Shown here: positions 1-61,892 of the stretch, one piece after another | Position numbering within the stretch: position 1 is the stretch's first letter | Layout: every line of letters begins with the position of its first letter | NCBI GenBank assembly: GCA_021776655.1 | Contig: JAJFFK010000011.1 | Location: forward strand, 1 to 61,892 | From: Henriciella sp. | GTDB taxonomy: Bacteria > Pseudomonadota > Alphaproteobacteria > Caulobacterales > Hyphomonadaceae | Direction: 5' to 3' | DNA length: 61,892 bases | Position numbers and translations under genes: made by a program | The notes under the pieces: generated by a model | Databases searched by the model: none | Told to the model about the DNA's origin: nothing | What the model saw: the letters and a program-made list of their open reading frames with translations, nothing else

Positions 1-1050
<1,050 letters not shown>

Positions 1051-1168
1051 GAAGCTCGTGTGTGGTGGTGAATGCCTCTACACATTTGCTGATTTTGATC
1101 AGACATCTACTTTTAAATATAATACAATCTTCAAAAGTCTTGTTGGTTTCTTGCACGCATGTTTTTGC

Positions 1169-1288
1169 CGACCCGGTGGTTATGGCGGGGGTTCCCCACC
1201 CGATCCCATCTCGAACTCGGCCGTTAAGTCCCCTTGCGCTGATGGTACTGCGTCTTAAGGCGCGGGAGAGTAAGTCGCTGCCGGGTCA
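1169..1288 (+). rRNA. rrf: 5S ribosomal RNA
   Basis: This is the 5S rRNA of the same operon. The terminal helix is visible as GACCCGG (1170-1176) pairing with CCGGGTC (1281-1287). The core contains the typical CCCGATCCCATCTCGAACTCGG region of loops B and C, in which CCATCTCGAACTCGG is diagnostic. It lies about 120 bp after the 23S end, as in most bacterial rrn operons. Ends are approximate to a few bases. Confidence 0.95.
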
Positions 1289-1333
1289 GCTAAAACATGT
1301 GTGTAATTTTGCAGAATCTTCCCAAACGATTCG

Positions 1334-1378
1334 AAAGCCGCTCAATTGACCACGTTGTGGAAGATTGGGCGGCTTTTC
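1334..1378 (+). terminator. rRNA operon terminator
   Basis: AAGCCGC (1335-1341) with the adjoining CAAT pairs with ATTG and GCGGCTT (to 1375), followed by a short T-run. It sits 45 bp after the 5S gene and before a convergent gene, so it probably ends the rrn transcript. The downstream tRNA-fMet would then need its own promoter, and one is visible at 2744-2772. Confidence 0.7.
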
Positions 1379-1402
1379 ATTTTGTGGTAAATTGTGGGCC
1401 GA

Positions 1403-2665
1403 CTAGGCTTCCGTGCGATAGGTTAGCGAGCGAACCCAGAGGCTTGCTAACGCTTTCCAACCTTCTTCGACGACTTGCCCCTCATGCAGGGATATCGGAT
1501 TTGGAGCGCCCTTCGAATCCAGATTGCGGAAACGTAAAATGTCACCCGTCTGACCAGTCCACGTTGCTTTCACGTGAGGAAAGTGTGTTGCGCCGCCTTT
1601 GGGCGCGGCATGAAGAGACAATAGCGCAGTCGCGGCCCGTTGCCCGGCCTCATTGAGGCGGGCAACATCCTCTTTGGCAGTCTCGGAAAAATAGTCAGCG
1701 TGTGGGGCGTAATAATCCCCCGGACGATAGAGTAGAACATTCAAGCGTTCAGCATTCTTCCAGGGCAGCTCAGTTTTGTGCGCCAGGATTCGCTCGACGG
1801 CGTGTATCGCCAAGGTTTGCCGATAAGTTTTCAACCCTGCCTGCAGAGCGCGCCGCACGGGGTGGTTTATGGGTTGACCAGTGTCCGAGTCGTAAATTTG
1901 GGCTGGAGCGAAATTTGGCCCTGCAAAACCAGTCAAATAATCACAGATACAGGGGTGGATCTCACTTTGCCAGATTTCGGCATGGATGGGAGCAGATAGC
2001 GCTGCGCCAGGAACGTCCTTCCAAGTTTCCGGAGCATCCCCGAGAGCGGTTTCGAGGACGCTCCAATCTGTAAGCCCCGGTGGTGCTGACGCCTGCTGCG
2101 ATTGAGCATGCGCTAATTTGTCAATACGTGCGATTGGCATGTATTGAGCCTTTGCCAAGGCCTCTAAGTGATGGCTGGGGGCTAAAAACCGCTCGCCTTT
2201 TACGGCATGTAGCCGCATCAGTGCCGGTATTGCATAAATTGCTCCGGTATTGAGTGCCGAAGCGAAGAGCGCGTGCGCGGCTCCGTAAAACTCGTTTGGA
2301 CTACGCATTAAGCAGAGCAAACCTAGATCGAACATGGCAGCTGGGTCGCCTGCCTTGGCATATTTGATGTGCAATGCGACGGCGTCAGGCCAACTTTCGG
2401 AGCCCGCCCATCCGGATGCTGTAGCAACGCTTAAGAACATTCTAGCGGGGGCATAGTCTTGGTGGATTGCCTTAAGCCGTGCCATCGCAGCTTCGGTATC
2501 GACAGGGCCGCCGATTCCGGCACTCTCGCTAATTGCCAGTCGATAAGCCGCTGGCAGGTGGCCGTTAGCTGCGGCTTGTTCCAATAGCTGACGAGCTTGC
2601 GAGAGTTCACCTTGGGCGTTCAGGCGCTCGGCTTCTGCGAATATTTTGTCGGGATGGTCAACCAT
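1403..2665 (-). CDS. Sel1/TPR-repeat 2-oxoglutarate- and Fe(II)-dependent oxygenase (prolyl 4-hydroxylase-like)
   Basis: This 420-aa protein has two parts. The N-terminal half is made of alpha-helical Sel1/TPR-like repeats (for example AERLNAQGELSQARQLLEQA and AKAGDPAAMFDLGLL). The C-terminal 200 residues are a prolyl 4-hydroxylase-type double-stranded beta-helix. The iron ligands are visible as HAD (in HADYFSE) and the distal H of LHEGQVVEEGWK, whose lysine is the expected 2-oxoglutarate contact. GGATHFP is a family hallmark. Such enzymes hydroxylate prolyl or related residues, and the helical repeats suggest a protein substrate. I chose the start at 2665 because AAAAGG lies about 9 nt upstream. 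A longer frame reaching 2767 would overlap the tRNA-fMet promoter. The gene lies between the rRNA genes and tRNA-fMet, on the opposite strand. Its substrate is unknown. Confidence 0.85.
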   Translation of the reverse strand: MVDHPDKIFAEAERLNAQGELSQARQLLEQAAANGHLPAAYRLAISESAGIGGPVDTEAAMARLKAIHQDYAPARMFLSVATASGWAGSESWPDAVALHIKYAKAGDPAAMFDLGLLCLMRSPNEFYGAAHALFASALNTGAIYAIPALMRLHAVKGERFLAPSHHLEALAKAQYMPIARIDKLAHAQSQQASAPPGLTDWSVLETALGDAPETWKDVPGAALSAPIHAEIWQSEIHPCICDYLTGFAGPNFAPAQIYDSDTGQPINHPVRRALQAGLKTYRQTLAIHAVERILAHKTELPWKNAERLNVLLYRPGDYYAPHADYFSETAKEDVARLNEAGQRAATALLSLHAAPKGGATHFPHVKATWTGQTGDILRFRNLDSKGAPNPISLHEGQVVEEGWKALASLWVRSLTYRTEA

Positions 2666-2743
2666 GTCTACGCGCCTTTTGAGATCGCATCGTTCGATCA
2701 GGAGAAAAGCCGTTATTAACGTGAATACTCTGGTTTCATAGGG

Positions 2744-2772
2744 TTGACGCTCGCCGCCCGTCCTCATACTAA
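2744..2772 (+). promoter_or_regulatory. Promoter of tRNA-fMet
   Basis: TTGACG (2744-2749), a 17-nt spacer and TACTAA (2767-2772) form a good sigma-70-type promoter. Predicted initiation near 2779 is about 7 nt before the mature tRNA. It supports transcription of this tRNA independently of the rRNA operon. Confidence 0.65.
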
Positions 2773-2785
2773 CAGCCTTCCTTGA

Positions 2786-2862
<77 letters not shown>

Positions 2863-2867
2863 AAAAG

Positions 2868-2898
2868 GCCCGTTAACTCAATGAGTTAGCGGGCTTTT
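2868..2898 (+). terminator. Terminator of tRNA-fMet
   Basis: GCCCGTTAACTCA and TGAGTTAGCGGGC form a 13-bp stem with one G-T pair, followed by TTTT. It starts 5 nt after the tRNA and is a convincing Rho-independent terminator. Confidence 0.85.
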
Positions 2899-2927
2899 CC
2901 TTTGTCTGAATTTTCGCCCATTTCGAT

Positions 2928-2960
2928 TTGGAAGCATATTGGAAGCATATTGGAAGCACG
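2928..2960. repeat. Three tandem copies of an 11-bp repeat downstream of tRNA-fMet
   Basis: TTGGAAGCATA occurs at 2928-2938 and 2939-2949, and a third copy ends CG instead of TA (2950-2960). Short direct repeats about 70 bp past a tRNA 3' end resemble arm-type binding sites of tyrosine integrases, so they may be a relic of an integrated element. No integrase gene and no second copy of the tRNA 3' end was seen in the window. Confidence 0.5.
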
Positions 2961-3035
2961 TGAACGGGTTTCAAATTGGCTAAATTGAATTCTGTGGCTT
3001 TCTTTGCACCGTTCAATGAGTTTACCCGAAAATTG

Positions 3036-3060
3036 AAAAAGCAGGGCCGGAGCCCTGCTT
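3036..3060 (-). terminator. tracrRNA terminator hairpin
   Basis: Read on the minus strand, AAGCAGGGC-TCCG-GCCCTGCTT is a 9-bp perfect stem with a 4-nt loop, followed by a run of T. It ends the tracrRNA and, as in other Cas9 systems, probably forms its 3' stem-loop. Confidence 0.85.
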
Positions 3061-3112
3061 CTAATCTGGTGCGGTCGAACGCTTGCTAACGGCCAGACCA
3101 CGATCTCTGAAA
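3036..3112 (-). ncRNA. tracrRNA of the type II-C CRISPR-Cas9 locus
   Basis: The 16-nt block GACCACGATCTCTGAA at 3096-3111 is identical to part of the CRISPR repeat read on the minus strand, so a minus-strand transcript here pairs perfectly with the repeat over that block. Pairing continues with wobbles and small bulges over 3085-3095, including GCT with AGC at the repeat end. The anti-repeat window 3085-3120 is 36 nt, the same as the repeat. Downstream on the minus strand comes a short linker and a strong terminator hairpin ending near 3036. A TATAAT at 3119-3124 (minus) predicts a start near 3112, just at the beginning of the perfect pairing, giving an RNA of about 77 nt. It would guide RNase III processing and Cas9 loading. 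It is divergent from cas9. Confidence 0.88.
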
Positions 3113-3118
3113 GCACAG

Positions 3119-3124
3119 ATTATA
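3119..3124 (-). promoter_or_regulatory. Probable -10 element of the tracrRNA
   Basis: TATAAT on the minus strand lies 7 nt before the predicted RNA start. No clear -35 hexamer is seen at the ideal distance; TTGATC lies 14 nt upstream, which is short. The strand and position fit the tracrRNA and nothing else nearby. Confidence 0.6.
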
Positions 3125-3156
3125 AGTAACTGTGCAAAGATCAAGTCCGGCAGAAG

Positions 3157-3202
3157 CTAGGAAGCAATGTTATATAGCCAAATTGTTGGCTATGCTCACT
3201 AA
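3157..3202 (+). promoter_or_regulatory. Possible leader ORF with inverted repeat upstream of cas9
   Basis: The 12-mer CTAGGAAGCAAT occurs at 3157-3168 and again at 3361-3372, where it holds the Shine-Dalgarno of cas9. The first copy is followed by an 11-codon frame, ATG at 3167 to TAA at 3200-3202 (MLYSQIVGYAH). A perfect 8-bp inverted repeat, ATAGCCAA-ATTG-TTGGCTAT (3174-3193), lies inside it. This could be a regulatory leader, a protein-binding operator, or chance. The rest of 3203-3372 shows no gene and no convincing promoter hexamers. Confidence 0.35.
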
Positions 3203-3372
3203 AGGCGGAGATGCAGTATGGACCTGCACCCCCTATTCTGCTTACATCAAGCTCTGGTGCTTACTTTAACGAAAAGCTTGAAGAGGTTGGAATCCCTACG
3301 TGCAAATCGAGATGCTTGCATTAGGGGGCATTATATCGTAGGAACGCACAAAATATACCCCTAGGAAGCAAT

Positions 3373-6300
3373 ATGTACTCTCTTGGCTTGGATATCGGCA
3401 CCAACTCTATTGGGTGGTGTGCGGTTGGATATAATCGCGGCGGTGTTGCGGATCATGTTCTCGACATTGGCTCTCGCATATTCTCGGACGGGCGTGAGCC
3501 AAAGTCCAGCGCGTCTCTGGCGGTTGCGCGGCGCGAAAAGCGGGCGATGCGGCGCAGTCGCGACCGGTATCTCCGGCGACGCTCGGCGCTGTTGCGTTTT
3601 ATGATCGAGTACGGCCTGATGCCATTGGACAAAACCGAACGCAATAAGCTTGAAGATCACAATCCCTACACAGTGCGGGCGCAGGCTCTGGACGGGCAAC
3701 TCCCTTTGCATCAGATCGGGCGGGCCCTGTTCCATCTGAACCAACGGCGCGGATTTAAGTCCAATCGAAAAACTGACAAAGGTGATCCAGAATCGGGAAA
3801 AATTTCCCTAGCGGTGCAAAAATTACGTGAAGAGATGTATCTGGCGGACGCGCGAACCTATGGCGAGTTCCTGTTCAAACGGATGCAACAGGGCTTGCCT
3901 CTGCGTATCCGGATGCGGGATGGCGAAGGGCCGGTTAAGAGCAATGGCGAGGCGATGGAGGGATATCCGTTCTATCCTGACCGGGCGATGTTGGAAGATG
4001 AGTTCGCGCAGATATGGGAGAAGCAGGCGGCCTTTTATCCGAACCTGCTGACCGCAGAGCGACGTGCGCATCTCTTCAACGTAATATTTTACCAGCGCCC
4101 ATTAAAAGCGCCTGAAGTTGGTCTTTGTACCTTGCTTGGCGGCGATCCAACTGTTCCATTGCACGAGCGAGAACGCCGGATACCCAAATCTGATCCACTG
4201 TTCCAGCAAAGCCGCTTGTTGCAAGAGGTGAATGCCCTGCAGATCGAATCTGGTCCCGGCACCAAGCCTCATCGTCTGACAGGCGAGCAGCGTGATGTCT
4301 TGCTGATGCGGATGCGGGGTAAGAAAACGGTCAGTTTCTCCAGCCTGCGAAAGACTTTGAAGCTCGGTGATTCTGTGTTCAACAAGGAACGTGCGGGTCG
4401 GTACAAGTTGCTCGGTGATGAGGTCTATGCTGAGATGTCAAACAAGACGCGGTTTGGCCCGGAATGGACTGATGTTCCGCTTGAACGCCAACGCGAGATT
4501 GTTGCCAAATTGCGCGACGAAGAAGACGGTGACGTACTGGTCACATGGTTGCAGGAAAATTGCGATCTTGATGAAGAACGGGCGCGTGCTGTGGCCAGTG
4601 CAAAATTGCCAGAAGGATATGGCCGCCTTGGTGAAACCGCTTCACGCGCAATCATCCGGGAGCTGACAGAACATGAGATTGACGGCTTTGTCTGCGTCTA
4701 TTCCGAGGCTGTCGCGCATGCCCCGGAACTTGGTCATCATTCTGATGAGCGCACGGGGGAAATCGCTGACGAGCTTCCCTATTACGGTGAGTTACTTGAA
4801 CGTCACATTATCCCCGGCACTGGCGATCCCGGCGACCCGATTGAGAAACGCATTGGCAAGCTAACCAACCCGACCGTGCATATCGGCCTTAATCAGTTAC
4901 GTCGCCTGATCAACGCGATCATCAAGAAGCATGGCCCGCCTGCCGACGTCGTGGTTGAGATTGCCCGTGATCTGAAAACAAGCGATCGACAAAAGAAGGA
5001 TATCCAGAGCCGCCAAAATCAGAATTTGCAAGCGGCCATCAAACGTTCAGAGAAACTGGAAGAGCTGGGGCAGGCTGATACGGGTGGTAATCGGGCTCTG
5101 TTGAAATTGTGGGAAGATCTGAACCCGGACAATCCATTTGACCGGCGCTGCATTTATACAGGGGAAATAATCTCCCCCACTATGTTGTTTACAGGTGAGG
5201 TTGACGTTGATCACATCTTGCCATGGTCGCGAACCCTGGACGATAGCAACGCCAATAAACTGATCTGCATTGCCAGCGCCAACCGGATTAAGCGCAACAA
5301 GACGCCGTTTGAAGCCTGGGGGCATGACGAGAACGTATGGAATGCTATTTTAGAGCGGGCCGCTCAATTGCCCCACAACAAGAACAAGCGTTTTGACGCT
5401 GACGCGATGGAAAAATATGGCGGAGAAGATGACTTTCTCGCCCGTCATCTTGTTGATACGCAATACCTCTCCCGCCTCGCCAAAACCTATCTTGAAGTGG
5501 TCGCGCCGGGACAGGTCTATGTCGCGACAGGACACCTGACAGCCATGCTACGCCGGCACTGGGGCCTGAACTCAATTCTAAGCGATCACAATTATGCCCA
5601 TACCGTGCATGTGAAGAACCGAAAGGACCACCGCCACCATGCGATTGATGCGGCGATCATGGCGGTGCTGAGCCGGGGGCTTATCAACAAGATTGCACGC
5701 GAAGCCGGGTTGCGCGAGGCACAGGGTGTCGAGGACGTTGTTAGCGGTATTTCGGAGCCGTGGGAGGGGTTTCGCGATGACTTGAAGCTCGCCGTCAACA
5801 AAGCCATTGTCAGCCATCGCCCGGATCATGGCACGATAGGGGGCAAGCGGCACGATAAAGCGTTTGATCAAACCGCTGGACGGCTGCACAACGAAACAGC
5901 CTATGGTCTGACAGGGGGTCATGATGGAAAAGGCAACACCCTGGTCGTGCGCCGGATTCCTGTCGGCATGATCAAGGAAAGTCACCTCAATGACAGTGGT
6001 GCGCATATTCGTGATGATGAGCTACGCGCACGGCTTCGCGCGGCAACGGCGGGCACCACCGGTAAGGATTTTGAGAGAGCGGTCTTGGAATTCGCGCGCG
6101 CGGACAAGAAGTTTTCTGGTATGCGTCATGTTCGGTTGATTGAACCACTGACAATTATTCCGATTACAGATGATCAGGGGCGGGCCTATAAGGGCTATAA
6201 GGGTGACGCCAATTACCGCTACGATGTTTGGGAATTGCCAAATGGAAAATGGGTCGCCGATGTCATCAGTATGTTTGATGCGCATAGCCTAGCGGGTGAG

Positions 6301-6609
6301 AGCAAGGTCAAGCGTGAGTTTCCAACGGCACGAAAGATAATGCGTCTGCATCAAGGAGATATGGTGGCCTATGATGACGATAAGCATGGAGCAGGCATCG
6401 GACGGGTAGTGAAGTTCGATCAGGCAGGCAGTGTCTACTTGGCTGCGCATAACGAGTCCGGTGCGTTGAAGGCACGTGACGCCGCGAGTCCAGATGATGA
6501 TCCTTTCAAATATTTCAAGGCAGCTCCTTCTCGATTGAAGAAGTCAAAAGTTCGCAAAGTGCACATTAATGAACTTGGCTATATCCGCGACCCTGGTCCA
6601 CGCGAATAG
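3373..6609 (+). CDS. cas9: CRISPR-associated endonuclease Cas9, type II-C
   Basis: RNA-guided double-strand DNA endonuclease. Its 1078 aa match the compact type II-C class (about 980-1080 aa). RuvC-I is at the N-terminus (LGLDIGTNSIG, catalytic D7), followed by an Arg-rich bridge helix (RREKRAMRRSRDRYLRRR). RuvC-II carries E529 (VVVEIARDLK). The HNH domain has the DVDHILPWS motif with D613 and H614, followed by the N of ASANRIKRNK. RuvC-III has HHAIDAA with H755/H756 and D759. All catalytic residues are present, so both nuclease sites should be active. The C-terminal 300 residues would hold the PAM-interacting domain. ATG at 3373 is preceded by AGGAAG. It heads the cas9-cas1-cas2 operon, and the tracrRNA diverges upstream. 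No csn2 or cas4 is present, which fits subtype II-C. The PAM cannot be read from sequence alone. Confidence 0.98.
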   Translation: MYSLGLDIGTNSIGWCAVGYNRGGVADHVLDIGSRIFSDGREPKSSASLAVARREKRAMRRSRDRYLRRRSALLRFMIEYGLMPLDKTERNKLEDHNPYTVRAQALDGQLPLHQIGRALFHLNQRRGFKSNRKTDKGDPESGKISLAVQKLREEMYLADARTYGEFLFKRMQQGLPLRIRMRDGEGPVKSNGEAMEGYPFYPDRAMLEDEFAQIWEKQAAFYPNLLTAERRAHLFNVIFYQRPLKAPEVGLCTLLGGDPTVPLHERERRIPKSDPLFQQSRLLQEVNALQIESGPGTKPHRLTGEQRDVLLMRMRGKKTVSFSSLRKTLKLGDSVFNKERAGRYKLLGDEVYAEMSNKTRFGPEWTDVPLERQREIVAKLRDEEDGDVLVTWLQENCDLDEERARAVASAKLPEGYGRLGETASRAIIRELTEHEIDGFVCVYSEAVAHAPELGHHSDERTGEIADELPYYGELLERHIIPGTGDPGDPIEKRIGKLTNPTVHIGLNQLRRLINAIIKKHGPPADVVVEIARDLKTSDRQKKDIQSRQNQNLQAAIKRSEKLEELGQADTGGNRALLKLWEDLNPDNPFDRRCIYTGEIISPTMLFTGEVDVDHILPWSRTLDDSNANKLICIASANRIKRNKTPFEAWGHDENVWNAILERAAQLPHNKNKRFDADAMEKYGGEDDFLARHLVDTQYLSRLAKTYLEVVAPGQVYVATGHLTAMLRRHWGLNSILSDHNYAHTVHVKNRKDHRHHAIDAAIMAVLSRGLINKIAREAGLREAQGVEDVVSGISEPWEGFRDDLKLAVNKAIVSHRPDHGTIGGKRHDKAFDQTAGRLHNETAYGLTGGHDGKGNTLVVRRIPVGMIKESHLNDSGAHIRDDELRARLRAATAGTTGKDFERAVLEFARADKKFSGMRHVRLIEPLTIIPITDDQGRAYKGYKGDANYRYDVWELPNGKWVADVISMFDAHSLAGESKVKREFPTARKIMRLHQGDMVAYDDDKHGAGIGRVVKFDQAGSVYLAAHNESGALKARDAASPDDDPFKYFKAAPSRLKKSKVRKVHINELGYIRDPGPRE

Positions 6610-6626
6610 TCATAAACACTTGGCCT

Positions 6627-6653
6627 CCTTCTTGCTTCGCTAAAGCAAGAAGG
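6627..6653 (+). promoter_or_regulatory. Hairpin covering the cas1 ribosome binding site
   Basis: CCTTCTTGCTT (6627-6637) and AAGCAAGAAGG (6643-6653) form a perfect 11-bp stem with a 5-nt loop. The 3' arm contains most of the AGAAGGA Shine-Dalgarno that serves the cas1 GTG at 6664. No T-run follows on either strand, so it is not a simple terminator. A likely effect is reduced translation of cas1-cas2 relative to cas9. Confidence 0.65.
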
Positions 6654-6663
6654 AATAAGACAC

Positions 6664-7587
6664 GTGGATCGAATTGTTGATATTGCGACAGAAGGCCAGC
6701 ACCTGAAGGCGGTCAGGGGGCATATGATTGTCTCCAACAAAGACGGCGAAGTGGGCCGTGTGCCCCTGGACGATATTGCTGCTGTGATCGTCCACGCGCA
6801 TGGCACGACATACTCTAACCACCTGTTTACAGCGTTGGCAGAACGCGGCGCGCTTCTGGTGATCTGTGCACCGAACCATTCTCCCGTTTCAGTCTTGACC
6901 CCGCTCATCGGGCACCATCAGCAAACAGGAAATATGTCGGCTCAGGCCGATGCCGGGAAACCGCTGAGTAAGCGGTTATGGAAGCAGATCGTGACGTCCA
7001 AGATCAAGATGCAAGAGGCTGCCTTGGAGGCTTTTTCTGAACCAATAGTGGGATTCCACCTGATGGCGCAGAAGGTGCGCTCAGGTGATCCGGACAATAT
7101 TGAAGCCCAAGCCGCCAGAAAATATTGGCCCCTGATGATGGGCGAAACTTTCCGGCGTGATCGCGATGCTTCAGGCGCAAATGCGCTTTTGAATTATGGC
7201 TATGCGATCATGCGTGCGATCTGTGCCCGCGCCATCGTTGCGGCAGGCCTGCATCCTTCTTTGGGAATACATCATCACAACCGCCTCAACCCCTTCACGC
7301 TTGCAGATGACTTGGTGGAACCGTTTCGCCCCATCGTCGATTGCGCCGTTCGAATTATGGTATCAGAAGGTGTGACCAGCGTTGATAGTACCGCAAAGCA
7401 GCGCCTCGCCGCCTTGACCGCCTTTGACATGGTTGGCCCGCTGGGGGCGTCACCTGTCCATGTTTGTGCGAGCCGTCTCGCCCAGTCTCTGGCCGCGAGT
7501 TTCGTGCAAGGCAAACCTGAATTGGTTTTGCCTCGTGCCCCAAATCGTCTCGCCTTGGCATCCGCCGGGCGAATAAATTCAGCATGA
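6664..7587 (+). CDS. cas1: CRISPR-associated integrase Cas1
   Basis: Catalytic subunit of the Cas1-Cas2 spacer integrase. The protein is 307 aa, normal for type II Cas1. The N-terminal beta-rich part is followed by the helical catalytic domain. Likely metal ligands are E147 (in DNIEAQAARKYW), a histidine of GIHHHN (203-205) and E219 (ADDLVEPFRP). The start is GTG at 6664, with its ribosome binding site inside a hairpin. The gene lies 54 bp after cas9 and its end overlaps cas2 by 4 bp, which suggests coupled translation. Confidence 0.96.
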   Translation: MDRIVDIATEGQHLKAVRGHMIVSNKDGEVGRVPLDDIAAVIVHAHGTTYSNHLFTALAERGALLVICAPNHSPVSVLTPLIGHHQQTGNMSAQADAGKPLSKRLWKQIVTSKIKMQEAALEAFSEPIVGFHLMAQKVRSGDPDNIEAQAARKYWPLMMGETFRRDRDASGANALLNYGYAIMRAICARAIVAAGLHPSLGIHHHNRLNPFTLADDLVEPFRPIVDCAVRIMVSEGVTSVDSTAKQRLAALTAFDMVGPLGASPVHVCASRLAQSLAASFVQGKPELVLPRAPNRLALASAGRINSA

Positions 7588-7916
7588 ATTATTTAAGTGG
7601 GTATCGTGTTTTGTGGATAGTTGTAATGTTTGACCTACCGGTGGATACCAAGAGTGCAACCCGCGCAGCAACCAAGTTTCGCGAGTTTTTGCTGGATCAG
7701 GGCTTTGAGATGGCGCAATTTTCCGTGTATGCTCGGTTTTGCAATGGCAAAGAACAATATGAGACACATTTGCGCCGAATCAACGAGGCTTTACCCCCAC
7801 GAGGGGAGGTTCAAATCCTCCAGTTCACCGATAAACAATATGAAAACACGGTGCGATTCTCGAACAAAACGAGATCGGAGCCAGAGAAAAGTCCCAGTCA
7901 GCTGGCACTTTTCTGA
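7584..7916 (+). CDS. cas2: CRISPR-associated protein Cas2
   Basis: Structural partner of Cas1 in spacer acquisition. It is 110 aa with a ferredoxin-like fold. The first strand ends in VVMFDLPV with the conserved D17, followed by the FREFLLDQGFEMAQFSVYARFC segment typical of type II Cas2, and a strand of the ILQFTDKQYE type near the end. The ATG overlaps the cas1 stop (ATGA). About 70 bp separate its stop from the first CRISPR repeat. Confidence 0.95.
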   Translation: MNYLSGYRVLWIVVMFDLPVDTKSATRAATKFREFLLDQGFEMAQFSVYARFCNGKEQYETHLRRINEALPPRGEVQILQFTDKQYENTVRFSNKTRSEPEKSPSQLALF

Positions 7917-7988
7917 CGCGGCTGATCATTTTGCATCGCCTCTAACAGGTGTATATTTGAATGAAATCAAATACTTACACCCGCATAG

Positions 7989-10900
7989 AGACTAGCAGTT
8001 CAGAGATCGTGGTCCAGTCGCAGCGGCCCACTCGACCTCACCGAGGTCGGCATGAGACTAGCAGTTCAGAGATCGTGGTCCAGTCGCAGCCGTCCAGGGC
8101 GACAGCCCGGTTACTTCTAGAGACTAGCAGTTCAGAGATCGTGGTCCAGTCGCAGCGACGGCCCAGACATCGGTAACATTAGTAAAGACTAGCAGTTCAG
8201 AGATCGTGGTCCAGTCGCAGCGACATCATGAAAGTGTGGCGGAAGCACAGTAGACTAGCAGTTCAGAGATCGTGGTCCAGTCGCAGCTGGGTTAGGTTTA
8301 ATAGTGTAGTCTCTTTCAGACTAGCAGTTCAGAGATCGTGGTCCAGTCGCAGCACACTAAGTAACCAATCAGACCTCGGAGACAGACTAGCAGTTCAGAG
8401 ATCGTGGTCCAGTCGCAGCTAAGTTAGGTTTAATAGTGTGGTCTCTTTCAGACTAGCAGTTCAGAGATCGTGGTCCAGTCGCAGCAAGGAAGCGACGGTC
8501 CCACTTGTCCTGGCGAGACTAGCAGTTCAGAGATCGTGGTCCAGTCGCAGCACGCAGTCGGAATGGTCTGATTAACCTGATAGACTAGCAGTTCAGAGAT
8601 CGTGGTCCAGTCGCAGCTGGTCTTAGCCTTGGCTAGTAGCTGAGAGCAGACTAGCAGTTCAGAGATCGTGGTCCAGTCGCAGCGACAGAGCGCGACATGC
8701 GCCTCACCATCGAGACTAGCAGTTCAGAGATCGTGGTCCAGTCGCAGCTAATGGCTCACGGACGATGATAACTGTATGAGACTAGCAGTTCAGAGATCGT
8801 GGTCCAGTCGCAGCAAGCTCGCAATTTCCTCTTCAGCAAGACGCAGACTAGCAGTTCAGAGATCGTGGTCCAGTCGCAGCAGATATGACGTTGCAGCACT
8901 CAACGCGAGAAGACTAGCAGTTCAGAGATCGTGGTCCAGTCGCAGCTATTCAGAGCGACGGCCATAATCTGCTCAAAGACTAGCAGTTCAGAGATCGTGG
9001 TCCAGTCGCAGCATAGCAGTAAGACACACCAACGACGCCTACAGACTAGCAGTTCAGAGATCGTGGTCCAGTCGCAGCGTACGCGATCAAGGCCCGTGAT
9101 CTGCACAAAGACTAGCAGTTCAGAGATCGTGGTCCAGTCGCAGCATCCCTACGATTGATGCTAGTGTGCTGAGTAGACTAGCAGTTCAGAGATCGTGGTC
9201 CAGTCGCAGCAGAAACTGGACCTTCCTTAAAGGATGAACCAGACTAGCAGTTCAGAGATCGTGGTCCAGTCGCAGCCAATCAAAGACGCAGGCTATGACA
9301 GCATCGAGACTAGCAGTTCAGAGATCGTGGTCCAGTCGCAGCTACGGCCAATGGTACAGATACCATCCCAACAGACTAGCAGTTCAGAGATCGTGGTCCA
9401 GTCGCAGCAACACATCCAAACCCAATCCAACAAATAGAAGACTAGCAGTTCAGAGATCGTGGTCCAGTCGCAGCTATGAATTCTTGTCTGATGTGTATTT
9501 TTTCAGACTAGCAGTTCAGAGATCGTGGTCCAGTCGCAGCGCTAACGGGGCCGCGTACGTATGTGCATGCAGACTAGCAGTTCAGAGATCGTGGTCCAGT
9601 CGCAGCATAATGCCGGAGTTGGCAATTATTTGAAGGAGACTAGCAGTTCAGAGATCGTGGTCCAGTCGCAGCTTCGTTTGGAAGGTCTCACATGTCCAAA
9701 TCAGACTAGCAGTTCAGAGATCGTGGTCCAGTCGCAGCTCACTCACCATCCGGTCAAATTCATCAAGAAGACTAGCAGTTCAGAGATCGTGGTCCAGTCG
9801 CAGCGCCAATCTTGCCGACTCGAAAGCATCTAAAAGACTAGCAGTTCAGAGATCGTGGTCCAGTCGCAGCTCCGCAGCAATGTTATCGCGACCGTAAATA
9901 AGACTAGCAGTTCAGAGATCGTGGTCCAGTCGCAGCGACAAGCTGGCGCATGGATTTTATACCTTGAGACTAGCAGTTCAGAGATCGTGGTCCAGTCGCA
10001 GCGCCCAAAACGGCGGGTAACTCAATTCAAACAGACTAGCAGTTCAGAGATCGTGGTCCAGTCGCAGCACAAAGCACATCGAGCAAACCAACACTCGAAG
10101 ACTAGCAGTTCAGAGATCGTGGTCCAGTCGCAGCTGACGAACCGGGTGAACGCCTCGGCTTTTCAGACTAGCAGTTCAGAGATCGTGGTCCAGTCGCAGC
10201 AGGCTAAACGGTTTCCGAATAGGCTCCTGGAGACTAGCAGTTCAGAGATCGTGGTCCAGTCGCAGCTAGTAGTTCCACATGATGCAGGACAGCTTAAGAC
10301 TAGCAGTTCAGAGATCGTGGTCCAGTCGCAGCGGCATCGCCACCTGATCGAGATCGCGCAGAGACTAGCAGTTCAGAGATCGTGGTCCAGTCGCAGCCGA
10401 CATGGCGTCGAAATACACCAAGCCGCAAGACTAGCAGTTCAGAGATCGTGGTCCAGTCGCAGCCAGAAACCCGGCGACGCTATGTCAGGCAAGAGACTAG
10501 CAGTTCAGAGATCGTGGTCCAGTCGCAGCCGCCTCGGCTTCTTCATCGTATTCGGCGTAGACTAGCAGTTCAGAGATCGTGGTCCAGTCGCAGCTTAATC
10601 ACAACATTATCGCACGTGAGCTGGAGACTAGCAGTTCAGAGATCGTGGTCCAGTCGCAGCTCTTGCGCTTCGCAGGCGCGCGCTTTTTTGGAGACTAGCA
10701 GTTCAGAGATCGTGGTCCAGTCGCAGCCCGTCTGTCGACGGGGCGCAATTGCTTTCGAGACTAGCAGTTCAGAGATCGTGGTCCAGTCGCAGCCTGTCTC
10801 CCTGCTCTTTGTCACACCGATTAAGACTAGCAGTTCAGAGATCGTGGTCCAGTCGCAGCCGGAAACATCATAACTACAACAGTCGGAGTAGACTAGCAGT

Positions 10901-11056
10901 TCAGAGATCGTGGTCCAGTCGCAGCAGCTCGAAGACTATTGCGAATAGCTGTGTAGACTAGCAGTTCAGAGATCGTGGTCCAGTCGCAGCGGCGGCAGGT
11001 GTCGCATCCCACAGTTCAGCAGACTAGCAGTTCAGAGATCGTGGTCCAGTCGCAGC
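7989..11056 (-). CRISPR. Type II-C CRISPR array: 47 repeats, 46 spacers
   Basis: Counted by hand, 36-nt repeats start at 7989, 8055, 8121 and onward, almost always 66 nt apart, to 11021. The + strand repeat begins AGACTAGCAG and ends CCAGTCGCAGC. Spacers are 30 nt, with a few of 29 (for example 8157-8185 and 8684-8712) and one of 31 (10661-10691). I saw no repeat variants, and both terminal repeats are intact. The crRNA sense is the minus strand: that orientation pairs with the tracrRNA, and repeats then begin GCTGCG and end in TGCTAGTCT, like known type II-C repeats. The array is therefore transcribed towards cas2. TGCTAGTCT resembles an extended -10 and could start transcription in each spacer, as known for Neisseria. 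Because 66 is divisible by 3, open frames run through the array, but they are not proteins. Confidence 0.98.
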
Positions 11057-11189
11057 GAATTTGCGGGGCCTAATGCATCCTTCCATTCAGGCGTAAATGG
11101 TACGCCATTAAATGCCGGGACTAAACACCTAGGGGTAGGGACGTTTCCATCTCTAGCCCGCTTCGTTTGACGAAGTTATCTGATTTCAA
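11057..11189. other. Flank of the CRISPR array, putative leader side
   Basis: This 133-bp stretch separates the last repeat from the nagA stop. If the array is transcribed on the minus strand, this is the upstream (leader) side. It is not very AT-rich. CTTCG-TTTGA-CGAAG (11161-11175) is a small inverted repeat. No gene and no degenerate repeat is seen. The opposite flank, 7917-7988, is AT-richer and equally without genes. Confidence 0.4.
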
Positions 11190-12329
11190 TCAGTCTGAGG
11201 GCTTAGCTGAAAAAACATCAGCTACCATCAAGTCCTTGTTGAGGCGGACAAAACTGGCGATTTTACCCACTGAAATATCGCCGCGTTCATGATCAATTCC
11301 AAGATACTGCGCTGGCTGGATTGTCGCCATTCTTACTGCTGTTTCGAGTGAGACATCGAGAAGTGAGATGGAATTGCGGACAGCAAGACTCATATCCAGA
11401 TCAGCGCCCGCCAGCGTACCGTTATGATCTCTGCAGGCGCCGTCTCGAACACAAACCTTCCGGCCTTGCAGGTAAAAGTGATCTGATTCAAATCCGGCAT
11501 TCGGCATGGCGTCAGTGATCAGAATAATCTTGTCATGGGGCCTGAGCTTGAGTGCCAACCTCAACACCACAGGGTCGACATGCAGCCCATCGACGATCAG
11601 GCTGGTCCAGGTTGTTTGTGATTCCAAAGCTGCCCCGACAATTCCGGGCTCGCGGCTGGTCAGGGGCGACATGGCGTTGAACAAATGTGTGAAGCCGCTG
11701 GCACCGGCCTCTATAGCGCATTGGGCATCTGAATAAGTTCCATTCGAATGACCAAGTGAAATAATTACGCCTCGGCTGACAAGTTCGGCAATTTGGTCCG
11801 CATCACATTGTTCGGGAGCCAGTGTGACGAGGGTGCGCCCGCGTTTCAATGAGCACAAAAGTTCAATTGAGTTCGCATCAAGCGTGATCATCTTCTCAGG
11901 ATCATGAATGCCGCATTTCTCAGTACTCAGAAAAGGACCCTCTATGTGAATCCCGAGAATGCCTGGAACACCTGACGAGATTGCTTCATCGACCGCGCGT
12001 ATACCTGCCTTGACAACACTCAGTTCGTCGCTGATCAGCGTCGGCAAAAAGCCGGTTGTACCGAGCTTGCGATGGGCGGCGGCGATTTGAATCAGGCCTT
12101 CAACAGAAGGGGTATCATTGAACAGAACATTATTACCGCCATTCACCTGAACATCGATAAATCCCGGGACCAGATAGTCTCCTCCCAGATCAATAATTTC
12201 ACAATTACTCGCTATAGGCGTGTCGTGATGAATTGCCATAATTCGGCCATCGGTAACTTCCACACTCGAAGATGCAGAAAAACCAGTTGGCAACAGAACA
12301 GAGCCATTTGTGTACAAGGTCCGTGTCAT
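11190..12329 (-). CDS. nagA: N-acetylglucosamine-6-phosphate deacetylase NagA
   Basis: Cytoplasmic amidohydrolase that removes acetate from GlcNAc-6-phosphate to give glucosamine-6-phosphate. At 379 aa it has the family length. Visible signatures are GFIDVQVNGGNNVLFND near the N-terminus, GIHIEGPF with the metal-binding glutamate, SLGHSNGTY and GFTHLFNAMSP with metal-binding histidines, VDGLHVDP, and the catalytic aspartate in ILITDAM. It is the last gene of a three-gene minus-strand operon, overlapping nagB-II by 4 bp. Substrate should come from the PTS genes on the other side of the divergent promoter. Confidence 0.95.
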   Translation of the reverse strand: MTRTLYTNGSVLLPTGFSASSSVEVTDGRIMAIHHDTPIASNCEIIDLGGDYLVPGFIDVQVNGGNNVLFNDTPSVEGLIQIAAAHRKLGTTGFLPTLISDELSVVKAGIRAVDEAISSGVPGILGIHIEGPFLSTEKCGIHDPEKMITLDANSIELLCSLKRGRTLVTLAPEQCDADQIAELVSRGVIISLGHSNGTYSDAQCAIEAGASGFTHLFNAMSPLTSREPGIVGAALESQTTWTSLIVDGLHVDPVVLRLALKLRPHDKIILITDAMPNAGFESDHFYLQGRKVCVRDGACRDHNGTLAGADLDMSLAVRNSISLLDVSLETAVRMATIQPAQYLGIDHERGDISVGKIASFVRLNKDLMVADVFSAKPSD

Positions 12330-13369
12330 ACGGTTTCTGTTACCTTCGTTAGCGCCGGAGGCAGGTCGGGGTTAAGACCTCGTGCCAAGGACAAATCGGC
12401 AACCGCACGATAGAAGCTTTGGGCCATGAGTATGGGTTGAACAGCTGGATGAGCATCAATGACCGGCAGGGCGGTGGTTCCGTCAATGCTCGGGCCAGCA
12501 AGATAGATGGGCGCATTCAGCTCCTGCATACGGCTAACCAGATCACGGATACTTTGTTCGGATGCATCAGCTTGCGAAAATACGAGTGCAGGAAATTCGA
12601 GCCCTAAAAGAGTGAGTGGGCCGTGGCTACATTCTGCTGCACTGAATGCTTCGGCATGAATTTGACTTGTTTCTTTGAATTTTAGCGCTGCTTCACCAGC
12701 AACGCCAAGCCCCAAGCCTCGGCCGATTGTGAAAAGTCCCCGGCAGTTTTTGAGTTCAGCCAACGGGTTTGACCAATCGAGCAGCCAGGCTTGTTTCAGC
12801 AAGGTCGGGAGGTCGCGAGCTGCGGCCTGAAGATCACGGGATTCTGCCCACTCTGCTACGATCCAGAGAATGCTGGCAAGTGATGCAATAAAGCTCTTGG
12901 TGGCGGCAACGCTCCGTTCAGGGCCTGCATGCAAGGGAACTAGCAGATCTGACGCGTCAGCCAAAGGCGAGGCTTCCTCATTGACGAGCGCCAGCGTAAA
13001 TGCGCCAGATCGTTTCATGCTGTTCGCCGCGCTGACTAAATCCGGGCTTCTGCCAGATTGTGATATAGACAGGCAAAGCCAGCCACCAACATTGATATCA
13101 CACTCATAGACTGAGCTGAACGAAGGGGGTGCCGATAATACGGGTAGCCCAGTGTATTTACCAATCAGGTATTTTGCATAGACGGCGGCATGGTCAGAAC
13201 TGCCACGCGCGACTGTGATAATTCCGCGTGGTGGATTTTCCCGCAATTTTGCGCCTATTCGTGCAAACAGTTCATGATTGTTTGTCGCGAGTCTTTCAAT
13301 GGAATCTGATGCCTCAGCAGCCTCTTTGTGCATGAGAGTTGGGTAAGCAGCTGACTCTGCCGACATCAC
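12326..13369 (-). CDS. nagB-II: Glucosamine-6-phosphate deaminase NagB-II (SIS-domain type)
   Basis: Double-SIS protein of 347 aa related to the isomerase half of GlmS, without the glutaminase domain. It shows the sugar-phosphate motifs TVARGSSDHAAVYAKYL (first SIS), SISQSGRSPDLV, and FTIGRGLGLGVAGEAALKFKE (second SIS), with SAAECSHGPLTLL. In alphaproteobacterial and gammaproteobacterial nag clusters this class replaces NagB and converts glucosamine-6-P to fructose-6-P plus ammonia. The 4-bp overlaps with nagA and with the regulator support one operon. Confidence 0.9.
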   Translation of the reverse strand: MMSAESAAYPTLMHKEAAEASDSIERLATNNHELFARIGAKLRENPPRGIITVARGSSDHAAVYAKYLIGKYTGLPVLSAPPSFSSVYECDINVGGWLCLSISQSGRSPDLVSAANSMKRSGAFTLALVNEEASPLADASDLLVPLHAGPERSVAATKSFIASLASILWIVAEWAESRDLQAAARDLPTLLKQAWLLDWSNPLAELKNCRGLFTIGRGLGLGVAGEAALKFKETSQIHAEAFSAAECSHGPLTLLGLEFPALVFSQADASEQSIRDLVSRMQELNAPIYLAGPSIDGTTALPVIDAHPAVQPILMAQSFYRAVADLSLARGLNPDLPPALTKVTETV

Positions 13370-14136
13370 AGTCTGGACTCTGGCTGGGATACGTCATCGG
13401 CACCCGTTTTAAGTTCGGCGACAAAATCATAGGCATCACCACGATAATAAGACTGTGTCACTTCGACCGTCTGTCCGGTCCGCAAGTATGCACGTCGTTC
13501 AATAAACAGACCGGGACTGCCAGCGGGAACGCCCAGAAGTACAGCTATCTCACCTTCAAAAGGGACGGCACGAAGTCTTTGCAGCGCCCGGACGGGACGA
13601 TTACCGTAGGTATCAAGTGTGGCGTAGAGCGATGAGCTGATTTTGCCGGAATGATTGAGTGCAGAAGCCGGAATCGTAGAGTATTCCAGAGCCATAGGTT
13701 CACCGTCTGACATTCTTATACGATGAAACCTGAATACAGCAGTACCAGGGCTGAGACCCAGGCTTAGTGCCTCATCGGGCGTAACGCTGCCTTTCTCCCT
13801 TAAAAGCCATTCGCTTGAAGGGGTACGCCCTCGGGCTTTCATGTCTTCCGAGAATGAGCTTAACTTGGAGAAATTCTTTTCGATACGGCTGGCAACATAA
13901 GTGCCTGATCCCTGTTTGCGAGTGAGCAAACCTTCCTGGACAAGCCCTTCAACGGCTTTGCGAACTGTCACGCGCGAGACTTCCAGTTTTTCCGATAGCT
14001 CTCTTTCGGTTGGCAATAATGATTCAGGTTTCAATGCCTGCGACTGTACTGCCTCCCGCAAATTACCCTGCAATTGCTTGTAAAGTGGTTCATCGGCGTC
14101 CGTCACCAACGCGCGGAAAATTGTATCATGACTCAT
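13366..14136 (-). CDS. nagR: GntR-family (HutC subfamily) regulator of GlcNAc use
   Basis: 256-aa transcription factor. The N-terminal winged helix is of GntR type (PLYKQLQGNLREAV, then LPTERELSEKLEVSRVTVRKAVEGLVQEGLLTRKQGSGTYV). The C-terminal part is a UTRA/HutC ligand domain, including FHRIRMSDGEPMALEYSTIP and SYYRGDAYDFVAEL. Relatives in nag operons bind GlcNAc-6-P or glucosamine-6-P and repress. It is the first gene of the nagR-nagB-II-nagA operon. A second, clearly paralogous regulator is at 19074-19811. Palindromes in the divergent intergenic region are its likely targets. The gene name is given by context. Confidence 0.85.
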   Translation of the reverse strand: MSHDTIFRALVTDADEPLYKQLQGNLREAVQSQALKPESLLPTERELSEKLEVSRVTVRKAVEGLVQEGLLTRKQGSGTYVASRIEKNFSKLSSFSEDMKARGRTPSSEWLLREKGSVTPDEALSLGLSPGTAVFRFHRIRMSDGEPMALEYSTIPASALNHSGKISSSLYATLDTYGNRPVRALQRLRAVPFEGEIAVLLGVPAGSPGLFIERRAYLRTGQTVEVTQSYYRGDAYDFVAELKTGADDVSQPESRL

Positions 14137-14174
14137 GCTAATGTCCTTGCCTTATTGGCTCTAACACACTCAAT

Positions 14175-14187
14175 TGGTATTATACCA
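14175..14187. promoter_or_regulatory. Probable GntR operator upstream of nagR
   Basis: TGGTAT-T-ATACCA is a perfect 13-bp palindrome with a central T, 39 bp before the nagR start. TGG...CCA half-sites are usual for HutC-type regulators. A related site lies at 14303-14314. Confidence 0.55.
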
Positions 14188-14302
14188 TTCAAATTGAGTA
14201 AAAATGCAACACTTTTTTCTACAGGCATCTTTCGGACTTTCATTCGTTCCGTGTATATGTTCAATGAAAAATTGGTTTGATACAAACAGGGCTTTTCTCA
14301 AT

Positions 14303-14314
14303 TGGTGTTATCCA
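14303..14314. promoter_or_regulatory. Second probable GntR operator, in the nagF promoter region
   Basis: TGGTGTTATCCA has TGG...CCA ends like the 14175 site but weaker symmetry. The ATTGG-N-TTAT-CCATT context is shared by both. The rest of 14188-14640 contains no supported gene. An 86-codon frame at 14391-14651 overlaps the true nagF start and has no recognisable content. Confidence 0.4.
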
Positions 14315-14640
14315 TTGCCTTGGATAGAATTGTAGAGAAAGAATTGCAATATGGTTGCCTGATGAGCGCTGTCACAATTTGTTGTAGAAGTTGACTGGAA
14401 ACAGCATTTTGAAATTTATTGCAAGTCTTTGCGAGAGAGGATGCAAGTGCAAATATGTCTTGGCAGTCGAAAATACTGTGGGCGAGGTTCCATACAATTT
14501 GCAACTCATGACCCGTAGCAGCGAGATATATATTGATGGCGGTAACAGCGGTCTTTGCTTCGCCTCTGATGCCGGAGGGATGGATCCGATCTGGATAACT
14601 CACCGTGCGAAAATGTATCCGATTATCGAGGAGCACGGCG

Positions 14641-17220
14641 ATGGCCGATAGATCTGAAGGGCCGGGAAATGTCACACATGATAGGCTTGAGTTGAGGGCG
14701 CCAGTTGCCGGGATTCTTGTCGCCATTAGCGATGTGCCGGACGCTGCCTTTGCCAGTGAGAGCCTTGGCCCTGGCATTGCGATTGAGCCATTGGAACCCA
14801 TTATCTGCGCGCCGTGTGATGGCGAGATCATTGCGGTGGCGCGGACACTTCATGCCATCACTATGAGGGCTACAAATGGCGCAGAAATCCTCATTCATAT
14901 TGGTATCGACACTGTTGCTTTGGCCGGTGAAGGTTTCGACGTTCTGGTCAAGACAGGCGATCAGGTTGCTGCGGGGGCACAGCTCATACGGTTTGATTAT
15001 GAAACTATGGTGAGGCGCGTCAAAAGCCTCTGCACGCCGATTATCATCACCAATGGTGAAGACTATGACGTCAATAGGTTGGTGTCGCCCGGACGTCTCG
15101 CACTTGGTGATCCACTGCTCCAACTCGTGCGCAAAATATCGGCGACCAGATCTGGTGCGGCGGTGATTGATGCTTCCTCACCGAGCGTATCTGGCGAAGT
15201 TATCCTTGAGCTTGTCGACGGCTTACATGCCCGTCCGGCGGCGCAGATTGCCCGTCTTGCCAAGACGTTTGATGGCACAGTTGAGCTTGGCCTTTCTGGC
15301 AAAATGGTAAACGCCAAAAGTACGGCGAGCATGATGGGGCTCGGCGTCCAGCATGGCGATGAGCTGACAATCGCAGCGCGCGGTGATGGCGCCAAGGCTA
15401 TCGTGGCAGAGCTCATTGCGCTTATTCAGGCAGGCGCAGGTGACAAGGTTCAACCTGTACAGGGTGGGACGGGACCAATCGAGCCAGCCTGCCCGAAAGG
15501 ACTAGAGACAAATACCGATGCGGATGGTGCCTATATTGGTGTCACTGCAAGTAGCGGCATGGCGATTGGCCCGGTATTTATTCACCAGCCGCCGCGCTAT
15601 GACATGCCAGCTAAAGCCGGAACCGTTATCGAAGAATACGAGGCGCTGCAGGCAGCAATTGCCGAGGCTCGTACGAATATTCTCGCTGAGGCAGCAGATG
15701 CTCGTGACGCACAGGCGGCATTGCTCGAAGCTCATGCCGAGATGGTTGACGATCCAGCCCTGATGCATGCCAGCGAAACACGTCTTGAAACTGGAGACAC
15801 AGCAGGCCCAGCCTGGCAAGCCGCCATCGCTGAACAATCACAAACCCTTGAAAGTGCCGGTGATCCAAGAATTGCCGAACGCGTGGCCGACCTGAAAGAC
15901 CTTGAGGCTCGTGTCTTGTCTGCACTTTATGGCGCGCCAGCTGAGCTGCCTGTTGCAGAAATTGAAGGCGCGATAGTCTTTGCAGAAGACCTCCTGCCAT
16001 CCGAGTTCATGCGCTATGCCAGTGCCAATCTGGCCGGGCTCTGCCTTGCCGCAGGCGGGGTAACGTCACACGTCTCGATCCTAGCGGGGGGTGAAAATAT
16101 ACCGACTCTGGTTGCCTTGGGGCAGAATATTCTCGACGTTGCACCGGGCGCAATGGCTCTGATCAACGCGGCGACATCTCGCCTGGTTATCGATCCGAGC
16201 AATGATGAGATCTCTGCGCTCCAGCAGCGGCTGGCTTTGCGCAAGGCGGCTGAGGCTGAAGCGGCATTGATGACATCGGAGCCCGCTAGAACGAGCGATG
16301 ATGTCCGCATCAACGTCTATGCGAATCTGAGTTCTGTCACCGAAGCAGCCAATGCTGCGCAGCTTGGCGCTGAGGGCTGCGGCCTGCTGCGCACCGAGTT
16401 CCTGTTTACCGACCGCGCCACAGCGCCGACTGAGGACGAGCAAGCAATTTCCTATGCTGCGATTGCCGATTGTTTGAGTGAGCGACCCCTGACGATCCGC
16501 ACGCTCGACATTGGCGGCGACAAACCCGTGCCATTCCTGAATTTGGGGCATGAGGCCAACCCGGCGCTTGGTTTGCGCGGTGTGCGGACATTCTTTGCCC
16601 ATGAAGACATCATGCATGATCAGGTTCGGGCGATCCTTACCGCCTCACGCCGGAGTGATATTCTGATCATGCTGCCAATGGTTTCCAGCCCACAGGAGAT
16701 CATCGACTTTCGCGCGGTTGTCACGCAGATTGCCAAAAAGATGGAGGTCAGCACCATCCCGCCAATCGGCACGATGGTCGAGACACCTGCCAGCGCGGTC
16801 ATTGCCGACCAAATTTGCCGCGTTGCTGATTTCGTCTCAATCGGCACCAATGACCTCACACAATACACACTTGCTATGGACCGTGGTCAGCCAGCATTGG
16901 CCGGTTGCATTGACGGGCTGCACCCGGCGGTTGTCACACTGATCGGCCGGGTCGGCGGCGCTGCTGGGTCAGCTGATATATCGGCTGGTGTCTGCGGCGG
17001 CCTCGCTTCGGACCCGGTTGCCGTACCAATTCTGTTGGGGCTTGGCATAACCAAGCTTTCGGTAACCCTCTCGATGATCGCACCTGTCAAAGCCATCATC
17101 CGCAGTCTTGATATTGGGCAATGTCGCGGCGTTGCGCAAAAAGCCCAAACACTCAATTCACCCGCCGAAGTGCGCCAGCTTGTTCTCGATGAATGGCCGC
17201 ACCTCGATCGCTGGTTATAA
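14641..17220 (+). CDS. nagF: PTS fusion protein EIIA(Nag)-HPr-enzyme I
   Basis: An 859-aa soluble phosphorelay protein combining three PTS modules in the order EIIA (glucose/GlcNAc type, about 1-150, active H86 in ILIHIGID), HPr (about 175-265, active H196 in DGLHARPAA) and enzyme I (about 295-855, active H477 in GGVTSHVSILAG). The C-terminal PEP-binding TIM barrel is complete, with GTNDLTQYTLAMDRGQ and the catalytic cysteine in AGVCGGLASDP. It takes phosphate from PEP and passes it to the EIIB domain of the adjacent NagE. Start 14641 (MADRSEG) has GAGGAG 8 nt upstream. An in-frame ATG at 14605 is less likely. nagE follows after 11 bp. Confidence 0.93.
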   Translation: MADRSEGPGNVTHDRLELRAPVAGILVAISDVPDAAFASESLGPGIAIEPLEPIICAPCDGEIIAVARTLHAITMRATNGAEILIHIGIDTVALAGEGFDVLVKTGDQVAAGAQLIRFDYETMVRRVKSLCTPIIITNGEDYDVNRLVSPGRLALGDPLLQLVRKISATRSGAAVIDASSPSVSGEVILELVDGLHARPAAQIARLAKTFDGTVELGLSGKMVNAKSTASMMGLGVQHGDELTIAARGDGAKAIVAELIALIQAGAGDKVQPVQGGTGPIEPACPKGLETNTDADGAYIGVTASSGMAIGPVFIHQPPRYDMPAKAGTVIEEYEALQAAIAEARTNILAEAADARDAQAALLEAHAEMVDDPALMHASETRLETGDTAGPAWQAAIAEQSQTLESAGDPRIAERVADLKDLEARVLSALYGAPAELPVAEIEGAIVFAEDLLPSEFMRYASANLAGLCLAAGGVTSHVSILAGGENIPTLVALGQNILDVAPGAMALINAATSRLVIDPSNDEISALQQRLALRKAAEAEAALMTSEPARTSDDVRINVYANLSSVTEAANAAQLGAEGCGLLRTEFLFTDRATAPTEDEQAISYAAIADCLSERPLTIRTLDIGGDKPVPFLNLGHEANPALGLRGVRTFFAHEDIMHDQVRAILTASRRSDILIMLPMVSSPQEIIDFRAVVTQIAKKMEVSTIPPIGTMVETPASAVIADQICRVADFVSIGTNDLTQYTLAMDRGQPALAGCIDGLHPAVVTLIGRVGGAAGSADISAGVCGGLASDPVAVPILLGLGITKLSVTLSMIAPVKAIIRSLDIGQCRGVAQKAQTLNSPAEVRQLVLDEWPHLDRWL

Positions 17221-17231
17221 GGAGCTCCACC

Positions 17232-18977
17232 ATGAAATTCTCCATGTCAGGTGTACAACAACTCGGGCGAGCTCTTATGCTGCCCATCGCTGTGCTTCCC
17301 GCTGCAGGTCTGTTCTTGCGACTTGGCCAGCCGGATATGTTCGACATTGCCTTTGTTGCGGCGGCGGGACAGGCGCTGTTTGCCAATCTAGGCCTTCTGT
17401 TTGCGATTGGTGTCGCGGTTGGTTTTGCCAAGGGCGGCCATGGCGCAGCCGGGCTCGCAGGCGTGGTCTGCTATTTCGTTACGGTGTTCGGGGCCAAGGT
17501 CTTTATCGACATTCCGCCAGACCTTCTGACCGATGTACCAGAAGCTTACACCAATCTCGTCACCGCCAACCTGAGAGAGAGTACCATCTCGCGTATCTCT
17601 GTGCCGATTGGCATCTTGAGCGGCGTGACAGCCGGGATGTTGTACAATCGTCTCGCGGGGATCAGCTTACCGGATTATCTCGCCTTCTTTGGTGGCAAGC
17701 GTTTCGTGCCGATTGTTTCTGCCGTCGTTGGCATGGTCTTCGCGGTCATCATTGGTTTGGGCATTGATGCGATCAATTCCGGCGTGACGGCGTTCAGCGA
17801 GATGATCATGAATGCGGGCGGACTTGGTCTCTTTGCTTATGGTGTCCTCAACCGGTTGCTGATCGTTACCGGCATGCACCATATTCTGAATAATATTGCC
17901 TGGTTTGTCGTCGGTGACTTCAATGGCGCGACAGGAGATCTCAATCGATTTTTTGCTGGCGATCCGGATGCGGGTGGCTTCATGGCCGGGTTTTTCCCGG
18001 TGATGATGTTCGGCTTGCCAGCTGCTTGTTATGCGATGTACCGCCAAGCCCGGCCCGAGCGCCGCAAAGAAGTTGGCGGTATGCTTGGCTCGATGGCTCT
18101 GACATCTTTCCTGACAGGAGTGACGGAGCCGATTGAGTTCACTTTCATGTTCCTCGCGCCGATGCTCTATCTGCTCCATGCTGTGCTGACTGGCATCTCA
18201 ATGGCCCTGATGGACTTTCTCAGCGTGAAGCTTGGCTTTGGGTTTTCGGCGGGACTCTTTGATTACGTCATCAATTTCACAGCGGCGAGTAACCCGCTAT
18301 TCCTTATACCGTTCGGGCTGGCCTATGGCGCGATCTATTATTTCCTCTTCTCGTTTGCGATCCGCAAGTTTGACCTGAAGACGCCGGGCCGTGAGATTGT
18401 TTCTGCAGAGGCATCTGGCTCAACAGCTGTCGCTAAGTCTGGAGATGAGAGCGAGGCCTATATTCTTGCGCTTGGTGGGCGTGAGAACCTGATCAGTGTT
18501 GGCGCGTGTACGACTCGGCTCAGGCTGGAAATCAATGACCCGGATAAGATCAATGAAACCGATCTGAAACTGCTCGGTGCCAGAGGCTTCGTCAGGCCCT
18601 CCGCAAAGACATTGCAGGTCATCATTGGCCCGAAAGCCGAGCTTATGGCCGACAGAATGAATGAGCGGCTCGGCATGGATGAAATGGCTCCATCGACCAG
18701 TGCACCTAAGGCTGCTCCTGGCGCTCAGGTGCTGAGAACGGCTAAACTGCCTCAGGAACTTGCCGCTGCTTTTGGAGGCAAAAGCAATATCAGTGAGCTG
18801 TTGCTGGCTGCCGGAAACCGCCTGATTGTTCGCATTAAAGACGCCTCTCTCCTCGCATCAGATCAGATCGACAGCCTGCCTTTGCATAAAGTAATTTCAG
18901 GCGCAGGCAGTGACGGTCTGCATCACTTTCTGGTCAATGATGAAATAATGCTTGGGCAAATCGCTGCACTGGCTTGA
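17232..18977 (+). CDS. nagE: PTS N-acetylglucosamine permease EIICB
   Basis: 581-aa inner-membrane transporter that imports GlcNAc and phosphorylates it. The EIIC domain (about 1-375) has many hydrophobic helices and the substrate-site motif GMHHILNNIAW (H216/H217), plus the TSFLTGVTEPIEF motif. EIIB (about 405-490) has the phosphorylated C426 in SVGACTTRLRLE. After a linker comes a second EIIB-like domain (about 510-581, FGGKSNISELLLAAGNRLIVR), in which the active cysteine is replaced by alanine. It therefore cannot carry phosphate and may be regulatory or structural. Start 17232 has GGAG 7 nt upstream. The 96 bp after the stop hold no clear terminator. Confidence 0.92.
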   Translation: MKFSMSGVQQLGRALMLPIAVLPAAGLFLRLGQPDMFDIAFVAAAGQALFANLGLLFAIGVAVGFAKGGHGAAGLAGVVCYFVTVFGAKVFIDIPPDLLTDVPEAYTNLVTANLRESTISRISVPIGILSGVTAGMLYNRLAGISLPDYLAFFGGKRFVPIVSAVVGMVFAVIIGLGIDAINSGVTAFSEMIMNAGGLGLFAYGVLNRLLIVTGMHHILNNIAWFVVGDFNGATGDLNRFFAGDPDAGGFMAGFFPVMMFGLPAACYAMYRQARPERRKEVGGMLGSMALTSFLTGVTEPIEFTFMFLAPMLYLLHAVLTGISMALMDFLSVKLGFGFSAGLFDYVINFTAASNPLFLIPFGLAYGAIYYFLFSFAIRKFDLKTPGREIVSAEASGSTAVAKSGDESEAYILALGGRENLISVGACTTRLRLEINDPDKINETDLKLLGARGFVRPSAKTLQVIIGPKAELMADRMNERLGMDEMAPSTSAPKAAPGAQVLRTAKLPQELAAAFGGKSNISELLLAAGNRLIVRIKDASLLASDQIDSLPLHKVISGAGSDGLHHFLVNDEIMLGQIAALA

Positions 18978-19073
18978 GTATTCGCTGCTGATGCCCCAAT
19001 TGGAATTGATATGACAGAGACGACATCTTCCTGCCGGTCCACGCGTCTATTGGTTCTTGTTGAGCGGCAATAA

Positions 19074-19811
19074 TCAAGTGCTCAACTCAGCGACAAAATC
19101 ATATGTATCACCGCGATAATAGGAACGCGCGATTTCAACTATTCGCCCATCTTCCAAAAATCCGCGTCGTTCGACGAGTAGTCCCGCGGCATTCTCAGTG
19201 GTTTGAAGTAACCCGGCCTGCTCTTCGTTGAACAATATGGCGCGCAGACGTTGCAGTGCGCGGACAGGGCGAAAGCCGGTTTCACCTAGCGCCACATATA
19301 GTGATGAAGTTACGGCATTGATTGATGGGAGACAGAATGCAGGAACAATTGTGTACTCGATGGACATCGGTGAATTGTCAGCGAATCTAAGCCGGTGAAA
19401 GCGATATATATTCATGCCGGGACTCAGCCCAAAATTCATAATTTCCTCTGGTGTGACCTTGCTTACTTTTTTTTCAAGCCACTCGCTGCGCGGCGTAAAA
19501 CCACGCGCCACCATATCTTCGGAAAAGGATGTTAACTGCGAGAAGTTCTTCTCGACACGATTTGAAACGAACGTGCCAGCTCCCTGCCTGCGGGTCAGCA
19601 GACCTTCTTTGACAAGACCTTCAAGGGCTTTGCGAACTGTAATCCGTGATATTGTGAATTCAGCTGCAATATCGCGCTCACCGGGCAGTAGTTCGTCAGG
19701 GAGCAGTTTGTTCTCTTCAATCGCCTTGCGTAGCTTGCCCTGCAATTGCTTGTACAGAGGCTCTCTGGCTGTTTCATCGAGTGGTCCAACGGATTCAGCA
19801 AAGGGTGCCAT
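19074..19811 (-). CDS. Second GntR-family (HutC subfamily) regulator
   Basis: 245-aa paralogue of the regulator at 13366-14136. It has the same architecture and long similar stretches: EPLYKQLQGKLRKAI, ITVRKALEGLVKEGLLTRRQGAGTFV, VEKNFSQLTSFSEDM, RPVRALQRLRAI, SYYRGDTYDFVAEL. It is divergent from the TonB receptor gene at 20099, with inverted repeats between them, so it probably controls uptake of chitin oligomers in the same regulon. The two paralogues may respond to the same sugar phosphate or divide the targets. Confidence 0.85.
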   Translation of the reverse strand: MAPFAESVGPLDETAREPLYKQLQGKLRKAIEENKLLPDELLPGERDIAAEFTISRITVRKALEGLVKEGLLTRRQGAGTFVSNRVEKNFSQLTSFSEDMVARGFTPRSEWLEKKVSKVTPEEIMNFGLSPGMNIYRFHRLRFADNSPMSIEYTIVPAFCLPSINAVTSSLYVALGETGFRPVRALQRLRAILFNEEQAGLLQTTENAAGLLVERRGFLEDGRIVEIARSYYRGDTYDFVAELST

Positions 19812-19850
19812 TTAGCCTCTTCTCAGTGTGTAACACTTTATTGATCTATA

Positions 19851-19886
19851 ACCATACCACATCACTACCACTTAAGTTGCAAGTGG
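19851..19886. promoter_or_regulatory. Inverted repeats upstream of the second GntR gene
   Basis: ACCATACCAC (19851-19860) is the exact reverse complement of GTGGTATGGT at 20002-20011, near the receptor promoter. CCACTT (19868-19873) pairs with AAGTGG (19881-19886) around a 7-nt centre. Placement before both divergent genes suggests regulator binding, perhaps with looping. Confidence 0.4.
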
Positions 19887-19988
19887 CGTCAATTTATTAT
19901 GCACTTAAATGCTGAAATATTCATTCATGTCAAAATTATCCCGTAAACATTATAAGCCACGGCATAGCATATTTTCTATTACGAGGGA

Positions 19989-20023
19989 TTGACGCCCTCA
20001 AGTGGTATGGTAATAGGTATTAC
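19989..20023 (+). promoter_or_regulatory. Promoter and overlapping operator of the GlcNAc-locus TonB receptor
   Basis: TTGACG (19989-19994), a 16-nt spacer and TAATAG (20011-20016) make a plausible promoter. The palindrome GTAATA-GG-TATTAC (20010-20023) overlaps the -10, the expected place for a repressor. It shares GGTATTA with the site at 14175. A good ribosome binding site (GGGAGGA) precedes the ATG at 20099. Confidence 0.5.
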
Positions 20024-20098
20024 ATTGTGCTCAAAGGTATGCAATTGAGCCTTATGAACCTGCTTCGAGCGGAGTTTCACAAAAGGGAGGAATTATAA

Positions 20099-22975
20099 AT
20101 GAAATCTTACAAGGGACTTTTAGTCGGAACAGTGAGTGTGTGTGCTCTCTTTGTTGGCGCTGATGCTTTTGCGCAAACGCAGACAGAAAATGAGACCTCA
20201 GAGCGGCGGCTGGATTCGGTTACAGTGACAGCTCAGAAACGTGAAGAAAATTTGCAGGATGTGCCGATTGCGATAAGTGTCGTTTCCGGGGAGCGTCTTG
20301 CTCAACAATCTGTTGATTCACTGAAAGATATCGGGCAGCTCGTTTCAGGCATCTCGATCCGGGAAAATAATGATCAACGTAATGTCGGGTTTCTGATCAG
20401 AGGTATTGGCTCAAACCAGTCCTTCATTGGTATTGAGCCAAGCGCTGCGGTGAATGTTGATGGTGAGGTTCTGGCCAGGAACTCATCCTTGTTCGGTGAT
20501 ATCGGAGATGTTGAGTCAGTCTCGATCCTGAAAGGACCTCAAGGCACTCTGTTTGGCAAGAACACTGTTGCGGGTGCAATGGTTGTGAGAACGAACAGGC
20601 CATCCCTCGATGGCAATGCAGGTAATTTCAAGCTTACCTTGGCCGAGTCCGGTTCCAGTACAGTGGGAGAGTACAATGTCCATGGCATGTACAATATGGT
20701 CTTGGATGATAAATCTGCTCTCCGCGTCAATTTCTATCAAAAAGACCAGGATGGTTGGGTAGAAAATGTCTTCGAGGGCGGCCCCAATGGCGGCGAGAGC
20801 GATGGCATTGGCGGACGTGTCCAATACATGCGTAAGCTGAATGATAACACGGAATTCTTGTTGCGAGCTGACTATCAGGATGTTGATTTTGGGCCAGGTA
20901 TCAGGGTTTTTATACAGCGTGACGATTTCACGATCGGGTCAAATTTTGGCCAGATACCCCAAGCGGTTATAGATGGCCTGAATCTCTCTCCCGATGCTTT
21001 ACAGAGCTTACTGACGACGAACTTGCATGAGATTTCAAACACACCCTTCGGCGAGTTCAATGATCGTACATCGGCTGCAAATAATCGTGACTATGGTGGA
21101 AGAAATTCATTCGGTACGTCGCTGGAAGTCAACCACACACTGGGGTCTGGCCACGAATTGACGTTTACGTCTCATTATCGCGACACGCACCTCTTCACCA
21201 ATGACTCGCTCATCGGGACAGCGGTTAACGCTTTCCCCCTTAACTTTGCTGGGCCGGTAGACAGCCAGACATTTCAGAATGAATTCCGGGTTGCATCTCC
21301 ACTCGGCGACAAGTTCGATTATGTCGCTGGTGCCTTCTATTTGCACTCGAAGGTGACGCGAAATCAGAAGGTGCTGGTCTGTCAGGATCCTGGTTTTGAA
21401 AACAGCACAATTGACGCCAATTTCAATGTGGTCAATTGTGCTGGTCAGCCCCATACATTCGACAATGTTGCGGCTGCAACGGCGCTGAATGCGAATGGCT
21501 TTGCATTTACCGACACATTCTTCAATCGTGAACTACGGGACAATGATTTGATCACGGATAATGCTGCCATTTTTGGCCAGCTGAATTTCCATGTGACAGA
21601 TCAGTTAACGGCTGTATTTGGTGGTCGCCTCTTGTACGAAAATCAGGACTTCAGCCTTGATGTTCGTGATGATGGTTTGCCAAATATTGATATCAGGCCA
21701 AACGTCTTATGGATCTTTGACGCTGATGGGAATCGGATACCGATTGGCGGGCCGGACTCTGTCGCCGGCGGAAGAATTTTTGTGACTAACCCGTTCTTTG
21801 GGCAAGTTACAGACAATCCCGGGGCAGATTTCGATCAACGTGATCCTTCGGCACCTTTAGTCACGCAGTCCAAGAGTAATAATGATACAGCCTTTACCTA
21901 TAAGGCGGCTTTGCAATTCTCGCCGACAGACGACATCATGCTGTATGGCGGATACTCGACCGGTTACAAAGGCGTGGGTTGGTTTACTGACAGTGATGTC
22001 CGGCAGGACGATCTTGATACCAGATATCCAATTCCGCCGGAGGAATCCAGAAACATTGAATTTGGCCTGCGGTCAGAATGGTTTGATGGAAGATTCCGGT
22101 TCAATGCGACCTATTTTGATACCAAGTTTGAGCACTACCAGGATCGTCTCAGGACACTTGATTTCGATATCTTCCCGGTCGTCAATGGTGGCTTGCAGAA
22201 TATTGGCAATGATCCAACGGCCAGTGGTCAGCCGGTTCGCAAATTTGATATCATTGATGCGGGTACTCTGAATACTGACGGTGTGGATATTGAAGCGATC
22301 ATTGGTGTCACTGATAATCTTACACTTAGCGGTAGCTGGAGCCGTGTGAATGCGCGGTTTGCTGACACCAATGTGCTCATAAATTGCGGTACGGCAACTT
22401 CCAATGGTCAGCCAGCTGATGCATGTACGCCCGTAATCAATTTCGGTGAGTTCTTCGATTTCACATTCCCACGCAGAGGTCAGTTCTTTGAACTTGACGG
22501 AGCCAGACTGGCAAATGCACCGAGAGATACGATAAATGCCGATGCTACTTATGATTTCGATGTCAATTCGTGGAACAGCTATATCCGTTGGAATTATCGC
22601 TACAAGTCTGTTGAGTTTACCAATCACGGTGGCTCTGCGAATAATGATGACAGCACAACAATGCCGGCGATCGGCATTCACAATCTGTTTCTTGGCGTAA
22701 GTTCACCTGACGAGAAATACAGATTTACGGTCTTTGCAAAAAACCTGTTCAATGATCACTACTTCGCCCGCAAAACGAATTTCGGTGATGGTCTGGCAGA
22801 ACGCCTGGTTGGCACATATCCAACAGTTGTGCCTGAACTTGTTGGTGTCGCTCAGGCCTACCCGACTTACGGCGCAGTGCCCGATGGCAGGTTCTTCCGG
22901 CAGCGGCCAGAGCACGGCAATGTGCCGCGTGATTTTGATCGCTACATAGGGGTTAGTTTTGAGATGAGCTTCTAA
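20099..22975 (+). CDS. TonB-dependent outer-membrane receptor, probable chitooligosaccharide transporter
   Basis: 958-aa outer-membrane active transporter. It has a signal peptide (about 1-25, ending ADAFAQ) and a TonB-box-like segment (DSVTVTAQKR). The plug domain contains DVPIAISVVSGE, FLIRGIG and VSILKGPQGTLFGKNTVAGA. A large beta-barrel ends in a terminal aromatic strand (YIGVSFEMSF). Location between a GntR regulator of the nag type and GH20 suggests chitin oligomers as substrate, which is an inference. It probably belongs with the NagP/SusC-independent receptors of alphaproteobacteria. Four genes of an unusual modification/chaperone cassette follow. Confidence 0.93.
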   Translation: MKSYKGLLVGTVSVCALFVGADAFAQTQTENETSERRLDSVTVTAQKREENLQDVPIAISVVSGERLAQQSVDSLKDIGQLVSGISIRENNDQRNVGFLIRGIGSNQSFIGIEPSAAVNVDGEVLARNSSLFGDIGDVESVSILKGPQGTLFGKNTVAGAMVVRTNRPSLDGNAGNFKLTLAESGSSTVGEYNVHGMYNMVLDDKSALRVNFYQKDQDGWVENVFEGGPNGGESDGIGGRVQYMRKLNDNTEFLLRADYQDVDFGPGIRVFIQRDDFTIGSNFGQIPQAVIDGLNLSPDALQSLLTTNLHEISNTPFGEFNDRTSAANNRDYGGRNSFGTSLEVNHTLGSGHELTFTSHYRDTHLFTNDSLIGTAVNAFPLNFAGPVDSQTFQNEFRVASPLGDKFDYVAGAFYLHSKVTRNQKVLVCQDPGFENSTIDANFNVVNCAGQPHTFDNVAAATALNANGFAFTDTFFNRELRDNDLITDNAAIFGQLNFHVTDQLTAVFGGRLLYENQDFSLDVRDDGLPNIDIRPNVLWIFDADGNRIPIGGPDSVAGGRIFVTNPFFGQVTDNPGADFDQRDPSAPLVTQSKSNNDTAFTYKAALQFSPTDDIMLYGGYSTGYKGVGWFTDSDVRQDDLDTRYPIPPEESRNIEFGLRSEWFDGRFRFNATYFDTKFEHYQDRLRTLDFDIFPVVNGGLQNIGNDPTASGQPVRKFDIIDAGTLNTDGVDIEAIIGVTDNLTLSGSWSRVNARFADTNVLINCGTATSNGQPADACTPVINFGEFFDFTFPRRGQFFELDGARLANAPRDTINADATYDFDVNSWNSYIRWNYRYKSVEFTNHGGSANNDDSTTMPAIGIHNLFLGVSSPDEKYRFTVFAKNLFNDHYFARKTNFGDGLAERLVGTYPTVVPELVGVAQAYPTYGAVPDGRFFRQRPEHGNVPRDFDRYIGVSFEMSF

Positions 22976-23019
22976 TCGGTCGGCGTTTGAGTGGTTGAGG
23001 TGTGAGTTCCTGTGGCAAT

Positions 23020-23060
23020 GAGCGGTCAGGTCCGACCATAAAGAGTTGGACTGACCGCTC
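23020..23060 (+). terminator. Hairpin downstream of the TonB receptor gene
   Basis: GAGCGGTCAG (23020-23029) and CTGACCGCTC (23051-23060) are perfect 10-bp arms around a 21-nt loop, whose ends TCC/GGA may extend the stem. The sequence that follows (TTCGATATGG) is only weakly T-rich. It may be a partial terminator that lowers expression of the genes after the abundant receptor. Confidence 0.5.
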
Positions 23061-23193
23061 TTCGATATGGTTTCTGAGTAGGCTGAATGTGTAGCAGGTA
23101 CTGCATATCATCAGTCCGTTCAGATTCTGTAATTGTCTGCCCTATCGTTACTATTCTTGAGCAGGCTAGCTGACATGAACGCTCAGATATTGC

Positions 23194-24912
23194 ATGGTTG
23201 GGAATAGATTGCCGATGGAACCTGGTGTGATGACGAAGCAGATTTCAAGACGTCTGAGCCCCGCACGCGAGAAGCGGTATTTTCAGCGTGCGAAGCTCCT
23301 GAGTTCAACCGACCCATTCTACGCGCTTGATTATGTTCATAAACTTCTGGATGGCGAGGTCTGCACGTCTGAAGCACACCAACTTGAAGCAACACTCTTG
23401 TTGCAGCTGGGTTGTGGTACATTCGCAGCAAAGGCGACTGAAAGAGCACTCAAAGCAGGTGGTGATCCATTGCCGCTGCTCTTGCTACTGCTCAAATGCC
23501 ATTTGTCCGCATATAACAGAAAGCCTGCTGCAATCATTCTTGAACGGTTGCTTGAATTTGGTGCATTGCCGGATCAAGCCAAAGCGGAGATTGCCCATGG
23601 TGCACAGGAGATCCATCAATACGATGTAGCCGAGCGATTGTATCTGGAATTGCTGGAGTCTGATCCGCGAAATTGCAAATATCTGATCAATCTCGGCTAT
23701 GCCTATCAGAAGAATGGCAACATGCAGGAGGCTGAGCGGTGTTATCGCAGCGCAATTGAACAGAAACCCGATTCAGCAAACGCGCTGAGGTTACTGTCAT
23801 CCGTACGCAAGCAAACTTCCGACGATAATTGTCGTAAATTGATCAGCGACGCGATGCCAGATTTAGATAAAGCGTCAGAGGAATATGTTACCGCCGCTTA
23901 TGCGCTGGGTAAAACCTGTGAAGATCTTGGCGAATATGAGAGTGCCTTTGAAAATTTCAAAGCGGGCGCAGACGCGATGCATCCCAAACTGCCATACAGT
24001 ACAAGTGCTGTAAAAAGAACATTTGAGATTACCAAGACCTACTTTGACCACCCGCAGCGTCAGCACGCAGTCTCCAAGTCGTCTGCGGTGCACTCAACGG
24101 ATGAAAGCCTGAAGGTGCAGCCGCGACAAGAGCCCCTCTTTATCCTCGGCATGCCACGTACAGGCAGTACACTGATAGATCGTATTCTATGCAGTCATAG
24201 TGAAGCCACATCAATGGGTGAGCTTGGTTGCTTCAAGGAAGCAATGAAAGTTGTCACCGGATATGGCGGAGGAGAAGGTTTCCATGAGCATTTTTACAGC
24301 ACTGTTGACCGCGAGATTGATCTCCCGAAATTGGGGGCCACATATATAGAAGCTGCCTCGCCGACGGATTTTTCGGGTCGCTTTTTCATCGACAAATACC
24401 CAATGAACTTCATGGACCTCGGCCTCATCGCCGATACTTTGCCGCGTGCGCGATTTATACATACGCTCAGGACCCCCTTGGATACGGTGTTCGCCAATTT
24501 CAAACAGCTTTTTACATTGGGTTTTTATCACTATTCATACTCGATCGCCGAATGTGCAGAATATTACCTTCAATATCAGGAGCTTATGGCATACTGGAAG
24601 CAGCGATTGCCCGGCCGCATTCTCGATGTGCAATACGAAGACCTCGTAAATAATACTGAACCGCAGATCAGGAGAATCTTGGATTTTCTTGACTTGGACT
24701 GGCAGGCGGATTGCCTTGCTTTTTATAATAATAGCAAGCCGGTTGATACGGCCAGTCTGAGCCAGGTGCGTCAGCCGATCTACAAATCAGCGATCGGTCA
24801 TTGGCGACATTATGAGGCATTTCTTTCTGAAGCCATAACCATCTTCAACGCTGCGGGCGTGAATATTGATACAGACATCGCCGGAAACGGCTCCTCGAGG
24901 CATGAGCGATGA
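23194..24912 (+). CDS. TPR-repeat sulfotransferase family protein
   Basis: 572-aa protein. The N-terminal half (about 1-280) is tetratricopeptide-like, for example NLGYAYQKNGNMQEAERCYRSAIEQKPDS. The C-terminal half is a PAPS-dependent sulfotransferase. The 5'-phosphosulfate loop is FILGMPRTGSTLIDRIL (about 316-332), and the 3'-phosphate region is ARFIHTLRTPLDTVFANF. No signal peptide is seen, so it should act in the cytoplasm. TPR-sulfotransferases resembling protein-tyrosine sulfotransferases are widespread in alphaproteobacteria, mostly with unknown substrates. The start is uncertain: in-frame ATGs exist at 23194, 23215 and 23230, without a strong ribosome binding site. The stop overlaps the next ATG by 4 bp. 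Confidence 0.85.
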   Translation: MVGNRLPMEPGVMTKQISRRLSPAREKRYFQRAKLLSSTDPFYALDYVHKLLDGEVCTSEAHQLEATLLLQLGCGTFAAKATERALKAGGDPLPLLLLLLKCHLSAYNRKPAAIILERLLEFGALPDQAKAEIAHGAQEIHQYDVAERLYLELLESDPRNCKYLINLGYAYQKNGNMQEAERCYRSAIEQKPDSANALRLLSSVRKQTSDDNCRKLISDAMPDLDKASEEYVTAAYALGKTCEDLGEYESAFENFKAGADAMHPKLPYSTSAVKRTFEITKTYFDHPQRQHAVSKSSAVHSTDESLKVQPRQEPLFILGMPRTGSTLIDRILCSHSEATSMGELGCFKEAMKVVTGYGGGEGFHEHFYSTVDREIDLPKLGATYIEAASPTDFSGRFFIDKYPMNFMDLGLIADTLPRARFIHTLRTPLDTVFANFKQLFTLGFYHYSYSIAECAEYYLQYQELMAYWKQRLPGRILDVQYEDLVNNTEPQIRRILDFLDLDWQADCLAFYNNSKPVDTASLSQVRQPIYKSAIGHWRHYEAFLSEAITIFNAAGVNIDTDIAGNGSSRHER

Positions 24913-25517
24913 ATTTGCAAACGGATATGCTCATGTTGGGGGAGTTCGACATTGCTGGTCTTGCCGATCAGGTGCGGCTCATTTCCGATCATGACTGGTC
25001 TGAAGACCAGAAACGTCAGGAGATCTTCGAAGCGCATACGCACACGCAAACGATCAAGCTCCTCTTTGATCCTGATTATCGTCATAGTGATCCGACACGG
25101 CATTCTGCATTTGATACATACGAGCTGATGCTTGCGCCGCTGATGGCGCATATCGAGCACAATTACCAAAAGACGATGCGGCAGAGGAAGGTGGTCTCCA
25201 GGAATGGGCCAGGATATTTCATTCGAGTTATCTTGACACGCCTATTGCCGCATAGCGAAATTACGCCGCATGCGGATGATGGGCATTCACTGAAATGCTG
25301 CCATAGAATTCATGTTCCAATTATCACAAACACGGATTGTACTTTCAGGGTGGGTGCATCTGCGCGCCATATGCGAGTTGGTGAAATGTGGGAGATTAAT
25401 AACCGCCGTGTGCACGCCGTGAATAATGATGGCGACGCGGCGCGAGTTCATCTCATCATGGATTATGTGCAACCAGGTGAAAAAGTGTTCGACACGGAAG
25501 GCACGCTGACGGCGTAA
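24909..25517 (+). CDS. Aspartyl/asparaginyl beta-hydroxylase-like dioxygenase
   Basis: 202-aa cytoplasmic Fe(II)/2-oxoglutarate enzyme of the AspH family (PF05118). Signature residues are PHADDGHS with H121 and D123, the RIHVPIITN strand, GEMWEINN, H169 in RRVHAV, and R179 in ARVHLIMDY as the likely 2-oxoglutarate contact. Family members hydroxylate Asp or Asn side chains in peptides. Overlap with the sulfotransferase (ATGA) and closeness to secB indicate one operon. The target is unknown. The short length means that only the catalytic domain is present. Confidence 0.85.
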   Translation: MNLQTDMLMLGEFDIAGLADQVRLISDHDWSEDQKRQEIFEAHTHTQTIKLLFDPDYRHSDPTRHSAFDTYELMLAPLMAHIEHNYQKTMRQRKVVSRNGPGYFIRVILTRLLPHSEITPHADDGHSLKCCHRIHVPIITNTDCTFRVGASARHMRVGEMWEINNRRVHAVNNDGDAARVHLIMDYVQPGEKVFDTEGTLTA

Positions 25518-25591
25518 GATGGGTTAAGGTGCGCAGCGGGTACTCCCGGCTGGCAGTCGTGAAAGAAGTAATTTTCTATTGGAGATATGAG

Positions 25592-26047
25592 ATGACCGAG
25601 GACCAGCAAAAAGCGAGTGAAGCGTTTTCCATCAAGCGGGTATTTGTGAAGGACTTTTCCTTTGAGGCACCGGGTGGCGCAAACACTTTTACCAATCCCT
25701 GGAACCCTGATGTAAATGTAGATGTAGAGGTGGCAGAGGAAACGCTTGCCGAAGATGTCTATGAAGTTGTGCTGACGCTGACAGTTACGGTCAATAACGC
25801 CGATACAACCGCATTCATGATTGAAGTTCTGCAAGGGGGTATCTTTTCTTGCGCGCGCTTTTCACAAGATCAACTGCATCGGATCCTGCACACATACTGC
25901 CCGAATATCCTGTTTCCATATGCGCGTGAGGCAATTGACAGCATGGTTGTGAAGGGCAGCTTCCCGGCCTTGATGATAGAACCGGTTAATTTCGACGCCT
26001 TGTACAATGAACACTTGGGCGATGCAGGGGCCATCCCGGGTGTGTAG
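25592..26047 (+). CDS. secB: SecB-like protein-export chaperone, operon-borne paralogue
   Basis: 151-aa SecB family protein. It matches SecB from SIKRVFVKDFSFEAPGGANTF through NVDVEVAEETLAEDVYEVVLTLTVTV and EVLQGGIFSC to LHTYCPNILFPYAREAIDSMVVKGSFPALMIEPVNFDALY, the typical beta-strand and helix order. SecB tetramers hold outer-membrane precursors unfolded for SecA. The ordinary secB gene is normally elsewhere with housekeeping neighbours, so this copy inside a receptor/modification operon looks specialised. I chose ATG 25592 because GGAG lies 8 nt upstream. A longer frame from 25529 adds a region unlike SecB. Confidence 0.88.
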   Translation: MTEDQQKASEAFSIKRVFVKDFSFEAPGGANTFTNPWNPDVNVDVEVAEETLAEDVYEVVLTLTVTVNNADTTAFMIEVLQGGIFSCARFSQDQLHRILHTYCPNILFPYAREAIDSMVVKGSFPALMIEPVNFDALYNEHLGDAGAIPGV

Positions 26048-26110
26048 CGTAAATCCAGACCCTTGGAACATACAGGACAGACGCGCCTGCCAGGCAGGAG
26101 GCAAACGGGT

Positions 26111-27043
26111 TTGAGCGTACGGACAAGAAAATATATCAAGCGGCTGTCGGCGCAATTTTCCCCCGAGGAAATACGCGATTATTTTGCCAATTCGGTATTC
26201 ATCGTATCCGCGCCGCGCTCTGGAAGTACGCTGCTCTACACTCTGCTTAGTCATAGCCCTGATGTCTGGACAATACGCGGGGAAAGCCATGGCATCTATG
26301 CCCAGTTCCCACATCTTTCAGGTGAAAATGAACGTCTCGACTCTGGCCAGCTTGATGCGACGCACGCGGATGAGACGACAGCCAGGCAGATGAGAGTGCT
26401 ATATCTTGCTCTCTTGAAGAACATTGATGATCACAGTTTTTATGACAAAATTCAAACCGGGACAGCGCGAAACATTGTCTTTCTTGAAAAGACACCAAGG
26501 AACTCGCTGAATATAAAGTTCCTGACAGCTGTCTTTCCAAAAGCCCGATTTATTTTTCTCAATCGCGACCCGCGTGAAAATATCAGCAGCCTTATTGAGG
26601 GATGGGAAACCGGAGCCAGGACAGGCCAGTTTGTTACATTTCGCAATCTTCCTGAATGGCCGCTTGGACATTGGTGTTTTATATTGCCGCCTGGATGGCA
26701 GAGTATGCGAGATAAATCTCTGGCCGAGATCGCCGCATTTCAGTGGCGGGCCTGTAATGAGATCATTCTCGATGACCTTTCGAGAATGGCGGAAGATCAG
26801 TGGTTATCTGTTTCCTATTCTGACCTGATCAGTGATCCAAGGACGCAATTGTCACGGCTTTGCGAATTTTGCCATGCCGAAATGGGTACATACCTGCAAG
26901 ATCGGAGCACAGACAATCTGGCTCTGTCTTCCTCAACAATCACGCCGCCGAAAAAAGATAAATGGAAAAGGCATGAGCATGAAATACGTCGGGAACTACC
27001 GGGACTTCAACAGATAATTGAGCGACTTGGCGCGCTTTACTGA
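26111..27043 (+). CDS. Sulfotransferase family protein
   Basis: 310-aa PAPS-dependent sulfotransferase without TPRs. The 5'-phosphosulfate loop FIVSAPRSGSTLLYTLL is near the N-terminus, and the 3'-phosphate site is ARFIFLNRDPRENISS. It is unlike the sulfotransferase at 23194 outside these motifs. The likely start is TTG at 26111, with a full AGGAGG 9 nt upstream; another TTG at 26063 lacks this. It lies 63 bp after secB and 97 bp before the hexosaminidase. Substrate unknown: protein, sugar and lipid are all possible for this family. Confidence 0.82.
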   Translation: MSVRTRKYIKRLSAQFSPEEIRDYFANSVFIVSAPRSGSTLLYTLLSHSPDVWTIRGESHGIYAQFPHLSGENERLDSGQLDATHADETTARQMRVLYLALLKNIDDHSFYDKIQTGTARNIVFLEKTPRNSLNIKFLTAVFPKARFIFLNRDPRENISSLIEGWETGARTGQFVTFRNLPEWPLGHWCFILPPGWQSMRDKSLAEIAAFQWRACNEIILDDLSRMAEDQWLSVSYSDLISDPRTQLSRLCEFCHAEMGTYLQDRSTDNLALSSSTITPPKKDKWKRHEHEIRRELPGLQQIIERLGALY

Positions 27044-27140
27044 AGGCTAACCGCGCCAGGTTTGGGTCTGACAATGCGGGATTACCCATTCAGACTTTCG
27101 TTCAGGCCAATCAAGTTCAAAACAGGAAAGAAAAGAGCAG

Positions 27141-29792
27141 ATGAGACAGAATAGATTAATCTCAACCGCGTTAGTGATGTGTCTTACCGGGTTCATGGTT
27201 TTCGCTTGTGCGCCCAACCGGGATACAAGTGAGGCTGTGGCCATAGAGCTGGATCAGGCGCAATTGGATCGTTTTGCCGATACGCTTATCGTCAAATATA
27301 CCGTTCTCAATAATCGTGTGAAAGACGTATGCGGCGATTCTGGTCGGTGCTTTTCGGTGCAGATCGATCTGTCTGTCAGAGAGGATTTTGCGGCCACAGG
27401 CTGGCAGATGTATTTCAGCCAGCTATTTCCCGTACACAAGGTCGAGAGTGAGGAATTTGAGGTTGAAACCATAAATGGTGATCTCAATCGGATTGTTCCT
27501 AACGGTAATTTTGACGGGTTTCGAGCAAGCGAAGCAAAAACGATCATCATTTATCTCGCTGGCACACACGGCAATGAGTTCGAAGCAATGCCAAATTACT
27601 ACCTTGTCGGTGACAGCCTGGAGGCGCGCATTGTCGAGAGTACGGTTCCGATCATTGATCCTGAAACCGGGTTGGAGATCATGCCGCATCTGACACCCTT
27701 TACGGATGCTGAACGACAATTCCGGATTACTGATAATGAGAAAATCGTATGGGCAAGGAGCAGCGTCCTTTTTACAGCCAATGAAGATATGTACGCGGAT
27801 CAGTCTTCCCTCAAGACGGCGATTATTCCAACCCCGTACTTTATCGACATTGATGATGGCGATAGAGTTATAGATCTCGCATCTGGGGTTGATTTTCAGC
27901 TAGTCGGTATCGATCGGCAGGAGTTGGATGTTGCTATTGACCGGCTTGGTCAATTTGGCATTACCGAGAGCAGTTCAGGAACGCAAATACGGGTCAAAGT
28001 GGAACCTGACAGCTCTCGCCTGGCTGAATCATATGAGTTGCAGATCGGTTCTAATGAAATCGAAATAACCGCTGGCGATAGTGCTGGCGCGTTTTACGCC
28101 CTGCAGACACTGGCCAACCTCGTTACTCTTGGCGACACATCTGTACCGGTTATGACGGTTCACGACCAACCCAGATATCAATATCGAGGTATGCATCTCG
28201 ACGTCGCCCGGAATTTTCATTCCAAAGAGCTGGTCCTGAAATTGCTCGATCAGATGGCGGCATACAAATTCAACAAGTTTCATTTGGATTTGGGCAATGA
28301 TGAGGGTTGGCGCTTGCAGATACCTGGTCTGCCCGAATTGACAGAGATAGGTTCAAAACGATGCCATGATCCTGCGGAATCACGTTGTCTACTGCCACAA
28401 TTGGGCAGCGGACCGTTTGCCGACACGACCGTAAATGGCTATTTCACTGTCGAGGACTATCAGGATATTCTGGTGGCTGCGGCCGCCAGACATATTCAGG
28501 TTATTCCTTCGTTCGACATGCCGGGTCACTCGCGGTCCTCTGTCAAATCGATGGAGGCACGCTATCGCCGTTTCATGGCTGAGGGTGAGGAGGCTGAAGC
28601 CTTACGCTATCTTCTCAGCGATCCTGATGATGCCAGTGTGTATAGCAGTATTCAGAATTATACCGACAATACGATCAATGTTTGTATGGAATCTTCTTAC
28701 ACATTTATCGAAAAAGTCATTTCTGAATTGCAGGTGATGCACAATCAGGCCGGTCAGCCGCTGACACGATACCATATCGGTGCAGATGAAACAGCAGGTG
28801 CCTGGAGGGATTCGCCCGCGTGCAGGCGTTTCCTCTCAGACAATGATCAGGGGATCGATGGAGTCGAAAAGCTTGGGGCATATTTTATCGAACGCGTCGC
28901 CGGGATGTTGTCCGATAAAGGTATAGAACCAGCAGGCTGGGGTGATGGAATGGGGCACACCGATCCCGCAAACATGCCACCGATTGTACAGTCAAATGCA
29001 TGGGGCCGCCTGATTGATCCGGCGCATCGGGGTGCCCACAAACACATCAATCACGGATGGGACGTGGTCAACTCAATACCGGACGCGACCTATTTCGATT
29101 TTCCGTATGAGGCGGATCCGAAAGAGCGCGGGTACTATTGGGCATCACGCAATTTGAATACGCGCAAAGTGTTCGAATTCATGCCGGACAATCTGCCCGC
29201 ACATGCTGAATTCTGGAGTGATTCAGAAGGTTTGGACCTATCGCTGAATGACGCGCTGCAAACCGGCGAGAGCGGTGAAATTATCCATCGTCCAATTGAG
29301 GAAGGCAAAGGCTTCGCAGGCGTGCAAGGCCATATCTGGTCGGAAACACTGCGTACCGATGAGCAAGTGGAATACATGGTTTTCCCGAGGCTGCTGGCCT
29401 TGGCCGAAAGGGCTTGGCACGTCGGTGACTGGGAAGTTCCCTATGATCATGAAGGTGCGAGTTATAGTCCGGAAACCAGTCATTTCAGCAGCGAAATGAG
29501 ACTAGGCCGCGACGCTGAATGGAACCGATTTGCTAACGTCCTCGAGGGCAGGGAGCTGGCCAAACTGGATCTCGCTGGCATCAATTATCGCATCCCAACA
29601 GTCGGCGCAAAAATCATGAATGGCAAACTGTTCTGCAATATTATTTTTCCGGGAATGAAGATTGAATATCGACGGGGTGAAGGCGAATGGCTGGCTTATG
29701 ATGCACCCGTTGATATCGGTAGCGAGACCGTGGAAGTCAGAGCCAGATCGGCTGACGGGATACGCATAGGTCGATCCCTGATCGTGCAGTAA
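27141..29792 (+). CDS. Beta-N-acetylhexosaminidase, GH20 lipoprotein
   Basis: 883-aa chitobiase-type enzyme that removes terminal GlcNAc from chitin oligomers. A lipoprotein signal ends at the lipobox VFAC (Cys23). Then come an N-terminal CHB_HEX carbohydrate-binding domain, a GH20b domain and the catalytic TIM barrel, with YRGMHLDVARNFH at its start and the catalytic pair D549-E550 in HIGADETAG. WSETLRTDEQVEYMVFPRLLALAERAW is the conserved end of the barrel, followed by a C-terminal chitobiase domain. It should act in the periplasm or on the cell surface and supply GlcNAc to NagE. Confidence 0.93.
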   Translation: MRQNRLISTALVMCLTGFMVFACAPNRDTSEAVAIELDQAQLDRFADTLIVKYTVLNNRVKDVCGDSGRCFSVQIDLSVREDFAATGWQMYFSQLFPVHKVESEEFEVETINGDLNRIVPNGNFDGFRASEAKTIIIYLAGTHGNEFEAMPNYYLVGDSLEARIVESTVPIIDPETGLEIMPHLTPFTDAERQFRITDNEKIVWARSSVLFTANEDMYADQSSLKTAIIPTPYFIDIDDGDRVIDLASGVDFQLVGIDRQELDVAIDRLGQFGITESSSGTQIRVKVEPDSSRLAESYELQIGSNEIEITAGDSAGAFYALQTLANLVTLGDTSVPVMTVHDQPRYQYRGMHLDVARNFHSKELVLKLLDQMAAYKFNKFHLDLGNDEGWRLQIPGLPELTEIGSKRCHDPAESRCLLPQLGSGPFADTTVNGYFTVEDYQDILVAAAARHIQVIPSFDMPGHSRSSVKSMEARYRRFMAEGEEAEALRYLLSDPDDASVYSSIQNYTDNTINVCMESSYTFIEKVISELQVMHNQAGQPLTRYHIGADETAGAWRDSPACRRFLSDNDQGIDGVEKLGAYFIERVAGMLSDKGIEPAGWGDGMGHTDPANMPPIVQSNAWGRLIDPAHRGAHKHINHGWDVVNSIPDATYFDFPYEADPKERGYYWASRNLNTRKVFEFMPDNLPAHAEFWSDSEGLDLSLNDALQTGESGEIIHRPIEEGKGFAGVQGHIWSETLRTDEQVEYMVFPRLLALAERAWHVGDWEVPYDHEGASYSPETSHFSSEMRLGRDAEWNRFANVLEGRELAKLDLAGINYRIPTVGAKIMNGKLFCNIIFPGMKIEYRRGEGEWLAYDAPVDIGSETVEVRARSADGIRIGRSLIVQ

Positions 29793-30183
29793 ACGGACAG
29801 TATTTGCACGATCTAATCGTGCCAGATAAAGGCGAGTTCTCGGCCCGGTTGTCGAGCCACCCCCTCCGGTGTCCTGACGGGTTTCATTGCCAATGATCTG
29901 AGGCGGTTGGTGATAATGACTCTTGGGTTACCATATCGCTTCATGGCTTTCCTTTGACAATTCCCATGGCAAAGCCAGAGACCCCTGCGCGACAACGAAA
30001 AGACCAGAAGAAGGGAGGGCTTGAAACAAAGGCGCTTGCAGCGCGCCAAACACACTGCTTAACTGAAACCAAGATGAGCCAAACCTCCTGCAAGTCAGGC
30101 TGACAACTGTCAGCAAATAATCTGACGACGGGCAAGGATTTGAGCTACAGAAATGCTGGCAAAGCTAATACGGGGATAAGCCG
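29793..30183. other. Intergenic region with a palindrome before LysR
   Basis: 391 bp without a supported gene. GCTGACA-AC-TGTCAGC (30099-30114) is a 7-bp-arm palindrome about 70 bp before the LysR start, and TCTGACG follows at about 30120. It could be a LysR autoregulatory site. Short frames here have no recognisable features. Confidence 0.45.
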
Positions 30184-31086
30184 ATGCGAGTGCGTCATAT
30201 TGAAGTTTTTTATTCGGTGTATCGGCATAAATCGATCAGTGCGGCGGCGCGAACCCTGAATATATCCCAGCCAGCACTGAGCAAGGCATTGCGACATGCA
30301 GAAGACCAGTTTGGGTTTCCTTTGTTCACACGTACGGGACGAGGTCTCAGTCCAACGAATGAAGCGCATCGTTTGTACGAAGATGTGAAGCGCGTCTTTG
30401 AAGATATTGCGCATGTCAAACGGACAACACTTGATCTGCAACAGTCCGGAGGCGGGCGGCTCAAAGTATCTACAGTTACCGGTCTCAGCTATGAAATTCT
30501 GCCGCGCACCATCGCTCGGGTACGTAAATTACGCCCTGATACAAGCTTCGAAATTCAGACGCTTCATTACGGTGACCTTATATTGTCTTTGCGTGCTTTT
30601 GAGACCGATATTGGTCTTGTGTTTGAGGCCCCAATTCATGATGGGCTTGCCTGCATCCAGGCAGGTGAAGCAGAGTTCGCCTGTGTATATGCTGAGAACC
30701 AGTTGAATCATGCCAATGATCGAATTCAAATCGAAGAATTGGAAGGCCAGGACTTCATTACGCTCAATCCTGAAGGCCCATTAGGAGGTAAGCTCAATAG
30801 TGCATTGGAGGGGGCTGCCATAACGATAGATCCAGTGGTGGTCGCCGAATCCTGCTTTGTCGCTAAAAGCCTCGTCATGTGCGGCCTTGGAACCACGATC
30901 GTGGATGAATTTACGGCCAGGTCGCCCGGCTATCTGGGGCTGGCCAGCCGCAAACTGGCTCCGCCCGTTCCTATAAATATCAATGCGCTCTACCTTGAGG
31001 GGAGACCATTGTCTGGAATTGGCAGGCAATTCCTTGCCGCACTGGAATCAGAATTACAGGAATGGCAATCAATCAAGCGTGACTGA
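30184..31086 (+). CDS. LysR-family transcriptional regulator
   Basis: 300-aa LysR regulator. The N-terminal winged helix-turn-helix is clear (IEVFYSVYRHKSISAAARTLNISQPALSKALRHAEDQFGFPLFTR), followed by a periplasmic-binding-like effector domain. It is in the same orientation as the CapA, TonB receptor and M14 genes that follow. A LysR-type T-N11-A motif with dyad symmetry lies before the TonB receptor (32646-32660), so it probably regulates that locus. The effector is unknown. Confidence 0.9.
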   Translation: MRVRHIEVFYSVYRHKSISAAARTLNISQPALSKALRHAEDQFGFPLFTRTGRGLSPTNEAHRLYEDVKRVFEDIAHVKRTTLDLQQSGGGRLKVSTVTGLSYEILPRTIARVRKLRPDTSFEIQTLHYGDLILSLRAFETDIGLVFEAPIHDGLACIQAGEAEFACVYAENQLNHANDRIQIEELEGQDFITLNPEGPLGGKLNSALEGAAITIDPVVVAESCFVAKSLVMCGLGTTIVDEFTARSPGYLGLASRKLAPPVPININALYLEGRPLSGIGRQFLAALESELQEWQSIKRD

Positions 31087-31276
31087 ATCAATCTTATGCC
31101 TTGTGCGGCGGCGTCCCCGGGATGAAGTATGTATCGACATTCCAGGGCTTGGGTTGTGAACGGGTGCAATTTGCCAAGTGATAAGTGCTTGCCAGAGCAA
31201 CTTCGAAGGGTCATCAGGGTCTATTGAAATCTTGTGCATGATATTTCAAGTCGGCAAATAATGGAGGAAAACCCAT

Positions 31277-32518
31277 ATGAATCAGCGACGAATAGTCTTC
31301 ACTCTGGTCAGCGTTGCCTTATGCAGCTTGGTCTCAGCTTGCACAAATGCCTTGGCGGAGGTGGCAGAATCCGACGGTCCAGTAACAATACTTGCCGCCG
31401 GTGATGTTGAGTGGAGTCGGCGTGTCCGAGCCCCAGAATACTATGCAGGCAGTGAGGATATTGGATCTATATTCCGCGATGATGGTTGGCGCAGATTACC
31501 TTTCGTTGCAAGTGAAGAGAGCCGCTCCTTTATCGAGAGTGAATATGGCCGAGCCCCTGAAACGGCTGAATCGCATCACCTCACTGCATTACAGTTTGGT
31601 CTCGAATTTGATGATGAGCGTGAGCGGGATCGCTATCCATTTGCGAAAGTCGCAGATACATTGCGGGCTGCCGATATTGCATTTCTGAATCTGGAAACGC
31701 CGCTTTCAGAGAATGGTCGCCTCAGTGGGGCTTTTCGTACACCGCCAGCTTTCGCCAAGGCGCTTTCATGGGCTGGTGTCGATCTTGTCTCAACGGCAAA
31801 TAATCATGCCTTCGATGCCGAAGGTGAAGGCATATTGGACACGATCACCGCACTGACGCAAGCACATGTGCGCCATGTTGGAACAGGGCGAAACCTAGCC
31901 GAGGCGACAACCCCGGAAATCTTCAATGTGAAGGGCGTGCGCGTCGCATTTCTGGCTTATACTTACGGGGTCAACCCAACGGTGACACCACTTGGCTTCG
32001 CCACGGAAGCGCGATCCGGGGCCGCGCCGCTCGATCCTTTCCTCATACGGGAGAATATAGAGCAGGCACGCGGCGACGCAGATATTGTTATCCTCTCCCT
32101 GCATTGGGGGCTGGAAAACGAGACAGAGATCCACCCGGCAGCAATCGAATTTGCGCATGACCTGATTGATGCGGGGGCTGATGTCATTATTGGTCATCAT
32201 CCGCATGTGCCGCGCGGCGTTGAGGCATATGGTGATGGATTGATTGTCTATTCTCTCGGCAATTTCATTTTCGGCCACAATCATGACTATTGGGCGGACA
32301 ATTTTATTGTCGAAATGACTGTCGGCAAGACGGGTTTGTTATCGGCGCAGATACGTCCTGTTGCTGGCAGTGGTCAAAGTCTTTTTCAACCCTATTTGCT
32401 GGAGGGGCAAAACGCTCTTTCAGTGCTGGAATTGATCCAGGAACGTTCGGCAGTCTTGGGGACTGAAGTCAAAATAGTCGGCAATGCGGGCATTATATCA
32501 CTCAACAAGCCTGAGTAA
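31277..32518 (+). CDS. CapA-family (poly-gamma-glutamate capsule-type) metallophosphatase-fold lipoprotein
   Basis: 413-aa predicted lipoprotein (signal peptide, lipobox LVSAC near residue 22) with the CapA/PgsA fold. Family motifs are ILAAGDVEW at the start of the domain, FLNLETPLS, VSTANNHAFDAEGEGILDT, VILSLHWG, DVIIGHHPHVPRGVEAYGDGLIVYSLGNFIF. In Bacillus, CapA helps poly-gamma-glutamate synthesis or export, but homologues are also found near TonB receptors and peptidases in proteobacteria. With no CapB or CapC nearby, a role in catabolism or polymer sensing is more likely than capsule formation. GGAGGA precedes the start. Confidence 0.87.
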   Translation: MNQRRIVFTLVSVALCSLVSACTNALAEVAESDGPVTILAAGDVEWSRRVRAPEYYAGSEDIGSIFRDDGWRRLPFVASEESRSFIESEYGRAPETAESHHLTALQFGLEFDDERERDRYPFAKVADTLRAADIAFLNLETPLSENGRLSGAFRTPPAFAKALSWAGVDLVSTANNHAFDAEGEGILDTITALTQAHVRHVGTGRNLAEATTPEIFNVKGVRVAFLAYTYGVNPTVTPLGFATEARSGAAPLDPFLIRENIEQARGDADIVILSLHWGLENETEIHPAAIEFAHDLIDAGADVIIGHHPHVPRGVEAYGDGLIVYSLGNFIFGHNHDYWADNFIVEMTVGKTGLLSAQIRPVAGSGQSLFQPYLLEGQNALSVLELIQERSAVLGTEVKIVGNAGIISLNKPE

Positions 32519-32645
32519 GTTCGAGTAAATTTTTCAAAGCCAGCTTTTGGCAAGGGTTACTTTCCCCTCGATCGCGCTGTTATTCTTAATTGTGTCGCGC
32601 TTTTGTCACTATTTTTGTCCGCTGAGGCAGGAATTACCCTTAAGT

Positions 32646-32660
32646 ATAACTATTGGTTAT
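32646..32660. promoter_or_regulatory. LysR-type binding motif upstream of the TonB receptor
   Basis: ATAAC-TATTG-GTTAT is a perfect 5-bp inverted repeat containing T-N11-A, the classical LysR motif, about 110 bp before the receptor start. The adjacent lysR gene makes this a likely target. The remaining 32519-32768 contains no gene. Confidence 0.5.
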
Positions 32661-32768
32661 GGGGCTAGGCTTTATCGGAAATTGTCGCTTTCGTGTCCGA
32701 AAGTAAACTTCACGTAATGGCCGCTCTTTTTGGCTGTGTCGTGAGAATTCACCGTGGAAGGAAGATCA

Positions 32769-35700
32769 ATGCCGAATATTACAAAAATTAGGAAACAGAG
32801 CCAGATCAAGAAATGGCTGCTGGCCACAGCTGTCTTGCCGGGCATTTTTTCGGGTGCAGCTGCATTTGCTCAAGCGCAAACTGATACAGATGAAACGCTT
32901 ACTCAAGACGTCGTCATCGTAACAGGTACCCACGTTAAAGGGGCTAGTGTAACCGATACTTTGCCCGTTACGCTCGTTTCCAAGAGCGATATTGATGCAC
33001 TTGGCAGTTTCGATGGTGACAACCTCATTCGCTCGCTGCCTGGTCAGGGCGAAGTTGATTTTCGTGATGACAATAACAACACGGTAAACAATTCACGCGG
33101 TGATATTTCATCGATTAACCTGCGCTCCATCGGGCCTGGCAATACATTGGTGCTTCTTAACGGACGCCGCGTAGTCAACCATCCTGGAACACAGACGAAA
33201 AACCTCGTTCCAGCCACGACAGTAAACGTAAATGCTCTACCTATTGCCGGGATCGCCCGTGTAGAAGTCCTGAATGATGGTGCTTCGGCTTTATATGGTT
33301 CAGATGCTGTTGCGGGTGTGTTCAACACAATTTTGGATACGAACTTTGAAGGCTTTTCAGCCTCCTTGCGGGCGAGTAAGGCCGAGAGCACGGGTTTGAA
33401 TGAGCAGCAGGTTACAATCAAAGCTGGCAAGTCGTTCAACGAGGGGCGCACAAACCTTTCTTTTGCAGGCAGTTTTGCTTTGCGCAACGGACTCAACTCA
33501 AATGAGCTTGCTTTGTCAGCAAACTCGGACCAGCGCGGTTTTCTGGTCGGGACAACTTTTGAGGGTGATACCTCTTTTGACAATCGCCATACCAGAACAG
33601 CCTGGGGCCAGTTCACACTGAACACAAGCAGTGCGACACGGGTTGCTCAGAACGGCGTGAATCTGACAACATCCAGCGGCAGATTCCATATCCAGCCGGA
33701 CACATTTTCTGGCTGCCTGGGGACTACGGAAACTGATCTGGCGACGCCAGGTATTTGTATCGATGGCAGCTCGCTTGACCGCGACTTGCGCCACAATCGC
33801 GGCGCGGACCGCTCGCTGATTTCTGACAGAGACAGGGTCAATGCCTTTGTCTTCCTCAATCATGAGCTTACTGACAGCATCGATGTTTACGGTGAGCTTG
33901 GGTATTATCGGGCTGAAACAGATGCCACGATTGAAGCCATCACCCCGATCTCCAGTGGCGACATCGTTGTGCCGGCAAACAATTATTGGAACCCGTTTGG
34001 TCCGGTTAATTTCTCCGATGGAACTTTAAACCCCAATCGTCTGCCTGGTCTGACCAATGTGCCGATTGAAGGATTGCCAGTGTTTGTTGATGGCGCTCGC
34101 TATCGTCTGACTGAGCTTGGCCGCCGGAATGTGAATGTGGTCAATACGACATTCCGTTCTCTTTTGGGTGCCCGTGGTGAGTTTGGCGAAACAGGTTGGG
34201 ATTGGGACAGTGCTGCGCTCTATTCACGTGCCAGAACAACGGATGTTACTGACAATCGGGTCTCATCAACCTTGTTTGCTCAGGCCCTCGATAATGAAAC
34301 GCCGGACGCATTCAACGTTTTCAACGGTGCAGATCCGAATAATCCCAACTCACTGGATAGCACCACCAATCCGCAGAGTGTCATCGATACATTTCTGATC
34401 GATATTGAGCGTCAAAGCACAACCGAGTTGGCTCTGATTGATTTCAAAGTATCGAACGGCGATATATTTGAACTTCCAGGTGGCTCTCTTGGTATCGCAC
34501 TGGGTGTTGAGGCACGGTATGAATCCTATGATGAGGACCGTGATGACCGCCTTGATGGCACCATCAGCTTTACCAATCCCGTAACCGGCGACTTTACTGC
34601 CAGTGACGCCATGGGCTCGTCGCCGACATTTGACTCTAGCGGATCACGTGAAGTCTATTCAGCGTTTGGTGAGCTTCTGGTTCCGGTCATTGGTGAAGAT
34701 CAGAACATTCCTTTTGTACGTAGCTTGAGCGCGCAGCTCGCGGTACGTATTGAAGAGTTTTCTGATATTGGGTCCAGCGGACTAAAGCCACGTATAGCAG
34801 GTAACTGGGAAGTCTTTGACTGGCTTCAGGGCCGCGCGTCCTGGTCGGAAGGCTTCAGAGCTCCGAACTTGCAGCAAATCAATGAATTGGGTGTCTCCCG
34901 TTCGAATACGCGTCAGGATAATATCTTCTGTGAAGCGGGCGTACGAAATGGCACATTTGCTAATTTTGCGGCTTGTGACGGGTTTACGGAATCGCGTGAG
35001 GAACAGCGTCAAGGTAACCCGGATTTGACTCCTGAAGAGGACGAAAACCTTACATTTGGTGTCGTCCTTGACCCGGTCAGCATGACCGGCGACCTTGGTT
35101 TCCTTAATGGCTTTACCGCCACGGTTGACTGGTGGAAAATCGATCAGACAGATGTTGTCGGTATCTTTGGAGGTAGCAACCACGTCAATCTGGACTACGC
35201 GTTACGTGTTGCCGGTTCATCAAACCCAGGTGTTGTGCGCGCTGCTCCAACCGTCGATCAGGTCGCCTTCTTTGCCGGAACCGGAATTGATGCGGTGGGT
35301 GATATCATTTCCATTCAGGACACTTACCTCAACCTGTTGCCGCGTACGATCAAAGGCGTCGATTACGCTATATATTACCGGCTTGATGACACGGCGGTTG
35401 GCGATTTCAATTTCAAGGTCAATGTTGCGCGTATGAAGCGGTTTGATATCGAGCCGTCAGAAAGGGATCTGATAATTACTGATGCGCTTGCAGCAGGTGC
35501 GATTGATCCATCGGTTACGGTCGCAAATTCTGGCAGCATTATTGAGCGGAATGGAACGCCGAAATATCGTGGCACGACAACGGTAGCCTGGACCCACCCT
35601 AGTGGATTTGGTGCCGGTGGACTGGCCAGATATGTTGGCAAATTCATTGACACTGGTGCGGGCCTTGATTCGAATGGCGATCCACATGTGATCAAGAAAT

Positions 35701-35894
35701 GGATTACGGCTAATGCCTATGTCCAATACGAACATCAAGGTGATGGCTTGCTGACAGATACAAGGTTCCGCTTTGGTATCAACAATATTACCGATGAAGC
35801 CCCACGTCAGGATGATGAGATCCGAGGCTTCAAATCCAGCATGCATAATGGACGTGGCCGGGTCTTCTATATTGATCTTAAGAAAAGCTTCTAA
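32769..35894 (+). CDS. TonB-dependent outer-membrane receptor (large)
   Basis: 1041-aa receptor. The signal peptide ends at AAAFAQA (about residue 36). A TonB-box-like stretch (DVVIVTGTHVKG) leads to a plug with SINLRSIGPGNTLVLLNGRRVV and RVEVLNDGASALYGSDAVAGVFN, which marks the receptor class common in alphaproteobacteria for peptides and other large nutrients. The barrel ends in VFYIDLKKSF with terminal Phe. ATG 32769 has GGAAGGA just upstream; a GTG 15 nt earlier would skip it. The neighbours are two exported M14 peptidases, so a peptide-like substrate is a fair guess. Confidence 0.92.
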   Translation: MPNITKIRKQSQIKKWLLATAVLPGIFSGAAAFAQAQTDTDETLTQDVVIVTGTHVKGASVTDTLPVTLVSKSDIDALGSFDGDNLIRSLPGQGEVDFRDDNNNTVNNSRGDISSINLRSIGPGNTLVLLNGRRVVNHPGTQTKNLVPATTVNVNALPIAGIARVEVLNDGASALYGSDAVAGVFNTILDTNFEGFSASLRASKAESTGLNEQQVTIKAGKSFNEGRTNLSFAGSFALRNGLNSNELALSANSDQRGFLVGTTFEGDTSFDNRHTRTAWGQFTLNTSSATRVAQNGVNLTTSSGRFHIQPDTFSGCLGTTETDLATPGICIDGSSLDRDLRHNRGADRSLISDRDRVNAFVFLNHELTDSIDVYGELGYYRAETDATIEAITPISSGDIVVPANNYWNPFGPVNFSDGTLNPNRLPGLTNVPIEGLPVFVDGARYRLTELGRRNVNVVNTTFRSLLGARGEFGETGWDWDSAALYSRARTTDVTDNRVSSTLFAQALDNETPDAFNVFNGADPNNPNSLDSTTNPQSVIDTFLIDIERQSTTELALIDFKVSNGDIFELPGGSLGIALGVEARYESYDEDRDDRLDGTISFTNPVTGDFTASDAMGSSPTFDSSGSREVYSAFGELLVPVIGEDQNIPFVRSLSAQLAVRIEEFSDIGSSGLKPRIAGNWEVFDWLQGRASWSEGFRAPNLQQINELGVSRSNTRQDNIFCEAGVRNGTFANFAACDGFTESREEQRQGNPDLTPEEDENLTFGVVLDPVSMTGDLGFLNGFTATVDWWKIDQTDVVGIFGGSNHVNLDYALRVAGSSNPGVVRAAPTVDQVAFFAGTGIDAVGDIISIQDTYLNLLPRTIKGVDYAIYYRLDDTAVGDFNFKVNVARMKRFDIEPSERDLIITDALAAGAIDPSVTVANSGSIIERNGTPKYRGTTTVAWTHPSGFGAGGLARYVGKFIDTGAGLDSNGDPHVIKKWITANAYVQYEHQGDGLLTDTRFRFGINNITDEAPRQDDEIRGFKSSMHNGRGRVFYIDLKKSF

Positions 35895-35945
35895 TCCTTA
35901 TGGACGATTGTCACCACAAAGAATGTTGCGGTGAATTTGGGAAAA

Positions 35946-35969
35946 GGGGGCGGTTTCGCCCCCTTTTTT
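35946..35969 (+). terminator. Strong terminator between the receptor and the first M14 gene
   Basis: GGGGGCG-GTTT-CGCCCCC followed by TTTTTT is a textbook Rho-independent terminator. It ends only 14 nt before the next start codon, so the M14 genes must depend on read-through from the receptor gene or on a promoter within it. Confidence 0.9.
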
Positions 35970-35983
35970 CGTGAGGAAATCTG

Positions 35984-37207
35984 ATGAAACCAAGCGCGTC
36001 TCATTTTGGCTGGCTGGCAATTGTATTTGCCTTGACCTTTTCTGGCTGTGTTTCGCCACAGGTGTCATCAAGCCGCTTAACTGGGGATGCGTTGTGTTCG
36101 TGGGGCGGGGTTGAAATTTTCACAGATTTTGAGGCGGCCAGAGCTGACCGCTGCGAAGCTGGTCCGGATGGGTTTCTTTTGACGATCCTGCCTGAAACAG
36201 ATCCGATCAATCCAAGCCCTTGGTATGCCTTCAAAATTGTTGCTGACGCGCCGCAATCTGTTGATGTGACACTCCGCTACCCTGGGTTCAAACACCGATA
36301 TCGGCCCAAGACCAGCCAGGACCGCACCGTATGGATGCGTCTGGCCAATGATCGGGTCACGTTTGATCTTCAGCGCACTACGGCAACGCTCTCTCTTCTG
36401 GTGGGCGAGATACCGACCTATGTGTCTGCGCAGGAAGTGATTGCCAGTAATGAATATACGCGATGGACGGCTGATCTGGTGACGGCGTTTCCCTATCTTC
36501 AGATTGCAGATATCGGACAATCCAGTATGGGACGAAGCCTCTTTCGGATCGAATCTCTTGCGCAATCTGAACAATCGGTTGGCACGATCATGCTTGTCGG
36601 CAGACAGCACCCGCCCGAAGTATCCGGCGTCTTTGCCCTGTTTTCATTCGCCGAAGAGATTTTTGGGGATTCCCATCTCGCTCAGGACTTTCGCAACCGT
36701 TTCTCTATCGTGTTGATACCAGCTCTCAATCCCGATGGCGTTGCCGCGGGCAATTGGCGAATGAATGCAGGAAATGTTGATCTCAATCGAGATTGGGGTC
36801 CATTTTCTCAACCGGAAACGCAAGCCATGCGTGAGGAATTGATACGTATCCACGAGCGAGACAGGTTGGCCTTGTTTCTCGACTTTCATTCAACTTTCAA
36901 AAACGTCATCTATACACAGACAGACGACACGATCACCAACCCTCTGGATTTTGCTGCACGCTGGCATAGCGCAATGAGCGAAGCTGATCGCCAGTTTGGA
37001 ATGGTCAGACAAGGTGGTGACGACACTGACCGAACGACCTCAAAAGCGTATGTTTTCAACACCTATGGCAGTGCTGCCATCACTTTTGAAGTGTATGAGG
37101 AAGAGAATCGCGAGAAGATAAGGTCGTTTTCAAGCATGGCGGCACGTGAAATGATGAAAATACTTCTTGCGGATGCTGAAGCTGAACGAAACAACACGAC
37201 AGATTAG
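35984..37207 (+). CDS. M14-family zinc carboxypeptidase-like lipoprotein
   Basis: 407-aa exported enzyme with a lipobox (LTFSGC, Cys22). An N-terminal beta-rich domain (about 40-150) of the type seen in M14 subfamily B/AGBL-like enzymes precedes the catalytic domain. Zinc ligands are H and E in GRQHPPEVSG and the H of LFLDFHSTF. NPDGVAAGNWRMNAGNVDLNRDW carries the substrate-binding Asn-Arg region. The probable catalytic Glu is in ITFEVYEE. Such enzymes cleave C-terminal amino acids or gamma-glutamyl bonds. GAGGAAA precedes the ATG. Confidence 0.88.
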   Translation: MKPSASHFGWLAIVFALTFSGCVSPQVSSSRLTGDALCSWGGVEIFTDFEAARADRCEAGPDGFLLTILPETDPINPSPWYAFKIVADAPQSVDVTLRYPGFKHRYRPKTSQDRTVWMRLANDRVTFDLQRTTATLSLLVGEIPTYVSAQEVIASNEYTRWTADLVTAFPYLQIADIGQSSMGRSLFRIESLAQSEQSVGTIMLVGRQHPPEVSGVFALFSFAEEIFGDSHLAQDFRNRFSIVLIPALNPDGVAAGNWRMNAGNVDLNRDWGPFSQPETQAMREELIRIHERDRLALFLDFHSTFKNVIYTQTDDTITNPLDFAARWHSAMSEADRQFGMVRQGGDDTDRTTSKAYVFNTYGSAAITFEVYEEENREKIRSFSSMAAREMMKILLADAEAERNNTTD

Positions 37208-37230
37208 AATAGAACCACAACAGGGGAGCG

Positions 37231-39999
37231 GTGGCTGCAATGTTTTATACGAGCTTGCTTTTGAAAAAAATAATACTGGGGGCTGTTATTGGGCTCAGTG
37301 TGACCATGGTCAGCTGCTCTCAAAATGATCTCAGCGAGGGCGAGGCAACGCGTTCGGGCTCACAAGCCTCTGAGCTGACATATGAAGATGCAGCGAGATT
37401 GTTGAATGTCGGACCGATAGGGCCTGACGAGGTTTTCGCCGACCCTGATTCCGCAAATAGTGATTATCTGGCCGAATATTTCCCAGGCATGACTGAGTAT
37501 GATCAGTCGATACCTTTGCCTCATGACGTTTTGGGTTTTGCGCCTGGTGAGATGCACCTTACGCCGGAAACCCTGTTATACTATGCCAGGGAAGTCGCAG
37601 CAGTTTCGCCCAGCGCAAAACTGGAGATTATTGGCTATAGCCACGAAAAAAGACCGCTCGCGCATCTATACATTTCCTCTCCTGAAAATATTGCAAATCT
37701 TGAGGAGATCAGACAGCGACACGTCTCGGCCGGGTCCTCTGAAGATTATATTCTGGTGTTGAAGCTTGCCTATTCCATTCATGGCGATGAACCAAGCGGC
37801 GCCAACGCGGTGCCACTGATTGCGTACTATTTGACAGCTTCTACTGATCCCTGGGTGGAGGAATTCCTTGAACGCACGGTGGTGATAATCGAGCCGACGC
37901 AAAACCCTGATGGTATGACGCGCTATGCACAATGGGCCAATTCACATCGGGCGAATATTGCGAATGCAGATCCTATGCAAAGAAACAAGCACGCCGGATG
38001 GCCGGGGGGGCGGACCAATCATTACTGGTTCGACTTGAATCGGGACTGGATATTTGTCGTACATCCAGAATCCCGGGCGCGGATAGAGCAATACCATCGC
38101 TGGAAACCCCATGTATTGGGTGATTACCATGAGATGGCCGGCGATACTCCCAGCTATTTCTTTCAGCCGGGGCATCCCAAGCGAACCAACCCACTGACGC
38201 TGGATGAAAATCAGCGCATCACAGCCTCGCTCGCCAAATTTCATGCCGCCGCTCTCGATCGTGCTGGCCAGGATTATTTCTCGGGTGAGAGCTTTGATGA
38301 TTTCTATTATGGTAAAGGCTCAGCTTATCCGGACATGGTGGGAGGGATAGGACTTCTATTCGAACAAACAGCTTCGCGCGGGCAGGTGCGTGATTTCGAT
38401 GGTGAAAAGCTGACATTCAGACAAACGATTTCCAATCAGATTACGACATCGTTCTCACTGATGAAGGGAGCTGATGCCATGCGTGATGAAATTATCGCTT
38501 ACAGGTTCGCGTTCCGTGACGCCGAACGGCAGCGGGCAGCTTCAACACGCATAAAGGGATTTGTCTTTTCTGATGATGATGACCCGGCCCGGGCGCACAA
38601 CCTTGTCAGGTTGCTGGCCACTCACCAGATAGCCGTCTATGAATTGTCGAGATCAGTCACCCGCGATGGTGTCAAGTTTGAACCGGGGCATGCCTGGATT
38701 GTGCCCACTGATGCGTCACAATATGGCTTGGTGACATCGCTTTTTGAAACGCGCACAGTATTTGAAGATAATGTCTTCTATGATGTCTCGACATGGAATT
38801 TGCCGACGGCATTCAATTTGCCATATGGGTCTCTGGACAATGTCAGCAATCTGCTGGGAAATCGATTGCTGGAATTGCCACAAGGTCAGCCCGTTCAGGT
38901 GAATCCTGAAGCAGTTGCGTATGCAATTCCATGGAACCAGCTGGAGGCGCCAAGACTGCTCGAAAAATTACTGGCAAATGATGTGTTCCCACGTGTCGCG
39001 GCAAAACCTTTTGGCGGTGAGCTTATCGACGGCGAACACAAGCAGTTTGCCCAGGGAACAATTATCGTCAGACTACGAGACCAGGATACGGTTGATGCAT
39101 TCCAGCGGGCTGTCTCACAAGTACCTTCAGTCTCGGTCACGGCACTTGCCTCGGGCTTGACAGCCGATGGACCAGATCTGGGCTCGCGCGATATGAAGGG
39201 GATCTATCCTGTCAGATTGGCACTGATCGTGGGAGAGGAAGTTTCTACATCCGAAGCGGGATCGCTCTGGCATTTCATTGACAGTCAGATAGGTGCGCCA
39301 GTGACGCTTTTGGATGCTACCCATGCGATTGATGCCGATCTTTCAGACTACACACATATCCTGATGGTCGATGGTGCATATACCAGATTGTCAGATATCA
39401 GCTGTGATCTGAAAGAGTGGGTGCAAGCTGGCGGTGTACTCGTTGCTCAAAAGTACGCCGTCACATGGGTGCACGAGAATCTCATCGAAGGTGGAGAAAC
39501 TTATATAGAGAGTTGCGCAGAAGTATCTGAGCAAGCCTTGCCAGGTGATGAGGGCACAGAAGAGGCGGTTGAAGATGAAGGTGGCGATGCGCCAGTATAC
39601 CGTGCCTATCAGGATTTTGAGCGAGACAATGGTGACCGACTTGTGCGTGGCTCAGTATTTCAGGCGGAAATTGATCTCACACATCCATTTTCTTATGGCA
39701 TTCAACGAGATATAATTCCCTTGTTTCGAACATGGAATAAAATTCTTGAGCCCGCCATAGTAAGTTACGATACGCCTGTTCGATATACCGAAACGCCACT
39801 TGTCTCAGGATTTGTAAGTGAGACCAAACTTGAGGAACTGGCCGGCACACCCGCTGTGGCTGCCCACAGGACAGGTGAAGGTCATATTGTAACTTTGGCT
39901 GATGATCTTGTTTTCCGTGGTATTTGGCATGGCAGTGAGCGCATCTATGCGAATATTATCTATTTTACTCAGACAATTGAAGATCGAAGTGACGAGTAA
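37231..39999 (+). CDS. Large M14-family zinc metallopeptidase lipoprotein
   Basis: 922-aa exported peptidase. Signal peptide with lipobox MVSC (about Cys29). The M14 domain lies at about 85-420: zinc ligands in YSIHGDEPSG (H, E) and GDYHEMAGD (H), NPDGMTRYAQWAN, WFDLNRDW, and catalytic E in GLLFEQTASRG. The C-terminal 450 residues contain a domain resembling class I glutamine amidotransferase or flavodoxin folds (YTHILMVDGAYTRL), with an acidic insertion (GDEGTEEAVEDEGGD). The architecture is typical of large proteobacterial M14 proteins of unknown specificity. The start may instead be ATG at 37240. The gene lies 23 bp after the first M14 gene. Confidence 0.86.
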   Translation: MAAMFYTSLLLKKIILGAVIGLSVTMVSCSQNDLSEGEATRSGSQASELTYEDAARLLNVGPIGPDEVFADPDSANSDYLAEYFPGMTEYDQSIPLPHDVLGFAPGEMHLTPETLLYYAREVAAVSPSAKLEIIGYSHEKRPLAHLYISSPENIANLEEIRQRHVSAGSSEDYILVLKLAYSIHGDEPSGANAVPLIAYYLTASTDPWVEEFLERTVVIIEPTQNPDGMTRYAQWANSHRANIANADPMQRNKHAGWPGGRTNHYWFDLNRDWIFVVHPESRARIEQYHRWKPHVLGDYHEMAGDTPSYFFQPGHPKRTNPLTLDENQRITASLAKFHAAALDRAGQDYFSGESFDDFYYGKGSAYPDMVGGIGLLFEQTASRGQVRDFDGEKLTFRQTISNQITTSFSLMKGADAMRDEIIAYRFAFRDAERQRAASTRIKGFVFSDDDDPARAHNLVRLLATHQIAVYELSRSVTRDGVKFEPGHAWIVPTDASQYGLVTSLFETRTVFEDNVFYDVSTWNLPTAFNLPYGSLDNVSNLLGNRLLELPQGQPVQVNPEAVAYAIPWNQLEAPRLLEKLLANDVFPRVAAKPFGGELIDGEHKQFAQGTIIVRLRDQDTVDAFQRAVSQVPSVSVTALASGLTADGPDLGSRDMKGIYPVRLALIVGEEVSTSEAGSLWHFIDSQIGAPVTLLDATHAIDADLSDYTHILMVDGAYTRLSDISCDLKEWVQAGGVLVAQKYAVTWVHENLIEGGETYIESCAEVSEQALPGDEGTEEAVEDEGGDAPVYRAYQDFERDNGDRLVRGSVFQAEIDLTHPFSYGIQRDIIPLFRTWNKILEPAIVSYDTPVRYTETPLVSGFVSETKLEELAGTPAVAAHRTGEGHIVTLADDLVFRGIWHGSERIYANIIYFTQTIEDRSDE

Positions 40000-40029
40000 G
40001 CTCAAATGACGGTGTGTTATCATGTGTGG

Positions 40030-40050
40030 CGAATATCAGGTGGATATTCG
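40030..40050. repeat. Inverted repeat between convergent genes
   Basis: CGAATATC-AGGTG-GATATTCG is a perfect 8-bp inverted repeat between the M14 gene and the convergent copB. It has no strong T-run on either side, so it is only a possible terminator. Confidence 0.4.
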
Positions 40051-40083
40051 GTTCGATGAGTGAAGACATGTTTTTGTTTCTCC

Positions 40084-40878
40084 TTAATACCAGGCGCGGA
40101 TGCCAATGACGAAAACCGTTCGGTCCGTATCTTCACCCCTGGCTTTGATGATGTTTGCCGTCTCGCCGAGACTGCTCTGCCAGGCGACGCCAATGTAGGG
40201 CGCAAATTCGCGGGCAATTTCGTAGCGCAAGCGCAGGCCTGCCTCTATATCCGTGACCCCGGTGCCAACTTGCGGTTCGGGAATGCCCTGCGCAGAGAGA
40301 TTGAGTTCGGCGCGAGGTTGAAGGATCAGGCGTTGCGTTAGCAGGACCTCGTATTCAGCTTCGATCCGGGCGGTGACATCTCCATCGGTGCTGAGAAATG
40401 CGGCGGCGTCGACCTCGAACCAATAGGGTGCGAGGCCCTGAATACCGATGACCGCATGGGTGCGACCTCCCGGTTCAAAATCATAACGCACACCCGTTTG
40501 CAGATCGAAATAGGGTGAGACCGCCCGCGACCAAAGCGCCTGGATTTCGGCATCCTCAATCTCATCGGACCCGTAGGAATATTCGCCCTCGGCTTTGAAC
40601 CATAATTTGTTGAGATCGCCGCCATACCAGCCCTGAGTGTCCCAGACGCCTGTGTCTTCGCCATTGGCAAACTGTGTCTCAAACCGGTCGGCCTGTATGT
40701 ACCAGTTGGTCTGGTGCCCGCTACCGGCCTGAATAGCGGCGCGCGAGGCGGCCATTTCGTCAGCGCCCCAATAAGCGTCGGCTTGCGACCAGGGCGGGGT
40801 GGTTTCTGTCTCCTGAGCTGTTATGGGCAGCGCGGCGAACGCAAGGCTGGCGGTGGCCAGTGTCATGAAGCGCCTCAT
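40084..40878 (-). CDS. copB: Copper resistance protein B
   Basis: 264-aa outer-membrane beta-barrel protein of the CopB family. It has a signal peptide (cleaved near PITAQ) followed by the conserved WYIQADRFETQFANGEDTGVWDTQGWYGGDLNKLWFKAEGE block, then barrel strands (ARIEAEYEVLLTQRLILQPRAELN, LRLRYEIAREFAPYIGVAW). It lacks the Met/His-rich N-terminal repeat of some homologues. It overlaps copA by 4 bp and is the last gene of the copper operon. Confidence 0.93.
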   Translation of the reverse strand: MRRFMTLATASLAFAALPITAQETETTPPWSQADAYWGADEMAASRAAIQAGSGHQTNWYIQADRFETQFANGEDTGVWDTQGWYGGDLNKLWFKAEGEYSYGSDEIEDAEIQALWSRAVSPYFDLQTGVRYDFEPGGRTHAVIGIQGLAPYWFEVDAAAFLSTDGDVTARIEAEYEVLLTQRLILQPRAELNLSAQGIPEPQVGTGVTDIEAGLRLRYEIAREFAPYIGVAWQSSLGETANIIKARGEDTDRTVFVIGIRAWY

Positions 40879-42644
40879 TCGCTTTCTCCTCCCATGTCCA
40901 TACTGTCATGGTCGTGATCCATTTCCATATCGCCGATACCGTCCATGTCCATCATCTCGCCGCGCGGCAGGACCGACACGACCTGCATCATCCCGGCATG
41001 CATGTGGAACAGAAGGTGGCAGTGGAAGGCCCAATCGCCGACATGATCGGCCGAGACGAGGTAAGAGAGTTTCTCACCCGGCTTGACGATGACCGTATGC
41101 TTGCGCGGCAGGTGGTCACCCTGACCATTTTCCAGCTCGAAGAACATGCCGTGCAAATGGATCGGGTGTGGCATCATCGTGTCATTGATCAGGGTCATGC
41201 GCACGCGCTCACCCTCACGCATTTGAATGGCTTGTTTGACATCTGCAAAGCACACGCCGTCAAACGACCACATATAGCGCTCCATGTTGGAGGTCAGGTG
41301 GAGCTTGATCTCGCGGCCCGGCGAGCGTGTGTCTGGGTTAGGCTCAAGGCTTCGTAGCTGGGTGTACCGAAGCGTGCGGTGCGGCACACCCTCCAGCCCA
41401 ACACCCGGCTCATCAAGGCGGCTCATCGGCATCATCGCGACATTGGCGACACCTGGGCCTCGCTTGATTTCAGATGGCGCGCTCATATCCATGCTGGAAT
41501 GGTCTGTCTCGACCATGCCGGCCATGTCCTCCATGCCCATATCTTTCATCGTCAGAACGGGCGCCGCGCGCATAGTCGGAGCCTCAGCGCGCAGCCCAGC
41601 ATCCGGCCCGAACGTCGCGACAGCTTGTCCCGAGCGGTCAATCGCTTCAGCGACAAACGCGTAAGCACGCGCGTCAGTCGGCTTGATTATCACATCATAG
41701 GTCTCGGCGGAGCCCATCTGAAACTCGTCAATTTCGAGCGGCTGCACATTAAGGCCATCCGCTGCCACAATCGTCATTGGCAGACCGGGAATGCGGACAT
41801 TGAACAGTGTCATCGCTGAAGCGTTGATGATCCTCAACCGGATCCGTTCGCCCGGCACAAACACGCCATTCCAGTTATCCGCAGTTGAATGACCATTGAT
41901 CAAATAGGTGTAGGTGGCCCCTGTCACGTCGGCGATATCGCGCGGGGACATCCGCATCGCGCCCCACATGCTGCGCTCACGCAATGCGGCGGCTAGACTG
42001 TTTTCAGATGCATCGGCGAAGAATTCGTGTAGCGTTGGTTGATTGTAATTGTACGTGTCGCTCATCTTCTTCAGCTTGGCGAAAATGCGGTGCGGATTTT
42101 CAAAGCTCCAATCCGACAGGACCATGACATATTCGCGGTCATACCGGACAGGGTCTGCATCCTTTGGATCAATGATTATTGGGCCGTAATGGCCGAGTTG
42201 TTCCTGCAAGCCCGAATGTGAGTGATACCAGTAGGTTCCGCTTTGCGGCACCGAGAACTGGTATTTGAACGTCTCGCCGGGCCGGATACCGGGAAAGGCG
42301 ACGCCCGGCACGCCATCCATCTGGAACGGGACCAGAAGGCCATGCCAGTGGATTGATGTGTCTTCCTTGAGGTTATTTGTGACATTGAGCGTAATCTTCT
42401 CGCCCTCGCGAAAGCGGATGAGCGGGGCTGGTAGCGTGCCATTGACCCCAACCGCCTGTCCAGCACGGCCTTTGATGCGCACCGGGAACTTGCCGATTTT
42501 CAAATCAAATTGGGTTTCGGTATTGGTCGGCACACCATAATTGCCATCAGAGGCACTGCGGGCCCAGGCCGGCAGGAGGTTGCTCGCGCCGAGGGCGAGG
42601 CTGCTACCTGCAACGGACTGCAGGAAATATCTTCGATTGAACAT
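40875..42644 (-). CDS. copA: Multicopper oxidase CopA
   Basis: 589-aa periplasmic copper oxidase that detoxifies Cu(I). A Tat signal begins the protein (MFNRRYFLQSVAGSS...). Copper sites are visible: HWHGLLVPF and YWYHSHSGLQEQ in the first cupredoxin domain, HPIHLHGMFFE and HCHLLFHMHAGMM (type 1/trinuclear) at the end. Met/His-rich segments occur around 380-410 (MKDMGMEDMAGM) and at the C-terminus (DHDHDSMDMGG). I prefer ATG 42644, which places the twin arginines correctly; a frame from 42692 adds 16 residues of unlikely signal sequence. Confidence 0.95.
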   Translation of the reverse strand: MFNRRYFLQSVAGSSLALGASNLLPAWARSASDGNYGVPTNTETQFDLKIGKFPVRIKGRAGQAVGVNGTLPAPLIRFREGEKITLNVTNNLKEDTSIHWHGLLVPFQMDGVPGVAFPGIRPGETFKYQFSVPQSGTYWYHSHSGLQEQLGHYGPIIIDPKDADPVRYDREYVMVLSDWSFENPHRIFAKLKKMSDTYNYNQPTLHEFFADASENSLAAALRERSMWGAMRMSPRDIADVTGATYTYLINGHSTADNWNGVFVPGERIRLRIINASAMTLFNVRIPGLPMTIVAADGLNVQPLEIDEFQMGSAETYDVIIKPTDARAYAFVAEAIDRSGQAVATFGPDAGLRAEAPTMRAAPVLTMKDMGMEDMAGMVETDHSSMDMSAPSEIKRGPGVANVAMMPMSRLDEPGVGLEGVPHRTLRYTQLRSLEPNPDTRSPGREIKLHLTSNMERYMWSFDGVCFADVKQAIQMREGERVRMTLINDTMMPHPIHLHGMFFELENGQGDHLPRKHTVIVKPGEKLSYLVSADHVGDWAFHCHLLFHMHAGMMQVVSVLPRGEMMDMDGIGDMEMDHDHDSMDMGGESE

Positions 42645-42731
42645 GGGTAAGTCTCTTGTGAATTGATCTCTTGTGCAGGAAGCCTGCGCCATACACCGCT
42701 ACTCGATTGGACACGGGCAAAGGCTTGGGGA

Positions 42732-43172
42732 TCAATTCAGGAGGCGTATCTTCAGAGAGACAGGCGTGTCTATGACACCCGGCGGATCAAGCCATCGCAG
42801 GCCAGCAAATGACCGGGCGGTAAGGGAAGCCTGCCTGTTGGTCGCTTGGATAGCGGCGGGCATACGGGGTTGAGGCGTTTGCTCTTTAACTGTCCAGACA
42901 TCTGCATCTGTCTGGGATAGAACAGTTTTATGAGTGCCCTCTAAAGTACCACAAAGATGCGCATCATCGCTACACAGTGTGCTGCCATGACCTGCCGTCT
43001 GAGTACGGGCGTGTGCCGGATCTTGATGCGCCATATGCGCCCCATGCACAGCCATATTAGCTGAACCAAGTTCATGGCTTGTTAGTATCTGATCTGCAGC
43101 GCAGGCACACGCTTGACCGATGCTGAACAGCAGCGCGACAAGGATTATCATACTGGATTTGACAATACTCAT
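42732..43172 (-). CDS. Small secreted His/Cys-rich protein of the copper operon
   Basis: 146-aa protein of no recognised family. The signal peptide is clear (MSIVKSSMIILVALLFSIGQACA). The mature part has many His, Met and Cys residues (NMAVHGAHMAHQDPAH, HGSTLCSDDAHLCG), suitable for binding copper in the periplasm. It is followed by copA after 87 bp and overlaps the cyclophilin gene by 4 bp, so it belongs to the operon. Metal binding is an inference from composition. Confidence 0.7.
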   Translation of the reverse strand: MSIVKSSMIILVALLFSIGQACACAADQILTSHELGSANMAVHGAHMAHQDPAHARTQTAGHGSTLCSDDAHLCGTLEGTHKTVLSQTDADVWTVKEQTPQPRMPAAIQATNRQASLTARSFAGLRWLDPPGVIDTPVSLKIRLLN

Positions 43173-44068
43173 GGGCGTAGGGCGACCAATTCTGAAATGC
43201 GTTCAACCGGGGGCTCAAAGCCGCAAATGTCAAGGACTTCCGGCGGGGTGCGATAGAAGAACTCATTACCGCGCACGCGCTTTTGCGTTTTGGCGTCTTC
43301 AAAGGCGGGGCTGTCAGAGATCATCACCCGGTACGCCGGGCGGCCTGTTTCGGGCAGATCTGCAGCGATCTGCATTGAGAGGATTTCGTCGCCTTGATCC
43401 GGGGCCTGGATGACTCCGCTTTCAATTGCACGGTCGCCGCGTTTCAGCTTTTGAATGTATTGCATACCACTGATCACCCGCCCGAACACAGTGAGGTTTC
43501 GGTCGAGATAACGCTGCGCGTCCAAGACGATATAGAATTCGGTGCCACCAGAATCGGGATCCGTGTCACGGGCCATCGCCATCGCACCGGGACAGTGCAG
43601 CAACCATTCGCGGCCAATCTCTTCACTGCGGCCAACAGGAAACCCGTCTATATGACCAATTTCAGGCGCGAACATATCGCCATTGCCGAGGGGTACGAAA
43701 CCGGCCTCTGACAGGGGGCGATCATTCTCATTCACGAGCGTCGGGTACGTTTCGATGAGATCTTCATCCTCAAGCCCGCCTTGCGCGACAAAAGCATCAA
43801 TGACGCGGTAAAACCGCTGGCCATCATAGACACCATCACTGGCCAGAGCGCGAACCTGTGCAACATGATCCGGCGCGAAGTCAGGATTAAGTTCGACAAC
43901 GGTTTGTCCGTGTATCGTGTTGATAAGAAGTAAGTTTTCTGGCGAAACTTGGCGCCATATCGCAGGTTCTTCGGTGATGGTTTCGGTCTCTGCCTGGGCC
44001 TGGGCCGCAGGAGATTGGCAAGCTGCACTGAGCATAAGACTTGCGAGAATGACAGCAGGTTTGATCAT
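43169..44068 (-). CDS. Cyclophilin-type peptidyl-prolyl isomerase lipoprotein
   Basis: 299-aa exported PPIase. The lipoprotein signal ends at LSAAC (Cys16). The cyclophilin domain starts with NLLLINTIHGQTVVELNPDFAPDHVAQVRALASDGVYDGQRFYRVIDAFVAQGG, where FYRVI-FVAQGG is the active-site pattern, and continues with GTEFYIVLDAQRYLDRNLTVFGRVISGM. The usual GPGT-type binding segment is altered. Start 44068 has AAGGTG 6 nt upstream. It overlaps the next gene of the copper operon, so it may help fold exported copper proteins. Confidence 0.88.
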   Translation of the reverse strand: MIKPAVILASLMLSAACQSPAAQAQAETETITEEPAIWRQVSPENLLLINTIHGQTVVELNPDFAPDHVAQVRALASDGVYDGQRFYRVIDAFVAQGGLEDEDLIETYPTLVNENDRPLSEAGFVPLGNGDMFAPEIGHIDGFPVGRSEEIGREWLLHCPGAMAMARDTDPDSGGTEFYIVLDAQRYLDRNLTVFGRVISGMQYIQKLKRGDRAIESGVIQAPDQGDEILSMQIAADLPETGRPAYRVMISDSPAFEDAKTQKRVRGNEFFYRTPPEVLDICGFEPPVERISELVALRP

Positions 44069-44136
44069 GAGGTCACCTTGAACAGGTTGCTTGAAAAACA
44101 TGGCCTAGCATGAAGTCCGGCGATGCCAAAACCTGG

Positions 44137-44568
44137 TTACAGCGTGCACCACGGCTTGTCCGTTCCCATCACAATCGCCTGACCCTGTGCGAGCAGGCGC
44201 GTGGCAAGTGTCTCGCCGTCGGTTGTGGTGACGGATGCGATCACTCGGCCAGCATACTTGCCGCGAGAAATATTGGTCAGAGTCACATGGCTGCCCACCG
44301 GAGAAGAGGCGAGCACGGAGGCTTTGGCGCTCCGAGCCAGTGTTTTTTTGGCAGCGCATTTAGGCCGGAACAGTTCCGGCGCATCAATTCCGCGCAGGCG
44401 TACAGAAATGACCAGAGTTTGATCGAGCCAAATTGTCGCGCGCACCTTCACAGTGTCGCCATCGACCACCCGGATAATCTCGGCTGGGATTGGGCCTGCC
44501 AAATTGTCCGCACGCGCAATTGGCAAACCGCAACCAAGAATAGAAAATACAACCCAAAGACGAAACAT
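44137..44568 (-). CDS. Staphylococcal nuclease-like (thermonuclease) protein, secreted
   Basis: 143-aa small nuclease-fold protein. It starts with a signal peptide (MFRLWVVFSILGCGLPIARA), then the SNase OB-fold. VVDGDTVKV holds a metal-binding Asp, LRGIDAPEL an Arg and catalytic Glu, and GRVIA the second Arg. These match the catalytic set of the family. A frame extending to 44733 would overlap the divergent regulator promoter, so I chose ATG 44568. It may share a transcript with the copper genes, 68 bp downstream. Confidence 0.85.
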   Translation of the reverse strand: MFRLWVVFSILGCGLPIARADNLAGPIPAEIIRVVDGDTVKVRATIWLDQTLVISVRLRGIDAPELFRPKCAAKKTLARSAKASVLASSPVGSHVTLTNISRGKYAGRVIASVTTTDGETLATRLLAQGQAIVMGTDKPWCTL

Positions 44569-44656
44569 ATTTAAAGTTGTAGGATTATGTTCCTGTTTTG
44601 TCCAGAGTGCTTTTGCATATACGTAGAAGCGTTCCGGATATCTGCATTCGAAATAG

Positions 44657-44691
44657 TTAGACTTGACTCTAATTAAACAATAATCTAAATA
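44657..44691 (+). promoter_or_regulatory. Promoter and operator of the SdpR-like gene
   Basis: TTGACT (44663-44668), a 17-nt spacer and TAAATA (44686-44691) form a promoter. Inverted repeats TTAGA...TCTAA (44657-44672) cover the -35 and TAATC...GATTA (44681-44698) cover the -10, fitting ArsR-type autorepression. The predicted start of RNA near 44698 coincides with the second ATG, so the mRNA may be leaderless. Confidence 0.5.
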
Positions 44692-44697
44692 ATGATT

Positions 44698-45027
44698 ATG
44701 AAACTTGCTATCGTTCTGAAAGCCCTGAACCATCCAATCCGCCGGGATATCATCTCGCGGCTGAAGGATGGCCCAATCACTGCGGGTGATCTCGCGGATG
44801 CATATCCGGTATCAAAGCCAAGCATGTCGACCCATTTTGCTGCCTTGAAAAACGCTGACCTGATCAACGGAAACAGAGATGGGGTGACCATCATCTATAG
44901 CTTGAACGCCACCGTTGCAGAAGAAGCCATGGCGTCCCTGATGGATCTGCTTGGCACGGGCAGCGAAGCATTGAGCAGCACAACACAGCCTGACCTGGTG
45001 TCCAAAAAAACGGAACTACAATCATGA
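44698..45027 (+). CDS. ArsR/SdpR-family repressor
   Basis: 109-aa winged-helix protein (KLAIVLKALNHPIRRDIISRLKDGPITAGDLADAYPVSKPSMSTHFAALKNADLINGNRDGVTIIYSLN), typical of the ArsR/SmtB superfamily. No Cys-rich metal site is visible. It overlaps an SdpI-like membrane protein by 4 bp. In Bacillus, SdpR and SdpI form a two-gene immunity operon in which SdpI sequesters SdpR. I chose ATG 44698 over ATG 44692 because of the promoter position. Confidence 0.85.
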   Translation: MKLAIVLKALNHPIRRDIISRLKDGPITAGDLADAYPVSKPSMSTHFAALKNADLINGNRDGVTIIYSLNATVAEEAMASLMDLLGTGSEALSSTTQPDLVSKKTELQS

Positions 45028-45677
45028 AACGCACGATCTACATCGCCGCTGGCATTATTGCCCTGACCGCCGCCATTGGAACTGCGCTATGGGCAACGGG
45101 CTATCCACCGCCACGCGACGGCCTGTCCGATGGCAAAACTCTGACGCGGACGATCATCTCATTCCCGCTCTTCTGGGCCGGCATTAGCACACTCATCACC
45201 GTTCCGATTGTCCTTTTCAAAGCTGAAGGCTTCAGGACAGCGACAGGAAAGACAAGAGCGCTGCCACAGATTGGAGTATTGATGCCGTCAATTGCAGTCC
45301 TGCTCATGCAAATTATCGTACCTTTGGACGTATATGACCTGATTAGTGAAAAAGCAGGCGATCTTGGCTTCTTCGGCTTGATAACTGTTTTCTTCCTTCT
45401 TATCGGCAATTATATAGCAACAGTCCCGTTTGAAAGTCGGTACGGTTTTCGCTCGAAGGCGACACTGTCAGACTCGGTCGTTTGGGCCAAGACGCATAGA
45501 CTCCTTGGGCGTAACATTGTCCTGACCAGTCTGCTCATGATTCCGGTGGCCTTTGTCATCGATACGCAGATCGCACAATGGACGCAGATCGGTCTGGTAA
45601 TGCTGATGAAGGCACTTGCCTTCATCTACGCCCGTCAATTGGCAGCACGTACTAGGCTGCGTAACCCGGCAATCTAA
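45024..45677 (+). CDS. SdpI-like integral membrane protein
   Basis: 217-aa membrane protein with about six hydrophobic helices. The SdpI core motif is present: LLIGNYIATVPFESRYGFRSKATLSDSVVWAKTHRLLGR, with the GN, the GxR, the TL and the W-THR-G landmarks. In Bacillus SdpI gives immunity to the SdpC toxin and controls SdpR. No sdpC-like toxin is seen here, so the substrate or signal is unknown. It is translationally coupled to the upstream repressor. Confidence 0.85.
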   Translation: MKRTIYIAAGIIALTAAIGTALWATGYPPPRDGLSDGKTLTRTIISFPLFWAGISTLITVPIVLFKAEGFRTATGKTRALPQIGVLMPSIAVLLMQIIVPLDVYDLISEKAGDLGFFGLITVFFLLIGNYIATVPFESRYGFRSKATLSDSVVWAKTHRLLGRNIVLTSLLMIPVAFVIDTQIAQWTQIGLVMLMKALAFIYARQLAARTRLRNPAI

Positions 45678-45708
45678 AGCCCACCTAACACAACCAATGG
45701 AGACAATA

Positions 45709-46650
45709 ATGGTTCAATCAACCAACAAGATAGCTATGTTCAAATTTAGCCTCGCTGCGACAGCTTATTTAGCCTTATCCGCCTGCAGTTCAGCGCAAAT
45801 TGAAACCCAGTCGACGGTCAGTGAACCGTCGCCCGGTCCGGCGCTTTGGACGGTATCCGACGAAGACACGACCCTGCACTTGCTTGGCTTGGCGCCTGTT
45901 CTGCCAACCGGAACTCACTGGCAGACCGAGACCATCATGACCGCGTTTACAGCGGCAGGTCTTGTCGTGATGGAAGCCGATCCAACAGACCCTGAAGCGC
46001 AGGCCGCACAACAAGCTGCCATCCCAGCACTTGGCCTGAACACAGATGGCGGCACGCTGAGCGCTACACTGAGCGAGGACCAGCGCGCCGAACTGAACGC
46101 CATTACCACAGCTCTTGGCGCACCGCTGCAGGCCCTCGACGTGCTAAAGCCCTGGCTTGCGTCCATCCAGATCGGTGTTCTTTCGATTTCGCGCGGCGAT
46201 TATGACCTTGCCAACACACCAGCCGCCGCCCTCGGCGCACTGGCAAACGAGGCCGACACGCCGGTGCAGAGCCTTGAAGGACCAACCTTTCTGCTCACCC
46301 TGATGGCCGGTTTCTCGGAAAGCGAGCAGATCAGCATGCTGATGCATACGGCACGCACACTTCGTGATAATCCAACCCAGCAGGCGCAACTTGCAGATGC
46401 CTGGTTGGCAGGTGATGTGGAAACCGTCGGCACGATCCTGCACGGGACGGACGCCAGCGCATGGTCTAGCCCGGCCATGTATGATGCAATGCTCGTGCAG
46501 AGAAACGCCGCCTGGGCGGTCGAGATCGAGCGCCTATTGGCCGAAGAGACGGGCACTGTCTTTGTTGCGGTTGGGCTTGGTCACTTGGCTGGCGAGGATA
46601 GCCTCGTGACTGTCCTGTCTCGGAAAGGGACTGTTTTTGTTCGGCAGTAA
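45709..46650 (+). CDS. TraB/GumN family lipoprotein
   Basis: 313-aa exported protein of the TraB/GumN (Tiki-like) family. Lipobox LSAC follows the signal peptide. The family landmarks are LWTVSDEDTTLHLLG near the start, VVMEADPTD with the conserved acidic residue, and the terminal VFVAVGLGHLAGEDSLVTVL with the GxGHL motif. Some members are metalloproteases and most have no known role. Start 45709 has GGAG 6-8 nt upstream. It follows SdpI by 31 bp, so it probably shares its transcript. Confidence 0.85.
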   Translation: MVQSTNKIAMFKFSLAATAYLALSACSSAQIETQSTVSEPSPGPALWTVSDEDTTLHLLGLAPVLPTGTHWQTETIMTAFTAAGLVVMEADPTDPEAQAAQQAAIPALGLNTDGGTLSATLSEDQRAELNAITTALGAPLQALDVLKPWLASIQIGVLSISRGDYDLANTPAAALGALANEADTPVQSLEGPTFLLTLMAGFSESEQISMLMHTARTLRDNPTQQAQLADAWLAGDVETVGTILHGTDASAWSSPAMYDAMLVQRNAAWAVEIERLLAEETGTVFVAVGLGHLAGEDSLVTVLSRKGTVFVRQ

Positions 46651-46701
46651 CACGTTCGTACTCCCCCTTGGAATTTGACTTGGACACTTCGGTCGCCAGT
46701 C

Positions 46702-47844
46702 TCAAACCATTAGCTGCATTACAATATGGTCGGCAAGGAGGCGTCCTTGTGCCGTAAGGGCAATGTGGTCTTGGGTTTGGGCCAGGTGACCGCTCTCGCG
46801 AAATTCGCGCAAAGTAGCTGGCGCGGGAGCGGCGCCGGCGAGTGAGCTATAGCGGCGCAAATCAAAGCCTGAGGCCGGGCGCAGGCCCATGGCGAGCAGT
46901 TCCAGCGCTGTCTCTGCTGGGCTTAACGTGCTTGGCGGCGCTGTCGGAGCGCTGATATAATCAACCGGACGTCGCGCCGCTTCGGTGGCAAGACGCTGGC
47001 CGTCTATGGTCAAGCGGCCATGCGCGCCAGGGCCAACGCCAATCCAGTCGCCACTGTTCCAATAGATGTGGTTGTGCACCGATTGATAACGCGCCGCACT
47101 GGCATGGTTTGAAATCTCATAGGCAGGTAGGCCAGCGGCGTCGCAGACCTCTTGCGTAGTCTCATACAGGTCAGCCTGTGCATCATCCGTCATCGCCACC
47201 AGTTCGCCGCGCGCCGCCCGCATACCAAAGACTGTGCGCTCGGCAATCGTCAACTCATATAGCGACAAGTGCGGTGCACCAAGTGCGAGTGCCGTGGATA
47301 ATTCTTGCTGCCAATCGGCGGCGCTCTGGCCGGGCCGGGCATAGATCAGGTCGATGGAGTGATTGTCGAAATGGCGTTGGGCCATGCTCAGCGCTGTCAG
47401 TGCATTGACGCTGTCATGGTCGCGCCCAAGAAACTGCAGCGCGTCGTCATTCAGCGACTGAACGCCGATTGATACACGGTTGATCCCTGCGACCTGCCAG
47501 CCGGGCAAGTCACTACGCAGAATGTCATTCGGGTTGGCCTCAAGGGTGATCTCAGCGTCCGGCTTGAAGCCAAATACGACCAAGGCTGTTTCAACAACGT
47601 CTTCGATTTGTGCGCAGGTCAGCAGAGACGGCGTGCCACCGCCAAAGAAAAGGCTGTCGAGCGGTGGGTGGTCCGGTAGCAGATCGCCGTGGCGCTCAAT
47701 ATCGGCGCGTATAGCCGCGACCAGGGGCGCGGTGTCACGGTCCTTTGCGGCGTAAACATTGAAGTCGCAATACGGGCAGATCTTGCTGCAATATGGCCAG
47801 TGGACGTAAAGGCCGAAGCCGTAATGCGGACCAATCGGGGCCAT
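46702..47844 (-). CDS. hemW: Radical SAM protein HemW (coproporphyrinogen oxidase-like heme chaperone)
   Basis: 380 aa. The radical SAM cluster motif CSKICPYCDF is near the N-terminus, with FFGGGTPSLL binding SAM and SIGVQSLND in the barrel. The HNHIYW motif, characteristic of HemW rather than true HemN, is present, and a C-terminal HemN-type domain follows. HemW is a heme chaperone for respiratory proteins. Its start overlaps the rdgB stop by 1 bp, the conserved alphaproteobacterial rdgB-hemW pair. Confidence 0.93.
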   Translation of the reverse strand: MAPIGPHYGFGLYVHWPYCSKICPYCDFNVYAAKDRDTAPLVAAIRADIERHGDLLPDHPPLDSLFFGGGTPSLLTCAQIEDVVETALVVFGFKPDAEITLEANPNDILRSDLPGWQVAGINRVSIGVQSLNDDALQFLGRDHDSVNALTALSMAQRHFDNHSIDLIYARPGQSAADWQQELSTALALGAPHLSLYELTIAERTVFGMRAARGELVAMTDDAQADLYETTQEVCDAAGLPAYEISNHASAARYQSVHNHIYWNSGDWIGVGPGAHGRLTIDGQRLATEAARRPVDYISAPTAPPSTLSPAETALELLAMGLRPASGFDLRRYSSLAGAAPAPATLREFRESGHLAQTQDHIALTAQGRLLADHIVMQLMV

Positions 47845-48443
47845 TAGAGCAGGGCCGCCTTCAGCTTGGCGAAGGCGTCAGCCCGGTGGCTCATGGCATG
47901 TTTCTTGGCCGGGTCCATTTCGCCGAATGTCAGTGTTTCGCCATTGGCGACGAACATTGGGTCATAGCCAAACCCTCTCTCCCCGCGCGGCGGCCAGACC
48001 AGGGTGCCGTGCACTTCGCCCTCAAACACGTCTTCATACCCATCAGGCCAGACCATTGCCAGCGTGCAGACGAACTTGGCCTTGCGGTTAATCGCGTTAT
48101 GGGCTTGCAACTCGCGCTCAACTTTTTCCATGGCGACGTAGAAGTCGCGCGGATGGCCGGCCCAATCAGCGGTAAAGACGCCGGGCATGCCGCCAAGCGC
48201 TTCGACCGCGATGCCGCTATCATCGGACAAAGCTGGTTGGCCGGTGGCGAGACAGGCCGCTCGCGCCTTAAGCAGAGCATTGCCAACAAATGTGAACTCG
48301 GTCTCGTCCGGCTCAGCCAGATTGAGCTCGCCAGCAGCTACAACTGTAAAGCCCAATGGCTCAAAAAGATCTTTAAGTTCAGCCACTTTGCCAGGATTGT
48401 GTGTGGCCGCTATCAAGCGTCCGGGTTCGAGGCGTCGAGACAT
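47844..48443 (-). CDS. rdgB: Non-canonical purine NTP pyrophosphatase (RdgB/HAM1)
   Basis: 199 aa. It hydrolyses dITP and XTP to keep them out of DNA. Motifs are LIAATHNPGKVAEL at the N-terminus, ALSDDSGIAVEALGGMPGVFTADW, GERGFGYDPMFVANGETLTFGEMDPAKKHAMSHRADAF. The usual rph-rdgB-hemW order is interrupted by the small membrane-protein/regulator pair at 48544-49336 on the other strand. Confidence 0.95.
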   Translation of the reverse strand: MSRRLEPGRLIAATHNPGKVAELKDLFEPLGFTVVAAGELNLAEPDETEFTFVGNALLKARAACLATGQPALSDDSGIAVEALGGMPGVFTADWAGHPRDFYVAMEKVERELQAHNAINRKAKFVCTLAMVWPDGYEDVFEGEVHGTLVWPPRGERGFGYDPMFVANGETLTFGEMDPAKKHAMSHRADAFAKLKAALL

Positions 48444-48481
48444 GGACAGTGGTTCCGATCTTGCATTAAAAGCGAATATGA

Positions 48482-48498
48482 TTATCGTTTAACGGTAA
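48482..48498. promoter_or_regulatory. Palindrome between rdgB and the DUF2975 gene
   Basis: TTATCGTT-T-AACGGTAA is an imperfect palindrome with one mismatch per arm, about 45 bp before the membrane-protein gene. It could be the operator of the XRE regulator encoded after that gene. Confidence 0.35.
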
Positions 48499-48543
48499 TA
48501 TTAAGGTATTGGCCGTATAGACTGACGGTGATGCGAACACGGG

Positions 48544-49086
48544 ATGACAGATCAGATGTCAAACGCCAACACAAATTCCATGGCGGCGATGCTCTCGCTA
48601 GCGGTTCTGGTCATATTTTGGCTGGCGATTATCGCTGGTGCGATTGGATTTCTATTGGTTGGAACTGGGCTATTCGGCAGTCTTAGTGGGGGCAGTGTCA
48701 AACTTCCTGGCATGGAGACTTATGTTCAGGATGTTCATCCCGGTCGGATGTTTGTGGCTATGGTGGGGATAATCGTGTTCTCTGTAGGGATAGCTTATGT
48801 TTGCCGCCAATTGCGATATATTTTATCGACTCTGGCCAAGGGCGATCCGTTTGTCCCTGAAAACGGGCAACGCCTAACTCGAATCGCCATAGCGATTGCG
48901 GCGATTGAAATCGTCCGTACGACTTTAACTCTGATTATCGCCGCAACAATGGATCTTGGAGAGAGTTATACCGCATCTATCTCGATCAATCTTGCGGTGT
49001 GGGGCGCTGTCATCGTTTTGTTTGTTTTGGCGCAAGTTTTTCGAGAGGGCACCCGCCTTCGCGAAGAAGAAAAAATGACGATTTAG
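48544..49086 (+). CDS. DUF2975-like integral membrane protein
   Basis: 180-aa protein with four hydrophobic segments (about 17-45, 73-95, 115-135, 150-170). Between the second and third is a conserved-looking ILSTLAKGDPFVPENGQRLTRIAIAIA segment, which is typical of DUF2975. Such proteins are regularly paired with a small XRE regulator, as here. The function is unknown. The start could also be ATG at 48556. Confidence 0.75.
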   Translation: MTDQMSNANTNSMAAMLSLAVLVIFWLAIIAGAIGFLLVGTGLFGSLSGGSVKLPGMETYVQDVHPGRMFVAMVGIIVFSVGIAYVCRQLRYILSTLAKGDPFVPENGQRLTRIAIAIAAIEIVRTTLTLIIAATMDLGESYTASISINLAVWGAVIVLFVLAQVFREGTRLREEEKMTI

Positions 49087-49099
49087 GAAGGCCGGAAAG

Positions 49100-49336
49100 A
49101 TGTCTATTCGTGTGACCCTTGACCGCGTGCTTCTGGATAAGCGCATGTCCCTAACCGAGCTGTCGGAACGTGTCGGCGTGACGCTGGCCAACCTGTCCAT
49201 CCTGAAAACAGGTAAGGCGAAAGCAGTGCGATTTTCAACCCTCGAAGCCTTATGCCGCGAGTTGGATTGCCAGCCAGGCGATATCCTGGAGTTTGACGAC
49301 CCAAGAGCCGCCGACAAGAAGATCGAAGCAGCTTAG
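49100..49336 (+). CDS. Small XRE-family regulator (YozG-like)
   Basis: 78-aa helix-turn-helix protein (LDRVLLDKRMSLTELSERVGVTLANLSILKTGKAKAVRFSTLEALCRELDCQPGDILEF), the standard partner of DUF2975 membrane proteins. AGGAAGG lies 12 nt upstream of the ATG, and the gene begins 13 bp after the membrane protein. Probable autorepressor of the pair. Confidence 0.88.
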   Translation: MSIRVTLDRVLLDKRMSLTELSERVGVTLANLSILKTGKAKAVRFSTLEALCRELDCQPGDILEFDDPRAADKKIEAA

Positions 49337-49405
49337 GCTGCACCCCGCTAATGCGCTACGCGCTGAGCGCGTGCACTAGCTCAGGGCTGGGTATCTCACC
49401 CTCCA

Positions 49406-49494
49406 TTGTCATCCCGGACGCGTAGCGATCCGGGACCCAGGGAAGCTGTGCACTGGGTCCAGTATAAGCTTTGACAAGCTTTCCGGGATGACAA
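49406..49494. repeat. Palindromic intergenic repeat element
   Basis: An 89-bp element bounded by TTGTCATCCCGGA and TCCGGGATGACAA. Inside are a second pair (GGGACCCAG with CTGGGTCC) and a short GATCCGGG copy. This pattern is the common dispersed palindromic repeat of alphaproteobacteria. The rest of 49337-49664 (328 bp) also shows GC-rich short repeats (CGCTACGCGCTGAGCGCG) but no gene. Confidence 0.75.
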
Positions 49495-49633
49495 AGCTAG
49501 AGACGGAGAGAAAACAGTCTTGAACCTGGTTCATGGGCTGGCGTAGCCAGACCGGAACCTGCTTACGTCTCGCGTGACGCGCAGCGTCTCAGCGCGGGGC
49601 AAAATAAACCATGCGAGTCTTTATGCAAAAGAG

Positions 49634-49665
49634 AAAGCCCACGTTTAAAGGGAATTAAGGGCTTT
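49634..49665 (-). terminator. Terminator of rph
   Basis: On the minus strand AAAGCCC and GGGCTTT form a 7-bp stem around an 18-nt loop, followed by a T-rich stretch. It begins at the rph stop codon. Confidence 0.6.
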
Positions 49666-50390
49666 TACCCAATTGCTTTTCGCTGCATCTCGAACAGGTC
49701 CATGCAGCCTTTTTCGGCGAGGCGCATCATTTCGTCGAGTTCGGTACGGGTCATTGGGCGTTCTTCGCCGGTGCCTTGGATCTCGATGAAGCCACCATCG
49801 GAGCTCATCACCACGTTCATGTCCGCTTCGCCTTTGGAGTCTTCTGGGTAATCGACATCGAGGACGGGATGATCCTGGAACAGGCCGACCGACACGGCGG
49901 CGGCTTGTTTCTGGATTGGGTTGGTGTCGAGCACGCCTTCGGCTTTGAGATATTTCAGCGCCATGGCCAGCGCGACGAAGCCGCCGGTGATCGACGCCGT
50001 GCGGGTGCCGCCATCAGCTTGCAGGACATCACAGTCAATTGTGACCTGGTTTTCGCCGAGTGCTTTTAGATCGATGACGGAGCGCAGCGAGCGCCCGATC
50101 AGGCGCTGGATTTCTTGGGTGCGGCCAGATTGCTTGCCCGCAGCGGCTTCACGTCGCCCTCGTGTATGGGTCGCGCGCGGCAGCATGCCATACTCAGCCG
50201 TGACCCAGCCCGATCCAGTGCCGCGCATCCAGCCGGGAACTTTATCGGTCCAGCTGGCGGTACACAGGACATGTGTGTGGCCAAACTTGACCAGGCATGA
50301 ACCTTCGGCATAGCGGGTCACTCCAGTTTCCAGGCTGATCTCGCGGAGTTGGTCGGCGCTACGGCCGGAAGGACGGGTAAGGGCGGTCAT
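49665..50390 (-). CDS. rph: Ribonuclease PH
   Basis: 241-aa phosphorolytic 3' exoribonuclease that trims tRNA 3' ends. Family features are [18 protein letters not shown] at the start, [48 protein letters not shown], and the phosphate-site [18 protein letters not shown]. It is divergent from the acyltransferase and hrcA, as in many alphaproteobacteria. Confidence 0.97.
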
Positions 50391-50487
50391 GGCGGGTTCT
50401 TTTCTGTCAGATGAAATAGCTGAAACGCAAATTGCGGGTTTCGTCTGATCTGTCTACCATCAACTGGCGGGGACTAGGAATCACTTG

Positions 50488-51114
50488 ATGCATGGCACAG
50501 ACCTGAAACTTGCGGCGCGCGCGTCGATCCGGCCCTGGCGTGGTCTGGGTTACGAGATGGCGCGCTGGGCTTTCGTTGGGTTTAACAAGATTTCAGGTTG
50601 GTCGGTCGAGTCGGCGATGCCGCCAGACTTGAAGACAGTGATCATTGCGGCGCCTCATACGACCAATTGGGATCTGCTGCGAATGCTCGGCATTGCCTTC
50701 TATTACCGCATACCGGTGCGTTGGATGGGCAAGAAAAGCCTAGGCGAGGGGCCCTTCGGCTGGTTGATGCACTGGTGGGGGCTGTTGCCAGTCAATCGTG
50801 ACCGCACCACCAGCCTGGTCGAGCAGGTTATTGCAGCTTACAATGAAAGCGAGGAATTGCTGGTTGTAATTGCCCCGGAAGGCACGCGGTCTACGGTGAA
50901 ATCCTGGAAGACCGGGTTCTATAATATCGCGCGCGGGGCGCAGGTGCCAATTTCGCTGGGCTTTATCGACGATAGCCGCAAGATTGGAGGGGTGGGTGGC
51001 CCATTCATGCCAACCGGGAACTTCGCCGCTGATATGGAAGTGATTCTTGCTTTCTATGACCAGCATGTCGAAAATTTCGAGCCGCCTGCGCTGCGTATGC
51101 CAGACCAAGATTGA
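50488..51114 (+). CDS. Lysophospholipid acyltransferase-like (PlsC family) protein
   Basis: 208-aa membrane-associated acyltransferase. Motif I is PHTTNWD (Hx4D catalytic dyad), motif III APEGTRS, and RTKS-like GFYNIARGAQVPISLGFIDD matches motif IV. Members acylate glycerol-3-phosphate derivatives or related lipids. I chose ATG 50488 over the TTG 3 nt earlier. hrcA follows after 32 bp. Confidence 0.85.
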   Translation: MHGTDLKLAARASIRPWRGLGYEMARWAFVGFNKISGWSVESAMPPDLKTVIIAAPHTTNWDLLRMLGIAFYYRIPVRWMGKKSLGEGPFGWLMHWWGLLPVNRDRTTSLVEQVIAAYNESEELLVVIAPEGTRSTVKSWKTGFYNIARGAQVPISLGFIDDSRKIGGVGGPFMPTGNFAADMEVILAFYDQHVENFEPPALRMPDQD

Positions 51115-51146
51115 AACCATAGGCGAGCAGGCTTATTCAATCTGGC

Positions 51147-52223
51147 ATGACAATCCAACGCCCTCCTTCCTTGCTGCAAAAACTGGATGCGCGGTCGCGT
51201 GATATCTTTCGCCATATCGTTGAAACTTATCTTGATACGGGGGAACCGGTCGGCTCGCGTACTTTGTCAAAAGGTGGCATAGATCTGTCAGCCGCATCAA
51301 TTCGCAACGTTATGGCCGACCTGACCGACCTTGGACTATTGGATGCGCCGCATATCTCGGCCGGGCGGATGCCAACCCATGCCGGACTGCGACTGTTCGT
51401 GGACGGGTTTTTGGAGATCGGTGAATCAGGCCAGGACGACCGCACAGAAATAGATGCGCGACTGAAGGGTGCCGGGCGCGATCTGCCGGGTGTCTTGAAA
51501 GAGGCCTCTTCGATTCTTTCAGGGATTGCGGGCGGGGCAGGACTGGTCTCCTCGCCAACCGAGGATGTGGCGGTTCGGCACGTCGAGTTTGTTCCGCTGA
51601 CGACTGGAGAGGCGCTGTGCGTTCTGGTCAACGACTATGGCGATGTTGAAAACCGGCTGGTCAAGCTGCCACCTGGCTTGCCGCAGACCGCGTTGATTGA
51701 GGCCGGAAATTATCTCGCCGCGCGGATGAAGGGACGCACCCTGCACCAAGCAGCATCTGAGATTCGCAACGAGCTCTCCGAGCAGCGCGCACAACTCAAC
51801 GCAGCGGCGAGTGATCTGGTCGAGCGCGGGCTGGCTCAATGGGCTGGCGAGCTGCCGGGTCAGGAACGCAGCCTGATCGTGCAGGGCCAGTCCAATTTGC
51901 TGGAAGATGCGCAGGCCAGCGAAGATATGGAACGGGTGCGTCAGTTATTTGATGTGCTGGAGCGCCAACAAGGACTATTGGAAGTGCTGGATTCAACCCG
52001 CGAGGCGGATGGCGTTCGTCTGTTTATCGGGTCGGAAAACAGTCTTTTTCCGTTATCGGGTTCAAGCGTCATCGTCGCACCCTATATGAACGCTTCGAAA
52101 CAGGTGATAGGCGCCTTGGGTGTTATCGGGCCGACCCGGCTGAACTATGCCAGGGTGATCCCGATGGTTGATTATACAGCGCGGATGGTTGGGCAGGTGC
52201 TCGGCCGCCGTGGACAAGAGTGA
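51147..52223 (+). CDS. hrcA: Heat-inducible transcription repressor HrcA
   Basis: 358-aa repressor of heat-shock genes. The N-terminal winged helix (LDARSRDIFRHIVETYLDTGEPVGSRTLSKGGIDLSAASIRNVMADLTDLGLLDAPHISAGRMPTHAGLR) and the C-terminal GAF-like region ending with GVIGPTRLNYARVIPMVDYTA are clear. HrcA binds CIRCE (TTAGCACTC-N9-GAGTGCTAA). I did not find a CIRCE before dnaK or hrcA, so its target probably lies elsewhere, usually groESL. It is 9 bp from grpE. Confidence 0.96.
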   Translation: MTIQRPPSLLQKLDARSRDIFRHIVETYLDTGEPVGSRTLSKGGIDLSAASIRNVMADLTDLGLLDAPHISAGRMPTHAGLRLFVDGFLEIGESGQDDRTEIDARLKGAGRDLPGVLKEASSILSGIAGGAGLVSSPTEDVAVRHVEFVPLTTGEALCVLVNDYGDVENRLVKLPPGLPQTALIEAGNYLAARMKGRTLHQAASEIRNELSEQRAQLNAAASDLVERGLAQWAGELPGQERSLIVQGQSNLLEDAQASEDMERVRQLFDVLERQQGLLEVLDSTREADGVRLFIGSENSLFPLSGSSVIVAPYMNASKQVIGALGVIGPTRLNYARVIPMVDYTARMVGQVLGRRGQE

Positions 52224-52232
52224 GAGACGAGA

Positions 52233-52916
52233 ATGAGTGACGAGACGGTGAAAGACGAGATGCCGGAAATTGATGCGACGACTTCAAAGTCGGACCTGAA
52301 GTCGGCTGCCGACGATATCCTGAAAGCTGCCAAGCAGGCTGACAAAGCGGTAGCGGCGAATGCTGAAGCTGCGGCAGACGGCGAAGAGTTTGGCGAGCCG
52401 GTGCCCGAGCTGGAACCGGAAATCCAGCACACGCCGGACCAACAGATCATGATCCTTGAGGCTGAAAAAGACGAAATGCGCGATCAATTACTGCGCACGC
52501 TGGCCGAGATGGAGAATATCCGTAAACGCGCTGAGCGCGAAAAAACTGAAGCGCGAGTCTATGCGATTGAGCGATTTTCTGGCGACCTGCTCAGTGTCGC
52601 CGATAATCTTGAGCGGGCGCTTGGCGCACTGCCAGATGATGAGAAGGCAGCTTTGAGCGATGCGGGCCGGAACCTGTTTGACGGTATTGAGATGACCCAT
52701 AAGGAATTGCAAACCGTGCTGGCGCGCCATGGCTTAACGACCATCGAGGTTGAGCCAGGCGGCGTGTTTGACCCGAACCTGCATCAGGCTGTCGCGAATA
52801 TCCCGTCAGAGCACCCGAATGGCACGGTGGCCGAAATGTTCCAAAGCGGCTGGATGATTGGCGGGCGAACCTTGCGCGCCGCCATGGTCGCCGTCAGCGC
52901 CGGTGAGGTGGGCTAG
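52233..52916 (+). CDS. grpE: GrpE nucleotide exchange factor
   Basis: 227-aa DnaK cochaperone. It has an acidic N-terminal tail, a long helix (LEAEKDEMRDQLLRTLAEMENIRKRAEREKTEARVYAIERFSGDLLSVADNLERAL), and a C-terminal beta-domain with HGLTTIEVEPGGVFDPNLHQAVANIPSEHPNGTVAEMFQSGWMIGGRTLRAAMVAVS. It releases ADP from DnaK, whose gene is nearby at 54894. It ends with a 4-bp overlap with the convergent hydrolase. Confidence 0.96.
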   Translation: MSDETVKDEMPEIDATTSKSDLKSAADDILKAAKQADKAVAANAEAAADGEEFGEPVPELEPEIQHTPDQQIMILEAEKDEMRDQLLRTLAEMENIRKRAEREKTEARVYAIERFSGDLLSVADNLERALGALPDDEKAALSDAGRNLFDGIEMTHKELQTVLARHGLTTIEVEPGGVFDPNLHQAVANIPSEHPNGTVAEMFQSGWMIGGRTLRAAMVAVSAGEVG

Positions 52917-53737
52917 CCCAATCTGATCTCACGCCCGTGTTGCAGCGATGGAATGCGGGTGCGGGCTTCTGACACTTGCTCAAGATCAATCTCGGCCACG
53001 ACGATACCCGCCTCACTGGTATCGGTTTCGCCGATAATATCGCCCCATGGGTTGATGATCAGGCTGTGGCCATAAGTTTCGCGGCCATCTTCATGACGCC
53101 CCGATTGCGCCGGCGCGATGACAAAACAGCCAGTCTCTATCGCCCGCGCCCGTAGCAGCGTGTGCCAATGCGCCTCGCCGGTGACAGCGGTGAACGCAGC
53201 CGGTACGGTTAGAATATCGGCCCCAGCCTGCGCCAAGGCAGCATACAGCGCCGGAAAGCGGACATCGTAGCAGATGGTTAGGCCGATCTGGCCCAGCGGC
53301 GTCTGCGCTAGGCAAGCGGTGTCGCCGGCCTGATAGGTTGTCGATTCCTGCCAGCGATTGTTCTCATCCACATCAACGTCGAACATGTGCAGCTTGTCAT
53401 AGTGCGCCAGTATTTCGCCATCAGGCCCGATCAAAAAACTGCGATTGGCGCAGCGCTTGGCAGAAAGCTTGATGGCCAGCGAGCCAATCAGCAAGTGGAT
53501 GCCGAGTTTAGCCGCCAGTTCGCGAAACACCGCGAGCGCCGGATCGGACGCCTCAGGATGGGCCAAGGCAAATAACTGCTCGCGCTTGCGCACCAGCAGC
53601 GATGTCATCTCTGGGGTTGTAACCAACTGCGCCCCAGCCGCCGCCGCGCGCCGGATCAAAGCACTCGCCGCCTCGATATTCGCCGCCGGGTCCATCCCTG
53701 AGCACATTTGCACGCAAGCCGCCTTGAAAGACGCCAT
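52913..53737 (-). CDS. Carbon-nitrogen hydrolase (nitrilase superfamily, Nit-type)
   Basis: 274-aa amidase-fold enzyme. The catalytic triad is visible: E in TTPEMTSLL, K in HYDKLHMFDVD and C in GLTICYDVRFPALYAAL. Closest in type to Nit1/omega-amidases, which may repair deaminated glutathione. It follows the SMP-30-like gene by 3 bp. Confidence 0.9.
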   Translation of the reverse strand: MASFKAACVQMCSGMDPAANIEAASALIRRAAAAGAQLVTTPEMTSLLVRKREQLFALAHPEASDPALAVFRELAAKLGIHLLIGSLAIKLSAKRCANRSFLIGPDGEILAHYDKLHMFDVDVDENNRWQESTTYQAGDTACLAQTPLGQIGLTICYDVRFPALYAALAQAGADILTVPAAFTAVTGEAHWHTLLRARAIETGCFVIAPAQSGRHEDGRETYGHSLIINPWGDIIGETDTSEAGIVVAEIDLEQVSEARTRIPSLQHGREIRLG

Positions 53738-53740
53738 GGT

Positions 53741-54619
53741 CTAGTCCTGCACCAACCGCCATGCCGTCACAGTTCCGGATGTCAGGTTCGGGACCACGAT
53801 CAGGTCGCCGACGCCGGTCAGGTCGTTCTGCGAGATGCCATCGGCTTCGGTGTCGAGCAGCTTGGTCACGTCGCCATCGCTGGCGACATGCCAGATTTGG
53901 CCGGGCCAGCTTGAGACCATGTATTCGCCGTCCGGCAGGGTGGCCACGCCGTCCGCGCTGGTCATACCCGTGGCGATCTGCGCCAGACCACGCCCCCCGC
54001 CCGCGCTGAGCAACAGACCTTCGGTCATGGTCGCGATAATCAGATTATCGCCTTGCCCAAGCACGCCATTGATCCCGTCGAGTTGCGGATCTTCGAGCCA
54101 CAATTTGTAACCGTTCTCATCGAGCTGATAGAGGCTTGCGCTGGACGAATCTGACGCAAACACATCAGTATTCCAGACCGTGACATCATTCATGAAGCCC
54201 GCGCCTTCAATCTCATACGTGTTTAGCAAGGCGCCGGTATTGGCATTGATCGTGTGATAGGCGTCTATATCTGCGACAAACAGGATATTGCCGCGCACCG
54301 CCATGCCTTTCGGCGCGTTCAGGCCCTCAACCCATTTGGCTTCGAGGATTTCACCGCTCATCGACACGCGGGAAATCCAGCCCTCACCATCTTTGGCTGT
54401 GCCCTCGCCTGAAATGTTGGAAATTAGTAATGTGTCATTGTACACCGCCACACCTTCCGGTCGGTCAAATCCCTCACTTAGCCAGACCTGTTCAAGTCGC
54501 GGCCCAGTGTTGCTGTTCGTCTCAAGTGTAGCTGGGGCCGTCTCTTCGCCTTGTGTTGGCGTCTCAGAAGCGCTGCAAGCGGTCAGCAATGCAGCGGCAA
54601 AAATGATTTTCAGGTGCAC
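53741..54619 (-). CDS. SMP-30/gluconolactonase-like beta-propeller lipoprotein
   Basis: 292-aa exported protein with lipobox LLTAC. The sequence shows repeated propeller blades (VWLSEGFDRPEGVAVYNDTLLISNIS, GLNAPKGMAVRGNILFVADID, GVATLPDGEYMVSSWPGQIW). The GTG at 54619 (MHLKIIFAAALLTACSAS) has GGGAGAG a few bases upstream and gives a compact signal; ATG 54637 and a GTG at 54757 are longer alternatives. The ligand is unknown. Confidence 0.8.
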   Translation of the reverse strand: MHLKIIFAAALLTACSASETPTQGEETAPATLETNSNTGPRLEQVWLSEGFDRPEGVAVYNDTLLISNISGEGTAKDGEGWISRVSMSGEILEAKWVEGLNAPKGMAVRGNILFVADIDAYHTINANTGALLNTYEIEGAGFMNDVTVWNTDVFASDSSSASLYQLDENGYKLWLEDPQLDGINGVLGQGDNLIIATMTEGLLLSAGGGRGLAQIATGMTSADGVATLPDGEYMVSSWPGQIWHVASDGDVTKLLDTEADGISQNDLTGVGDLIVVPNLTSGTVTAWRLVQD

Positions 54620-54893
54620 TTTATCTCTCCCATTCATTCGGTTGATGACAATTGTAACGCCTGTTGCTGCCTGTTGCCAGTTAAAAACCAGATGATATGA
54701 GCTGTGACAAACCCGACTTTCCCCCTTGAACACACACTTATGGGCACCACATCGCACAAGTAACGGGGTGAGAGGATTGAAATGCCGTCACCATCCCATC
54801 ATATCTTAATCAAGAGCCACTGGACGCTGGTGCTGCAAGTCAGGCCGAATCTAGGCAAAGAGTGGCGGCTAAAGAACGAAAGAGACTGAACAC

Positions 54894-56807
54894 ATGAGTA
54901 AAATCATCGGGATTGACCTCGGCACAACCAATAGCTGCGTTGCTGTCATGGATGGCGGAGATGCCAAAGTTATCGAGAATAGCGAAGGCGCGCGTACCAC
55001 GCCATCTGTTGTCGCCTTTACCGAAGGCGGTGAACGCCTGATCGGGATGCCCGCGCGCCGTCAAGGCGTGACCAATCCAGACTTTACCTTCTACGCGATC
55101 AAGCGCCTGATCGGTCGGCAATTTGATGATCCGACCGCGCAGAAGGACAAAGAGATGTCGCCGTTCGAGATCGTCAAGGGCCCCGGCGGCGACGCATGGG
55201 TCAAAGGCCGCGACAAGGATTACGCGCCGCAAGAGATTTCAGCTTTCATCCTGACCAAGATGAAAGAGACCGCTGAAGCGTATCTCGGCAATGAGGTGAC
55301 CCAGGCCGTGATTACCGTGCCTGCTTACTTTAACGATGCTCAGCGCCAGGCGACCAAAGACGCGGGCAAGATTGCCGGGCTTGAAGTCCTGCGGATCATC
55401 AACGAACCAACCGCCGCAGCACTGGCCTACGGGCTCGACAAAGGTGAGAATAAAATCATCGCGGTTTACGACCTCGGCGGCGGGACGTTCGATGTTTCAC
55501 TGCTTGAGATCGGTGACGGCGTGTTTGAAGTGCTCTCGACCAATGGCGATACATTCCTCGGCGGTGAGGATTTCGATATCCGCTTGTATGAGCACATTAT
55601 CGCCGAGTACAAGAAAGAGTCCGGAATTGACCTGACCAGCGACAAGATGGCCGTGCCACGTATTCGCGAAGAGGCTGAAAAAGCCAAGAAAGAGCTGTCT
55701 TCAGCGTCCTCCTACGAGGTCAATCTACCTTTCATTACCGCCGATTCCACTGGCCCGAAACACCTCAACATGAAGCTCACCCGCGCCAAGCTGGAAAGCC
55801 TGGTGGAAGATCTGATCAAGCGCACAATCGCACCGTGTAAGAAGGCCCTCGCGGACGCCGGAAAATCAGTTGGTGATCTGGACGAGATTGTTCTGGTTGG
55901 CGGCATGACCCGTATGCCAGCGGTTCAGGCGGCAGTTGAGAAATTCTTCGGAAAGGCGCCGCACAAGGGCGTCAACCCGGACGAAGTTGTGGCGCTTGGC
56001 GCGGCGATCCAGGCCGGTGTCCTGCAAGGCGACGTGAAAGATGTTGTCCTGCTCGATGTCACGCCTCTGTCGCTCGGGATTGAGACTTTGGGCGGTGTGT
56101 TCACCCGTCTGATCGACCGCAACACGACGATCCCGACCAAGAAAACGCAAACCTTCTCTACGGCGGAAGATAATCAACCCGCTGTGACTATTCGGGTGTT
56201 CCAGGGTGAGCGCGAAATGGCAGTGGATAATAAAATTCTCGGCCAGTTCAATCTGGAAGATATCCCGCCAGCACCGCGCGGCCTGCCGCAAATTGAGGTG
56301 ACGTTCGATATTGATGCCAACGGTATTGTGTCAGTTGGAGCCAAGGATAAAGGGACCAATAAAGAGCAGCAAATCACCATTCAAGCCGATGGCGGCCTCA
56401 ACGAGGAAGACATCGCTGCGATGATGAAGGATGCCGAGGCCAACGCGGAAGAAGACAAGACGCGCCGTGATCTGGTCGAGGCCAAGAACAATGCTGAAGC
56501 CCTCGCGCATCAGACCGAGAAGCAGCTTGATGAGCATGGCGACAAGGTCGATGACGAGGTGAAAACCGAAATCACTGACGCGATTGCGGCTCTGAAAACG
56601 GCGGCTGAAAGCGACGAGCTGGCAACCATTCAGGACAAGCATCAGGCGCTGATGACAGCGGCCATGAAGCTTGGTGAAGCGATTTACGGTGCGCAGCAAG
56701 CCGAAACGGCTGAAGGTGATGCAGCGGCAGATGCAAGCGCTGACGGCGAAAATGTGGTGGATGCCGATTTCGAAGAAGTCGACGATGAAGACCGCGCCAG
56801 CGCCTAA
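54894..56807 (+). CDS. dnaK: Chaperone protein DnaK
   Basis: 637-aa Hsp70. Hallmarks: [19 protein letters not shown] at the start, [68 protein letters not shown], linker [21 protein letters not shown], and an acidic C-terminus. No dnaJ follows, unusual compared with many relatives. The upstream 54758-54893 shows no CIRCE. CTTGAA at 54725-54730 may belong to a sigma-32 promoter, but a matching -10 is not clear. Confidence 0.98.
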
Positions 56808-56822
56808 AGCTTTAGGACTGCC

Positions 56823-57479
56823 TCATTCAATCAGCCCCGTCAGAGTTGGCGGGGCTTTTTGCTGTTCAAAATTTGGGTAATAATTTTTCACTATATCTCG
56901 GATGGCTTGCATGCGATCGAATTGAATTTGGTTGGGGTTCTCAGGCCTGCGTTGAAAGTTCTGCCACATCTTGCTTGCCTCTTGGAATTTTTCGGTGTGA
57001 TCGCCCAAAAGATTTCGATGCTGTAGTTGGAGTATTATGTCGTCATACGAATATCGGGCTATTCGTGAAAATGCAGCACGTGTCCGTCCATGGATTTCTG
57101 GCGCTGAGGCGATTTCCTCAATTTTATCGCGGATCTCATGCCAAACCGCTTTCAGGTTTTCCCGAGTTGCAGGTGCTTGTTCGTTGGTTATTGGAGCAAG
57201 TTCCGGGATTTCGGTTTCTTGTGCGGTGGTGCGGAGCTTTTGAACGAGTGTTAGGACGGCAGCGATTTGAGGCTCAATGTCAGCGAGTTGCTGGTTCACG
57301 CTGGTCTTGAAGTCTGATACGTCTTTTTCAGTCTGTTCGAGCGCATCTTTCAACGACCTAACGCGATTACCAAACAGTGCAGCACCGAGAACAACACCGA
57401 CTATCGCAGCAAAAATGGTGAGCCCTGCACCAATTACAGTGGCTTGTGCGTCGCTCATTGAATTCCAAAATTGTCTCAT
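56823..57479 (-). CDS. Membrane-anchored coiled-coil protein of unknown function
   Basis: 218-aa protein. One N-terminal transmembrane segment (VIGAGLTIFAAIVGVVLGAAL), then a coiled coil (VRSLKDALEQTEKDVSDFKTSVNQQLADIEPQI), then a soluble helical part (WHEIRDKIEEIASAPEIHGRTRAAFSRIARYSYDDIILQL). I recognise no family. Start 57479 has GGAGGG 6 nt upstream and overlaps the TauD stop by 4 bp. It may be a recent addition, as its composition is lower in G+C than its neighbours. Confidence 0.7.
   Translation of the reverse strand: MRQFWNSMSDAQATVIGAGLTIFAAIVGVVLGAALFGNRVRSLKDALEQTEKDVSDFKTSVNQQLADIEPQIAAVLTLVQKLRTTAQETEIPELAPITNEQAPATRENLKAVWHEIRDKIEEIASAPEIHGRTRAAFSRIARYSYDDIILQLQHRNLLGDHTEKFQEASKMWQNFQRRPENPNQIQFDRMQAIRDIVKNYYPNFEQQKAPPTLTGLIE
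56833..56860 (+). terminator. Terminator of dnaK
   Basis: AGCCCCG (56833-56839) and CGGGGCT (56850-56856) with TTTTT. It overlaps the 3' end of the convergent gene at 56823. Confidence 0.85.
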
Positions 57480-58327
57480 AGATTTCCCTCCACGCACGCT
57501 CCAATCGTTGTGCGGTGCAGGAGGCGGTCATGGCCCTTGTATCCACCTGTTGCCATATGCAAGAGGGAGCGATTATCCCACATGACCAGCATGTTTTTTT
57601 GCCATTTGTGGCGGTACTGAAATTCGGGTCGGGTTTGCCAGCGGTAAAGGTCCATGAGCAGGTCGTTCGAAGCTTCTTCACCCATGCCGTCAAAGCCAGT
57701 AATATAGCCCGCGCAACCAAACAGACCGAGGCTACCGGTTTCCGGATGGGCGCGGATCGCCGGGTGGCAGAACGTGGCTTCTGCCTCATCTGAGGGCCGA
57801 ATATCCATGCTGCGCCCCTTGTCATCATTGCCGTAAAAACCGCCGGGCGAATAAGCGCCTTTGGCTGAGTGGACCGCCATTTTGCCCTCCAGCCGGGCAC
57901 GTAGATCGGCTGGCATCGCGTCGAACGCCGCGTGCTGATTGGCGAACAGAGTGTCGCCGCCGGTCGGCGGAATCGTGATTCCGAACAGGCAGGTGCCAGT
58001 CGGCGGCGTCGCTTGAAAGCTCCAATCTGTGTGCCATGTCTCGGCAAAGATCGGTGCGGTTTCATCAGCTACACGTTTAACCGCGATGATATATTTGCGG
58101 CCGGGAATGGGCGCGATGAAGGGGTCATCGCCGAACGGCCCGAATTGCAGGGTGAACTGTTCCAGATCATCGTCGGACATGGCTTGATCGGGAAAAGCGA
58201 GCACATGATGCTTGAGCCATGCGGTGCGGACGCTGGCAATTTCGTCACTGGAAAGCGGTTGAGTTAGATCGAGACCGGTGACGCTTGCGCCGAATAATTG
58301 TCCGCTTGGGGTGATGGTGATCGCCAT
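57476..58327 (-). CDS. TauD/TfdA-family 2-oxoglutarate dioxygenase
   Basis: 283-aa Fe(II)/2-oxoglutarate enzyme. Iron ligands are H and D in WHTDWSF and the H of LLHRTTI, whose region also holds the 2-oxoglutarate arginine (HDRLLHR). GDTLFANQHAAFDAMP and MLVMWDNRSLLHMATGG are typical. Substrates of the family include taurine, alkylsulfates and small acids; the substrate here is unknown. Start 58327 has GGAGG 7-8 nt upstream. Confidence 0.9.
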   Translation of the reverse strand: MAITITPSGQLFGASVTGLDLTQPLSSDEIASVRTAWLKHHVLAFPDQAMSDDDLEQFTLQFGPFGDDPFIAPIPGRKYIIAVKRVADETAPIFAETWHTDWSFQATPPTGTCLFGITIPPTGGDTLFANQHAAFDAMPADLRARLEGKMAVHSAKGAYSPGGFYGNDDKGRSMDIRPSDEAEATFCHPAIRAHPETGSLGLFGCAGYITGFDGMGEEASNDLLMDLYRWQTRPEFQYRHKWQKNMLVMWDNRSLLHMATGGYKGHDRLLHRTTIGACVEGNL

Positions 58328-58375
58328 GTTTTGTCCTCCGCTTCGCAGGCTAGCCAAGCCAAGTCATTGCCGCAA

Positions 58376-58405
58376 ACAAAAAAAACCCGGCACTTTCGTA
58401 CCGGG
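58376..58405 (-). terminator. Terminator of ctrA
   Basis: CCCGG (58401-58405, minus) with CCGGG (58386-58390) and inner pairs around GAAAG, followed on the minus strand by eight or more T. It lies 35 bp after the ctrA stop. Confidence 0.8.
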
Positions 58406-58439
58406 GTCTTTCACTGTTCGGGTAACAGTTGCAGTGCGT

Positions 58440-59141
58440 TTAAGCGGCAACCGCTTCCTTTTTCGGTTTCGGATCGCGCAGGACGTAGCCGCGCCCCCAA
58501 ACGGTTTCGATATGGTGCTCGCCGCCGGTTGCCAATAGCAATTTCTTGCGCAATTTGCAGATAAACACGTCGATGATCTTGAGTTCTGGCTCGTCCATTC
58601 CGCCGTAAAGGTGGTTGAGGAACATTTCCTTGGTCAAGGTTGTTCCTTTGCGCAGGCTGAGGAGTTCCAGCATCTGGTACTCCTTGCCGGTCAGGTGAAC
58701 GCGCGATCCGCCGACTTCCACCGTTTTGGTGTCAAGGTTGACCTTGAGAGTCCCAGTCGAGATGACCGATTGCGCATGGCCCTTCGAGCGGCGCACAATT
58801 GCGTGGATTCTGGCGACGAGTTCGTCCTTATGGAACGGCTTCGTCATGTAATCATCGGCACCAAAGCCGAGGCCACGGACCTTGTCCTCGATGCCGGCCA
58901 AACCCGAGAGGATCAGGATCGGTGTCGAAACTTTGCTGACCCGTAGCGCCTTCAAGACCTCGTAGCCCGAAATATCCGGGAGATTCAGGTCAAGAAGAAT
59001 AATGTCGTTGTCGTAGAGTTTGCCGATCTCGACGCCGTCTTCGCCTAGCTCGGTCGTGAAAACGTTAAAGCCTTCCGAACGCAGCATCAGTTCGATGCTC
59101 TGCGCGGTTGCGCTGTCGTCTTCGATGAGAAGCACCCGCAT
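58440..59141 (-). CDS. ctrA: Cell-cycle response regulator CtrA
   Basis: 233-aa OmpR-type regulator, the master cell-cycle factor in alphaproteobacteria. The receiver has the acidic pocket E7-D8-D9 and phospho-acceptor D51 ([17 protein letters not shown]). The DNA-binding domain has the strongly conserved [54 protein letters not shown] segment. It ends with AVAA, a hydrophobic two-residue degron like that recognised by ClpXP. It probably activates flagellar, division and methylation genes and represses origin firing. sciP, encoding its inhibitor, is only 2 kb away. Confidence 0.98.
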
Positions 59142-59208
59142 GCCTGTTCCTCTCTCTTCCGGCCCGCCGTCCCCGGACCGTTGTCCCTAATTGCGAAGAG
59201 AACGCGAT

Positions 59209-59268
59209 GACTCTCTTCCACAAATACTTCATTAGTGATTTAGCACTCAGAGGTTAACAAAACCTAAT
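59209..59268. promoter_or_regulatory. ctrA upstream region: GANTC site and CtrA-like half sites
   Basis: GACTC (59209-59213) is a CcrM-type GANTC site. TTAA-N7-TAAT (59254-59268) resembles the CtrA box TTAA-N7-TTAA. This is the layout expected for methylation-sensitive, self-controlled ctrA transcription. Both motifs are short, so each may be chance. Confidence 0.4.
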
Positions 59269-59467
59269 AACCCCTTACAGACAACGCATCTTTCAGTACA
59301 ATCGTTCACACTTGGCACACGATGAACGGTCTCGCGCCACCACAATTCGGTAGCGCAAGTGCATGATACTTAACAAAAAACTCTGAAATTCTTACCGGAA
59401 CGCCTACCCGGGCGTCGCGTCCACTGTTGGTTGGGACGTGGTACAGCTGCCGGATTTGTCAAAGACC

Positions 59468-59501
59468 GAGCCCGAGTGGCGCTTTCCGCCGACTCGGGCT
59501 C
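59468..59501. repeat. Strong hairpin between ctrA and fliJ
   Basis: GAGCCCGAGT-GGCG (59468-59481) pairs with CGCC-G-ACTCGGGCTC (to 59501) as a 14-bp stem with one bulge and a CTTTC loop. No T-run follows on +. On minus only GGTCTTTG follows. Other short stems (CGTCC...GGACG) lie just upstream, and a structured RNA is possible. The rest of 59269-59779 shows no gene. Confidence 0.6.
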
Positions 59502-59779
59502 TACACCCCCTCAAACCCCACCGTTGTCACTCCCATCCTGTGACATTTCAACAGTTATCATTATTCGCCGGCCAGCCCTAGTGCTCAACGGGAGAAATTG
59601 AGGCCCGGACAGCAGGATTGATGCGTGAAGGTGCTCAACGTGACTTTAGTGCCACGTTAAGTGTCGGGGGCTACAATGGAGTCTTGGACAGTAATAGTCT
59701 TGGTCAACTTGACGTTCAGCTTGCTCTAGAGCAGGTTAACTTAGTTTAGTGCAGATAGCACCTTAAGTCTGAACACGGT

Positions 59780-59794
59780 TGGCATGGTTCTTGA
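59780..59794 (+). promoter_or_regulatory. Possible sigma-54 promoter of fliJ
   Basis: TGGCATG-GTTC-TTGA matches the sigma-54 consensus TGGCACG-N4-TTGC except at the last -12 position (GA instead of GC). It ends 45 nt before the preferred fliJ start, and flagellar genes of this class are often sigma-54-dependent. Confidence 0.4.
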
Positions 59795-59839
59795 GTAATG
59801 AACTCGGTGAGTGGTGGAATGAGTGAGGGGTATCGCGCC

Positions 59840-60199
59840 ATGAAGTCCAGGGACAGCTTTGTTCGCGTCAAGCGTTTCGAACTGGATGAGAAGGCCCGCA
59901 GGGTCGATGAGTTGCAATATATGATCCGAGATTTTGAACAGCTTGCTGCCGATCTCGAGCGCCAGATTGCGGCTGAAGAAGATCGCACCGGCGTGCGCGA
60001 CATTGCACACTTCGCCTATTCGACCTTCGCGAAGGCTGCAATGCAGCGCCGTGACAACTTGATGTCGTCGGCCGCTGAACTGCGCACCAAGCTGGAATCT
60101 GCCGAGAAGGATCACGACGAGGCTCGTTCTCAGCTGGCCCGCTACGATAGCGAAGAGGCTCCGATGCGTACCATTGCAGAAGGTGCCGGGGCCCGCTGA
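59840..60199 (+). CDS. fliJ: Flagellar protein FliJ-like
   Basis: 119-aa highly helical protein. The start SRDSFVRVKRFELDEKARRVDELQYMIRDFEQLAADLERQIAAEE matches alphaproteobacterial FliJ, a component of the flagellar export ATPase stalk that links FliI to the export gate. FliI is not in the window. The ATG at 59840 is preferred for similarity to the family start; longer frames begin at 59798 and 59819. ctrA-fliJ proximity is conserved in related bacteria. Confidence 0.85.
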   Translation: MKSRDSFVRVKRFELDEKARRVDELQYMIRDFEQLAADLERQIAAEEDRTGVRDIAHFAYSTFAKAAMQRRDNLMSSAAELRTKLESAEKDHDEARSQLARYDSEEAPMRTIAEGAGAR

Positions 60200-60255
60200 A
60201 ATTTGTGAATTGGCGGTGATTCATCCAGAGCCCTGATGTATACATTGACAATTGG

Positions 60256-60290
60256 AACGGCGCTGGGCGATTTGCCTGGCGCCGTTTTTT
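60256..60290 (+). terminator. Terminator of fliJ
   Basis: AACGGCGC (60256-60263) and GCGCCGTT (60279-60286) with a 15-nt loop and a T-run to 60290. Confidence 0.88.
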
Positions 60291-60357
60291 CGTTCATGGG
60301 TAGTCTCGCATAGAGCAACTTCGCCCAATTCGGACAGTATTTTCATAGAGTGAGAGC

Positions 60358-60936
60358 ATGCCCCGGCTCGTCGTGCTCAGCCGACACACTGCAATTGCAA
60401 GCCTTTGCCTGCTTGCCTGTGGCTGCTCCTCCAACATCAAGCTGGAGGACTTGCAAACAGGGGCCACCGGGGCGCTCAACGCTATTCCAACGGCGGCGCA
60501 ATCCCTCGTCCCTAAGGCGATCAAGCAACCCGTCGGCTCAGCCACTGAGGTATACACGCGCGTTGCTCGAGGGGCGCTTACCTGCTGGATGGGTGGACAC
60601 GGTGGGATGCGGCGGATGTACCTGTTCCAAGCCGACGCCAAGCCGAGATCTGAAGGCGGCGCAGCCCAAATTGACCTGCATGAACGCATCAAAGATAAGC
60701 CAAACATTCCAGGCCGAAAGGTGTTTGCCGTATCGATTTCGCCGGTTGGCGAAAACGCAGCCGTTTCAGCAGAAAACCTTGGGCTGCCTCAGCAACAAGG
60801 GGAATCCATGCTTGCTGATGTCCAAAGATGGGCAGCAGCTGAAGAGGGTTGTCTGAAAGAGCCCATTACAGAAGGTTGGGCCACGCCTGTTGCAGGCACC
60901 AAGAAAAAGACTGCCGCGAAGAAACCAAAATCCTGA
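60358..60936 (+). CDS. Predicted lipoprotein of unknown function
   Basis: 192-aa protein. A signal peptide ends at a lipobox (LLACGC or ACGCSS, Cys21/Cys23). The mature part has TCWMGGHGGMRRMYLFQADAKP and RKVFAVSISPVGENAAVSAENLGLP, and a basic tail (KKKTAAKKPKS). I do not recognise the family. It stands alone between the fliJ terminator and the convergent sciP. Confidence 0.75.
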   Translation: MPRLVVLSRHTAIASLCLLACGCSSNIKLEDLQTGATGALNAIPTAAQSLVPKAIKQPVGSATEVYTRVARGALTCWMGGHGGMRRMYLFQADAKPRSEGGAAQIDLHERIKDKPNIPGRKVFAVSISPVGENAAVSAENLGLPQQQGESMLADVQRWAAAEEGCLKEPITEGWATPVAGTKKKTAAKKPKS

Positions 60937-61054
60937 AACGACCATCGGGCCAGCGCGAAAGCGTGGCGCGCCAGCCTTTCATACGGGCGTGCGCTTCGGC
61001 GCACTTCGAATTAGCCGGAAATCCCCCCGACGCACCCAAATCTCTTGTCTGGCA

Positions 61055-61333
61055 CTACTCGCGGTAGTCCTGCAGCCGTGTTGCACGCAGACCGGGCAGA
61101 CCGTGCTTTTCGATCGACCGCTGCCAGGACAGCAACTCGTCAACCGTAAGCCGATAGCGATCACAGGCTTCTTCGATACTTAAAAGCCCACCGCGGACTG
61201 CCGCGACGACTTCTGCCTTGCGCCGGATCACCCATCGCTTGGTGTTGGTCGGGGGAAGGTCAGCGACAGTCAACGGACTGCCGTCTGGCCCAATGACGTA
61301 GCGCACGCGCGCTCTCATCTGTTGTTCGTTCAT
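61055..61333 (-). CDS. sciP: CtrA inhibitor SciP (DUF1153)
   Basis: 92-aa helix-turn-helix protein. It matches the DUF1153 family along its length: RVRYVIGPDGSPLTVADLPPTNTKRWVIRRKAEVVAAVRGGLLSIEEACDRYRLTVDELLSWQRSIEKHGLPGLRATRLQDYR. In Caulobacter SciP binds CtrA at its promoters and blocks activation in swarmer cells, and its own gene is CtrA-controlled. Here it is near ctrA itself and divergent from mnmA. Confidence 0.95.
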   Translation of the reverse strand: MNEQQMRARVRYVIGPDGSPLTVADLPPTNTKRWVIRRKAEVVAAVRGGLLSIEEACDRYRLTVDELLSWQRSIEKHGLPGLRATRLQDYRE

Positions 61334-61800
61334 GGTACGCTTTACTCTTCTTTTTGACGCCTAGAACATTGATAAACGAACGCGATTAAGGATGCCCTAA
61401 ATTCATCAGTAAACTTAGCATAACTATCTGTCTTCCCGAGTATTCACTCGGTTTATCGAATGTACTCATATGGAACTACTGGTTTATACATTAGATACTT
61501 ACTGACTATCTTTGGGCATTCCTTCAGTTTCGCTTAAGTTCTGCTGGTTCCTGCGCAAATGATGCGTGTCGTGCCATAGTGAAACGCACCGATTGCTTTG
61601 CTGTACTAAGCAAAACGGAGGCCAACATTGGCGCACTTGCATGTCTTGCGTGGATGCACCTAATGTCGGTTCGTGACCTCCTGCCTGACCAAGTCAGTGA
61701 GCCTGTCGATAGTGGCGGCGAATCCGGATATTCCTGCATTGGAACCGCACCCTTAGGAGACTTATGCTCAAACACCGGCTCAACCAACCGTCCGTAAGCC
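61334..61800. other. Intergenic region between sciP and mnmA
   Basis: 467 bp with no supported gene. TTAA-GGATGCC-CTAA (61386-61400) resembles a CtrA box before sciP. CCGAGT-ATTC-ACTCGG (about 61435-61450) is a 6-bp inverted repeat. A 72-codon frame at 61579-61797 and a 92-codon frame on the other strand show no family signature. Confidence 0.4.
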
Positions 61801-61892
61801 ATGAATAACGCTGAAACAATAGCGCAAACATCGACGGAAACAAGGCCGCGCCGCGTTGTCGTGGCGATGTCGGGCGGTGTCGACTCGTCGGT
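61801..61892 (+). CDS. mnmA: tRNA 2-thiouridylase MnmA, N-terminal fragment at the window edge
   Basis: Only the first 30 codons are present. After a short lead (MNNAETIAQTSTETRP) comes VVVAMSGGVDSS, the PP-loop ATP-binding motif of MnmA. It thiolates U34 of tRNA-Glu, -Gln and -Lys. The gene continues beyond the window. Confidence 0.85.
   Translation, partial: MNNAETIAQTSTETRPRRVVVAMSGGVDSS

What the first reader, a model, noticed from the sequence alone, without database searches (positions are those of the whole stretch)
23194..27043. Sulfotransferase / Asp-hydroxylase / SecB / sulfotransferase cassette in a chitin-uptake operon
Between a TonB receptor and a GH20 lipoprotein lie four same-strand genes: TPR-sulfotransferase, AspH-type hydroxylase (4-bp overlap), a second-type SecB and another sulfotransferase. 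A SecB copy next to two kinds of side-chain-modifying enzyme suggests that an exported protein is held unfolded in the cytoplasm, hydroxylated and sulfated, then sent to Sec. The neighbouring receptor or hexosaminidase are the obvious candidates. Enzyme families and order are seen; the substrate and the joint function are inferred. An alternative is sulfation of a sugar or lipid, with SecB serving the receptor only.
Basis: partly seen in the sequence, partly recalled or inferred. Interest (0 to 1): 0.85.

Follow-up and report, generated by a model that had tools for sequence, protein, structure and literature searches.

The report
SecB-coupled receptor-modification operon
Next to its chitin-fragment receptor this bacterium carries a gene set that pairs a spare protein-export chaperone with enzymes that hydroxylate and sulfate side chains, which suggests that an outer-membrane protein is chemically finished inside the cell before it is exported.

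Summary
TPR-sulfotransferase, AspH-type hydroxylase, SecB and a second sulfotransferase lie between a TonB receptor (TBDT) and a GH20 gene in a GlcNAc locus. AspH and SecB are neighbours in 11 loci (window, Robiginitomaculum, Marinicaulis, Emcibacter, Asticcacaulis, Woeseiaceae order); 7 keep the whole order TPR-ST, AspH, SecB, ST2, GH20. All 11 genomes have exactly two SecBs; the cassette SecBs are one clade of gammaproteobacterial type. The sister AspH clade is one-chain fusions, sulfotransferase-AspH with a SEC-C or TPR tail; SEC-C is the SecA motif that docks on SecB (recalled). TBDTs lie in 31 of 44 AspH loci against 1 of 20 control stretches. Two other kinds of extra SecB abut flavin halogenases or GT41 glycosyltransferases. 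Best reading: SecB2 holds a preprotein, probably the TBDT, while the enzymes hydroxylate and sulfate it before Sec export. Substrate and chemistry are inferred. Ten literature searches listed no paper on the cassette.

The parts
20099..22975 (+). TonB-dependent receptor TBDT1 (958 aa), most likely substrate and client
   Evidence: PF00593/PF07715; its close subfamily (56% identity and above) tends to travel with the cassette
22976..23193 (+). 218-nt gap with strong predicted hairpin, possible attenuator
23194..24912 (+). TPR-sulfotransferase (572 aa)
   Evidence: PF13469 152.5 bits and TPR families; nearest solved sulfotransferases CurM (E 2.2e-07) and protein-tyrosine sulfotransferase 2 (E 2.4e-06), weak
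24909..25517 (+). AspH-family 2OG-Fe(II) hydroxylase (202 aa), HxD...H...R residues invariant
   Evidence: PF05118 59.1 bits; H121, D123, H169, R179 invariant in alignments of 22 and 69 rows, which overlap; model pLDDT 92.7 with the fold of AspH and proline hydroxylases
25592..26047 (+). SecB2, extra SecB of gammaproteobacterial type (151 aa)
   Evidence: PF02556 171.8 bits; second SecB of the genome on C15; trees; acidic positions matching E. coli D20, E24, E77 kept
26063..27043 (+). second sulfotransferase ST2 (326 aa, TTG start as listed)
   Evidence: PF13469 103.1 bits; present in 7 of the 11 SecB-adjacent loci
27141..29792 (+). GH20 beta-hexosaminidase, lipoprotein-like start read by eye
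   Evidence: PF00728 286.1 bits, CHB_HEX domains; follows the cassette in 8 of the 11 SecB-adjacent loci, and lies nearby on the other strand in L015 and L018
11190..19811 (.). GlcNAc catabolic neighbourhood: amidohydrolase, SIS protein, GntR, PTS EIIA-HPr-EI, EIICB, second GntR-like gene (19074-19811)
   Evidence: the GntR label at 19074 is by eye, not from a family search

Best explanation
The cassette is a pre-export modification station. SecB2 binds the unfolded preprotein of an outer-membrane protein, most likely the neighbouring TBDT, and keeps it soluble. The AspH enzyme hydroxylates Asp/Asn-type side chains and the sulfotransferases add sulfate from PAPS, either to the new hydroxyl or to other residues such as Tyr. 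SecB2 then hands the chain to SecA. Shown: gene content, order, conservation, duplicated SecB, fusions, kept residues, an APS kinase for PAPS. Inferred: substrate, chemistry, hand-over.
For: The 11 AspHs with SecB next door form one group of the 80-domain tree (89/86, one change). Exactly two SecBs in each of these 11 genomes, against 0 or 1 in the 10 other AspH genomes and 1 each in G331 and G558. The sister clade (93/81) is sulfotransferase-AspH fusions: all 9 of L022-L030 carry SEC-C (8 by pattern; L024 by Pfam), and of 120 listed homologues (422 found) 82 have PF02810, 32 have TPRs instead and 6 neither. Hydroxylase and sulfotransferase share one open frame in a second way too (L082, L083: ST2-AspH). 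TBDT in 31 of 44 AspH loci of 17 kb or more, against 1 of 20 control stretches; sulfotransferase 34 of 44 (30 of 40 without the fusions) against 1 of 20. Close TBDT1 relatives share a contig length with a listed AspH relative in 10 of 22 clusters, against 1 of 97 other listed TBDTs; of 299 genomes of the order, the 2 with a TBDT1 match at E 1e-150 or better are the 2 with a cassette AspH over 300 bits. Extra SecBs of other lineages lie directly beside a flavin halogenase (G246, G849) or TPR-GT41 (G274, G178). PAPS can be made: APS kinase, 232.8 bits.
Against: No modified residue, binding or substrate was shown. SecB neighbours AspH in a single clade (8 of 44 long loci). The next AspH relative (L062) sits with ST2 among IMPDH, RsmB/F and GuaA genes, with neither SecB nor TBDT. 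None of the nine SEC-C fusions has a TBDT on the stretch held (four of these are over 17 kb), and two of their nine genomes show no SecB. 13 of 44 long loci lack a TBDT. The TBDTs involved are diverse and I saw no common motif at their C-terminal ends. L126 lacks ST2. The three Asticcacaulis SecBs have Q for E24. The extra SecBs of G026, G158 and G282 are not next to such enzymes, and that of G224 is tandem with another SecB. The AspH fold is as close to free-amino-acid hydroxylases as to AspH.
Confidence: 0.5

Rival explanations
1. Two separate jobs: SecB2 only helps export of the abundant receptor and GH20, while AspH and the sulfotransferases modify a glycan, lipid or small molecule linked to chitin use.
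For: ST2 has weak likeness to the nodulation protein NoeE (29.4 bits against a cut-off of 500) and CurM; AspH fold ties with proline hydroxylases and PF05118 also holds lipid and amino-acid hydroxylases (recalled); Asticcacaulis cassettes lie by fucosidase (Pfam on L015) and GH20 genes.
Against: SEC-C on the sulfotransferase-AspH fusions ties the enzymes themselves to a SecA-type docking motif; halogenase- and GT41-linked SecBs repeat the pairing; GH20 is present in only 8 of 44 AspH loci but TBDTs in 31 of 44.
Confidence: 0.27
2. The enzymes act co-translationally or on ribosome-bound chains; SEC-C and SecB2 are ribosome- or nascent-chain-docking devices and the substrates are broad.
For: SEC-C occurs in proteins other than SecA (PMC6032435, passages); two SEC-C-fusion genomes show no SecB; L062 has no exported-protein gene among the four neighbours scanned.
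Against: The pairing of one TBDT subfamily with the cassette points to a specific client.
Confidence: 0.1
3. Ribosomal-peptide or siderophore-like pathway: the cassette makes a modified ligand that the TBDT takes up, as in methanobactin clusters, which hold a TBDT and a sulfotransferase.
For: PMC3621798 on methanobactin clusters uses both terms (search listing and start of abstract; cluster content recalled).
Against: Little room for a precursor gene inside the cassette: in 9 relatives the stop-to-stop frames overlap or lie at most 74 bases apart (true starts may lie further in). Short ORFs exist in the window's gaps and were not searched elsewhere. No peptide-maturation gene among the nine genes scanned from 20099 to 35894. 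GH20 and GlcNAc genes point to a glycan ligand.
Confidence: 0.05
4. SecB2 is a folding chaperone of the modifying enzymes themselves, not of an exported protein, as SecB-like chaperones serve antitoxins in TAC modules.
For: SecB paralogues have been captured by non-export systems (PMC6377645 and PMC5105189, abstract starts; PMC4257090, passages).
Against: SecB2 keeps the acidic positions of the SecA site. I did not look for a chaperone-dependence tag on the enzymes.
Confidence: 0.08

Closest known systems
HMW1C/EtpC-type cytoplasmic glycosylation of exported adhesins
   Same: A cytoplasmic enzyme encoded with its exported client modifies the client before Sec export (PMC8151025 and PMC3983070, passages)
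   Different: Here hydroxylase and sulfotransferases, a TonB receptor as likely client, and a SecB of its own; PMC8151025 lists chaperone involvement as an open question
Toxin-antitoxin-chaperone (TAC) modules with SecB-like chaperones
   Same: A SecB paralogue captured by an operon with a special task (PMC4257090, passages)
   Different: No toxin or antitoxin family among the neighbours scanned; SecB2 stays close to export-type SecB
Vertebrate AspH (aspartyl/asparaginyl beta-hydroxylase)
   Different: 14% identity; HxD where human AspH has HxG (the latter recalled); no EGF-type substrate known here; TPRs on another chain or fused at the C end
Protein-tyrosine sulfotransferase (TPST; bacterial RaxST by function)
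   Same: Sulfotransferase domain with a weak match to TPST2 (E 2.4e-06)
   Different: N-terminal TPR domain, family PF13469; tyrosine specificity untested
Chitin/GlcNAc-type TBDT loci
   Same: TBDT, GH20, PTS, GntR and GlcNAc genes together
   Different: The four-gene modification cassette between TBDT and GH20

Membership tests
SecB export chaperone (PF02556) | Family score over cut-off | tested here: met
   171.8 bits against 26; E. coli SecB match E 1.9e-43
SecB export chaperone (PF02556) | Acidic SecA-docking positions (E. coli D20, E24, E77; numbering worked out, role recalled) | tested here: met
   Kept in window SecB2; E24 is Q in the 3 Asticcacaulis copies
SecB export chaperone (PF02556) | Binds preproteins and SecA | not testable with these tools
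   Needs binding assays
TAC module | Toxin and antitoxin genes beside the SecB | tested here: not met
   Neighbours by Pfam are TBDT, sulfotransferases, AspH, GH20
AspH-type hydroxylase (PF05118) | Family score over cut-off and double-stranded beta-helix fold | tested here: met
AspH-type hydroxylase (PF05118) | Hydroxylates Asp/Asn in a protein | not testable with these tools
   Fold does not separate protein from amino-acid hydroxylases
TPST (tyrosylprotein sulfotransferase) | Tyrosine-sulfating activity and its catalytic residues | not tested
   Only weak sequence likeness
HMW1C-type pre-export modification system | Modifying enzyme encoded beside its exported client | tested here: inconclusive
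   TBDT and GH20 adjacent and conserved; client not proven
HMW1C-type pre-export modification system | GT41 glycosyltransferase | tested here: not met
   No GT41 among the nine genes scanned from 20099 to 35894; so it may work like it but is not a member
RiPP cluster such as methanobactin | Precursor peptide gene in the cluster | tested here: inconclusive
   Frames overlap or lie at most 74 bases apart in 9 relatives; short ORFs in the window's gaps not searched elsewhere

The most novel reading that the evidence does not exclude
Bacteria have repeatedly recruited a dedicated SecB paralogue to present unfolded outer-membrane preproteins to cytoplasmic side-chain-modifying enzymes before Sec export. 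It happened at least three times: with AspH plus sulfotransferases, with a flavin halogenase plus DUF6445, and with TPR-GT41. In the AspH branch this yields hydroxylated and sulfated TonB receptors, perhaps with sulfate on a new beta-hydroxyl, and in a sister branch the chaperone link is built into the enzyme as a SEC-C tail.
Probability: 0.35. Interest if true: 0.92.

Novelty: new variant of a known kind. Interest (0 to 1): 0.8.

Why it matters
[quoted passage not shown] PMC4257090 (passages) suggests that extra SecBs may serve the export of specific substrates. This cassette names a chaperone, enzymes and a client that can be tested together. If right, TonB receptors carry unsuspected modifications, and the orphan hydroxylases, sulfotransferases and halogenases found beside TonB receptors gain a common explanation.

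Tried and rejected
Only SecB of the genome: rejected. Chance neighbours: rejected. TAC module: no TA family among the neighbours scanned. RiPP precursor: none conserved was found in the gaps, but the test is partial. Common motif in cassette-linked TBDTs: C-terminal ends compared by eye, none found; TBDT1 orthologues show long invariant loops but no site can be named. Fold searches of the fusion listed only hydroxylase-domain matches, as one domain fills the list, so its sulfotransferase half rests on PF03567 for a stand-alone homologue of the same type (L076, 54.3 bits), on PF00685 just under cut-off for L022 and over it in the precomputed domains of two homologues (P0166, P0178), and on motifs read by eye. 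The motif scan by regular expression was too strict to use (TPR-ST 27 of 31, ST2 7 of 17, STn 8 of 16, AspH 62 of 80). A gene that my script labelled 'MFS?' is an alpha-L-fucosidase (L015). Papers: 10 searches, seen as listings, none naming the cassette; the library lacks most subscription journals. Five papers were looked at as passages only; the large SecB survey PMC4361572 gave nothing on cassettes in the passages seen.
Full report
WHAT IS THERE. Between a TonB receptor (TBDT1, 20099-22975) and a GH20 lipoprotein-like gene (27141-29792) lie TPR-sulfotransferase, AspH-type hydroxylase, SecB and a second sulfotransferase (ST2), all on the + strand and all above Pfam cut-offs. The SecB most likely starts at the ATG 25592. 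The region is a GlcNAc locus. The own genome (2.97 Mb, 47 contigs) has one more SecB on C15, PF13469 matches at seven places, the window's two included, six over cut-off, a second PF05118 protein and an APS kinase for PAPS.

CONSERVATION. A genome-contig scan with the AspH gave 19 loci. Annotated with profiles built here, six of them repeat the window order TPR-ST, AspH, SecB, ST2, GH20: L012 (Robiginitomaculum), L013, L014, L016 (Woeseiaceae, Gammaproteobacteria), L017 (Emcibacter) and L021 (Marinicaulis). Three Asticcacaulis loci have STn-AspH-SecB; L015 and L018 also have TPR-ST, and on the other strand a different TBDT, a fucosidase (Pfam on L015) and GH20. The other ten are nine fusions and L020. 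A further locus, L126 (G692), has TBDT, TPR-ST, AspH, SecB and GH20 without ST2. On an 80-domain AspH tree the 11 SecB-adjacent domains form one group (89/86, one change), with L062 as next relative.

SECB2 IS AN EXTRA COPY. Of 289 genomes of the class 257 have a SecB; the table shows more than one in 8 (G000, G026, G158, G178, G224, G246, G274, G282). The nine cassette genomes, G692 and the own genome have exactly two each; the 10 other AspH genomes have none (2) or one (8). The 11 cassette SecBs are one clade (99/97) nested among gammaproteobacterial SecBs, away from the alphaproteobacterial housekeeping copies. Gene order and the SecB tree together suggest that the operon moved between classes as a unit (inference). 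Of the window's own genus, G331, G350 and G549 have only other AspH types, and none of the 20 genus members listed has a TBDT1 orthologue.

FUSIONS. The sister AspH clade (93/81, just short of the tool's mark for strong support) has 15 members in which a sulfotransferase-type domain (STn) and AspH share one chain. All nine of L022-L030 have SEC-C at the C end (eight by pattern; L024 at 22.4 bits against 20.4); of the other six, L020 has TPRs by Pfam and the rest were not scanned. L020 and L028 are cut by contig ends. In the protein database 82 of 120 listed homologues (422 found) have PF02810, 32 have TPRs, 6 neither. SEC-C is the zinc motif at the SecA tail that binds SecB (recalled; PMC6032435 passages say it is found in preprotein translocases). 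So where no SecB gene lies beside AspH, the enzyme itself may carry the SecB-type dock. In another branch ST2 and AspH share one open frame (L082, L083). Two kinds of fusion between a sulfotransferase and this hydroxylase argue that both work on one substrate.

THE CLIENT. TBDTs lie in 31 of 44 AspH loci of at least 17 kb but in 1 of 20 stretches taken elsewhere from 19 of these genomes; sulfotransferases in 34 of 44 (30 of 40 without fusions) against 1 of 20; GH20 in 8 of 44; halogenases in 6 of 44 (Fisher p 1.2e-06 for TBDT and 3.6e-08 for sulfotransferase). Loci are not independent, some come from one genome, I chose which AspH hits to fetch (best scores first), and the profiles were trained on these loci, so the contrast is somewhat inflated. 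TBDT1 has 22 listed relatives at 56-77% identity, then a drop to 41%; 10 of the 22 have a longest contig of the same length as a listed AspH relative, against 1 of 97 other listed TBDTs. Equal length is a proxy for the same contig; the lists are capped (120 of 138 and 120 of 5497); P0250, P0257 and P0258 on long contigs have no partner. In 299 genomes of the order, TBDT1 matches at E 1e-150 or better occur in G000 and G527 only, the two with a cassette AspH over 300 bits (only two candidates were scored per genome). The TBDT is thus the best candidate client, but the receptors are diverse and no shared site was found.

THE WIDER PATTERN. I looked at extra SecBs of the seven other genomes, taking the lower-scoring copies, and both in G282. 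In G246 the extra SecB directly follows DUF6445 and a flavin halogenase (PF04820, 470.5 bits); in G849 of the same genus the related SecB again abuts a halogenase. In G274 and G178 it abuts a TPR-GT41 protein. In G026 and G158 it is by a NUDIX gene and, in G026, a symporter; in G224 it is tandem with another SecB (other neighbours not Pfam-scanned); in G282 by Rho and NAGPA-like genes; a third, partial SecB of G178 is near an MltA gene. So three of six lineages by genus, window included, pair an extra SecB with a putative protein-modifying enzyme, and the three SecBs are not one clade (the GT41 ones are long branches of unsure place).

MECHANISM. The best-supported story: SecB2 keeps the receptor precursor unfolded, AspH hydroxylates, sulfotransferases sulfate, and the chain goes to SecA. 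The TPRs and the SEC-C tail would be client or chaperone docks. PMC8151025 (passages) describes cytoplasmic glycosylation of exported adhesins and asks how clients are handed between chaperones, enzymes and Sec. Against the story stand the SecB-free loci (L062 and 36 of the 44 long loci), SEC-C fusions without a TBDT on the stretch held and, in two of nine genomes, without a SecB, and a hydroxylase fold that does not tell proteins from amino acids.

VERDICT. Real, conserved and undescribed as far as 10 searches of an open-access library show. It works like cytoplasmic pre-export modification systems; it is not a member of the HMW1C family or of TAC modules.

Noticed in passing
L164 6421-9163, L173 574-2569: Extra SecB directly behind a flavin halogenase (and DUF6445 in L164), a second kind of modifier-SecB pair
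   Followed up: partly
L163 6776-9275, L166 9454-11774: Extra SecB next to TPR-GT41 (OGT/SPINDLY-like) genes
   Followed up: partly
L125, L127-L135: Gammaproteobacterial islands of AspH with one to four flavin halogenases (10 of 10), TBDT (7 of 10) and a sulfotransferase or STn-AspH fusion (9 of 10; L135 none); AspH has a Cys-rich tail in L125 and L127 (by eye)
   Followed up: partly
L013 14637-16583, L014 14659-16647, L016 14590-16548, L126 13185-15107: ASPIC/UnbV FG-GAP protein gene right after GH20 in Woeseiaceae-type cassettes (Pfam on L016; others by profile)
   Followed up: no
window 3373-7587: Cas9-like (HNH, RuvC) and Cas1 genes, a probable type II CRISPR locus
   Followed up: no
window 1403-2767: 454-aa protein with a 2OG-Fe(II) oxygenase match just under cut-off (26.4 against 27 bits)
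   Followed up: no
window 31277-39999: PGA_cap protein, second TBDT and two M14 carboxypeptidases in a row downstream of a LysR gene
   Followed up: no
window 22976-23193: Strong predicted hairpin between TBDT1 and the cassette, possibly lowering cassette expression relative to the receptor
   Followed up: partly
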